This document shows positions 1 through 41,562 of a stretch of DNA of 41,562 nt, piece by piece. Below the pieces are notes generated by a model. That model made no database searches and was not told the DNA's origin. It was given only the letters and a program-made list of their open reading frames with translations. Each line of letters opens with the position of its first letter. Positions within the stretch are counted from its first letter, which is position 1. Source of the stretch: Clostridia bacterium (lineage in GTDB: Bacteria > Bacillota > Clostridia > UBA1212 > UBA1255). The stretch lies in the NCBI GenBank assembly GCA_017560765.1, contig JAFZEI010000106.1, positions 1 to 41,562 of the forward strand, written 5' to 3'. The position numbers and the translations under genes are program-made.

Positions 1-65
1 GCAAAAGGGAAAGTTTTGTCTGTTATAAGCTTAAACTGTTCAGGCTTTCTTTTATTTTTAATCAT
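1..65 (-). CDS. CpsD/YwqD-like polysaccharide-biosynthesis tyrosine kinase, 5' end only
   Basis: Only the first 21 codons are in the window; the gene continues past the left edge. The start codon at 65 overlaps the stop of the upstream YveK-like gene (ATGA), which implies translational coupling. The product begins MIKNKRKPEQFKLITDKTFP, which resembles the N-terminal lead-in of CpsD/YwqD BY-kinases (a KLIT..K.PFAV-like motif before the conserved helix). These kinases form the cytoplasmic partner of a Wzz/YveK membrane adaptor in capsule or exopolysaccharide synthesis. The Walker motifs lie outside the window, so the call rests on the short N-terminus and the neighbour. Confidence 0.55.
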   Translation of the reverse strand, partial: MIKNKRKPEQFKLITDKTFPF

Positions 66-817
66 CGCTTATTACCCCCTTTTTTTGGGTTAACATCAGC
101 TTTGTATATTTTTTCTTTGCTACTTGTACTGTTAACATCGGGGATTTCTGCCAATAACAGCATTCCCATTTCTTCACACAAAGCGGCTCCGTCTTTAACA
201 GTATTATCCATTATATTTAATACAACAAAAAACAAAGTGCTTACAACAAAGCTAATTATCAATGCTATTGCACAATTTCTCATAATTCCCGAAGAAACAG
301 GTGCAGTGGCAAGAATCGGAGAATCCACTCTTTCTAAAGTAAGCTTACCAACCTTTGTAGCTCTCTCAGTAGCCATAGTTTCAAACGCATAACACGCATC
401 ATAAGATAATTGAGGATCTATCGTAACGATTGTTACATTAAAAATATTGCTCTTTTCGTTTGTCTGTTTTATATTAACATGACCGCTTCTTAACTTTATG
501 TTCGAATACTCAGGCTTCATTTTTTGAAGAAAGCCATTCATCTCGGAAAACGCATCACCGGTCTCTAAAGTTTCTATGCATGTGCCCATAAGTTCGTTTG
601 CATACATATAAGCATTACGTTCATTTGCTCCTGATGTACTTGCCGTATGAATATCACTTACCAGGCAAAATTTTATAACCGAAGCATACGCAGGTGTTAC
701 CGTAAGCTTTGTATAAACTCCCACAGCAGCAACCACGACAACCATAATAGCAATAATTATTAATAATCTACTCTTAATGATTTCGAGCAATCGTTTCAAA
801 TTAATATCTTTGTTCAC
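62..817 (-). CDS. YveK/CpsC-family polysaccharide chain-length regulator (Wzz-like)
   Basis: A 251-residue membrane protein of the Wzz/CpsC type. It has a short cytoplasmic N-terminus, a transmembrane helix at about residues 17-36, an extracytoplasmic loop, and a second helix at about 180-203. The C-terminal stretch (TVKDGAALCEEMGMLLLAEI) resembles the segment in which these adaptors meet their tyrosine kinase. I chose the GTG at 817 over an ATG at 856 because GGGGAGG sits 10 bases upstream of the GTG, while the ATG has no usable ribosome-binding site. The stop overlaps the start of the CpsD-like gene. Expected role: controlling length or export of a surface polysaccharide with that kinase. 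Substrate unknown. Confidence 0.75.
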   Translation of the reverse strand: MNKDINLKRLLEIIKSRLLIIIAIMVVVVAAVGVYTKLTVTPAYASVIKFCLVSDIHTASTSGANERNAYMYANELMGTCIETLETGDAFSEMNGFLQKMKPEYSNIKLRSGHVNIKQTNEKSNIFNVTIVTIDPQLSYDACYAFETMATERATKVGKLTLERVDSPILATAPVSSGIMRNCAIALIISFVVSTLFFVVLNIMDNTVKDGAALCEEMGMLLLAEIPDVNSTSSKEKIYKADVNPKKGGNKR

Positions 818-885
818 GGTACAATAACCTCCCCAATTTTTTTGAAACAAAGTCATTTTACCATAATAAAAAAAATAATGCCACC

Positions 886-1500
886 CTATTTAAAAATTTT
901 TTGATGTAATTTTTGAAAATCATGTTTTATTTCCTGAAAAAGCTCCACAAATTTAAATTTCACCGTCACTTTTTCATGTGTTTGGTTATCGCTTTTGCCT
1001 GAAATCGTCACCGCATTTCCGTCTGAGAAGCATAGCGGCGGAAAAAGCACACACCACCAGTTTTCGCCACTGCCGCTACCTATAACAATGCGAACTGCCT
1101 CATAATCTCCTGCCGGCAAAGACATACCGGAGTAATATTTTGTAGGGAAATAAAATTCTCCTATTTCTATTGACACTTTATATTCATACCCTTCTTTTTT
1201 TATGCAGTCTTCTGCCGTCTTTATTATATCTACGGAATGTCTTGCTACTATTTCCGCTGTTTCTTTTGCATCTGCCGCATTCTTTGATAACTCACTTATT
1301 CTGCACCCTACTGCATCTCTGACTTTAAGTTTAAGTGCTTGGTCCTCTGCTGTATTACTGTTAGCAATCACATGAAAACGTAATATATTTTCTGCATACT
1401 TACCCGAATAATACTCTGAGGCAGCAAAAATCGAAACAGCAAATCCGAAGCAAACGACAACAAATGCTATAATAAATTTCTTCTTTTTTAAAAATGCCAT
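886..1500 (-). CDS. spoIIR: Stage II sporulation protein R
   Basis: A 204-residue secreted signalling protein. In Bacillus, SpoIIR is made in the forespore, crosses into the intermembrane space and triggers SpoIIGA to process pro-sigma-E in the mother cell. Recognisable signatures are an N-terminal signal/anchor helix (about residues 8-27), the block RFHVIANSNTAEDQALKLKV and the block ENWWCVLFPPLCF. Start chosen at the ATG at 1500, with GCGGAGG five bases upstream; an in-frame ATG at 1521 lacks such a site. I looked for a sigma-F promoter but found none convincing. Together with the SASP and the GerM-domain protein it supports a spore-former. Confidence 0.92.
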   Translation of the reverse strand: MAFLKKKKFIIAFVVVCFGFAVSIFAASEYYSGKYAENILRFHVIANSNTAEDQALKLKVRDAVGCRISELSKNAADAKETAEIVARHSVDIIKTAEDCIKKEGYEYKVSIEIGEFYFPTKYYSGMSLPAGDYEAVRIVIGSGSGENWWCVLFPPLCFSDGNAVTISGKSDNQTHEKVTVKFKFVELFQEIKHDFQKLHQKIFK

Positions 1501-1563
1501 AATAACCTCCGCATCTTTCATTTAAAAAATATCTATACACAGGTTATTTTTGCCAAATTGCTC

Positions 1564-1965
1564 TTACTTTATACAGCAAATAAAGGAACTGTTTTGTCTT
1601 ATTATTTTTTGCGTTTCTTTTAATTTGGTAATGCCTTCAATTATGTCATACGTAGATTTACCAAATTTAACGGGTAATTTCTTGTTTTTTCTATATGCCG
1701 AGTATGATATATGAACACTGCGCATTATACGTCGCAACACTTCCTCATCTCCTCCTCTAAACACAATTTGCGCAGTTTCACTTTTCATACCTGCACTCAA
1801 AGGAACAACTTCATTTGAAGAATCATCATACACTTTTTTGCCGTCAAACATCTTAATCAAAGTAGCCATATATCTATCCATATCAATACCATCGACAAAC
1901 AAATAAGAATCCTTTGCAGCTGTTACGGTAACGAGCATACCGTAATCTGTAGTTTTCTCTTTCAT
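1564..1965 (-). CDS. Hypothetical protein, 133 aa
   Basis: I do not recognise this protein. The start at 1965 is well supported by GGGAGGG five bases upstream; an ATG 18 bases earlier has no such site. The product is soluble-looking, with no signal peptide or membrane helix, a mixed alpha/beta N-terminal half and a Lys-rich C-terminal helix ending in FICCIK. It is the first gene of a leftward group with spoIIR, 63 bases apart, so it may be co-transcribed with it. A sporulation link is inferred from position only. Confidence 0.6.
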   Translation of the reverse strand: MKEKTTDYGMLVTVTAAKDSYLFVDGIDMDRYMATLIKMFDGKKVYDDSSNEVVPLSAGMKSETAQIVFRGGDEEVLRRIMRSVHISYSAYRKNKKLPVKFGKSTYDIIEGITKLKETQKIIRQNSSFICCIK

Positions 1966-2041
1966 AACTGCCCTCCCGTTCATGTTTTAGTCGAAATTTA
2001 TATAAGGACGGCTATTTTAATACTTTTAAATCAAAAAGTAA

Positions 2042-2067
2042 AAAAACGGGTAATATTTCCCGTTTTT
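2042..2067. terminator. Terminator-like hairpin in a divergent intergenic region
   Basis: A perfect 9-bp stem (AAAAACGGG / CCCGTTTTT) with an 8-base loop lies between the divergently oriented genes starting at 1965 (leftward) and 2116 (rightward). The A-run and T-run make it look like a bidirectional intrinsic terminator, yet no gene ends here. It may insulate the two promoters or lie in the 5' untranslated region of the lipoprotein gene. Confidence 0.45.
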
Positions 2068-2115
2068 ACAAAATACACATATACCACAGAATTTTTCACA
2101 GAGGTGTCTTTTTAA

Positions 2116-2772
2116 ATGAGATTTAAATTCATATTCACATCAATCGTTGCAGCCATGATTCTTTTTGCATGCACAAGCTGCGGTGTGCGCAAAAATTCCG
2201 TTGATGCAGACAACAGCACACTTCAAAATGACGAGTATAACCCCGTAAGCAGCTTAACACTCACGGAAGTTGAAGCAGCAGCGTTAAACAACAGCATAAA
2301 AGTAAAGGTATATTATAAAACACTGCGAGGCGATAAACTTTGCAGTGAAACAAAACTTCTGCAATTTACGGACAAAGACAGAAAGCTTGATGTATTGGCT
2401 TCAAAAATATTGGAGCTCGCCCTTTCCGGACCATCAAATACAAGTCTCGTAAAGACTCTTCCCGAAGGTACAAAGCTCAACAATCTGAAAATAAAAAACG
2501 GAGTCGCTTATGTAGATTTTAACGAAGCTTTCGCCAAAGGGCTTCAAGACAGTAACGAAGCAGTTTTTATAGCATATTCCGTAGCAAATACTTTAACAGA
2601 ATTCAAGAATGTCAACCGTGTTGCCATTACGTGTAACGGTAATAAAATCGAGAGCAGCGCATGCAACTTTTCTGATTTGCTCCGAAACACGAAAATAATA
2701 ACGGACATAGAAAGCGCTTTGCCTAAAACTGACTATTCTGAAAATGTTTTCCTTGAAATAGAGCTTGAATAG
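2116..2772 (+). CDS. GerM-domain lipoprotein
   Basis: A 218-residue predicted lipoprotein. The N-terminus is a signal peptide ending in a lipobox-like ILFACTSC (Cys19 or Cys22 as lipidation site). The domain from about residue 55 to 190 matches the GerM (sporulation/germination) pattern: a VKVYY strand, then LALSGPSNTSLVKTLPEGTK, then NGVAYVDFNEAF, then the helix preceding VNRVAITCNG. GerM domains occur in spore-germination and cell-surface proteins; B. subtilis GerM has two, this has one. The ribosome-binding site GAGGTG is 9 bases before the ATG. It is followed after 44 bases by ddl. Exact role unknown. Confidence 0.8.
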   Translation: MRFKFIFTSIVAAMILFACTSCGVRKNSVDADNSTLQNDEYNPVSSLTLTEVEAAALNNSIKVKVYYKTLRGDKLCSETKLLQFTDKDRKLDVLASKILELALSGPSNTSLVKTLPEGTKLNNLKIKNGVAYVDFNEAFAKGLQDSNEAVFIAYSVANTLTEFKNVNRVAITCNGNKIESSACNFSDLLRNTKIITDIESALPKTDYSENVFLEIELE

Positions 2773-2816
2773 AGGTAATATTAAAGCGTTAATGATTTTA
2801 GCGGAGGCTTTATACT

Positions 2817-3869
2817 ATGAAGAAAAAAGTTGCCGTTGTGTTTGGCGGACGTTCCACCGAGCATGATGTTTCAAGAATTTCTGCATATTCTATTATAAAA
2901 AATATCGACAGGTCTCTTTTTGACGTTGTAATGATAGGCATTACGAAAAAGGGAGAATGGCTCCCATACGAAGGAAGCGTTGAGGCTTTACCTGATGGTT
3001 CTTGGGAAAAAACAGCTAATCCTACAGGACGTATCTGTTTAGAAAAAGGCATTGCAGCTTTAGAGCAGTGCGACGTAATTTTACCTGTGCTTCATGGTCA
3101 AAACGGTGAAGACGGCACTGTTCAAGGTCTATTCGAACTACTTGATATACCGTATGTCGGTTGCGGAATATTATCTTCTGCAGCAGGTATGGATAAGGTT
3201 TATGCAAAAATCATTCTGGACAGCGCCCAAATACCTCAATGTGGTCATATCGTTGCCCACCGACATATACTTAATCAAAACCCTGATTATTATAAAAAAG
3301 AAGTCGCAGAAAAGTTTGGTTATCCTTGCTTTATAAAGCCTTCCAACAGCGGCTCATCGGTAGGTGTGCACAAGGTCAAATCCGAAGAAGAACTTACAGC
3401 TGCCTTGCTTGATGCTCAGAAATATGACCGCAAAGTCTTAATAGAAGAATTTGTTGAAGGACGGGAAATCGAATGTGCGATTTTAGGTAATATTTCAGCA
3501 AAGGCTGCTGCACCGGGAGAAATAAAGCCCTCAAAAGAATTTTATGATTACGAAGACAAATATATAAAAGAGGGCAGTGTTTCCTGTATCCCTGCAGATA
3601 TTCCGTCAGAAAAGGCCGATTATATTAAAGAGCTGGCTCTTAAAGCCTATAGCGTTCTTGACTGCTCAGGTCTTGCCCGCGTGGACTTTTTCTTAAAAAA
3701 AGACGGCACCGTATTGCTTAACGAAATAAATACTCTTCCCGGTTTTACAAATATCAGTATGTACAGTAAAATGTGGATTTCCGAAGGTATGGCATACAGT
3801 GATCTTCTTACAGAATTGATAAATCTTGCGTTTTTGCGCAAAGAAGAAACATCTCGCTACACAGGGTGA
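2817..3869 (+). CDS. ddl: D-alanine--D-alanine ligase
   Basis: A 350-residue ATP-grasp ligase joining two D-alanines for the peptidoglycan stem peptide, in the cytoplasm. Visible motifs: N-terminal VVFGGRSTEHDVS (8-18), LHGQNGEDGTVQG (92-104), ATP-binding CFIKPSNSGSSVGVHKV (171-187), and C-terminal LNEINTLPGFT (301-311) with the Mg-binding Glu/Asn. The omega-loop EFYDYEDKYI (241-250) keeps the Tyr typical of D-Ala-D-Ala ligases, arguing against a VanA-type D-Ala-D-Lac enzyme. GCGGAGG precedes the ATG. It shares the D-alanine pathway with alr at 18050-19255, although the two genes are not linked. The unknown gene at 3876 starts 6 bases downstream. Confidence 0.96.
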   Translation: MKKKVAVVFGGRSTEHDVSRISAYSIIKNIDRSLFDVVMIGITKKGEWLPYEGSVEALPDGSWEKTANPTGRICLEKGIAALEQCDVILPVLHGQNGEDGTVQGLFELLDIPYVGCGILSSAAGMDKVYAKIILDSAQIPQCGHIVAHRHILNQNPDYYKKEVAEKFGYPCFIKPSNSGSSVGVHKVKSEEELTAALLDAQKYDRKVLIEEFVEGREIECAILGNISAKAAAPGEIKPSKEFYDYEDKYIKEGSVSCIPADIPSEKADYIKELALKAYSVLDCSGLARVDFFLKKDGTVLLNEINTLPGFTNISMYSKMWISEGMAYSDLLTELINLAFLRKEETSRYTG

Positions 3870-3875
3870 CACGAA

Positions 3876-4475
3876 TTGCTTTTTGCAGAACAAAATTTTG
3901 ATTTCGACATAATTTGCAAATATTTCTCAGGCACAAAAGACAGCCGCTACGGCGACTTTCAAAGTTTGTGCCCTGTTTTATGTCCACCGGTAAATGTTTC
4001 TGATAATTTTCTTATTAAAATACAAAACAACTTTGTAAACCTAACTATAAACGACAGTTATTTGCTTCATCGTCTCGTTTCTTTTGCGCAAAATCAGCCG
4101 TGTGCGGTACATACGAATTATCACGAGCCAAAAAGCATTAATACTGAATATCAACTCTTTCTTTTCAGCATTTTTATAAATGAAATATGGCAGATTCGTG
4201 ATGATTTTCATTCAAACATTCTGCCTGATATTTCTTTTTGTGTAAAATCAGAAAATTCACAAAGTATAAGAAGACTGGCTGTTATGGCCTTTTATCTAAT
4301 AGAAAAAGACCCGCTAAAAAGCGAGTCTCTCCAAAAGCTTTATGACACATTTTCAAATGAGCTTTACAAAATATTAACTGCCGGTGTTCTGACGGAAGCA
4401 TCTCCCATTTTAAAACTACTGGCAATTTGCGCCTTAAAACTGTCAATTAATATCCCGGCTTACCAAGAAGTTTGA
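3876..4475 (+). CDS. Hypothetical protein downstream of ddl, 199 aa
   Basis: I do not recognise this protein. The likely start is the TTG at 3876, with GGGTG overlapping the ddl stop region as ribosome-binding site, so it is probably translated together with ddl. It is a soluble, largely helical protein rich in Ile, Leu, Ser and Asn, with no membrane segment and no obvious catalytic motif; the last third looks like a helical bundle. Its final 29 bases overlap the 3' end of pgi on the other strand. The continuous frame of 200 codons and the operon position support a real gene. Confidence 0.6.
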
Positions 4476-5772
4476 ACATATTTTTCTTGTATGCTTCAAC
4501 TCCGGGCTGATTAAAGGGATTTACACCAAGCAGATAGCCGCTGATACCGCAAGCCTTCTCAAAGAAATAAACCATTGCGCCGAAATGATACTCGTTCATT
4601 GCAGGAACATGAAGAACAATATTAGCAACTCCTCCATCATTGTGAGCCATAATTGTACCAATCATAGCCTGCTTATTTATATAATTAATATCCATGCCGG
4701 CAAGGTAATTAAGTCCGTCAAGATTTGCTTCATCTTCTTTAACTGTCATACTGCGGCGAGCCTTGTCCACATCAATAACAGTCTCAAAGAGAACGCGCAT
4801 TCCGTCCTGAATGTACTGTCCCATAGAGTGAAGGTCTGTACTGAAATCAACACCTGCAGGGAAAATACCCTTTTGGTCTTTGCCCTCGCTCTCGCCGTAG
4901 AGTTGTTTCCACCATTCTGTAAAATAGTGAAGCTGAGGCTCATAGTTAACCATGATTTCAATCATTTTGCCTTTTCTGTAAAGAGCGTTACGCGCTGCAG
5001 CATAAAGATAACAGTCATTTTTATCCATATCCTTCTCATTGTAACGATGATAAGCGTCAATTGCGCCCTCCATAATTTTATCAATGTCAATACCTGCAAC
5101 TGCAATAGGGAGTAATCCAACAGGTGTCAATACGGAATATCTGCCGCCAACATCATCCGGGATAACAAATGTTTCGTAGCCTTCTTGTGTGGCGAGTGTT
5201 CTTAAAGCACCTCTTGCTTTATCTGTTGTAGCATAGATTCTCTTTGCTGCTTCCTCTTTACCGTACTTCTTCTCCATGAATTCCTTAAGTATACGGAAGG
5301 CTATTGCAGGCTCTGTTGTTGTGCCTGACTTTGAGATAACATTTACGGAAACATTGTAGTTGTTGCTGTCTACTATATCCATAAGGTCAGCGATATAGTT
5401 AACGCTTATGCTGTTGCCTGCAAAAAGAACTGCTGTACCGTTTTTATCTCTCAAACTCTTTATGCTGTCAAAATTAGGTGTGAGCATGTCAATAGCTGCT
5501 CTTGCTCCCAAATATGAACCTCCGATACCTACAACAACAAGGATATCAGAATCACTTTTAATTTTCTCCGCACATTTCTTAACGCGAGCAAATTCTTCTT
5601 TGTCGTAATTAAGAGGAAGGTCTACCCAACCTGTATAATCATTGCCTGCACCTGTTTTATTGTGAAGCATATCATGAGCTGCTGCTATCTGTTCTTTGAG
5701 ACAGCCTACTTCGTGCTCACCTAAAAATCCTGCTGTTTTTTCAAGATCTAATTTCAAAAATTCATTTGCCAT
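4447..5772 (-). CDS. pgi: Glucose-6-phosphate isomerase
   Basis: A 441-residue enzyme interconverting glucose 6-phosphate and fructose 6-phosphate in glycolysis/gluconeogenesis. Motifs seen: [15 protein letters not shown] (79-93), the sugar-phosphate loop [43 protein letters not shown], and the C-terminal GVEAYKKNM containing the expected catalytic Lys. Length matches the compact Firmicutes enzyme (about 450). The ATG at 5772 has AAAGGA 12 bases upstream. A promoter TTGTAA-17-TAAAAT lies at 5816-5844 and abuts the divergent promoter of the next cassette. Confidence 0.97.
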
Positions 5773-5815
5773 ATAATTTACAAATCCTTTCGTAAAAATT
5801 CAAACAACGTTTGTT

Positions 5816-5844
5816 ATTTTATCACTATAAAGTATATTTTACAA
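5816..5844 (-). promoter_or_regulatory. Predicted sigma-A promoter for pgi
   Basis: On the minus strand, TTGTAA (5839-5844) and TAAAAT (5816-5821) are separated by exactly 17 bases. The expected transcript start lies about 35 bases upstream of the pgi start codon. It sits almost back to back with the plus-strand promoter at 5846-5874. Confidence 0.55.
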
Positions 5845-5845
5845 A

Positions 5846-5874
5846 TTGATTTTTTTGCAGTTTTCTGCTATACT
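5846..5874 (+). promoter_or_regulatory. Predicted sigma-A promoter for the YesL/DUF4846/EEP/GH cassette
   Basis: TTGATT (5846-5851) and TATACT (5869-5874) are 17 bases apart, with a TGC extension just before the -10. A small stem-loop (TTGTAG / CTACAA, 5887-5903) lies in the short leader before the TTG start at 5927. The leader hairpin could be an operator or RNA feature; that is unproven. Confidence 0.6.
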
Positions 5875-5926
5875 TATTTTGTGATTTTGTAGCAAATCTA
5901 CAATAAAATACATGGCGGTGAAATGA

Positions 5927-6856
5927 TTGAAATTATTCAATTCAAACAGATATATAAAAGAAGGTAAGGGCATCGACAAAAATGCCCCCGAGAAACACGG
6001 TTTTATTAAATTTTGGGAAATTGCTTGGTTTAAGAAATATAAGCTTATCGCAATAAACTTTTTATACTTTATCCCCAATTTAATAGCCGTTTTTTTTGCC
6101 GGACTAAGTTTTTTTGTTTCAACATCTCTTTTCTATTCACTCAGCAGCAATACACAAATAGGTGCCTCTCAAGAGTCCTCGGAGATTGCTAACAAATTAC
6201 TGTTTTTCATAGTAATTTTCTTCACTGTTATTCCGGTTTTTGCAGTTGGACCGTTTCAATCCGGAATGACTTATATCCTCAGATGTTTCACTAAAAGAGA
6301 ACCTTGCTTCCTGTGGACGGATTATATAGGCAAAACACGCAGCAACACGAAACTTTCAATACAAGCTTGCCTCATTAATTGTATAATAGGTTTTTTCATC
6401 ATTCTTGATTTTGCTGTATACCTTGCGCTTTCAAGCACGAATTCCGTTGCTTACGGTGTATTTCCCGATTGGATTCTTATGATTTCGCTTGTTATACTTA
6501 TTTTCTTATCATCACTGTTTTTGGTTATGACAATGTACATGTATCCTATGATTGTTACATTCAAGCTTACATTAAAGCAACTTTACAAGAATGCAATGCT
6601 TTTTGCTTTTCTAAAGTGGTTTCCGAATTTAGGCTTTCTGATACTTGATGCAATTCTTGTTTTCATTCCTCTTTTCTTTATAGACGGAGCATGGTCACTG
6701 TATATTTCTTTACTTCTGTATGCTACTATCGGAATTGCATTTATAGGTTTTATTAACATGTCTTACACTTACCCTACAATCAAGAGGTGCCTTATAGATA
6801 ACTATAATGCAGACAAATCAAAAAGCGAAGGAGAGGCAATAAACAATGAGGAATAA
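5927..6856 (+). CDS. YesL-like (DUF624) multipass membrane protein
   Basis: A 309-residue integral membrane protein with about six hydrophobic helices (roughly residues 40-67, 90-115, 145-168, 182-206, 233-252, 258-280). The block VGPFQSGMTYILRCFTKREP followed by CFLWTDY resembles the GPxxxGMTYILRxF signature of YesL/DUF624 proteins, often found beside carbohydrate uptake and degradation genes. Start is a TTG at 5927 with GGCGGTG upstream; the nearby ATG at 5923 is out of frame. First gene of a four-gene rightward unit; its end overlaps the next start by 11 bases. Molecular function of the family is not established. Confidence 0.7.
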   Translation: MKLFNSNRYIKEGKGIDKNAPEKHGFIKFWEIAWFKKYKLIAINFLYFIPNLIAVFFAGLSFFVSTSLFYSLSSNTQIGASQESSEIANKLLFFIVIFFTVIPVFAVGPFQSGMTYILRCFTKREPCFLWTDYIGKTRSNTKLSIQACLINCIIGFFIILDFAVYLALSSTNSVAYGVFPDWILMISLVILIFLSSLFLVMTMYMYPMIVTFKLTLKQLYKNAMLFAFLKWFPNLGFLILDAILVFIPLFFIDGAWSLYISLLLYATIGIAFIGFINMSYTYPTIKRCLIDNYNADKSKSEGEAINNEE

Positions 6857-7838
6857 ATTTTACGAAGACGAGAGCACTGTTCCGCTTTCAAATAAAATAC
6901 TGATTGCAGCGAGCATTTTATGTGTAATTGCCACAATTGTAGTTTTTATATTTTTTAACAAGCATCAAAAAAGCAAAAACAGCAATACCCTTAATAATAA
7001 CGGCGCCGCCACAAGCTCTGTTTCAGAGCCTACAGAGACAGCCAAACCTACACCCGAGGTAGTTTTGGACGTTATTGTTCCGTCAGAGAAAACAATAGGA
7101 ACAAGATTTAATCCTCCTTCAGGATATACTCGTGTAAATTTAACAGGCGGCAGTTTCGGTGAATATCTCAGGACTTTTTCACTGCGTGAACATTCCACAA
7201 AGCCTTTATCATACGATTCTCAAACAAAGGCATTGGTGAGCAATCCCTCATTACCTGCCGTAAGCGTCCTTGAGTTGGATTTGATTAACAAAAGTAATCT
7301 GCAAGAATCTTCAAATTCTTTAATAAGACTTTATGCTGAATACTTGTACGGACAAAACCGTTTTCAGGATATCTCCTTTAATCTGCTGACTACACCGGCT
7401 TTTAAATGTGATTTTCAAACTTGGTCTGAGGGCGGTAGACTTATTGAAGAAGGCAACACTATCACATGGTGCAAAGAGCACGGCGACCATTGCAAGCACA
7501 GAGATGTTGATACAGGAACAGAATATGGTGTTTTTAAATATTATTTACAAAATGTAATGATACATTCTAATATTTCTTCCCTTCCTTCAAATTTAAAGAC
7601 TGTGCAATTAAACGATTTAACTGTCGGAGATGTAATAATTTATGCCGACTCTAACATCCCTGACATTATTGTTGATATGGCAGAAGACTCTAACGGCAAT
7701 AAAATTTGCATCCTTGCAAGAGGAGGAAATCCCGCTTGTGAAATATACATTGTGAGAAACGAAAAGAATTCTGATTTAAATCCTTGGCATGATGTAAACA
7801 ATCTGCTTGTAGGGGCAAGTTTTTACAGATTTAAATAA
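6846..7838 (+). CDS. Membrane-anchored DUF4846-domain protein
   Basis: A 330-residue protein with a short cytoplasmic tail, one transmembrane helix (about 17-38), a Ser/Thr/Pro-rich linker (40-75) and an extracytoplasmic domain. RFNPPSGYTRVNLTGGSFGEYLR (88-110) and LYAEYLYGQNRFQDI match the DUF4846 family, whose function is unknown. A Cys/His cluster, WCKEHGDHCKHRD (208-220), stands out as a possible metal site. Start ATG at 6846 with GGAGAGG upstream, inside the end of the YesL-like gene. Being anchored outside the membrane between a glycan-type membrane protein and a secreted hydrolase-like protein, it probably acts on the cell surface; this is inference. Confidence 0.75.
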   Translation: MRNKFYEDESTVPLSNKILIAASILCVIATIVVFIFFNKHQKSKNSNTLNNNGAATSSVSEPTETAKPTPEVVLDVIVPSEKTIGTRFNPPSGYTRVNLTGGSFGEYLRTFSLREHSTKPLSYDSQTKALVSNPSLPAVSVLELDLINKSNLQESSNSLIRLYAEYLYGQNRFQDISFNLLTTPAFKCDFQTWSEGGRLIEEGNTITWCKEHGDHCKHRDVDTGTEYGVFKYYLQNVMIHSNISSLPSNLKTVQLNDLTVGDVIIYADSNIPDIIVDMAEDSNGNKICILARGGNPACEIYIVRNEKNSDLNPWHDVNNLLVGASFYRFK

Positions 7839-7860
7839 TCAATAAAAACGGAGCATATAT

Positions 7861-8613
7861 ATGAAAATTAATATCATTTCACAAAATGTAATGTGCTGGG
7901 AAAAAGAAAATATCGGCACGTATGATATACGCCGTCCCTTGCTAAAAAATGTTTTCCGAAATTACGGAGCAGACATTATTGGAATGCAAGAGGTGACAGA
8001 GCGTTGGGAAAAATATTTTAATAAAGACTTACAGGATTTTGGCAAATTTTTGGTTTACAGAGGCAAAAATAATAAAGAAGCCGTTCCGATTTATTGGAGA
8101 AAAGATAAATTGGAAGTAGTTGACAGCGGTTACTTTTGGCTCTCCGAAACACCGGAAAGAGAATCATACGGTTGGCAAGCCGGTTGCCTTCGCATTACTT
8201 GTTGGATTTTATTTAGATGCAAAGAAACAGGTAAAGAATTCACTTTTGTTAATACCCATTTAGATCATGTAAGCAAAGAAGCACGAATAAATGGTTTGCA
8301 ACTTATTTATGATTTTATAGAAAAAAGATTCGGTAAAGACTTTCCATTGATACTTACAGGAGATTTTAATGCACAGCCTAATTCCGAAACTATCTTAAAA
8401 GCTGACAGCCTTTTAAACAGTGCACGTAATATTGCAAAGAAAACTACAGACGAAATAACTTTTCATGGCTATTCAAAAGATTCCGGTCAAATAATCGACT
8501 ATATATACTTGAGCCACGGCATCACCTGCAATCAATTTACTGTAATAAAAGAATTTAACGATGGCATACCTCAATCAGACCATTACGGTTTAATGGCAGA
8601 AGTAGATATTTAA
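7861..8613 (+). CDS. Endonuclease/exonuclease/phosphatase-family hydrolase
   Basis: A 250-residue cytoplasmic protein (no signal peptide) of the EEP fold that hydrolyses phosphate esters using metal. All family landmarks are visible: SQNV near the N-terminus, metal-binding Glu44 in GMQEV, catalytic NTHLDH (131-136), TGDFNAQP (166-173), IDYIY (212-216) and terminal SDHYGL (239-244). The QAGCLRITCW segment is typical of the small bacterial subgroup often annotated alongside carbohydrate genes. Substrate cannot be told from sequence: nucleic acid, phospholipid or sugar phosphate are all possible. GGAG lies 7 bases before the ATG; it follows the DUF4846 gene by 22 bases. Confidence 0.88.
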   Translation: MKINIISQNVMCWEKENIGTYDIRRPLLKNVFRNYGADIIGMQEVTERWEKYFNKDLQDFGKFLVYRGKNNKEAVPIYWRKDKLEVVDSGYFWLSETPERESYGWQAGCLRITCWILFRCKETGKEFTFVNTHLDHVSKEARINGLQLIYDFIEKRFGKDFPLILTGDFNAQPNSETILKADSLLNSARNIAKKTTDEITFHGYSKDSGQIIDYIYLSHGITCNQFTVIKEFNDGIPQSDHYGLMAEVDI

Positions 8614-8641
8614 CATTTGTATTTTAAGAAGGGATATCTCC

Positions 8642-10675
8642 ATGAACAGCACAAAAAAATTTATTACATCTTTATTTATACTGATTTTAGTTTCAACAAT
8701 CATAAGTCCCCTATTTGTAAATGCAGAAAATAACATAAAGCCTAATACATGGTCTTATGTTGATGGTCTTGGTCGAACAGAGAGCACGTTCGGCGAAATA
8801 CCCAAAGCCAAAGACGACCACCCGCGTTTCGTAGGAATATTCTATCATACGTGGCATACTGAGTTTTCTGTCGGCAGAACTCCCGTAAACATAACACAAG
8901 TTGTAACAGAAAATCCCGAAGCAGCAAAAAATGTTAAAGAAAATGTTTTTTGGACTCAAAATTTCGAGCGATACTATACTCCGGGATACTTTTGGAACGA
9001 ACCTTTATTTGGATATTACTCAACTTTAGATGAATATGTTTTAAGAAAACATGCAGAATTATTAGCCGATGCAGGTGTTGATTTTATTTATATAGACGGT
9101 ACAAACGGTCGCTTTTTATGGGAAAAAGGTGTAGATGCCATACTTAAGGTTTTTGCCGAAGCAAAAGCAGACGGAGTCGATGTTCCGCAAATAGTTTTTT
9201 GGCTCAGCCTTTCCGAAATAGAAAATAGAATAGCCCAATTAAGAAAATTATATACCAGATGGTATTCAAAGCCTGAATATGACGATATGTGGTTTAAATG
9301 GGAAGGTAAACCTTTAGTTCTTTGCTACAAGGATGTTTTAGAAAAAACATATAAAGACTCTGTTGAAATAAATAACATGTTTACTTTTCGCCCTATTAAT
9401 CCCTCTTATTTTAATCAAGGTAACAGCTCAGAAAAATACTGGGGTTGGCTCAGCGTGTATCCTCAATGCAAATACGGCAAAACTGCAGACGGAAGGCCTG
9501 AACAAATGGCTGTCGGCGTAGCACAAAATGCAAATTCAGATAGGTATCTTCTTACTTATATGGCTGCCGGAGAAAAAGTAATGGGAAGAAGCTTTGCAGC
9601 GCCTGATAAAGACACAGGAAAAAATTACTCATATTCTTATACTTACGGCAATGTTAAATATACTGTTGATCAAAGGAATGATTTCGCTACACTTGCAGGA
9701 CGTAATTTTCAACAGCAATGGGATTATGCCATAGAATGTGATCCTGATGTTATATTAGTTACAGGTTGGAACGAATGGACCGCGCACAGAGATTCAGGTT
9801 TTTGTGATGCCTTTACAGACGAATACAGCCGCGACACAGAGCCTACCAAAGGTTTATTAAAAGATTATTACTATTATCAGATGGTCGCAAATATCAGAAG
9901 ATATAAAGGTGTAGACAAAAACAACTACTACATAGGAAATAACAAGTCTATTGATATTTTCTCAGAAGATTTGTCGCAATGGGACTCTGTAATTTCATAT
10001 AATCACTACACAAACAGTACACGAGACAGAGATTGTGCCGGGTATAAAACACACCATTACGAAAATTTCACAATGCGCAACGATATTGTTTTGACAAAGG
10101 TTTCATATGACGATAATAATTTTTATTTTTATGTTTCAACAAAAGATACTCTTTCTCCCGAAACTGACCAAGGATGGATGAGATTATTTATCGACACAGA
10201 TTATTCCGGCAACAGTTCAAATTGGGAAGGGTTTGAGTATGTTATTAATCGAACAAATCCCGAAAACAACAAATGCACGCTCGAACGCTCTAAAGGCATG
10301 GCAGCCGACGGCAGTTGGTTGTGGGAAAAAGCAGGCGAAATTAAGTATTCCGTACAAGGAAATGTTTTGCAGCTTGAAGTACCTCAAAAATTATTAGGTT
10401 TTAAAAACGGTAAATTTGACTTTAGCTTTAAGTGGTCAGACAACATGCAAACAGACGGAGATATAATGGATTTTTATTCTAACGGAGATGTTGCTCCCGG
10501 TGGCAGATTTTGCTTTAAATTCACAAACATAATACCATCCGACAGTATAAATCCCATAATTATTGTTTCTTTGGTTTGTATGTTTTGCTCTGCTGTCTTT
10601 GTTTTCTTTAAAACATATCGAAAAGCGAAACTTGGTTTGTGTCAGGCCAACCTTCAAAGCAGCCTTCCTGTTTGA
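8642..10675 (+). CDS. Secreted GH71/GH99-like protein with CBM9-like domain and C-terminal membrane anchor
   Basis: A 677-residue surface protein. Residues 1-28 are a signal peptide. Residues about 60-425 look like a TIM-barrel of the GH71/GH99/WbsX-like type: VGIFYHTWH (64-72), HAELLADAGVDFIYIDGTNG (137-156) and VTGWNEWTAH (373-382). Residues about 430-628 resemble a CBM9/DOMON-like beta-sandwich (DDNNFYFYV, WMRLFIDTD, WEGFEYVINR, FYSNGDVAPGGRF). A hydrophobic helix (637-657) followed by basic residues should anchor it to the membrane. It is probably a glycan-active enzyme; substrate and even activity are unknown. The last 68 bases overlap the 3' end of polC on the opposite strand. Confidence 0.75.
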   Translation: MNSTKKFITSLFILILVSTIISPLFVNAENNIKPNTWSYVDGLGRTESTFGEIPKAKDDHPRFVGIFYHTWHTEFSVGRTPVNITQVVTENPEAAKNVKENVFWTQNFERYYTPGYFWNEPLFGYYSTLDEYVLRKHAELLADAGVDFIYIDGTNGRFLWEKGVDAILKVFAEAKADGVDVPQIVFWLSLSEIENRIAQLRKLYTRWYSKPEYDDMWFKWEGKPLVLCYKDVLEKTYKDSVEINNMFTFRPINPSYFNQGNSSEKYWGWLSVYPQCKYGKTADGRPEQMAVGVAQNANSDRYLLTYMAAGEKVMGRSFAAPDKDTGKNYSYSYTYGNVKYTVDQRNDFATLAGRNFQQQWDYAIECDPDVILVTGWNEWTAHRDSGFCDAFTDEYSRDTEPTKGLLKDYYYYQMVANIRRYKGVDKNNYYIGNNKSIDIFSEDLSQWDSVISYNHYTNSTRDRDCAGYKTHHYENFTMRNDIVLTKVSYDDNNFYFYVSTKDTLSPETDQGWMRLFIDTDYSGNSSNWEGFEYVINRTNPENNKCTLERSKGMAADGSWLWEKAGEIKYSVQGNVLQLEVPQKLLGFKNGKFDFSFKWSDNMQTDGDIMDFYSNGDVAPGGRFCFKFTNIIPSDSINPIIIVSLVCMFCSAVFVFFKTYRKAKLGLCQANLQSSLPV

Positions 10676-13600
10676 GTGTTTCTAAAACAGCTTTATTTAC
10701 ACCTGCGCTAAGTTGAAGGTCTTCTATAGATAGGAACGTATCGCCTTTTTCTAGGCGTTTGTTTCTTTCTGTTACAATATTCATTGCCGCTGCACCGCCT
10801 ACACCTTGAAAAGCTGCAATAGGCGGTCTTATTTTGCCGTTTTCCGGTTTAAAGAAAGTTGCATCGGATTTATAAATATCTACAGGTAAAAATTCAATTC
10901 CGCGAGCATACATTTCTACAAGAAGATTATACAAAGCGGCCTGAGCCTTGTCTTTTGCACTCATTTCACCTTTTTTAACATTTGCTTCGCCTGAATCTTC
11001 ACCGTTCTCTTCTACATCAACATCTGCAATATCACTGTTGATTAAATTAAGGACAGCCATTCTTCCATACATTCTGTCCAATCCGTGAATCATTGACGCT
11101 CCGTCAAAATCATCTATTTTCATAGAAAAGCGTGCCGCATAATAAGCTACCGGCTCATAAAGCTTATACCAAGCTATCCTGAGAGACAAAGTTACATATG
11201 CCACAGCATGTGCCTTAGGGAACATGTATTTTATCTTTTTACAAGAATCTATATACCACTCGGGAACATCATGTTCTCTCATGGCACTCTCCCACTCAGG
11301 TTTTAGGCCTTTTCCTTTTCGCACTGCCTCCATTATATCAAAAGACATTTTCTTTTCGAGATTTTTATTGATAAGATAAAGCATTATATCATCACGACAA
11401 CATATCGCTTGAGACAAAGTACAAGTACCCTCAGCAATAAGTGTTTGCGCATTTCCGTTCCAAACATCCGTACCGTGAGACAGTCCGGAAATACGCACAA
11501 GCTCCGATATAGTGGACGGTCTAGTTTCCATAAGCATCTTTGTAACAAAGCCCGTTCCCATTTCAGGAATTCCAAGCGTTCCCAAAGGAATAGGTTTTTT
11601 AAGCAACTCATTATTAAGCTCCAAAGCATCAGATGAGTTAAACAGTGACAACATTTTGCTGTCATTTATATCTACGGTAAGACTGTTGATTCCGGTATAT
11701 TCTTCAAGCAACTTAAGCATCGCCGGACCTTCGTGACCGAGAATATCAAGTTTAAGAATGTTATCATGGAGAAAATGATAGTCAAAATGCGTTGTTATCG
11801 TATCTGAATTTTCTTTCTCTGCCGGATGCTGAACAGGTGTAAAATCATAAATTTCTTTATCTCGCGGAATAACAATAATACCACCGGGGTGTTGTCCTGT
11901 GGTCTTACGCACTCCCTCAAAACCACTGGCGAGACGGTTTATTTCCGCATTGGAAACTTGCTTACCCCTCTCCTGTAAGTATTTTATTACATATCCTCTT
12001 GCCGATTTATCTGCAAGACCTGCTATAGTGCCGGCGCGGAACACTTTTCCCTTACCAAAAAGCACCTCTGTGTATTTATGTGCATTCGCTTGATCTTCTG
12101 ATGCAAAGTTAAGGTCAATATCAGGTACTTTGTCTCCCTTAAATCCTAAAAAAGTTTCAAACGGAATATCATAGCCATCTCTTGTCAGCACAGCGCCGCA
12201 ATTGGGGCAGTTTTTTTCCGGCATATCAAAGCCACAGTCGTAGCCTTCATTTTCGTGAAATTCATAGTATCCGCATTTTGTGCATCTGTAATGAGCAGGC
12301 AGCGAGTTTACCTCTGTAATACCGGCCATAAAAGCAGCAACAGAAGAACCTACCGAACCTCTGGAGCCAACCTGGTAACCGTTTCTGGCAGACTCTGCCA
12401 CAAGTTCTTTAGCTGTAATATACATGATGGAATAGCCATTACTTATAATAGAATTCAGCTCTTTTTCCAGACGTGCCTCTACAAGTTCAGGGAGGTTTTC
12501 ACCGTAAATAGAGCGCGCCTTTTCGTAGCAGCTCGTTCTAAGCGTCTCATCCGAGCCTTCAATCACCGGAGGATAAAAACCATCCGGCACAGGTCGTATT
12601 ACTTCTATCTCGTCGGAAATTTTGCGCGTATTTTCTACAACTACCTCATAAGCTCGCTCTCCCAAATAATCAAACTCTGCCAGCATTTCTTCTGTGGTTC
12701 TCAAATATAGAGGCGGCTGTGTATCTGCATCACTGAAACCTTGAGCAGCCTGCAATACAGTTCTGTATATGGCGTCTTCAGGATTAAGGAAATGAACGTC
12801 ACACGTAGCAACTGTCATTTTGCCGAGATTATCTCCAAGTTCAACAATTTTATTGTTAATTGCCTTGACAGCATCAAGACTTTCAACCTCGCCGTTTCTT
12901 ACAAGGTACATATCGTTTTCTAAGGGTTGAATTTCAAGATAGTCATAAAAAGATGCAATTTGCAAGAGCCTTTCTTCTGATTCACCGTGCAAAACAGCAT
13001 CAAAAAGCTCGCCCTCCGAGCAAGCACTGCCTATAATAAGCCCCTCTCTGTGCGCCTCAATTTCGAATCTCGGCATTCTTGGACGTTTGTGATAATAATT
13101 CAAATTTGAAAGCGAAATCAGTTTATATAGATTTTTAAGTCCTACAAGATTTTTTACCAAAATAATACAATGCCATGTAGGAAGCTTTTTAGCTTGCTCG
13201 TTTGTCATCTCCGGCGTGCGGTCACAGAGATAGCATTCACATCCGTAAATCAGCTTAAGCACATCAGGATTACCTCTGCCGCTGACATTTTTCATAGAAT
13301 TAAACATATCGGGATAAGCTTGTGCCGTACCGTGGTCAGTAATTGCCACTGCATCATGTCCCCAATTTGCCAGCTGTTTAACCAAATCAGAAGGACGTGT
13401 AAGACCGTCTTGAGCACTCATATTTGTATGCAAATGAAGCTCTACACGTTTAACAGAGGCATTATCTTTTCTGAAAACAGGCTTGTATTCCGAAATACTC
13501 CTCGCCATTATAGTAAGCTCTTTTGTAAATTTATCCTGAGATGCCTGACCGTATACTGTAATATATTTACCCTCTTTGAATGTGCTTTTAACAAATTTTA

Positions 13601-14285
13601 AATCAAATTCGTCAAAAAAGAATTTCGCTACAACAGAGTATGTGTTATCTGTCATTTCAAGCATTGCGATATACGAGCCACTGGGAATTTGCTTGTCTTC
13701 GTATTTAAAAATCTTTCCCGACACCGCAACAAAGCCGGAATCTGCATCTATATCAGACATTTTGCTTATTACGCTGTCAATTTCTCTGCCCATGTAAATG
13801 GTATTGCCTTTAGAGTCTTTTTTTAACTCTTCCCCCTCATCCGGTGTAAGCTTTTTCTTTTTGGAATACTTGCCGTCTCCTTTGTTTGTATATTCTCCTC
13901 CGTTTTTGCGCTGATACGTGCCTCCGCCATAACCTCCGCCTCCGGAATTTTTCATGTTTTGTGCTGCTTGACGAATACTTTCTCTTTGAGCCTCTTCATA
14001 TTGCTCTATACTAAACGGAATCTCCACCACTTCTGTTGGTGCTTCTTCGAAAAAGGGCACTTCCTCCGGCAAAGGAGCATCATCCGGACAAGATTCTACA
14101 GCACCTAAATTTATATCAAAGACATTAATATTTATTTCTAAATTAACAGAGCTGTCAGCTTTTAATTTTTTGCGCCAAATTTGCTCCAGCGAAGAAAGCT
14201 CTTCACTATTTAATTCTTTATCATTTTCAAAGGAAAGTATAATTTTCTTTTCTTCGTTATATATCTTTGCAGAAATAATTTTCAT
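10608..14285 (-). CDS. polC: PolC-type DNA polymerase III alpha subunit lacking the exonuclease insertion
   Basis: The 1225-residue replicative polymerase. Order: short N-terminal domain (1-60), acidic then Gly-rich linker (65-160), OB domain (about 165-270), PHP domain (280-500), Zn knuckle (Cys668, 671, 684, 693, 696), palm with PDIDLNF (Asp722, Asp724) and KLDILG (Asp847), and a C-terminal beta-clamp motif NQVSLFDMF. B. subtilis PolC is 1437 residues; the difference equals the roughly 200-residue DEDDh proofreading exonuclease normally inserted in PHP. Here YGCECYL (348-353) runs almost directly into WHCIILVKN (371-379), with no DxE exonuclease motif. PHP keeps HLH, DH, E, H, C and DVH ligands. 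GGGGG precedes the ATG. Convergent with the secreted gene. Confidence 0.95.
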   Translation of the reverse strand: MKIISAKIYNEEKKIILSFENDKELNSEELSSLEQIWRKKLKADSSVNLEININVFDINLGAVESCPDDAPLPEEVPFFEEAPTEVVEIPFSIEQYEEAQRESIRQAAQNMKNSGGGGYGGGTYQRKNGGEYTNKGDGKYSKKKKLTPDEGEELKKDSKGNTIYMGREIDSVISKMSDIDADSGFVAVSGKIFKYEDKQIPSGSYIAMLEMTDNTYSVVAKFFFDEFDLKFVKSTFKEGKYITVYGQASQDKFTKELTIMARSISEYKPVFRKDNASVKRVELHLHTNMSAQDGLTRPSDLVKQLANWGHDAVAITDHGTAQAYPDMFNSMKNVSGRGNPDVLKLIYGCECYLCDRTPEMTNEQAKKLPTWHCIILVKNLVGLKNLYKLISLSNLNYYHKRPRMPRFEIEAHREGLIIGSACSEGELFDAVLHGESEERLLQIASFYDYLEIQPLENDMYLVRNGEVESLDAVKAINNKIVELGDNLGKMTVATCDVHFLNPEDAIYRTVLQAAQGFSDADTQPPLYLRTTEEMLAEFDYLGERAYEVVVENTRKISDEIEVIRPVPDGFYPPVIEGSDETLRTSCYEKARSIYGENLPELVEARLEKELNSIISNGYSIMYITAKELVAESARNGYQVGSRGSVGSSVAAFMAGITEVNSLPAHYRCTKCGYYEFHENEGYDCGFDMPEKNCPNCGAVLTRDGYDIPFETFLGFKGDKVPDIDLNFASEDQANAHKYTEVLFGKGKVFRAGTIAGLADKSARGYVIKYLQERGKQVSNAEINRLASGFEGVRKTTGQHPGGIIVIPRDKEIYDFTPVQHPAEKENSDTITTHFDYHFLHDNILKLDILGHEGPAMLKLLEEYTGINSLTVDINDSKMLSLFNSSDALELNNELLKKPIPLGTLGIPEMGTGFVTKMLMETRPSTISELVRISGLSHGTDVWNGNAQTLIAEGTCTLSQAICCRDDIMLYLINKNLEKKMSFDIMEAVRKGKGLKPEWESAMREHDVPEWYIDSCKKIKYMFPKAHAVAYVTLSLRIAWYKLYEPVAYYAARFSMKIDDFDGASMIHGLDRMYGRMAVLNLINSDIADVDVEENGEDSGEANVKKGEMSAKDKAQAALYNLLVEMYARGIEFLPVDIYKSDATFFKPENGKIRPPIAAFQGVGGAAAMNIVTERNKRLEKGDTFLSIEDLQLSAGVNKAVLETLKQEGCFEGWPDTNQVSLFDMF

Positions 14286-14335
14286 TATTATGAAACCCCC
14301 GTATATGTAAACACAAAGCGCATTTTAGTTTGTAA

Positions 14336-14365
14336 ATTATATCATTACTGTCACATTTTTTTCAA
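14336..14365 (-). promoter_or_regulatory. Predicted promoter for polC
   Basis: On the minus strand, TTGAAA (14360-14365) and TATAAT (14336-14341) are 18 bases apart, with a TGA extension before the -10. This puts transcript start about 45 bases upstream of the polC start codon. Confidence 0.55.
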
Positions 14366-14375
14366 CCGAAAAAAA

Positions 14376-14404
14376 GATTTCAATGAAACAAAAAAAATGA
14401 AATC
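14376..14404. repeat. 7-bp inverted repeat between two divergent promoters
   Basis: GATTTCA (14376-14382) and TGAAATC (14398-14404) form a perfect inverted repeat with a 15-base A-rich spacer. It sits between the polC promoter and the -35 box of the secreted-protein gene, where a regulator could bind. The A-rich context makes chance occurrence plausible. Confidence 0.3.
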
Positions 14405-14410
14405 AAGTTG

Positions 14411-14440
14411 TTGCCAAACATATATCTTATAATGTATAAT
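14411..14440 (+). promoter_or_regulatory. Predicted promoter for the Asn/Asp-rich surface protein
   Basis: TTGCCA (14411-14416) and TATAAT (14435-14440) are 18 bases apart. The start codon at 14489 lies about 40 bases beyond the expected transcript start and has a strong ACGGAGG site, so high expression is likely. Confidence 0.55.
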
Positions 14441-14488
14441 GGTACTAATCATCTTTGTGTGATAAAAATATTTTACGGAGGTAAAAAA

Positions 14489-15637
14489 ATGAAAAGAACA
14501 ATTTCAAAAATTTTCGCTCTTTGCACAGTAGTTGCTTTGCTTGTTTCAAGCTTTAGCATTTTTGCTTTTGCATATGCCACAGAGCTTCTCGGCACATATG
14601 CAGGTGTTCCGAATTCAGCAAGCAAAGACGGTTTCTGGTTTGATGCTGAGGACTTAACAGTTAATCACGACGCACCTCTTCGTGGTGCTCCGTATGTTAA
14701 CTACTTGAGAGACCACAGTACACCTAAGCACATCAATGGTGGCGATGGTGACGGACCTTTCTGGGGTATCGACAGTGATGAAAACTACAACAACTACATC
14801 AACTTCAATCCCGGTTCATACCATGTACATGACTATTACATCGGTTCTTCATACAAAGCAACAATTGATGTAAAATTAGACGCTGAATTCGTAGCCGGTC
14901 ATTTTGCAGCTTTACGTTTCGGTCTTGAAGGAGCAAACGGTTCAAGTGCTATCAGCAGCACAGCAAAAGGCGTTTCAATAGCATTCGACGTAGCTGATTC
15001 AACAAAAGACATCGTTAAAGTTGGTGCTTATGACGCTACAGCAGGTGATGTATACTACACAGTTGCTCTTGCAGACGGCGCTCTCAGCACATGGAAAACA
15101 GTTCAAGTTATTGATAACACTGCAGGTGTAATGAAAGTTTATTTTGACAACGCTTTAATCGCAACTGTTACACTTTCTGCTGCAAACGGCGGATACTACA
15201 CAGCTATGACAGTAGCTGATGCTAACGGTGAAACTAAAGCTACAGCAAGCAATGTTTCTGTTAATAAAAAAGTTAACATGAACATTGGTGTTGCTGCTAA
15301 CGAAGATGGTTCTATCGTTACAACAGGCGGCTTGTACGTTGACAACTACGGTATTGAAGGTTATCAGTTCGATGCAACAGTTAATAATCCTTTGCCCGGC
15401 ACAGAAACAGGTATAGAACAGCCCGGCAACGATAACGATGACGAGAACAAAGACGACAATAACGACAACAACAACGACGAGAACAAAGACGACAACAACA
15501 ACAATAATGACGATAATAACAACAATAACAACAATAACCAAGACAATAAAGAAACAGTCGATATGCTTTCTATGGTTATTGTTATTGCAGTAGCTGCAAT
15601 GGTTGTTACAATCTTAGCAAAAAAGAAAGCTTATTAA
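14489..15637 (+). CDS. Secreted, C-terminally anchored protein with Asn/Asp-rich stalk
   Basis: A 382-residue surface protein of unknown function. The ATG at 14489 follows ACGGAGG by 8 bases; an upstream in-frame start at 14408 falls inside the promoter and is rejected. Residues 1-28 are a signal peptide. The middle (about 30-300) is a beta-rich domain that could be a laminin-G/concanavalin-like fold (DATAGDVYYTVALADGA, TVQVIDNTAGVMKVYFD). Then comes a low-complexity stalk of about 45 Asn, Asp, Glu and Lys residues, a transmembrane helix and a KKKAY tail. There is no LPXTG motif, so anchoring is by the helix. Monocistronic, with its own promoter and terminator. A carbohydrate-binding or structural role is a guess. 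Confidence 0.75.
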   Translation: MKRTISKIFALCTVVALLVSSFSIFAFAYATELLGTYAGVPNSASKDGFWFDAEDLTVNHDAPLRGAPYVNYLRDHSTPKHINGGDGDGPFWGIDSDENYNNYINFNPGSYHVHDYYIGSSYKATIDVKLDAEFVAGHFAALRFGLEGANGSSAISSTAKGVSIAFDVADSTKDIVKVGAYDATAGDVYYTVALADGALSTWKTVQVIDNTAGVMKVYFDNALIATVTLSAANGGYYTAMTVADANGETKATASNVSVNKKVNMNIGVAANEDGSIVTTGGLYVDNYGIEGYQFDATVNNPLPGTETGIEQPGNDNDDENKDDNNDNNNDENKDDNNNNNDDNNNNNNNNQDNKETVDMLSMVIVIAVAAMVVTILAKKKAY

Positions 15638-15658
15638 TTTCATTGTTGAACTAATGTT

Positions 15659-15690
15659 AAAGGAGCTGTAAAAAAACAGCTCCTTTTTTT
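15659..15690 (+). terminator. Intrinsic terminator after the surface protein gene
   Basis: AAGGAGCTG and CAGCTCCTT form a 9-bp stem with an 8-base A-rich loop, followed by a run of Ts (15684-15690). It lies 22 bases past the stop at 15637. Confidence 0.9.
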
Positions 15691-15694
15691 ATGT

Positions 15695-15976
15695 TTATAT
15701 ATATTTATTTTTACTTTCTATACGTTTCCTTATTTCACTTTTCTTTTTATAATCATAAATTGAATGAATATTATATTTTGCACAGCATTTTTTACATACA
15801 CAAAGTTGACCCTTGTAAGTAAGATGCATTCCTACATGAGCAATATATGAAAAATATGTACGAATTTTAGTTTTGCCACAGCAGGCGCACCGAGGAAATA
15901 ACATCGGTTTAAAAATTATCAAAGCCATTACAATGGAAAAAAAAATAAAAAATACTACCTTACTATTGATTGACAT
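15695..15976 (-). CDS. Small membrane protein with a Cys4 zinc-ribbon-like motif
   Basis: I do not recognise this 93-residue protein. It has an N-terminal transmembrane helix (about 6-26) followed by a soluble part with CACCG and CVCKKCC, two CxxC-type knuckles about 26 residues apart that could bind zinc, and a basic C-terminus. TGGAG lies 9 bases before the ATG at 15976. It begins 78 bases downstream of the end of the SASP gene, in the same direction. The stop lies just beyond the terminator of the convergent surface-protein gene. Confidence 0.55.
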   Translation of the reverse strand: MSINSKVVFFIFFSIVMALIIFKPMLFPRCACCGKTKIRTYFSYIAHVGMHLTYKGQLCVCKKCCAKYNIHSIYDYKKKSEIRKRIESKNKYI

Positions 15977-16054
15977 TTTTATAACTCCAAAAGGACTCTG
16001 ATAAAATATATGCGCCTACTGTAAAATATATTATTAAATCATTATTTTAAGGAA

Positions 16055-16252
16055 TTACTGTTTGTTAGAACCTTTAAAATAATTATTACCTGTATAACTC
16101 TCGAAAACTTTACGAACAATGTTACCGCCGATTGTGCCTGCTTCTTTAGAAGTCAAATCGCCATTGTAACCCTCTTTAAGATTTACACCTGACTCTTTAG
16201 CAATTTCATACTTAAGTTGATCAAATGCTGTTTTACTTTTGCTGTTAGACAT
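16055..16252 (-). CDS. Alpha/beta-type small acid-soluble spore protein
   Basis: A 65-residue DNA-binding protein that coats and protects the spore chromosome. It fits the family in length and motifs: the GPR-protease site region LKYEIAKESGVNL, then GDLTSKEAGTIGGNIVRKV, the conserved helix-turn-helix core. AAAGGAGG lies 8 bases before the ATG. Upstream on the minus strand, GCATA and AATAATA spaced 17 bases apart could be a forespore sigma-G promoter, but the match is loose. The DUF378 gene lies 64 bases upstream in the same direction. Confidence 0.93.
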   Translation of the reverse strand: MSNSKSKTAFDQLKYEIAKESGVNLKEGYNGDLTSKEAGTIGGNIVRKVFESYTGNNYFKGSNKQ

Positions 16253-16316
16253 GATTTTTACCTCCTTTCATGCTACAAAAATATTATTTCTTATATCAAA
16301 GCTTTTATGCCGGTAA

Positions 16317-16532
16317 TTATTCCCTTATTGCTTCTGTGTTTCTGAAAAGCAAACTAATTGAATAAATTCCTGCTATTCCTACTACAGAATAAATTATTCT
16401 GCTGATTGTTGATGTTGCCCCACCAAACAGAGCAGCTACAAAATCAAATTGGAACAATCCGACAGAAAGCCAGACAACTGCACCAACAATTACTAAAATC
16501 AACGCAATTCTGTCCAAACCGTTTCTTGCCAC
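16317..16532 (-). CDS. DUF378 family small membrane protein
   Basis: A 71-residue protein with two transmembrane helices (about 8-27 and 42-63). GLDRIALILVIVGAVVWLSVGLF and SRIIYSVVGIAGIYSISLL match the DUF378 pattern, whose function is unknown. The start is a GTG at 16532 with AAAGGAG 10 bases upstream. It precedes the SASP gene in the same orientation, which may mean spore-related expression; that is only positional inference. Confidence 0.85.
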   Translation of the reverse strand: MARNGLDRIALILVIVGAVVWLSVGLFQFDFVAALFGGATSTISRIIYSVVGIAGIYSISLLFRNTEAIRE

Positions 16533-16623
16533 GGAAAATCAGCTCCTTTCTGTTAAACGCTGATGAATATGGCTTTTCGCCGCTATTAGAATTACCCAAA
16601 TACACAAAAATTATTACAAGTGA

Positions 16624-16652
16624 TTGCAAAAAAAAATAATATGTTTTAAAAT
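16624..16652 (+). promoter_or_regulatory. Predicted promoter placing transcription start at the DUF6873-like start codon
   Basis: TTGCAA (16624-16629) and TAAAAT (16647-16652) are 17 bases apart. Transcription would start near 16659, three bases from the ATG at 16662. Confidence 0.45.
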
Positions 16653-16661
16653 TTAAAAGCT

Positions 16662-17372
16662 ATGAAAATTTATATTATAAATTCACAGATTGATATAAAA
16701 GCAAAAGAACTTTTAAATAAGTATGGCACAGTATCAGAAGTTGCGGCGCATCCCACACTTCCCGAGCAAGAAAAGTGCCATGCAGACATGCAATTTGCCC
16801 GATTAGATAACCATACTTTGATTTGCGCGCCGGGAATTTCCGTCAACAATGCATCCGAAAAACTTGCGGTAATACCCGGTAGCATTAACTTAAAAGAAAA
16901 ATATCCATATAATATTTCATATAATATTCTACGATGCGGTGATTTATTGATTCATAATACAAAACACACTGCTCCGGAAATACTTTCCGAAGCACACAAA
17001 CGCCAAATCAAGATATTGCATGTAAATCAAGGTTATGCAGGATGCTCTTCGATTTCAATACCTCTTGCAGATAAATCAACACTTCTTTTGTCCTCTGATA
17101 AAGGAATTATTTCTGCAATAAAAAAATCAAATACCAAAAATATCATTACTGAATACTTTGAAGATACCGATAACATAATTCTACCCGGATATAATCACGG
17201 CTTTATAGGCGGTTGTTGCGGCTACGACAATCAATTGGGATTAATTGTTTACGGTAAAACAAACAGACAGCTCAACGAACTGTCTGAAAGATATAATTTT
17301 CCGATTTTTCCAATTTTTGACGGTCCTCTCACAGACATTGGCGGGATACTTGTTATGTACCCACTTCAATAA
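16662..17372 (+). CDS. DUF6873-like protein with guanidino-modifying-enzyme-type fold (probable)
   Basis: A 236-residue cytoplasmic protein. [20 protein letters not shown] (39-58), [20 protein letters not shown] and [12 protein letters not shown] recall the DUF6873 family, placed in the GME (arginine-deiminase-like) fold; no biochemical function is known to me. No ribosome-binding site precedes the ATG; the predicted promoter would give an almost leaderless message. The natural-looking N-terminus ([11 protein letters not shown]) and the absence of another nearby Met support this start. Its last 20 bases overlap the 3' end of endoA on the opposite strand. Confidence 0.65.
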
Positions 17373-17712
17373 GCCCCAAACTTATTTTTAAAGCATAATC
17401 TATTTTTTTCATGTTATCAGTATCAATATGACAAACACGTTCTCTCAGACGCTTTTTATCTATTGTTCTAAGCTGCTCTAATAAAATAACCGAATCTTTT
17501 GCTATCCCAAATTGGTCAGCTCTTATAGATAAATGAGTCGGTAGCTTTGATTTGTTAATTTGCGACGTAATTGCTGCAACTATAACCGTCGGACTGTATT
17601 TATTTCCTATATCATTCTGCAAAACAAGCACCGGTCTTATGCCGCCTTGTTCCGAACCCACAACAGGGCTCAAGTCAGCATAATATATGTCACCACGCTT
17701 TACAGCTATCAT
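17353..17712 (-). CDS. ndoA: EndoA/MazF-type mRNA interferase toxin
   Basis: A 119-residue ribosome-independent endoribonuclease toxin. It follows B. subtilis EndoA closely: [20 protein letters not shown] (5-24), [28 protein letters not shown] with the expected active-site Arg and Thr, and [22 protein letters not shown] lies 8 bases before the ATG at 17712. It follows its antitoxin gene by 15 bases, with alr upstream, the same order as in B. subtilis (alr-ndoAI-ndoA). Confidence 0.94.
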
Positions 17713-17727
17713 TAAATCAACTCCGTT

Positions 17728-17970
17728 TCAATATTTAATGTCTTCCTCAGCACAAAAAAACTCCTCTGCTATTTTAAGATTAAGCTCTGCCATTTCTTGA
17801 TATCCCTTTATCATTTCACTTCGCAAAGCTCTTTTTTCTCTTTCTTCTATATAGAAGCGCATAGCATGTTCCAGCAATTCATTTCTGCTGATGTTGTCTT
17901 TTTTAGCAATAGAATCTACTTCGTTAAGTAAACTCTCCGGGAGCTCAAGCTCGACTTTCTTTGCCGCGGC
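17728..17970 (-). CDS. ndoAI: EndoAI/MazE-type antitoxin (ribbon-helix-helix)
   Basis: An 80-residue antitoxin that binds and inhibits EndoA and likely represses its own operon. The N-terminus KKVELELPESLLNEVDSIAK is a ribbon-helix-helix DNA-binding module; the C-terminal SEMIKGYQEMAELNLKIAEE is the EndoAI-type toxin-binding segment. The start is taken as the ATG at 17970, with GGAGGG six bases upstream, rather than an in-frame start at 18021. It lies 79 bases downstream of alr. Confidence 0.9.
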   Translation of the reverse strand, partial: AAAKKVELELPESLLNEVDSIAKKDNISRNELLEHAMRFYIEEREKRALRSEMIKGYQEMAELNLKIAEEFFCAEEDIKY

Positions 17971-18049
17971 CATAAAAAACCCTCCATTCACATTGTATCC
18001 ATTTTTACGGAGTAAATACACTTTGAAAGTATATAAAAAATTATTTGTT

Positions 18050-19255
18050 TTATTTTCTTGTAAGTCTGTTCATTATTTCTACTGTTTTGCCATTCTCTGT
18101 AAAAACTCTGGGCACACGTCTGCTGACTGCACATGAAACTTCGTAATTAATTGTATCTGCAATACGTGCAATTCCCTCAGCTGTGGGAAATCTGCTCAAA
18201 TCTCCGTCATAATCACCGAAAAGTACCACTGTGTCTCCCTGCTTGATGCCGCCACTCTCCTTAGCAGAAGATGCGTCTACCATCATCTGATCCATACAAA
18301 CTCTGCCTACTATAGGAAGCTTCTTACCGGAATTTTCATGATACACGAAACCTTTATTACTTTGAATACGCATATAACCGTCCGCGTAACCTACAGGAAT
18401 AGTGGCAATAGTCATTTTACGCTCTGCACGATATGTACAACCGTAACTGAAGCACGTTCCGCACTCCACTTCCTTTACATGTGAAACCGCCGATTTCAAG
18501 GTCATAACAGCCTTTAAATCAACACCTGTAATCTTTGTCTCCTCCGAAGGCCACAAACCATATAAAATAATTCCCGCCCTTACCATATCCAGGTGCATTT
18601 CAGGATATCTCAGAATTGCTGCACTGTTTGCAGCATGCCTTATAGGAATGTCTATTTTCTTTTCTTGTTTTATTTTTCTGCACACCTCATAAAATTTAGC
18701 ATACTGCTCCCGAGTATATGCATTTGACTTTTCGGAATATTCGTCAGCCACTGCGAAGTGTGTAAAAATCCCTTCTATTTCCAAGTATGGTAATTTAGCA
18801 ATTATTTCAGCTGCTTCAGGTGCATTTTCAGGAGTAAAGCCTACACGACCCATACCCGTATCTACTTTTAAATGTATTTTTGCAATCTTTCCAAGTTTTT
18901 CTGCTGCTTTAGACAAGCTCTGTGCAGTTTCGAAAGAATAAACGCCTTGCCTTATATCAAGATTTATTATTGTTTCCGCACATTGCGGTTGATTGTCGCT
19001 AAGAATCAGAATAGGCGCACCTATTCCTGCGTTTCTAAGCTCTATTGCTTCGTCAAGCATTGAGACAGCAAGCCATTCAGCTCCGTTTTCCAATATTGTT
19101 TTGGCAACCTGCAGAACACCGTGTCCGTATGCATCTGCCTTTACCACTCCCATAATCTTGGCTCCGGGAGTTGTACATTTCTTAATAATCTGCATATTGT
19201 GCTTCAGAAAATCCAAGTTAATCTCAGCCCATGTTCTTTTTGTATCCGGTATCAT
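18050..19255 (-). CDS. alr: Alanine racemase
   Basis: A 401-residue PLP enzyme making D-alanine for peptidoglycan. The PLP-binding Lys39 sits in VVKADAYGHG (37-46), the catalytic Tyr in YGCTYRAERK, and RVCMDQMMVD is also conserved. Length is a little above the usual 370-390. Its ATG overlaps the nnrD stop (ATGA), so the two are translationally coupled. It feeds D-Ala to the ligase encoded at 2817-3869. Linkage to endoAI/endoA is conserved across Firmicutes. Confidence 0.96.
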   Translation of the reverse strand: MIPDTKRTWAEINLDFLKHNMQIIKKCTTPGAKIMGVVKADAYGHGVLQVAKTILENGAEWLAVSMLDEAIELRNAGIGAPILILSDNQPQCAETIINLDIRQGVYSFETAQSLSKAAEKLGKIAKIHLKVDTGMGRVGFTPENAPEAAEIIAKLPYLEIEGIFTHFAVADEYSEKSNAYTREQYAKFYEVCRKIKQEKKIDIPIRHAANSAAILRYPEMHLDMVRAGIILYGLWPSEETKITGVDLKAVMTLKSAVSHVKEVECGTCFSYGCTYRAERKMTIATIPVGYADGYMRIQSNKGFVYHENSGKKLPIVGRVCMDQMMVDASSAKESGGIKQGDTVVLFGDYDGDLSRFPTAEGIARIADTINYEVSCAVSRRVPRVFTENGKTVEIMNRLTRK

Positions 19256-20151
19256 AATAAAACAACCTCTTTCAGCATATCGATTAAATCTCCGGCTTTT
19301 ACTGCTCTTTGTCCGTATTTTGCAGAAGCCATATCACCGCACAAACCATGTATAAACACTCCGCAACAAGTAATTTCAAAGCAAGTATTTTTATCCGTAT
19401 CAGATGCTGTAAGTCCTGCAAGAATACCTGCAAGCACATCTCCGCTGCCTCCTGTTGCCATCCCGGCATTACCGGTGGTATTTATATATATTTCCTGTAA
19501 AGGATTCTCAGAGCAAACAATGCTTTCATTTCCTTTGAGAACAACAATTGCGCCAATTTCCCTTGCTGCTTTTTTTGCAGCTTCTTTGCGATTTTCATTT
19601 ATATATTCCGCTGTCATCCCCATAAGTCTTGAAAGCTCACCGGTGTGTGGTGTTATTATAAGTTTTCTCGGCATTTTTCTTTCTTCGTATAATTTATTCT
19701 TATATGAATTTAATCCGTCTGCATCAAGAATTACAGGTATATTGCTGTTTGAAAATTCAGCAAGCACACCATGCACAAACTTCTTTGTTTGTGTATTAGT
19801 TCCCAATCCGGGACCTACTACCACGCATACGGAATCCTTTGCGCTTTTTATAGCTTCTACGACCTGCGCTACATGGTTTTCTTCGAAGAAAGATGTTTTA
19901 TCATCACCGACTTTTATTTTTACAGCTTCTTTACAACCTACTTCATATACAGGCAGGAGCTTTCCCGGTGCAAATAAATATACAAGACCTGCACCTGTTC
20001 TGATTGCACTCTCCGCACAAAGCATTGCAGCTCCTGTCATACCTTCACATCCTGCAATAATAAAAACGCGGCCATAATCACCCTTGTGAGTATAAGGATT
20101 TCTTGCCGCGTTGTAATATTTTATAAAGCTATCTTTATCTCTCAATTGCAT
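19252..20151 (-). CDS. nnrD: ADP/ATP-dependent NAD(P)H-hydrate dehydratase
   Basis: A 299-residue nucleotide-repair enzyme that dehydrates damaged NAD(P)H hydrates; ribokinase-like fold. Signatures: YGRVFIIAGCEGMTGAAML (26-44), SAIRTGAGLVYL, VVVGPGLG, ITPHTGELSRLMG, VVLKGN and NAGMATGGSGDVLAGILAGL with the catalytic Asp. It lacks the N-terminal epimerase (YjeF-N) domain found in fused versions. GGAG lies 9 bases before the ATG. Overlaps alr by 4 bases. Confidence 0.93.
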   Translation of the reverse strand: MQLRDKDSFIKYYNAARNPYTHKGDYGRVFIIAGCEGMTGAAMLCAESAIRTGAGLVYLFAPGKLLPVYEVGCKEAVKIKVGDDKTSFFEENHVAQVVEAIKSAKDSVCVVVGPGLGTNTQTKKFVHGVLAEFSNSNIPVILDADGLNSYKNKLYEERKMPRKLIITPHTGELSRLMGMTAEYINENRKEAAKKAAREIGAIVVLKGNESIVCSENPLQEIYINTTGNAGMATGGSGDVLAGILAGLTASDTDKNTCFEITCCGVFIHGLCGDMASAKYGQRAVKAGDLIDMLKEVVLL

Positions 20152-20167
20152 TTTTCATAACTCCGAC

Positions 20168-20467
20168 TTACTCTTTTGTTCTCTTTTTAATCCAACTTAC
20201 TATAGCTTCAACTACAAAAAACAGACAAACACCTACTATAACTAACATGAAAACAATTTCTCCCGCACTGTTCCCCGTATTATCCGGCTCACCATCAAAA
20301 AGTATATCGCTGTCCGATGCAGCAGACTGCGTTTCAGTAGCAGTTTCTGCTTCGGTCGCTACTGCCGGTGTGGCTGCCTTACAAAAAGTAACATGCGGTA
20401 ACATCAAAGTAACTGCTAAAACAATCATAAAAATGATGCCCTTTTTTATTTTCGCGTCCATTACCAT
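20168..20467 (-). CDS. Small secreted/membrane protein of unknown function
   Basis: A 99-residue protein with an N-terminal signal-like helix (about 8-29), an acidic Ala/Thr/Glu-rich segment (30-65) and a second hydrophobic helix (about 69-91) followed by KKRTKE. The topology suggests a small envelope protein with a short external loop. AAGGGG lies about 7 bases before the ATG at 20467. It sits between ecfT and nnrD, all leftward, 16 bases before nnrD. Family not recognised. Confidence 0.6.
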   Translation of the reverse strand: MVMDAKIKKGIIFMIVLAVTLMLPHVTFCKAATPAVATEAETATETQSAASDSDILFDGEPDNTGNSAGEIVFMLVIVGVCLFFVVEAIVSWIKKRTKE

Positions 20468-20499
20468 AAAACCACCCCTTCAATTATTATAAGTTTATT

Positions 20500-21297
20500 T
20501 TACATGAATTTATTTGCAAGCACAATAACAACAAGAAGAATTATCGTTATAATTGTTAGTAACAAATCAATGTATGTGAATCTTAATACTTTAAATTTTG
20601 TCCTGCCTTCTCCACCTCTGTAACATCTTGCGTTCATTGCTGTTGCCAAATCCTCAGCTTTTCGCCATGCACTTATAAAAAGCGGAATCAATATCGGTAT
20701 ATAGCTTTTAATTTTTTGTATAAGATTTTTACTGTCAAAATCAGAGCCTCTTGCCTTTTGTGCCTTCATAATCCTGTCTGTTTCATCAACAAAAGTCGGA
20801 ATAAATCGCAATGCAATGCTCATCATCATGGCTATTTCATGTGCCGGAAAATGAATCTTCTTAAGTGGAGACAGTAAACTTTCTATTCCGTCTGTAAGCA
20901 TAACAGATGTAGTTGTATACATAAGAACAGAAGATCCCAAAACCAAAAGTACAATGCGAAGGAGCATTTTTACTGCGAAAAAAATGCCCTCTTTATAAAT
21001 GGTAATTTTCCAAAAATCAAGCAACACATTTTCGCCCTTATAAAACAAAACATTAAGCACAACTGTTATCATCATCATTATCAAAAGAGGTTTGAGACTT
21101 TTAATAATTTTGGCTATGTTAATTTTGGCGCACAAATACGTTGCACATACAAAAATAATTGCTGCGCTGTATGCGACGAAATTTTCTGCAATAATTACTG
21201 CTATCATATACACAAATGTCAGCACAAATTTCGTTCTTGGATCTGCTCTGTGCAAAATTGAATTTCCGGGTACGAACTGTCCTATTGTTATCTTCAT
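20500..21297 (-). CDS. ecfT: Energy-coupling factor transporter transmembrane protein EcfT
   Basis: A 265-residue integral membrane protein coupling the two Ecf ATPases to vitamin-binding S components. It has several transmembrane helices and the two Ala-Arg-Gly-type coupling motifs (MKAQKARGSD and AMNARCYRGG) that contact the ATPases. GQFVPGNSILHRADPRTK is the usual EcfT/CbiQ N-terminus. The ATG overlaps the ecfA2 stop (ATGA). No S component is encoded here, consistent with a group II, shared ECF module. Confidence 0.94.
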   Translation of the reverse strand: MKITIGQFVPGNSILHRADPRTKFVLTFVYMIAVIIAENFVAYSAAIIFVCATYLCAKINIAKIIKSLKPLLIMMMITVVLNVLFYKGENVLLDFWKITIYKEGIFFAVKMLLRIVLLVLGSSVLMYTTTSVMLTDGIESLLSPLKKIHFPAHEIAMMMSIALRFIPTFVDETDRIMKAQKARGSDFDSKNLIQKIKSYIPILIPLFISAWRKAEDLATAMNARCYRGGEGRTKFKVLRFTYIDLLLTIITIILLVVIVLANKFM

Positions 21298-22154
21298 ACA
21301 GTCTCCCCCTTGTTTAACAAGCGTAATATTTCCTCAGTAGCTTCCTCCACGGTAAACACATCTGTATTTATATTTAAATCAGGAAGAATTTCACCTATTT
21401 TATTAAAAACAGATGACATTTGAGGAACTGACAAGCCTATTTCATTAAGCCTCTTGCCGTTTCGAAATACTTCCTTAGGCTTGCCAATCATTTCAATTTT
21501 GCCGTTATTCATTACTATTACTTTATCTGCAAGTTTTGCAATATCTTCCATGCTATGAGAAACCAAAATGACCGTTATTCCATTCTCGTCACGCAATTTC
21601 TTCGCAAAACCAAGTATTTCTTCCCTACCTGCAGGATCAAGTCCTGCAGCAGGCTCATCCAAAACGAGTATTTGCGGATTCATTACAATTATTCCTGCTA
21701 TAGCAACCCTTCTTTTCTGTCCTCCGGAAAGATCGTAAATAGATTTATCAAGAATGTCTTCTGTCAAACCTGTTTTATTCAAGGCATCCGACACACGATT
21801 ATACTCTTCTTCAGGTGAGAGTTTTTCATTTTTTATACCAAAGGCAATATCCTTATATACTGTTGACTCAAAAAGTTGATACTCGGGATATTGAAAAACG
21901 AGTCCTACTTTCTTACGCATTTCTTTTATGTTAGAGTGATTCATCAAAAGACCATCAATATAGATATTTCCCTCTTCGGGCTTTAAAAGGCCATTAAAAT
22001 GTTGTACAAGTGTAGATTTACCGCATCCTGTGTGACCTATTATACCTACAAATTCACCATCACAAATTTCTAAATTTATATTATCAAGAGCCTTTTTTTC
22101 AAAGGGTGTTCCTTTCATATATGTGTGGCTCAAATTTTCTATTTTTAAAGGCAT
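21294..22154 (-). CDS. ecfA2: Energy-coupling factor transporter ATPase EcfA2
   Basis: A 286-residue ABC ATPase of the shared ECF vitamin transporter. Walker A GHTGCGKST, Q-loop VFQYPEYQLF, signature LSGGQKRR, Walker B QILVLDEPAAGLDP. The start is the ATG at 22154 that overlaps the ecfA1 stop (TGATG), with GGCGGTG seven bases upstream; two TTG codons just before it are less likely. Pairs with EcfA1 and EcfT. Confidence 0.95.
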   Translation of the reverse strand: MPLKIENLSHTYMKGTPFEKKALDNINLEICDGEFVGIIGHTGCGKSTLVQHFNGLLKPEEGNIYIDGLLMNHSNIKEMRKKVGLVFQYPEYQLFESTVYKDIAFGIKNEKLSPEEEYNRVSDALNKTGLTEDILDKSIYDLSGGQKRRVAIAGIIVMNPQILVLDEPAAGLDPAGREEILGFAKKLRDENGITVILVSHSMEDIAKLADKVIVMNNGKIEMIGKPKEVFRNGKRLNEIGLSVPQMSSVFNKIGEILPDLNINTDVFTVEEATEEILRLLNKGETV

Positions 22155-23050
22155 CAACAAGCACCGCCTTTTTTCAGCAATTCTATAAGCACGAGTATGC
22201 CCTCTTCTTCTGTTATTATATCTTGAGGAACATCTATACCTTTCTGCCTTAAATTATACATTAGTGCTGTTATCTGAGGCACTTCCAGGCCGGCATTCTT
22301 CACAAGATTAACATCAGAAAATAATTTCCGAGGTGTAGTATCTGCTAAAACTATCCCGTTATCTATCAAAATAACCCTATCAGCTTGACTGACTTCATCC
22401 ATATGATGTGTAATGTGAACTATGGTTATATTATTTTCCTTGTTTAATTTTTTTATAAGATTAATTACTTCTCGTCTGCCAATGGGGTCTAACATTGCAG
22501 TTGCCTCATCCAGGACAATACATTCCGGTTGCATTGCAATTATACCTGCGATTGCGCATCTTTGCTTTTGCCCTCCGGATAATAAGTGAGGTTCTGTTCT
22601 TCTTTCTTTTTGAAGCTTTACCGTCTCTAATGCAAAATCAATTTTTTCGAGCATTTTTTCTCTGGGAACGCCAATATTCTCCAACCCAAAAGCCACATCT
22701 TCTTCTACAGAAGTGCCAACAATTTGATTGTCGGGATTTTGAAATACCATACCCACTCGGCTTCTGATTTCCCAAATCAACTCGTCATTTTGGGTATCTA
22801 TGCCATTTACCAACACAGTACCCTCTGTAGGTAATAAAAGAGCATTCATAGTACGAGCAAGAGTAGATTTTCCCGAACCGTTTCTACCTACTATTGCTAC
22901 AAATTCTCCTTTTTCTATAGAAAAATCAGCTTTTTTAACAGCATAATCCACATGACCTACTGTTTTTGTCTGCGATTTGCCATCACCATACTCTTCTTCG
23001 TTGTCATCATATGAGTACGAAACATTTTCAAAGCGAATAAAATTCTTCAA
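22154..23050 (-). CDS. ecfA1: Energy-coupling factor transporter ATPase EcfA1
   Basis: A 298-residue ABC ATPase. Walker A GRNGSGKST, Q-loop VFQNPDNQIVG, signature LSGGQKQR, and Walker B CIVLDEATAMLDP, the Ala-Met variant typical of EcfA1. Residues 15-33 carry a small acidic insertion (DDNEEEYGDGKSQTK) in the nucleotide-binding N-terminal sheet. The start is a TTG at 23050 with GGGAG nine bases upstream. It lies just after the terminator of the ribosomal supercluster, so it depends on read-through or on a promoter I cannot see clearly. Confidence 0.94.
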   Translation of the reverse strand: MKNFIRFENVSYSYDDNEEEYGDGKSQTKTVGHVDYAVKKADFSIEKGEFVAIVGRNGSGKSTLARTMNALLLPTEGTVLVNGIDTQNDELIWEIRSRVGMVFQNPDNQIVGTSVEEDVAFGLENIGVPREKMLEKIDFALETVKLQKERRTEPHLLSGGQKQRCAIAGIIAMQPECIVLDEATAMLDPIGRREVINLIKKLNKENNITIVHITHHMDEVSQADRVILIDNGIVLADTTPRKLFSDVNLVKNAGLEVPQITALMYNLRQKGIDVPQDIITEEEGILVLIELLKKGGAC

Positions 23051-23071
23051 TATGACTTGCTCCCTTTTTTG

Positions 23072-23105
23072 AAAAAACGGGGATCATCTCCACAGACAAT
23101 CCCCG
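23072..23105 (-). terminator. Intrinsic terminator of the ribosomal supercluster
   Basis: On the minus strand CGGGGAT and ATCCCCG form a 7-bp stem (23078-23105) followed by six Ts (23072-23077). It lies about 40 bases after the rplQ stop and about 20 bases before ecfA1. Confidence 0.88.
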
Positions 23106-23146
23106 CTTTAAGATATTACATAAAGCTATGTTAATCGACAGTTTTC

Positions 23147-23671
23147 TTATACAAGCTCTAAAATAGCCATTGGGGCTGCGTCGCCTCTTCTGGGTCCTGT
23201 TTTATAAATTCTTGTATAACCGCCTTTACGCTCCTTATACTTAGGTGCAATCTCATCAAAAAGTTTATTAACTATGTTGATATTATTGCCCTCTGCATCT
23301 TTTACTTTGTAAATCCACTCAATAGCTTGCTTTCTTGCAGCTAATCTTGAAGGATTGTCAATACGTACAAGCTCTGTTCTGATTTCACGGTCAGCAAACT
23401 TTGTGAACTTGTTACCATTCTTTGATGTAACAACTGTAGTTTGTTTTTTACCTTTTGAATCAGTAGGAACGCTACTAACTTTTGCTTGCTTTGTTGTGAA
23501 GTTATCTGCTTCACGAACTGCCTTTGCTATGATTCTTTCTGCTATGCTCTGAACTTCTTTAGCTCTTGTCTCTGTTGTAACAATTGAACCATTCTGAAAG
23601 AGTGCTGTTACAAGACCTCTGAGCATTGCTTTTCTCTGGTCTGCTGTACGACCAAGCTTTCTATATGCCAT
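23147..23671 (-). CDS. rplQ: 50S ribosomal protein L17, with internal insertion
   Basis: Ribosomal protein near the exit tunnel. The N-terminus ([20 protein letters not shown]) and C-terminus ([20 protein letters not shown]) are canonical, but the protein is 174 residues against about 120 in B. subtilis. Roughly 50 extra residues (about 56-107, Lys/Thr/Ser-rich, including [20 protein letters not shown]) sit in the middle, before [17 protein letters not shown] precedes the ATG. Last gene of the alpha operon, 33 bases after rpoA. Confidence 0.96.
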
Positions 23672-23704
23672 TTGAATATACCCTCCTGTCTAATTAGTGT
23701 GACC

Positions 23705-24661
23705 TCAGTCTTCTTTTTTAAGTGAAAGTCCGAGAGATTCCAATTTTTGGATAACTTCCTCTAAAGACTTTCTGCCGAGGTTACGAACCTTCATCATTTC
23801 TTCTTCTGTTTTTTCAGCCAAATCACCGACTGTATTAACAGAAGCACGTTTTAAGCAATTGTATGAACGTACTGAAAGATCAAGGTCTTCGATATTCATT
23901 TCCAATATCTTCTCTGTTTTACCTGAAACATCCTTTTCAACAACTACGTGTTTAATTTCTTTCTCTTCATCGAAGTGAGTGAAAAGTTCAAACTGCTCTA
24001 TTAAGATTTTAGCACTCTCGCATATTGCCTCGTCAGGAGACATGGCTCCGTTTGTCCAAACCTCAAGAGTAAGTTTATCGTAGTCCGTTACATTTCCCAC
24101 ACGCGTATTTTCTACATAATAGTTTACCTTCGGTACAGGTGAGAAAAGTGAATCGATGGGAATAACACCGAAAGGCATATTAGGAATCTTATTTTTATCT
24201 GCAGACCTCCAACCCTTTGATGTACCAACCTCCATCTCTATTGAAAGTTCAGCTTCACCATTTAAGGTTGCAATGTGCTGATCAGGATTAAGAACCTCAA
24301 CATCTGAATCACATACGATATCAGCTGCAGTAACAACACCTCTGTCAGACTTTAAAATACTAACAGTCTTTGTCTCTGTCAAATCCTCAGCTAATACTTT
24401 AAATGCAACCTGCTTAATATTTAAAATGATTTCGGTTACATCCTCAACAACACCGGGTATTGATGTGAACTCATGACAAGCACCTTTAATTTTTACATTC
24501 ATCGCTGCAGAGCCCGGTAATGATGAAAGAAGTATTCTTCTGAGTGAATTTCCCAATGTCGTGCCGTATCCTCTTTCAAGGGGTTCTATAACGAATTTAC
24601 CGTATCTACCGGATTCGTCTGATGCCACACATTCCATTCTTGGCTTTTCAATTTCAATCAC
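23705..24661 (-). CDS. rpoA: RNA polymerase alpha subunit
   Basis: A 318-residue core RNA polymerase subunit. The N-terminal dimerisation domain (about 1-230) contains [20 protein letters not shown]; the C-terminal domain (about 250-318) has [19 protein letters not shown] and [11 protein letters not shown], which bind UP elements and activators. The start is a GTG at 24661 with AAGGAGGG seven bases upstream. Between rpsD and rplQ, as expected. Confidence 0.98.
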
Positions 24662-24699
24662 AATATTCCCTCCTTGGAATCTAAATACTAACGGCGAAA

Positions 24700-25332
24700 T
24701 TATTTACTATACAACTCGACGATCAAGTGCTCCATTACAGGTAAATCAATATCTTCACGCTTCGGATATGTTAAAACTGTTCCCTGCATTTTATCTGCAT
24801 CATATGAGAGCCATTCGGGAACTGAACGTCCGCTTGTTACGTCAAGAATTTCGTTGATTCTGGAGTTTGACTTGCTCTTCTCACATACAGCAATAACGTC
24901 ATTAGCAGAGATAAGATATGAAGGAATATTTACTCTCTTACCGTTAACTGTGAAATGTCCGTGAAGAACGAGCTGTCTCGCTTCTGCTCTTGATGAACCA
25001 AGACCGAGACGATAAACAACATTATCAAGTCTTCTTTCAAGCAATATCAAAAGGTTTTCACCTGTTACACCGCTCTTTTTGTTTGCCATTTCAAAGTAAG
25101 TATGGAATTGTTTCTCCAATACACCGTAATATCTCTTAGTTTTTTGTTTTTCTCTAAGCTGCATGCAATATTCTGACTGTTTTTTCTTAGCCTGTCCGTG
25201 TTGTCCGGGTGCATAGCTTCTCTTAGGTCTTGACATTGCACACTTCTCTGTATAACATCTTGTGCCTTTCAGAAAAAGCTTCTCGCCTTCTCTTCTGCAA
25301 ATTCTACATGATGCTTCACTATATCTGGCCAT
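24700..25332 (-). CDS. rpsD: 30S ribosomal protein S4, zinc-binding (C+) form
   Basis: A 210-residue primary 16S rRNA-binding protein that nucleates 30S assembly. Cys9, Cys12, Cys26 and Cys31 form a four-Cys zinc site at the N-terminus, marking the C+ variant; then PGQHG, and the S4 RNA-binding domain [28 protein letters not shown] precedes the ATG. It lies in the alpha operon here rather than as a separate monocistronic gene as in B. subtilis. Confidence 0.97.
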
Positions 25333-25350
25333 TCTTAATACCTCCGTTAA

Positions 25351-25749
25351 TTAAACTCTACGTCTCTTGGGCGGTCTGCATCCGTTATGCGGAATAGGAG
25401 TCTCGTCCTTAATTAATGTAACATCGAGTCCTGCTACTTGCAGTGCTCTGATTGCTGACTCACGGCCTGCTCCGGGACCTCTAACGTAAACCTCTACAGA
25501 TTTAAGACCATGCTCCATAGCAGCTTTTGCAGCTGTTTCTGCTGCAGACTGAGCTGCGAAAGGAGTACTCTTCTTTGAGCCACGGAAACCGAGTCCACCG
25601 GCACTTGCCCAAGAAATAGCATTACCGGACTTATCAGTAATAGTAACAATTGTATTATTGAAGGTTGAGCGAATATGTGCCTGACCAAATTCAATAAATT
25701 TACGTTCTCTTCTTCTACCTTTTACAGTTTTTTTGGTTTTAACAGCCAT
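25351..25749 (-). CDS. rpsK: 30S ribosomal protein S11
   Basis: A 132-residue platform protein of the small subunit. [38 protein letters not shown] and the C-terminal [13 protein letters not shown] are canonical. GGAGG lies before the ATG at 25749. It is 13 bases downstream of rpsM and 18 bases before rpsD. Confidence 0.98.
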
Positions 25750-25762
25750 AACTCAAACCTCC

Positions 25763-26131
25763 TTATTTCTTCTTGCCTGCTATAGGTCTAGCGGGACCTT
25801 TTCTCGTTCTGGCATTAGTTTTTGTTCTCTGGCCTCTAACGGGAAGTCCCATCTTATGACGTCTGCCTCTATAGCAACCAATTTCCATAAGACGCTTAAT
25901 GTTGAGGGAAACTTCTCTACGTACGTCACCTTCAACAACATATTCTTTATCTATGATATCTCTTAACTTACCAACCTCATCGTCAGTTAAGTCTCTAACT
26001 CTTGTGTCTGGATTGATACCGGTTTTAGCAAGAATTTCACTTGCTGTTGTTCTACCTATACCGTAAATGTATGTCAATCCGATTTCAACACGCTTCTCTC
26101 TCGGCAAGTCAACACCTGCAATACGAGCCAT
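25763..26131 (-). CDS. rpsM: 30S ribosomal protein S13
   Basis: A 122-residue head protein contacting the P-site tRNA and the L5 bridge. The sequence [20 protein letters not shown], a helix-hairpin-helix region ([20 protein letters not shown]) and the basic C-terminus are canonical. I start at the ATG at 26131, giving MARIAGV; a GTG 12 bases upstream overlaps the GGAGG site. A long, structured 196-base spacer separates it from rpmJ, which is unusual in this tight cluster. Confidence 0.97.
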
Positions 26132-26213
26132 TCGAAAATACACCTCCGTAAAAATTTGGCTTTTAATTCTTTAGCCTTACAACATAAATATTATAAAATC
26201 TATATACAACATC

Positions 26214-26264
26214 CCAAAGCTCATGTTAATCATGCAGCCGCACTTTGGAACGATTATAATCGTT
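26214..26264 (-). ncRNA. Candidate structured RNA element in the rpmJ-rpsM spacer
   Basis: Read as mRNA (minus strand), a perfect 16-base palindrome (AACGATTATAATCGTT, 26249-26264, able to form a 6-bp stem with a TATA loop) is followed directly by a bulged hairpin (26214-26248). In that hairpin CCAAA pairs TTTGG, GCT pairs AGC and CATG pairs CATG around an ATTAA loop, with bulges only on the 5' side. There is no U-run after it, so it is not a terminator. It could be a protein-binding leader or a processing site; no known r-protein leader was recognised. Confidence 0.4.
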
Positions 26265-26327
26265 TGCTTCTACGCTAACCTTTAGAATTGAATATTCAAA
26301 GACTTTACGAGAAGCCCAACAAGCAAA

Positions 26328-26444
26328 TTAACCTTGCTTTTGCTTATGCTTAGGATAAGCATCACATATAACCATTACTTTGCCTTTTCTCTTTATAACT
26401 TTGCACTTATCGCAAATAGGTTTAACTGACGGTCTAACTTTCAT
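26328..26444 (-). CDS. rpmJ: 50S ribosomal protein L36
   Basis: A 38-residue protein, [20 protein letters not shown] and onward, ending KHKQKQG. The zinc ligands are Cys11, Cys14, Cys27 and His33, so it is the C+ form. GGAGG lies upstream of the ATG at 26444. It sits between infA and rpsM as in other Firmicutes. Confidence 0.97.
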
Positions 26445-26458
26445 GGTACAATCCTCCT

Positions 26459-26674
26459 TCACTTTCTCCAAATGATTCGACCACGGTCTAAATCATATGG
26501 GGACAACTCCAGGGTAACATGGTCACCCTTCACAATTCTAATATAATTTGTTCTAAGCTTGCCTGAAATATGGGCAACCACCATATGCCCATTTGCAAGT
26601 TCTACCTTAAAAACACAGTTGGGCAACACTTCGGCTATAACGCCTTCAACTTCAATTAAGTCTTCTTTTGACAA
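26459..26674 (-). CDS. infA: Translation initiation factor IF-1
   Basis: A 71-residue OB-fold factor binding the 30S A site. [22 protein letters not shown] and the C-terminal [15 protein letters not shown] are canonical. The start is a TTG at 26674 with AAGGAGG eight bases upstream. It lies between map and rpmJ. Confidence 0.97.
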
Positions 26675-26687
26675 GATGTCAACCTCC

Positions 26688-27449
26688 TTAAAGTGTTACG
26701 ATTAACGGCTCATCTTCTGTTACGATAACAGTGTTCTCGTAATGAGCTGACAGTTTGCCGTCCTTCGTGTATACTGTCCATTTGTTGCTGCCGAGCAATA
26801 TCTCATCACTGCCCTGGTTAACCATAGGCTCAATGGCTATTGCCATACCGGCCGCGAGACGATGTCCTCGCCGGTTTGTTCTGTAATTAGGAACCTCAGG
26901 ATCCTCATGGAGATCTCTGCCAATGCCGTGTCCTGTATATTCCTTTACAATCGAATAACCAAAGGATGATACATAATCCTCTATCGCACCTGAGATATCA
27001 GACACTCTGTTATTCGGTTTAACAAACTTAAGACCTTCAAAAAAGCTTTGCTTTGTAACTTCTATAAGTTGCAAAGCTTCTTCTGAAACCTTACCCACGG
27101 GAAAAGTACGAGCCGCATCTCCATGAAAACCATTATAATAAGCACCAACATCAACGCTTAATATATCGCCCTCTTTAAGTTTGCGATCGTCCGGAATACC
27201 GTGAATAACTTCTCCGTTCACAGAAGCACATATCGCTCCGGGGAACTTTATGCCTCCGTAGTAATTAGGCACACCTAAAAACGACGGAAAAGCGCCACTC
27301 CTTATTATATAGTTTGTGGCGATTCTGTCAAGCTCTTTTGTCGTAATTCCCGGAAAAATATTTTTTTCTATCTCCCCAAGAACTTCTGATACAATCTTAC
27401 CGGAAGCTTTCATCTTTTCGATTTCCGATTTTGATTTAATATTTATCAT
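26688..27449 (-). CDS. map: Methionine aminopeptidase, type I
   Basis: A 253-residue metalloenzyme removing the initiator Met. Ligands appear in [18 protein letters not shown] (two Asp), [16 protein letters not shown] (His), AIEPM (Glu) and [11 protein letters not shown] (Glu). [15 protein letters not shown]-type sequence precedes them. AAAGGAA lies 9 bases before the ATG. Four bases downstream of adk. No KOW-domain protein is present between map and infA, unlike some clostridia. Confidence 0.97.
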
Positions 27450-27453
27450 AATT

Positions 27454-28104
27454 TCAGATTCCTTTTAAACCTAACGCATACAATGTATTCTGTAAAGATT
27501 CTTCAATAGAATTTTCGCTGCGTACGTTCATGAGGTTTCCCTTATGTCTGTAAAACTCAACCAGCGGTTCAGTCTTTTTGTGATATGCAGCAATTCTGTT
27601 TCTTATTACATCAGGTTTATCATCTTCGCGATGCACCAATTGAGCACCACACTTTTTGCAGATATTATCCTCCGCCGGATTAAACTCCAAATGATAAGTT
27701 TCTCCGCATACCGGACAAACAATTCTTTTTGAGAGTCGGTTAATTACTACCTCATCATCAATTACAATGTTTACTACCCTGTCAATCTTCCTGCCGGATG
27801 CATTAAGAATTTCTTCAAGCATTTCGGCCTGGGCAATTGTTCTGGGAAAACCGTCAAGTATAAAACCATTTTCACAGTCAGCCTGTTCAATGCGATCCTT
27901 CACGATTTGTACGGTAACTTCATCGGGAACTAATTCACCCTTAGAAATATACGTATCTGCTAATTTGCCGAGTTCTGTATTTCTGCGGATGTTATCTCTG
28001 AAGATTTCACCGGTGGAGATATGAGGAATCTTTAATATTGCTGATAATCCGGTTGCCTGAGTGCCCTTTCCGGCACCGGGCGCACCCAATAATATTAAGT
28101 TCAT
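27454..28104 (-). CDS. adk: Adenylate kinase with zinc-binding lid
   Basis: A 216-residue enzyme balancing AMP, ADP and ATP. P-loop GAPGAGKGTQ (7-16), ISTGEIFR, ILDGFPRT (82-89), and a Cys4 zinc site in the lid (Cys130, 133, 149, 152), the long Gram-positive form. GGTGGAGG precedes the ATG at 28104. Located between secY and map. Confidence 0.98.
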   Translation of the reverse strand: MNLILLGAPGAGKGTQATGLSAILKIPHISTGEIFRDNIRRNTELGKLADTYISKGELVPDEVTVQIVKDRIEQADCENGFILDGFPRTIAQAEMLEEILNASGRKIDRVVNIVIDDEVVINRLSKRIVCPVCGETYHLEFNPAEDNICKKCGAQLVHREDDKPDVIRNRIAAYHKKTEPLVEFYRHKGNLMNVRSENSIEESLQNTLYALGLKGI

Positions 28105-28127
28105 CTCACTACCTCCACCAAGTGTTA

Positions 28128-29468
28128 TTAATCCAAGAATCCTTTGTAGTTTCTCATAAGAAGTTGTGACTCCAACTGACGAACAGTTTCAAGAGCAACA
28201 CCTACGAGAATTAACACGGTTGTACCACCGAACCAAAGATTGATGCTTGCTATATCCGCACTGAAGTATGAAATAATCTTCTGGATAAGTGACGGAGCAA
28301 CAGCAAGAATTGCAAGGAACATAGCACCAAACCAAGTTACTCTTGTAGATGCCTTCTTGATATATTCTGCTGTAGGAGCACCTGGTCTGAGGCCGGGAAC
28401 AAAGCCGCCATTCTTTTTTAAGTTATTGGCAATATCTACCGGATCAAAGTATACAATATTATAGAAGAATGTAAATCCAACAATAAGAAGTGCATATACT
28501 ATAATATATCCCCAACCTTGTCCTTGAGAGAAGCTGTTAATGAATCCTGTAAATCCTGTTGTGCTGGAAGATTTTCCGATGAAAGCTACGATTGTTGCAG
28601 GGAACTGTAACATTGACATAGCAAAGATAATAGGAAGAACTCCTGAAGAGTTAACCTTAATCGGAATGTTGGTATTTTGTCCACCATAAACTTTTCTTCC
28701 TACAACTCTTTTTGCATATTGTACAGGAATACGACGCTCGCCGCCTTCTACCCAAACAACAGCCAATATAACTGCGAGGAATACAACAAGAATAGCAACA
28801 ACATATATTATTCTTACAGGTAATACAGATGTAATTGAATTACCTACAATAATGTTATACAACATCAATGCAGCACTTGGAGCACCTGCTACGATACCTG
28901 CAAAGATAATCATTGATATACCGTTACCGATTCCTGTCTCTGTAATCTTTTCTCCCAACCACATAAGAACTGATGTACCTGCTGTGAATGAAAGAACAAC
29001 CAACAAGAATGAGAAAATATCAAATTCGCCATTTGCAGCGAAAAGATTAAGAATAGCTCCTGATCCTTTGATATTAAAATACATCATCACTGATTGGAAC
29101 ACGGCCAAAATAAGTGTTGTTATTTTAGTAACCATGCTAAGCTTCTTTCTTCCCTCAGGTCCTTCTTTTTGCCATCTCTCAAAAATCGGAATAGCAACTG
29201 TAAGGAGCTGAACAATAATTGAAGCATTGATGTATGGGCTGATTGTCATAGCAAACAGTGAAACCTGTTGGAATGCACCGCCTGAAAGCATATCGTACAA
29301 TCTGAACATTCCGTTGTTTGCCAGCTCACTGAAAGCACCTTCAGTGAGACCGGGAACAGGGATAAAACATCCTACTCTGAAAATGATTATTAGCAAAAGT
29401 GTCATGAATAATTTTTTTCTTAACTCTTTTACATGAAAAGCGTTAATGATGATGTCTTTAAACTTCAT
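28128..29468 (-). CDS. secY: Preprotein translocase subunit SecY
   Basis: A 446-residue, ten-helix protein-conducting channel. IFRVGCFIPVPG, SGGAFQQVSLFAMTISPYINA, WLGEKITETGIGNGISMIIFAG (plug/lateral gate) and PVQYAKRVVGRK (ribosome-binding loop) are typical. The GAGGTG site overlaps the end of rplO and the genes are 1 base apart. Length is near the usual 430-440. Confidence 0.98.
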   Translation of the reverse strand: MKFKDIIINAFHVKELRKKLFMTLLLIIIFRVGCFIPVPGLTEGAFSELANNGMFRLYDMLSGGAFQQVSLFAMTISPYINASIIVQLLTVAIPIFERWQKEGPEGRKKLSMVTKITTLILAVFQSVMMYFNIKGSGAILNLFAANGEFDIFSFLLVVLSFTAGTSVLMWLGEKITETGIGNGISMIIFAGIVAGAPSAALMLYNIIVGNSITSVLPVRIIYVVAILVVFLAVILAVVWVEGGERRIPVQYAKRVVGRKVYGGQNTNIPIKVNSSGVLPIIFAMSMLQFPATIVAFIGKSSSTTGFTGFINSFSQGQGWGYIIVYALLIVGFTFFYNIVYFDPVDIANNLKKNGGFVPGLRPGAPTAEYIKKASTRVTWFGAMFLAILAVAPSLIQKIISYFSADIASINLWFGGTTVLILVGVALETVRQLESQLLMRNYKGFLD

Positions 29469-29469
29469 C

Positions 29470-29913
29470 TTAGATCACCTCTGCCTTTCCTCCTGCTTTT
29501 TCAATTTTTTCGGATGCACTCTTTGTAAAGCAAGTAGCTTTAACTGTAAGATTTTTTGTCAATTCACCGTTACCGAGAATTTTCACTCCGTCATACAGCT
29601 TATTGATAAGACCTGCTTCTGCCAATACAGCAGCATCAATTACGGCACCATCTTCAAAAACGTCAAGAGCAGAAACATTAACCTCTGCATAAACATTTGC
29701 AAAGTTTTTATTGTTAAAGCCTCTCTTAGGCATTCTTCTGTACAAAGGTGTCTGTCCACCTTCAAAGCCCGGTCTTACTCCGCCGCCTGAGCGTGCTTTC
29801 TGACCTTTGTGTCCTCTACCGGCCGTTTTTCCGTTACCGGATCCGTGACCTCTGCCTTTTCTGTATGCTTCGCGGCTTGAACCAGCCGCAGGACGTAATT
29901 CGTCAAGCTTCAT
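29470..29913 (-). CDS. rplO: 50S ribosomal protein L15
   Basis: A 147-residue 23S rRNA-binding protein. [20 protein letters not shown] then [20 protein letters not shown] is the classic Gly/Arg/Lys-rich N-terminus. GGAGG precedes the ATG. Between rpmD and secY. Confidence 0.98.
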
Positions 29914-29926
29914 GGTAACACCTCCG

Positions 29927-30106
29927 TTATATTTCTTCTACTTTAACGAGATGAGCTACTACCTTTATCATACCTCTGACTGCAGGTGTGTCATCGCGCT
30001 CTACAAAGCTGCCGATCTTTTTAAGACCTAATGCAGTAACTGTAGATTTTTGATTCTTAATTACACTGTTCGTACTTTTTGTAAGAGTAATTTTCAATTT
30101 AGCCAT
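29927..30106 (-). CDS. rpmD: 50S ribosomal protein L30
   Basis: A 59-residue protein beginning [20 protein letters not shown], followed by [11 protein letters not shown] and [13 protein letters not shown], all typical of bacterial L30. GGAGG lies before the ATG at 30106. It is 13 bases downstream of rpsE and 13 bases before rplO. Confidence 0.97.
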
Positions 30107-30120
30107 TGTTAATTTCCTCC

Positions 30121-30621
30121 TTATTCAAGTATCTCGTCAACAGATTTGCCACGAAGTTTTGCAACTTTTTCTACTGTTGTAAGTGTGCTGAGTGCATCGA
30201 TTGTGGCACGTACCATGTTGATAGGATTGTTTGAACGAAGTGATTTTGTTCTGATATCACGAATTCCTGAAAGCTCAATAACGGCTCTGACAGGTCCTCC
30301 GGCAATAACTCCGGTACCTTCTGCAGCCGGCTTAAGAAGAACTTCGCCTGCACCAAACTTACCTACAATCTCGTGAGGAATTGTTGTGCCAACCATCGGA
30401 ACTGTGATGATGTTTTTCTTCGCATCCTCAACGCCTTTTCTGATAGCTTCTGTTACTTCGGCAGCTTTACCGAGACCAACGCCAACTTGACCGTTTTCGT
30501 TGCCTACTACTACCAAAGCACTCCATCTGAAGTTACGACCGCCTTTTACAACCTTTGTAACTTTGCCGAGGTTTACGACTTTCTCTTTAAATTCTGGTGT
30601 ATTAGAATTATTATGTTCCAT
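30121..30621 (-). CDS. rpsE: 30S ribosomal protein S5
   Basis: A 166-residue protein involved in fidelity and mRNA entry. [37 protein letters not shown], and [17 protein letters not shown] are canonical. AAGGAGG lies upstream of the ATG. Located between rplR and rpmD. Confidence 0.98.
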
Positions 30622-30640
30622 AGTATATCCTCCTTACGCC

Positions 30641-31009
30641 TTAGAAATTGAGGCCTGCTTCACGAGCAGCGTCAGCAAGTTCTTTTACTCTACCGTGGTA
30701 TACATAACCGCCGCGGTCAAATACCACTGTTGTGATTCCTGCAGCAAGAGCTTTTTCAGCAACGAGCTTACCAACCTCTTTAGCAGCCTCGATGTTACCG
30801 CCATGTGCAATCTTGTCTTTAATTGCACTGTCAAGCGTAGACGCAGACACCAAAGTATTTCCTGTTGTATCATCTATAACTTGAGCATAGATGTTGGAAA
30901 GACTTCTGAATACATTCAATCTCGGACGTTCAGGTGTTCCGCTGATATGTTTTCTGACACGGATGTGTCTTCTCTGTCGAATCTGATTTTTACTTAATTT
31001 CTTTGCCAT
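30641..31009 (-). CDS. rplR: 50S ribosomal protein L18
   Basis: A 122-residue 5S rRNA-binding protein. [34 protein letters not shown] and the C-terminal [20 protein letters not shown] are canonical. GGGAG precedes the ATG. 18 bases after rplF. Confidence 0.98.
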
Positions 31010-31027
31010 ATTGCGTCACTCCCTTTC

Positions 31028-31573
31028 TTACTTCTTAGCACCGGTCTTGCCTTCTTTACGTCTGACAACTTCGTCAACGTACTTAATACCTTTGCCCTTA
31101 TATGGCTCCGGCGGCTTTTTGCTTCTAACTTTAGCAGCAAATTCTCCAACCATCTGCTTGTTGATTCCTTTGATTATGATCTTTGTCTGAGTAGGAACTT
31201 CTACTGTAATTCCCTCAGGAGGAACCATATCAATTTGGTGTGAAAAACCAACATTGAGCACGAGAGTTTTGCCTTGAAGAGCAGCTCTGTAACCTACACC
31301 GTTGATTTCAAGCTCTTTAACATAGCCTTTTGTTACACCGTCAACCATATTCTGAATGAGAGATCTTGTAAGACCGTGAAGTGAACGGTACTCTTTCTCA
31401 TCTGAGCTGCGTGAAACAACTACCTGGCCTGCTTCGACACTGATGTCGATGTTTGAATTAAATGTTTCTGTAAGGGTTCCTTTTTCGCCCTTTACCTGTA
31501 AAGTATTTCCTTCGAGAAGTTCTACTGTAACTCCCGCTGGGATAACAACAGGTTTTTTTCCAATTCTGGACAT
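31028..31573 (-). CDS. rplF: 50S ribosomal protein L6
   Basis: A 181-residue protein near the sarcin-ricin loop and factor site. [20 protein letters not shown], the [20 protein letters not shown] block and C-terminal [16 protein letters not shown] are canonical. TTGGAGG lies before the ATG. The spacer upstream holds a strong hairpin (31600-31624). Confidence 0.98.
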
Positions 31574-31599
31574 TGTTTTTCCTCCAATCTTAAGATTCT

Positions 31600-31624
31600 G
31601 TACGGCTTTTGTTTAAAGCCGTAC
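31600..31624 (-). promoter_or_regulatory. Perfect 10-bp hairpin in the rpsH-rplF spacer
   Basis: GTACGGCTTT and AAAGCCGTAC form a perfect 10-bp stem with a 5-base loop, 27 bases upstream of the rplF start. On the mRNA strand it is followed by AGAATC, not a U-run, so it is not a simple terminator. It could be an RNase III-like processing site or a translational control element. Confidence 0.55.
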
Positions 31625-31642
31625 TTTTCAGATTTATTAATA

Positions 31643-32041
31643 TTACCAAATGTAAGCCATTACTTCTCCGCCGATGCCAAGCTTTCTAGCTTTCTTATCA
31701 GTCATAATACCTTTAGAAGTAGAAATAACTGCTACACCGAGACCGCCAAGAACCTTCGGAAGCTCATCCTTAGATGCATAAATACGAAGACCGGGCTTTG
31801 AAATTCTCTTTATACCGGAAATAACAGGTTTCTTGTTTTCTGTATACTTCAAGTAAATTCTAATAACGCCCTGCTTGCCGTCATCTATAATCTGTACTTC
31901 CTTTACGTAACCTTCTTCTACAAGAATTTGAGCAATAGCATTCTTAACATTTGAAGCCGGTACATCAACCGTTTCATGTTTTGCTGTGCCCGCATTTCTG
32001 ATACGTGTCAACATATCAGCTATAACGTCAGTAATTTGCAT
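31643..32041 (-). CDS. rpsH: 30S ribosomal protein S8
   Basis: A 132-residue 16S rRNA-binding protein of the central domain. [37 protein letters not shown] and the C-terminal [20 protein letters not shown] are canonical. GGAGG lies before the ATG. In E. coli S8 represses the spc operon; a comparable site is not evident in rplE here, but a hairpin lies just downstream of this gene. Confidence 0.98.
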
Positions 32042-32067
32042 TGTGCCAACCTCCTTTATTCAATCCA

Positions 32068-32253
32068 TTACCAGCTGGCTTTTTTAACGCCGGGAATTTG
32101 TCCCTTGTAAGCCAATTCTCTGAAGCAAATACGGCATATACCGTATTTTCTGATATATGCATGAGGACGTCCGCAGATTTTGCATCTGTTATATGCTCTC
32201 GTAGAATACTTAGGTGTCCTTTGTTGCTTAACCTTCATTGAAACCTTTGCCAT
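32068..32253 (-). CDS. rpsN: 30S ribosomal protein S14, type Z
   Basis: A 61-residue zinc-binding S14. The ligands are CKIC and CRIC ([20 protein letters not shown]), marking the C+ type Z form. The C-terminus [11 protein letters not shown] is canonical. GGAGG precedes the ATG. Between rplE and rpsH. Confidence 0.98.
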
Positions 32254-32267
32254 GGTCTACCTCCTTA

Positions 32268-32807
32268 TTACGAGTTGAAGGGCATACCCATCAATTTGAG
32301 CAGCGCTTTTGCTTCTTCATCAGTTTTTGCTGTAGTTACAAATATAACATCCATACCTCTTACCTTGTCGATTTTATCATATTCGATTTCAGGGAAGATA
32401 ATCTGCTCTTTGATACCCATAGCATAGTTACCTCTGCCGTCAAAAGAATTTCCGGGAATACCGTGGAAGTCTCTGATACGGGGCAATGTTATGTTGATGA
32501 GCTTATCAGCAAAAGCGTACATTCTTGTACCTCTGAGTGTAACCTTACAACCAATGTTCATGCCTTCACGAACCTTGAATGCAGCAACAGATTTCTTTGC
32601 CTTTGTAACAACAGGTTTTTGTCCTGTTATTAAGCTAAGGTCATTAACAGCATTTTCCACTGCCTTAGGATTCTCTTTAACTTCGCCCAATCCCATGTTA
32701 ATAACAATCTTTTCAAGCTTAGGGATTTCCATAACGCTCTTGTATTTGAACTGTTCCATAAGAGCGGGTGCTATTTCCTTGTCATATTTTTCTTTTAATC
32801 TTAACAT
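32268..32807 (-). CDS. rplE: 50S ribosomal protein L5
   Basis: A 179-residue 5S rRNA-binding protein forming a bridge to S13. Features [56 protein letters not shown] and [25 protein letters not shown] lies before the ATG at 32807. 19 bases after rplX. Confidence 0.98.
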
Positions 32808-32826
32808 TATTATAGCCTCCCTCTAA

Positions 32827-33201
32827 TCACTTTGTGTAATCAACTGTCGGAATTACAGCGCCGCAATCTTCTCTCTTACAAAAACGAACTTTAATTGATT
32901 TGCCGTTTTCTTCAATTGTCTTGTGGCCTGTTCTTGTAGGCTGTCCGCACTTAGGGCAAACAACCATTACATTAGAAACATGGATAGGAGCTTCTGTTTT
33001 TACAATACCGCCCTGTTCTGTACGACCCTTGGGTTTCTTGTGTTTGCTGACCATGTTATAACCCTCTACGATTACTTGCTCCTTCTCAGGAATAACCGCG
33101 AGTACTTTTCCGGTAACAGTCTTCGGTTTACCGTTTTTGTCTTTTTGGCGGCGAGTATTGAGAACAACTACTTTGTCGCCTTTTTTAATATTCATACTCA
33201 T
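32827..33201 (-). CDS. rplX: 50S ribosomal protein L24 with zinc-ribbon-like C-terminus
   Basis: A 124-residue assembly-initiator protein at the exit-tunnel rim (usual length about 103). The KOW core (IKKGDKVVVLNTRRQKDKNG) and KHKKPKGRTEQGGIVKTEAP are canonical. After VSNVMVV come Cys82, Cys85, Cys108 and Cys113 (CPKCG ... CKREDCG), which should form a zinc ribbon absent from B. subtilis or E. coli L24, then a short tail. CGGAGG lies 8 bases before the ATG. Confidence 0.96.
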   Translation of the reverse strand: MSMNIKKGDKVVVLNTRRQKDKNGKPKTVTGKVLAVIPEKEQVIVEGYNMVSKHKKPKGRTEQGGIVKTEAPIHVSNVMVVCPKCGQPTRTGHKTIEENGKSIKVRFCKREDCGAVIPTVDYTK

Positions 33202-33216
33202 AATATTATCCTCCGA

Positions 33217-33585
33217 TCAAAGTACTTCGGGAGCAAGTGATACGATCTTCATAAAGTCGTTATCTCTAAGCTCTCTTGCTACAGGTCCAAAAATACGTGT
33301 ACCTCTTGGATTGAGGTCATCTTTTATAAGAACAGCTGCATTTTCGTCGAATCTGATATATGTGCCGTCTTCGCGACGTACGCCTCTTTTTGTACGTACA
33401 ATAACGCATTTAACAACGTCACCTTTTTTAACTATACCGCCCGGAGCAGCAGCCTTAACGGAGCAGATGATAATATCACCGATATTAGCATAACGACGCT
33501 TACTGCCGCCGATAACCTTAATACACATCAATTCTTTAGCACCGGTATTGTCTGCTACTTTGAGTCTAGTTTGTACTTGTACCAT
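33217..33585 (-). CDS. rplN: 50S ribosomal protein L14
   Basis: A 122-residue protein at the subunit interface. [40 protein letters not shown] and [20 protein letters not shown] are canonical. TAGGAGG precedes the ATG. Opens the spc segment, with no break visible after rpsQ. Confidence 0.98.
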
Positions 33586-33605
33586 AACTTTTACCTCCTA
33601 TGTGC

Positions 33606-33863
33606 TTAACGAGCCTTCTCGATGATAGAAGCAAGTCTCCAGCGTTTATCTTTACTTAAAGGTCTTGTTTCCATAACCTCTACAGTATCGCCTACTTTAG
33701 CTTCGTTTGCTTCGTCGTGAGCCTTTAATTTATATGTGGTTTTAACAACTTTCTTATAAAGAGGATGCTTTACGCTGTCAACAACTGCAACAACGATTGT
33801 CTTATCCATCTTATCGCTGATAACCTTACCAACTCTGGTTTTTCTTAAGTTTCTCTCTACCAA
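33606..33863 (-). CDS. rpsQ: 30S ribosomal protein S17
   Basis: An 85-residue OB-fold protein. [40 protein letters not shown] and the terminal [20 protein letters not shown] are canonical. The start is a TTG at 33863 with AAGGAGG upstream. Confidence 0.97.
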
Positions 33864-33889
33864 ATTAAACTACCTCCTTCCGAAGCCTA

Positions 33890-34105
33890 TCACTGCTGGC
33901 CTTCAGCAATCTCTTTTGCTCTGATTGCTGTTTTAACTCTTGCAATATCACGCTTTAAGAATCTCAATTTCATAGGGTTTTCAATTGGGCTTGTTGCATT
34001 CTTAAAACGAAGTCTGAAGAGCTCCTCTTTCAAGTTTGCTTCTTCTTTCTTTAATTCTTCAAGTGACATTTTATTTAAGTTTTCCTTAAATTCTTTAGCC
34101 TTCAT
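33890..34105 (-). CDS. rpmC: 50S ribosomal protein L29
   Basis: A 71-residue two-helix protein at the exit-tunnel rim. [20 protein letters not shown] and the C-terminal [20 protein letters not shown] are canonical. GGAGGG lies before the ATG; the start lies inside the end of rplP (11-base overlap). Confidence 0.97.
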
Positions 34106-34535
34106 TTACATCACCCTCCGTTTCAACTTTTTCGCGTGCAATTACTTTACACTTAACAGGAAGCTTATGCATTGCAAGACGAAGCGCCTCTCTGCAAGCC
34201 TCTTCACTTACACCTGCAACCTCAAAAAGAACTCTGCCGGGTTTAACAACTGCAACCCAATACTCAGGAGAACCTTTACCGGAACCCATTCGAACCTCTG
34301 CAGGTTTCTTTGTTACCGGTTTGTCAGGGAAGATTTTAATCCAAACCTTACCGCCTCTTTTGATAGAACGTGTAAGAGCAATACGGGCAGCCTCAATCTG
34401 ATTACTTGTAATCCAGCCGCATTCAGTTGCCTGAAGACCGAACTCACCATGTGAAATCACGTTGCCTCTTGTGGCAGTACCTTTCATTCTGCCTCTTTGC
34501 ACTTTTCTGTGCTTAACTCTTTTAGGCATTAACAT
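34095..34535 (-). CDS. rplP: 50S ribosomal protein L16
   Basis: A 146-residue protein contacting the A-site t[23 protein letters not shown], the [20 protein letters not shown] block, [20 protein letters not shown] and [20 protein letters not shown] are canonical. The start at 34535 gives the usual MLMPKRVK N-terminus; GGGAG within the end of rpsC is the likely ribosome-binding site. Confidence 0.98.
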
Positions 34536-34537
34536 AA

Positions 34538-35209
34538 TTATTTCTCGCTCCCTTCTGAATTAGCCTTGTCGGCTTTGATAGCAGGAAGTACTTCTCCTTT
34601 ATAAATCCAAACTTTAACACCGATTTTACCGTAAGTTGTATTTGCTTCTGCAAATCCGTAATCAATATCGGCTCTGATTGTCTGGAGCGGAATTGTTCCC
34701 TCGTGATAATGTTCTGTACGTGCGATTTCCGCACCGCCAAGTCTACCGCTGCATGCAGTCTTGATACCTAAAGCACCGGAACGCATTGTGCGCTGCATAA
34801 CTTGCTTCATTGCTCTACGGAATGTTACACGCTTTTCTAACTGGCTTGCAATATTCTCAGCGCAAAGTTGTGCGTCCATATCTTGATTTTTGATTTCGAG
34901 AACGTTGATAGAAACAATTTTGCCTGTCATCTTCTCGAGTTCAGCTTTAAGTTCGTCTTTAACCGCACCGCTCTTACCGATTACAAAACCGGGTTTAGCT
35001 GTTTCGATATTAAGAAGAAGCTTGTTAGCTGTTCTTTCGATTTTAATTTTGGAAATTCCGGCACTGTAAAGTTTGTTCTTTACATAAGTTCTTACTTTGT
35101 TATCTTCGATAAGATAATCTGCAAAGTTCTTCTTATTTGCATACCATTTAGAATCCCAATCTTTAATAACTCCGACTCTAAGTCCGTGAGGATTAACTTT
35201 TTGTCCCAT
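34538..35209 (-). CDS. rpsC: 30S ribosomal protein S3
   Basis: A 223-residue protein at the mRNA entry site. [20 protein letters not shown], the KH-type [20 protein letters not shown] and the C-terminal [20 protein letters not shown] are canonical. I start at the ATG at 35209 with GGAGG six bases upstream; an in-frame TTG two codons earlier is less likely. Confidence 0.97.
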
Positions 35210-35224
35210 GTTCAACCTCCTCCA

Positions 35225-35701
35225 TTAATCTCTTTCTTTTAATACAACCGTAATGTGGCTTGTTTTCTTGTTAATGCGTGTTCCACGACCTCTTGCAACT
35301 GCGCGCATTCTCTTAAGAGTGGGGCCCTGATTTGCAAAACAATCAGCTACATAAAGCTTTTCACTGTCGAGTTCAAAGTTGTTCACTGCATTTGCTTCTG
35401 CAGAATGGAGCAACTTGTAAATCAACTCTGAAGCAGCTTTTGGTGTAAATTTAACGATAGCATATGCTTCAGCGAGATCTTTACCTTTGATAAGATCAAG
35501 AACGATCTTAACTTTTCTGGGAGAAATTCTTGCATAATTCAATGTAGCTTTTCCCTGATCTCTTCCGATACCCAGCACTTTGCGCTCACGCTTTGAAAGA
35601 ATAAAAGGTTTATTACTCTGACGTGACTGGGAGTTATATTTTTCGATGAGCTCTTCTCTTCTTGAGAGAAGCTCTGATTCACTCATAATTTTTCTTTCCA
35701 A
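35225..35701 (-). CDS. rplV: 50S ribosomal protein L22 with N-terminal extension
   Basis: A 158-residue protein lining the exit tunnel; typical L22 is about 110. The canonical part starts near residue 48 (KATLNYARISPRKVKIVLDL) and ends RGTRINKKTSHITVVLKERD, with the beta-hairpin region LKRMRAVARGRG. The first 45 or so residues are an extra charged segment (SRREELIEKYNSQSRQSNKP, then RERKVLGIGRDQ). The TTG at 35701 is the best start, because AAAGGAGG lies 8 bases upstream; an ATG at 35686 has only a weak site and would still leave most of the extension. Confidence 0.95.
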   Translation of the reverse strand: MERKIMSESELLSRREELIEKYNSQSRQSNKPFILSKRERKVLGIGRDQGKATLNYARISPRKVKIVLDLIKGKDLAEAYAIVKFTPKAASELIYKLLHSAEANAVNNFELDSEKLYVADCFANQGPTLKRMRAVARGRGTRINKKTSHITVVLKERD

Positions 35702-35720
35702 GAGATATTCCTCCTTTTTA

Positions 35721-36005
35721 TCAGCGCTTAACAGAGCTGGATTTTTCGCTCTTTACATGACCTTTGTAAGTTCTTGTAGGAGCAAATTCGCCGAGTTTGT
35801 GACCAACCATTTCCTCTGTAACATATACCGGCACATGTTTTCTGCCATCATGAACAGCGATTGTATGACCAACCATCTGAGGGAAAATTGTTGATGCTCT
35901 TGACCATGTTTTGATAACGACTTTCTCATTTTTAGCATTCATAGCTTCAATTCTCTTTAAAAGTCTTTCTTGGACGAAAGGTCCTTTTTTTACTGATCTA
36001 CTCAT
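35721..36005 (-). CDS. rpsS: 30S ribosomal protein S19
   Basis: A 94-residue head protein. [40 protein letters not shown] and [20 protein letters not shown] are canonical. AAGGAGG lies before the ATG. Between rplB and rplV. Confidence 0.98.
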
Positions 36006-36024
36006 TTAGACAACCTCCTTAAGA

Positions 36025-36858
36025 TTACTTACTGTTTCTTCTTCTGACAATCATCTTATCAGAAGCTTTATTTTTCTTTCTTGTCTTATAACCAAGAGTA
36101 GGTTTACCCCAAGGAGTAACAGGACTGGGCATACCAACAGGAGATTTGCCTTCGCCACCGCCGTGAGGGTGATCGCAGGGGTTCATTACAACACCGCGAA
36201 CTGTAGGACGGATACCCATCCATCTCTTACGACCTGCTTTACCGAGAGATATGTTCTCATGATCAAGATTTCCTACCTGACCGATTGTAGCTTTACACTC
36301 AATAGGAACCATACGAACCTCGCCGGAGCCGAGACGTACTTGTGCAAAATCTCCCTCTTTAGCCATAAGCTGTGCAGAAGCACCTGCAGATCTTACGAGC
36401 TGTGCTCCCTTACCGGGTTTCATCTCTACGTTGTGAATTACTGTACCTACAGGAATATCAGCAAGTTTGAGTGCGTTACCCGGAAGAATATCAGCCTCAG
36501 GACCTGACATTATTTTGTGTCCTACTTTAATGCCATCGGGATGAAGGATGTATCTCTTCTCACCGTCTGCATAAACCAAGAGAGCAATATTTGCTGATCT
36601 GTTAGGATCATACTCAATAGAAACAACCTTTGCAGGAATGCCGTCTTTCTCTCTCTTGAAATCGATCATTCTATATTGTCTTTTTACTCCGCCTCCACGA
36701 TGACGAACAGTGATTCTACCGTATGAGTTTCTTCCTGAATTTTTCTTTACGGGAGCCATCAAAGATTTGATTTCACTCTTGCCTGTAATTTCATCGAAAG
36801 CAGAAACTGTCATCGTTCTTCTTGAAGGGGTTGTCGGATTATACTTTTTTATAGCCAT
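36025..36858 (-). CDS. rplB: 50S ribosomal protein L2
   Basis: A 277-residue core protein near the peptidyl-transferase centre. [40 protein letters not shown], and the functional [20 protein letters not shown] with its key His are all present. GGAGG precedes the ATG. Standard length. Confidence 0.98.
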
Positions 36859-36873
36859 TTTCCTGTCCTCCTA

Positions 36874-37227
36874 TTACTGAGCGAAGCCGAAGTCTTCAAT
36901 TGAATTCTTATACTTCTTTGTCTTCTTCTCGCCGTTTACTGTATATTCAACGGACTTAGGATCAAGATCAATTGTTACAATTGCCTTTTTCCACTTTGAA
37001 GTATAACCTACTGCCATACCTGATGCCTGTCTGCGGCTTCTCTTCTTGCCGTCATAACGCATTGTGTTAACTGACAGAACTTTAACGTCGAAAATCTTCT
37101 CAATCGCTTTTTTAACATCAACTTTAGTAGCGTTTATATCTACAACGAAAGTATATTTACCTTCTGCAACTGCTGATGTACTCTTTTCTGTTATATGGGG
37201 ACGAACTATAATATCAAATTCGTTCAT
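36874..37227 (-). CDS. rplW: 50S ribosomal protein L23 with C-terminal extension
   Basis: A 117-residue exit-tunnel protein that docks SRP and trigger factor; typical length 95-100. DIIVRPHITEKSTSAVAEGK and KRSRRQASGMAVGYTSKWKK are canonical; the last 20 or so residues (TVNGEKKTKKYKNSIEDFGF) extend beyond most homologues. The ATG overlaps the rplD stop (TAATG), with TCGGAGG upstream. Confidence 0.96.
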   Translation of the reverse strand: MNEFDIIVRPHITEKSTSAVAEGKYTFVVDINATKVDVKKAIEKIFDVKVLSVNTMRYDGKKRSRRQASGMAVGYTSKWKKAIVTIDLDPKSVEYTVNGEKKTKKYKNSIEDFGFAQ

Positions 37228-37850
37228 TATGCGTACACCTCCGAGATTTTGCTTAAAGCGTCTTTTGTTACGATAAATTTACTGTGATTCAATATATCGT
37301 ATACGTTGATTGTGTTTACATAAGCTGTTTCAATTCCTTTGATGTTGCTTGCAGATTTAACAACGTTGATATCCTTCTCAGGAATTACAACAAGTGCTGT
37401 GCTGTCTACACCAAGATTTTTGAGTACTTCAACCATATTCTTTGTCTTGATTTCTTCAAAGCTGAGCTTATCAACAACAACGATATCACCGTCAATAGCT
37501 TTGCTTGAAAGAGAAGACTTAAGAGCAAGTCTTTTTACTTTCTTCGGAATTGTGTAGCTGTAATCTCTGGGCTTAGGTCCAAACACGATACCGCCATGAA
37601 TCCATTGAGCAGATCTTGTACTTCCCTGTCTTGCACGACCTGTACCTTTTTGTCTGTAAGGTTTCTTACCGCCGCCGCTTACTTCGCTCTTAACCAAAGT
37701 GGAGTGTTTTCCCTGACGTTTGTTAGCCAGATTGTTAACAACTGCCATGTGCATGCAGTGTGTGTTAACTTCAACTCCAAATATATTGCTGTCGAGCTCA
37801 ATTTCCTCGACAATGTTTCCTTTCATGTCGTATACATTAACTTTTGGCAT
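37227..37850 (-). CDS. rplD: 50S ribosomal protein L4
   Basis: A 207-residue protein whose loop lines the exit tunnel. MPKVNVYDMKGNIVEEIELD, GKHSTLVKSEVSGGGKKPYR, and QKGTGRARQGSTRSAQWIHG are canonical. In E. coli L4 autoregulates the S10 operon through its leader. I start at the ATG at 37850 with GGAGGAGG upstream; an in-frame start at 37874 is inside the end of rplC. Confidence 0.97.
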   Translation of the reverse strand: MPKVNVYDMKGNIVEEIELDSNIFGVEVNTHCMHMAVVNNLANKRQGKHSTLVKSEVSGGGKKPYRQKGTGRARQGSTRSAQWIHGGIVFGPKPRDYSYTIPKKVKRLALKSSLSSKAIDGDIVVVDKLSFEEIKTKNMVEVLKNLGVDSTALVVIPEKDINVVKSASNIKGIETAYVNTINVYDILNHSKFIVTKDALSKISEVYA

Positions 37851-37870
37851 AATTTCTTCCTCCTCCTGCG

Positions 37871-38503
37871 TCACGCTTTAACAGATTCTCTGATTTCAAG
37901 CAATCCGCCCTTAGGTCCCGGAATTGCGCCTTTGACAAGAAGAAGATTCCTCTCGCCGTCAACTTTAACTACTGTAAGATTCTGAACAGTGACTCTTTCT
38001 GAACCCATATGACCAGGCATTTTCTTTCCCTTGAAAACCTTGCCCGGATCAGTGTTGGCACCCATAGAACCTACGCCTCTGTGATACTTGGAACCGTGAG
38101 TTTTCGGTCCGATCTTTTGGCCGTGTCTCTTGATAGCACCCTGATAGCCTTTACCTTTAGATGTACCGCTTACATCTATGCTATCGCCATCTTTAAACAT
38201 ATCGGCAACATTGATTGTCTGACCGATCTCAAATGCGTCAACATCCTCAGGTTTAAATTCCTTAAGGTGTTTGAAGCCACCCAATTCCAATTTGTCGAAA
38301 ACGCCTTTTTCAGGTTTGTTAAGCTTTTTCTTATCTACTTCCCCATAAGCAAGCTTAACTGCTGAGTAACTGTCGGTTTCCTGAGTCTTTTTCTGTACTA
38401 CAGTGCAGGGACCTGCAAGGACAACAGTAACCGGTGTACATTTGCCGCTCTCGTCAAAAATCTGGGTCATTCCGACTTTTGTTCCTAAAATAAAATTCTT
38501 CAT
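37871..38503 (-). CDS. rplC: 50S ribosomal protein L3
   Basis: A 210-residue assembly protein near the peptidyl-transferase centre. MKNFILGTKVGMTQIFDESG, KGKGYQGAIKRHGQKIGPKT, SKYHRGVGSMGANTDPGKVF and MPGHMGSERVTVQNLTVV are canonical. TAGGAGG lies before the ATG. The 100-base spacer from rpsJ contains three hairpins. Confidence 0.98.
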   Translation of the reverse strand: MKNFILGTKVGMTQIFDESGKCTPVTVVLAGPCTVVQKKTQETDSYSAVKLAYGEVDKKKLNKPEKGVFDKLELGGFKHLKEFKPEDVDAFEIGQTINVADMFKDGDSIDVSGTSKGKGYQGAIKRHGQKIGPKTHGSKYHRGVGSMGANTDPGKVFKGKKMPGHMGSERVTVQNLTVVKVDGERNLLLVKGAIPGPKGGLLEIRESVKA

Positions 38504-38533
38504 TTTTAAGCTTTACCTCCTAAATGGTTATTG

Positions 38534-38602
38534 GTTCCCCTCTCGGGAACGTGACCGGTTTCTCATAAATATTTAAGAAACCAGGGTAATGCGATCAGCA
38601 TT
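38534..38602 (-). promoter_or_regulatory. Three tandem hairpins in the rpsJ-rplC spacer
   Basis: In mRNA order: AATGC/GCATT (38588-38602), GGTTTCT/AGAAACC with a 12-base loop (38557-38582) and GTTCCC/GGGAAC with a 5-base loop (38534-38550). None is followed by a U-run. The cluster fills most of the spacer just before the rplC ribosome-binding site, suggesting translational control or transcript processing. Confidence 0.45.
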
Positions 38603-38603
38603 A

Positions 38604-38921
38604 TTATTGTTTAACTTTGATTTCTATATCAACGCCTGCGGGAAGATCAAGGCGCATCAATGCATCTACTGTTTTCGGAGAAGGCATAAGGATATCGATT
38701 AATCTCTTATGTGTTCTCATTTCGAACTGTTCTCTTGAGTCCTTATATTTATGAGGAGCTCTGAGAATTGTAACGACTTCCTTCTCTGTAGGTAGCGGAA
38801 TGGGTCCTGAAACAACTGCGTCTGTACGCTTTGCTGTGTCAACAATCTTCTGCGCTGCCTGATCCAACAATTGGAAATCATAAGCTTTCAATTTGATTCT
38901 GATCTTTTGTTTGTTTGCCAT
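38604..38921 (-). CDS. rpsJ: 30S ribosomal protein S10 (NusE)
   Basis: A 105-residue protein, also the NusE antitermination factor. [40 protein letters not shown] and [20 protein letters not shown] are canonical. GAGG lies 8 bases before the ATG. First gene of the supercluster, preceded by a leader of about 310 nt. Confidence 0.98.
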
Positions 38922-39239
38922 ACATAAACCTCTTTCTTTTAGATGTTTTTTTTGTTACGTATAACAGCTTGCCTCTGAATCTCTGTCACCCTGTCGTGCG
39001 TTTCGTGTTTGCTCCAATAAAAAAACCAAATTGAAATATCCTCCTCTTGAAGGATTTCAACCTGGGCATAGATAAACACTTTACATACAACATCATACAG
39101 CAACTATAAAATTCAGTGCATGACTTGTCGCCCGGTTTCACGAATCGGACATTCTCCACATGAGTTACCTGCCATTTCACACGATCAAATGTGCGGCAGC
39201 AATCTCCTGCTTCTCAGTCTGTCAAGTCGCAACAGACAG
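38922..39239 (-). promoter_or_regulatory. Long structured leader of the S10 operon with attenuator-like hairpin
   Basis: About 310 nt lie between the strong promoter and rpsJ. On the mRNA strand I see TCTGTC/GACAGA near the 5' end; CTGCC..CACA pairing TGTG..GGCAG; and a roughly 10-bp hairpin at 39031-39060 (TTGAAATCCT / AGGATaTTTCAA), followed by TTTGG and seven Ts (39016-39030). The last element looks like an intrinsic terminator/attenuator. The hairpin also holds a GAGGAGG ribosome-binding-like sequence. A 64-codon open frame across it (38986-39180) has no good start site and is not called a gene. Confidence 0.5.
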
Positions 39240-39268
39240 ATTATACCTCTTCTGCCTACGGTTGGCAA
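39240..39268 (-). promoter_or_regulatory. Strong predicted promoter of the S10-spc-alpha supercluster
   Basis: On the minus strand, TTGCCA (39263-39268) and a consensus TATAAT (39240-39245) are separated by exactly 17 bases. An A/T-rich stretch with A-tracts lies just upstream, as for an UP element. It is the best promoter candidate for the whole ribosomal cluster. Confidence 0.75.
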
Positions 39269-39511
39269 GCCTTTTTTTGTAGTATATGTAATTTATTTTT
39301 TGAACTTTTTGTGAACAATTTAGATGTGAAAATAAAAAAGAAGGAAGCAACGAAGCGCTCATCTGTGAATTATTAGGGGAGAGATTCACAATCGGTTAAA
39401 GAAAAGAGAAACGCTTTCAATTGCCCCCGACTTTGATGATGATACACTGTTTTTATGAATAAATATACGCATAAATAAGAACAAATTGTTAATACGATTT
39501 TATATTAACAG
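39269..39511. other. Gene-free stretch between the S10 promoter and the YitT-family gene
   Basis: No coding region is supported here. It contains AT-rich sequence upstream of the S10 promoter; an inverted repeat TGTGAAT/ATTCACA near 39364-39391, enclosed by GAAGCG/CGCTTTC (39350-39420), with a T-rich tail on the minus strand; and a hairpin TGTTAATA/TATTAACA (39487-39510) just after the YitT-family stop. The nested repeats could be a small RNA; evidence is weak. Confidence 0.4.
39487..39510 (-). terminator. Weak terminator-like hairpin after the YitT-family gene
   Basis: A perfect but AT-rich 8-bp stem (TGTTAATA / TATTAACA) with an 8-base loop begins 2 bases after the stop, followed on the minus strand by ATTTGTTCTTATTT. 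The stem has little GC, so termination may be inefficient. Confidence 0.4.
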
Positions 39512-40351
39512 TTAATCTATAAGCCCCGTTGTTTCTCTGACTTCTTTTATAATAACAAAAGCATTTGAATCATATTTATTAACAATTTTACGTAAGTCGG
39601 TTACTTGTCGATTATATACTACACAAACAACCATATACTTTTTTTGTTTTGAATACATTCCTTTTGCTTCAATAACGGAAACACCGCGTCTAAGTCTATT
39701 TATTATCTCCTTTGACATTTCCTCCGGTTGCTCCGTAAAAACAACAACTTCTTTTGCATAATTTATGCCTGATTCTATAGTATCTACTACTTTTGATGCC
39801 ACAAAAACGGCTACACCTGTATAGAGCGCCGCTTCAATTGATTTATATACAAATGCAACAATTGCCAAAAATATAAAATCAAGCCACAATACAGCCTTGC
39901 CCATTGTCATCATGTTAATTTTCTTTTGCATCAGCCGCGCAATTATATCTGTTCCGCCGGTACTTGCCCCACCACGGAATATCATTCCTAAGCCGCAGCC
40001 TATGGCAGCCCCTCCCCATAAGGCGTACAGCAATTTATTATCTCCTTTTAACAGATTGCCGAAGGAAGAAGTTAAATCTAACATAAAAGAGAACAAAGCT
40101 GTTCCTATTACGCTTTTTAGTATGAATTGTCTTCCTATATATTTATATCCTATGATAAAGAGAGGGAGATTCAAAATAAATGTCAATACGCCTACAGGTA
40201 ATTTTCCTCTAAATATATATGATATTACTACAGCTATTCCGGATATTCCTCCCGGTGCAATACCAATAGGCTCTAAAAACATATTAATTCCAAGCCCTGC
40301 AACAAGCGCTCCTGTTAATATTAATACTGCTTTGGTAAAATTTCTTTCCAT
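39512..40351 (-). CDS. YitT family membrane protein (DUF2179 C-terminal domain)
   Basis: A 279-residue protein with about five transmembrane helices in the first 190 residues, then a cytoplasmic domain. LGINMFLEPIGIAPGGISGI (20-39), FRGGASTGGTDIIARLM and the C-terminal VVFTEQPEEMSKEIINRLRR, YNRQVTDLRKIVNKYDSNAF match the YitT/DUF2179 family, possible transporters whose substrate is not established. The ATG at 40351 lacks a clear ribosome-binding site. Monocistronic, leftward, divergent from the next gene. Confidence 0.9.
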   Translation of the reverse strand: MERNFTKAVLILTGALVAGLGINMFLEPIGIAPGGISGIAVVISYIFRGKLPVGVLTFILNLPLFIIGYKYIGRQFILKSVIGTALFSFMLDLTSSFGNLLKGDNKLLYALWGGAAIGCGLGMIFRGGASTGGTDIIARLMQKKINMMTMGKAVLWLDFIFLAIVAFVYKSIEAALYTGVAVFVASKVVDTIESGINYAKEVVVFTEQPEEMSKEIINRLRRGVSVIEAKGMYSKQKKYMVVCVVYNRQVTDLRKIVNKYDSNAFVIIKEVRETTGLID

Positions 40352-40461
40352 GATGCCAATATTTTACACGATCGCAATTATTTTTATACCTTATATATAA
40401 ATAAAAAACATAATTACGACACAATATCGCGTTAATATATATTTCGCATTATAAATATTTG

Positions 40462-40470
40462 TGCTATAAT
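40462..40470 (+). promoter_or_regulatory. Extended -10 promoter of the right-end gene
   Basis: TGC-TATAAT (40462-40470) is a consensus extended -10 element; the -35 region is poor (TTTCGC). The transcript would start about 25 bases before the ATG at 40501. Confidence 0.5.
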
Positions 40471-40500
40471 TAAAAGCAATGTATATTATGAGGTGAACAT

Positions 40501-41562
40501 ATGTCAAAAGACAATTCAAAAAAGAAAAAGTACAAGCTTCAGGTAATGGATATAATTACCATTGTTTTTACAGCTGTGATTTTAGGTATTATGGGTTTTG
40601 TGCTGTACGAACAGATTGCAGGAGATGGTTCCGATAAAGATGCTGCCTCCGCAACACAAACTGCAGCCGCTACCGCCGCACCCACAAAAGAGCCCACACT
40701 TTCCGACATAGGAAATATATACGGCAATATTACAAACGACGCTAATGTAGTTTGCATAGATGGCAGGGAATATTTTATTTCTGCCGACGATAACGGAGAT
40801 AAACACATTTACGTAACTGTGGGCGATGTTACAACCGACCTTATCAAAGCAGAGGCATCTTCATTAAATGTAGTAACCGATTACATCACATATAATGATC
40901 AAATCGACGTCGATGCTTATTATGTATTCTATATTAATGGCAACGGACAAATTTGTTACTTGCTTGACGGTCCTGTCGGTGACGGTCTTGTACAAAATGC
41001 GCCACTTACCGAGGTTGTTTTCCTTGACGGCACATATTCGTCTATTGATGTAAGCGGTGAGTTTTTATACCACTTGAATGCTGACGGTAATATCGGCAAA
41101 ACATCTATACTTGAGAAAACATCATATGTGTTAAGCAAAGAACGCCCATATAAGAGTTTTGTTCTTTATTTTGGAGATATATATGCTCAAGGCAAAGAAA
41201 ATAATTATATTTATAAGATGCCTTCTATTTCTGAAGAAGAAGCCGCAAAAGAGGAAAGTTCAAAAGCATCCGCAACACCTGCAAATGCTACTGCAGATAA
41301 AAATGAGTCGAGAGAAGCTCTTCTTATAAGTGAGCCTGTAACTGATTACGTTTTAGACAGTGATTGGGTTTACACAATCAGCGATAAGGGTATTGTAAGA
41401 TATGTCATCAACGGACTCAATAACAAAGATACTCTTTCTTCTACTATAAAAGCTGACTGCATTAATGCATACAACGATGCTATTTTCTACGTAGCAAACA
41501 ATCATTTGTACACATGTACGGCGAAGTTATTCTTGTTGGATTCTGTTTTGGATATCGGAGAA
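40501..41562 (+). CDS. Membrane-anchored extracytoplasmic protein, DUF5050-like, 3' truncated by the window
   Basis: An open frame of 354 codons continues past the right edge with no stop. Start ATG at 40501, with GAGGTG five bases upstream. The product has a basic cytoplasmic N-terminus (KDNSKKKKYKLQ), one transmembrane helix (about 17-37), an Ala/Thr-rich linker (45-65) and a beta-rich region with repeated short strands around Asp/Asn/Gly turns (DGREYFISADDNGDKHIYVT, NGNGQICYLLDG, DSDWVYTISDKGIVRYVING), suggestive of a DUF5050/beta-propeller-like sensor domain. A Ser/Ala/Glu-rich segment lies around 245-275. Function unknown; family assignment tentative. Confidence 0.7.
   Translation, partial: MSKDNSKKKKYKLQVMDIITIVFTAVILGIMGFVLYEQIAGDGSDKDAASATQTAAATAAPTKEPTLSDIGNIYGNITNDANVVCIDGREYFISADDNGDKHIYVTVGDVTTDLIKAEASSLNVVTDYITYNDQIDVDAYYVFYINGNGQICYLLDGPVGDGLVQNAPLTEVVFLDGTYSSIDVSGEFLYHLNADGNIGKTSILEKTSYVLSKERPYKSFVLYFGDIYAQGKENNYIYKMPSISEEEAAKEESSKASATPANATADKNESREALLISEPVTDYVLDSDWVYTISDKGIVRYVINGLNNKDTLSSTIKADCINAYNDAIFYVANNHLYTCTAKLFLLDSVLDIGE

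Follow-up and report, generated by a model that had tools for sequence, protein, structure and literature searches.

PolC replicases that lack a DEDDh exonuclease have been described before. According to the survey by Timinskas et al. (2013, PMC3919608), exonuclease-less PolCs of Clostridia and Negativicutes, which are paired with DnaE1, have the same OB, PHP, polymerase and helix-hairpin-helix (HhH) regions as the enzyme presented here and contain no DEDDh insert. They are treated there as PolC variants, they make up 6% of PolCs and 16% of DnaE1-paired PolCs, and nearly all of them come from these two groups. The same text had already raised the possibility of proofreading by the PHP domain in PolC and DnaE1 enzymes with a conserved site. 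The native PolC of Geobacillus kaustophilus contains a DEDDh insert, has Asn at the position that is D496 in our protein and, with one PHP ligand mutated, displays no PHP exonuclease activity (PMC5636811). In Mycobacterium tuberculosis DnaE1 the exonuclease is abolished by D23N or D226N, both residues being metal-coordinating; a loop beside the PHP site lines the DNA path in this enzyme and holds the DEDD insert in the G. kaustophilus PolC (PMC5636811). Our literature search found no assay of an exonuclease-less PolC and no PHP exonuclease activity in any PolC, the activity being proven in DnaE enzymes.

The PolC analysed here does not differ in kind from those of the 2013 survey (PMC3919608). 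The elements that we did not find in the accessible portions of PMC3919608 and of a more recent survey (PMC12926913) are the genome-wide absence of DEDDh proteins, the number of changes in exonuclease state, the pattern of exclusion between a missing exonuclease and a broken PHP site, and the argument drawn from the loop. The frequency of the variant, about half of the PolC-bearing genomes in our phylum sample, is also new.

Architecture and fold of the window PolC

The window is the whole stretch of DNA that was analysed, 41,562 nucleotides long; it forms contig 101 of an assembly of 2.19 Mb that is 96% complete. Among named records, those closest to the assembly are MAGs from gut and rumen that carry the label Oscillospiraceae or Clostridia. 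The polC gene is a minus-strand ORF, 10608-14285(-), whose 1225-aa product is an exonuclease-less PolC with the following features.

13728..14285, minus strand: N-terminal region, residues 1-186; AlphaFold2 pLDDT under 50 over much of its length, Gly-rich
13491..13727, minus strand: OB fold, residues 187-265; PF01336 below cut-off, co-linear with 3F2B, strands in the model
12621..13448, minus strand: PHP domain, approximately residues 280-555; PF02811 at 104 bits, alignment with M. tuberculosis and Taq DnaE, pLDDT mostly 84-98
13173..13235, minus strand: loop of 21 residues that links ligands E350 and H372, the DEDDh insertion site in other PolCs
11106..12608, minus strand: polymerase core (thumb, palm, fingers), approximately residues 560-1060, with catalytic D722, D724 and D847; PF07733, PF17657
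12198..12284, minus strand: zinc knuckle, CTKC 668 to CPNC 693-696; aligned with 3F2B
10647..10901, minus strand: helix-hairpin-helix region, residues 1129-1213; PF14579
10620..10634, minus strand: C-terminal clamp-binding motif QVSLF, residues 1218-1222; motif search

The ORF, its strand and length and the motifs named in the original prediction were all re-located in the sequence (HLHT 284, YGCECY 347, WHCIIL 371, C422, TCDVHF 494, CTKC 668, CPNC 693, D722/D724/D847 and QVSLFDMF 1218). The protein scores above both PolC equivalog cut-offs, with 1387 bits for NF001688 (cut-off 873) and 1259 bits for TIGR01405 (cut-off 1043). A Pfam search recovers domains for PHP, polymerase, fingers and HhH, together with a weak OB-fold match below cut-off, and detects no RNase_T (DEDDh) domain in the protein. 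The hallmarks of a PolC are in place, namely an OB fold before the PHP domain (its match lying below the Pfam cut-off), the zinc knuckle, the HhH region and the C-terminal clamp motif; the hallmark that is missing is the DEDDh insert, about 209 aa, since only 18 residues separate columns 353 and 371 as against 201-217 in exonuclease-bearing PolCs. The original prediction of an absent exonuclease is borne out by this gap, and its view of an intact rather than decayed gene is supported as well. The catalytic residues form a DDD triad that is present in all PolCs checked. The statement of the original prediction that no DxE motif occurs elsewhere in the protein was not strictly correct: examples are a DKE in IPRDKEIYDF and a DVE in ADVDVEENG, but no such motif is part of an exonuclease domain.

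An AlphaFold2 model of residues 26-1225, built with 44 sequences, has a mean pLDDT of 84.8, with the PHP blocks mostly at 84-98. Foldseek returns the Geobacillus kaustophilus PolC 3F2B as its top match (TM 0.96 by target length, 2.5 A), and the comparison suggested by the original prediction reveals the same fold and domain order. At the sequence level, the alignment with 3F2B proceeds from residue 175 to the C-terminal end with no large gaps (1014 bits). 3F2B was crystallised as a construct with the exonuclease deleted, with which both the alignment and PMC3919608 are consistent. As for a two-part N-terminal domain, the region is mostly of low confidence in the model and may correspond to a reduced PolC NTD.

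A convergent ORF, 8642-10675(+), shares 68 bases at its 3' end with the 3' end of polC. Genes for ribosomal proteins, secY and rpoA lie about 10 kb away, at 23705-36858 of the window, and no rimP-nusA pair was seen among the scanned neighbours of polC.

PHP site and proofreading capacity of the genome

The ligand set of the PHP site comprises H284, H286, D293, H318, E350, H372, C422, D496 and H498, all nine of which are present and conform to the PHP-proofreading pattern HHDHEH[C/H]DH. The original prediction was right that the site is complete; it had included D317, a residue that is conserved, yet lies outside the nine on the alignment with the M. tuberculosis and Taq DnaE enzymes. We assign the third position to D293 because it aligns with the metal-coordinating D23 of M. 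tuberculosis DnaE1, and D226 of that enzyme corresponds to D496. M. tuberculosis DnaE1 shares the nine ligands and has, between the fifth and the sixth, a loop whose length is of the same order (PMC5636811). This spacing spans 12-39 residues where the insert is lacking, and measures 21 residues in the window PolC and 20 in the DnaE1 of the same genome. The mycobacterial protein is a DnaE whose PHP activity has been proven (PMC5636811), whereas for the window PolC we infer it.

How might such an enzyme correct its errors? PHP-based proofreading is the best reading for the window PolC, and we hold it to be probable. The lineage would have lost the DEDDh exonuclease seated in the PHP loop. The PHP domain retains all nine ligands that make up the trinuclear metal site, and without the insert the loop measures 21 residues, a length found in DnaE enzymes, where this loop borders the route taken by the primer end. 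A mispaired 3' end might then leave the palm and enter the PHP pocket of PolC or, when DnaE1 extends, the PHP pocket of DnaE1, where a metal-dependent 3'-5' exonuclease would trim it in the manner of M. tuberculosis DnaE1. By analogy with the latter, the PHP domain of PolC would be catalytically active and would itself do the proofreading.

The genome (G000) encodes one full-length PolC and one DnaE1 with an intact PHP site, and its PolC belongs with the exonuclease-less kind from Clostridia, having no insert and coming from a Clostridia genome that also contains DnaE1. No second full-length PolC, exonuclease-bearing or otherwise, was found in the genome. Apart from DnaE1, the search returned, on contig 26 (L004:799-1980), a PolC fragment of 393 aa that covers the thumb, the zinc knuckle and part of the palm and in which the catalytic DxD is replaced (PDFSLRI). 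Distant fragments of this type also occur in G013, G023 and G011.

A search for PF00929 (DEDDh/RNase_T) proteins gave no match in this genome even at E<=10, and 13 of 14 control genomes did give one. The absence is notable because stand-alone DnaQ homologues average more than three per proteome in the NAR 2026 survey (PMC12926913). A DnaQ/epsilon subunit acting in trans presupposes a DEDDh protein somewhere in the genome, and the separate exonuclease that the original prediction had offered as its second option finds no candidate there at this threshold.

Distribution and history of the exonuclease insert

The insert is absent from all PolCs of the genus, the family and the order in which the region is covered, and polC was found in every searched relative of the order. 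Since the same architecture recurs at all three levels, a mis-assembly does not account for the missing insert, and artefact or chance is ruled out. Within the family, 15/16 genomes are devoid of a DEDDh protein. In the class, match extents and DEDDh matches identify exonuclease-less PolC in 61 genomes among 393. No DEDDh protein is found in 41/61 of these, which are drawn from four separate exonuclease-less clades; this tally counts G006 as DEDDh-free, though another search found one weak DEDDh-like protein there. The absence in these genomes and in that of the window renders a DnaQ acting in trans unlikely for them. In a sample of 219 genomes from the phylum, about 80 of 159 PolCs, or roughly half, are exonuclease-less by match extent, and 24 of those approximately 80 have been verified by alignment. 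In the class of G588, 0/60 region-covering matches are exonuclease-less. We see these numbers as an update of extent and not as a contradiction of the earlier 6%, because the sampling differs. Two genomes contain additional copies: G286 has two exonuclease-less PolCs, and G009 has, besides a normal PolC, a second divergent exonuclease-less PolC-like ORF of 773 aa (L183:4617-6935) whose PHP ligands look partly altered.

A nuclease of a different fold, or a DEDDh protein too divergent for the RNase_T profile, might proofread for PolC. A highly divergent DEDDh protein may escape the profile, as illustrated by G006, matched in one search and not in another, and some exonuclease-less genomes do keep a stand-alone DEDDh protein (279 aa in G036, 215 aa in G019, and the g11 genomes). 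The proteins present elsewhere are, however, of several unlike kinds, and the blank search at E<=10 in our genome, together with the 41 DEDDh-free class genomes, makes such a hidden proofreader improbable. The idea that the stand-alone proteins all descend from a relocated PolC exonuclease is unsupported, as they are scattered on long branches.

Trees of PolC were built without the exonuclease columns. A tree of 134 PolCs implies six changes of exonuclease state in the class, every one of which is imposed by branches with good support, and a wider tree of 202 PolCs requires 14 changes, 10 of them forced. The method does not separate gain from loss. In exonuclease-bearing PolCs the insert always occupies the same site, is nearly constant in length at 201-217 aa and has diverged in parallel with the remainder of the protein (Mantel r 0.72); for these reasons a single insertion followed by many losses is favoured, and the changes were presumably losses rather than gains.

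The state of the PHP site can be set beside that of the exonuclease. All nine ligands are intact in 96/96 exonuclease-less PolCs and in 92/106 exonuclease-bearing ones, including 61/61 of a first, mostly Clostridia set; the remaining 14/106 have a broken site, in every case through D496 to N, the counterpart of the inactivating D226N in M. tuberculosis DnaE1. No sampled PolC lacks both an exonuclease and an intact PHP site (Fisher p ~1e-4, with relatedness ignored). This exclusion is suggestive and not conclusive, because the PolC tree shows only about three origins of the broken state. The original prediction had remarked on Asn in place of D496 in B. subtilis PolC, and Asn does occur in 3F2B and in those 14 exonuclease-bearing proteins; Asp is ordinary in Clostridia with or without the exonuclease, so that D496 was rejected as a mark of exonuclease loss. 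The shift of proofreading to the PHP domain, which the original prediction had proposed, is still the best explanation, but the intact ligands and D496 given as its reason do not discriminate, most exonuclease-bearing PolCs sharing the ligands. From this sharing it also follows that the PHP domain was probably functional before the exonuclease was lost. The ratio of PHP to polymerase rates is 1.25 in exonuclease-less and 1.29 in exonuclease-bearing PolCs; neither stronger nor weaker constraint is seen after the loss, and this similarity does not point to any new selection acting on the domain. Intact ligands alone are no proof of a transfer of function, because exonuclease-bearing Clostridia PolCs are equally intact and the rate is unchanged. 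The data fit a scenario in which an old, probably active PHP site became the sole proofreader when the exonuclease was lost, and not one in which a function was newly acquired.

Equal constraint with and without the exonuclease is also what one would expect if the PHP domain were structural in both. PolC would then proofread no more, and fidelity would come from base selection and mismatch repair, or from an exchange of PolC with DnaE1, the PHP domain of which would proofread in trans. DnaE1 with an intact PHP site is indeed present here and in the other exonuclease-less genomes tested (35 in all), and in Bacillus subtilis DnaE3 is complemented in trans by the DnaQ domain that PolC carries, according to PMC12926913. 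However, structure does not need all nine ligands: exonuclease-bearing PolCs with Asn at D496 fold and work, and yet every one of the 96 exonuclease-less proteins retains Asp. We regard a purely structural PHP domain as unlikely, though a more serious contender than a hidden nuclease.

A third alternative reduces PolC to an accessory role, with DnaE1 as the main replicase and proofreading by PolC unneeded. The ratio of PolC to DnaE1 branch lengths, 0.76 in exonuclease-less and 0.61 in exonuclease-bearing lineages with overlapping intervals, gives a weak signal in this direction, and some class-mates are entirely without a PolC polymerase. Demotion is nevertheless unsupported, because in the exonuclease-less lineages the rate of evolution of PolC is still below that of DnaE1; moreover, PolC has its catalytic residues, its zinc knuckle and its clamp motif in place and the gene is found in every searched relative of the order. 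We consider it very improbable, the least credible of the three.

What does PHP-based proofreading imply beyond this genome? In several separate Bacillota lineages, among them that of the window, the DEDDh fold may be gone, as far as the RNase_T profile can tell, with the PHP sites of PolC and DnaE1 as sole replicative proofreaders and the exonuclease dispensable only where the PHP site is intact. If true, this would amount to PHP-only proofreading in a PolC-based replisome; the chances that this wider proposition holds seem to us evenly balanced. Exonuclease-less PolCs in DEDDh-free genomes are natural cases in which the PHP domain of PolC can be tested alone, and the many changes of exonuclease state allow closely related organisms with and without the insert to be compared in pairs for mutation rate or fidelity.

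A PolC-like remnant in genomes without PolC polymerase

The mirror image of the window PolC is found in 18 class genomes from five families (f11, f67, f82, f85 and f90), which have no PolC polymerase match and contain a PolC-like remnant protein (loci L321-L338, in G035, G177, G117, G069, G256, G368, G269, G284, G138, G341, G381, G355, G327, G209, G299, G407, G225 and G193). The remnant, most often 508-520 aa long, consists of a PolC-like NTD, an OB fold and a DEDDh exonuclease, with no PHP domain and no polymerase. Homology links its N-terminal part with the NTD-OB region of PolC (hhalign 98.4%, E 8e-15), the best structural match of its model is the full-length PolC 9qpc, and the exonuclease is intact in 18/18. 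A clamp-like motif of QxxLF type lies between the OB fold and the exonuclease in 16/18. A profile of the N-terminal part found no match in the PDB, and no description of the remnant turned up in our literature search or in the available text of the surveys PMC3919608 and PMC12926913.

The gene is placed after rseP or ispG and before rimP-nusA, names that were read from the translations with no database search. This is presumably the usual place of polC, and the remnant looks to be sitting at the polC locus. The remnant may have arisen from PolC by deletion or may be a separate, older form, its exonuclease domains being placed outside the PolC ones in the tree. As a hypothesis, we put the remnant forward as a candidate stand-alone proofreading subunit for DnaE1.

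Seven other genomes of the class sample have no PolC match at E<=1e-60. Five of them, G064 and G134 (f40), G237, G169 and G263, have no remnant match, and the other two, G292 and G320, contain small stand-alone DEDDh proteins; all seven are possible further losses of PolC.
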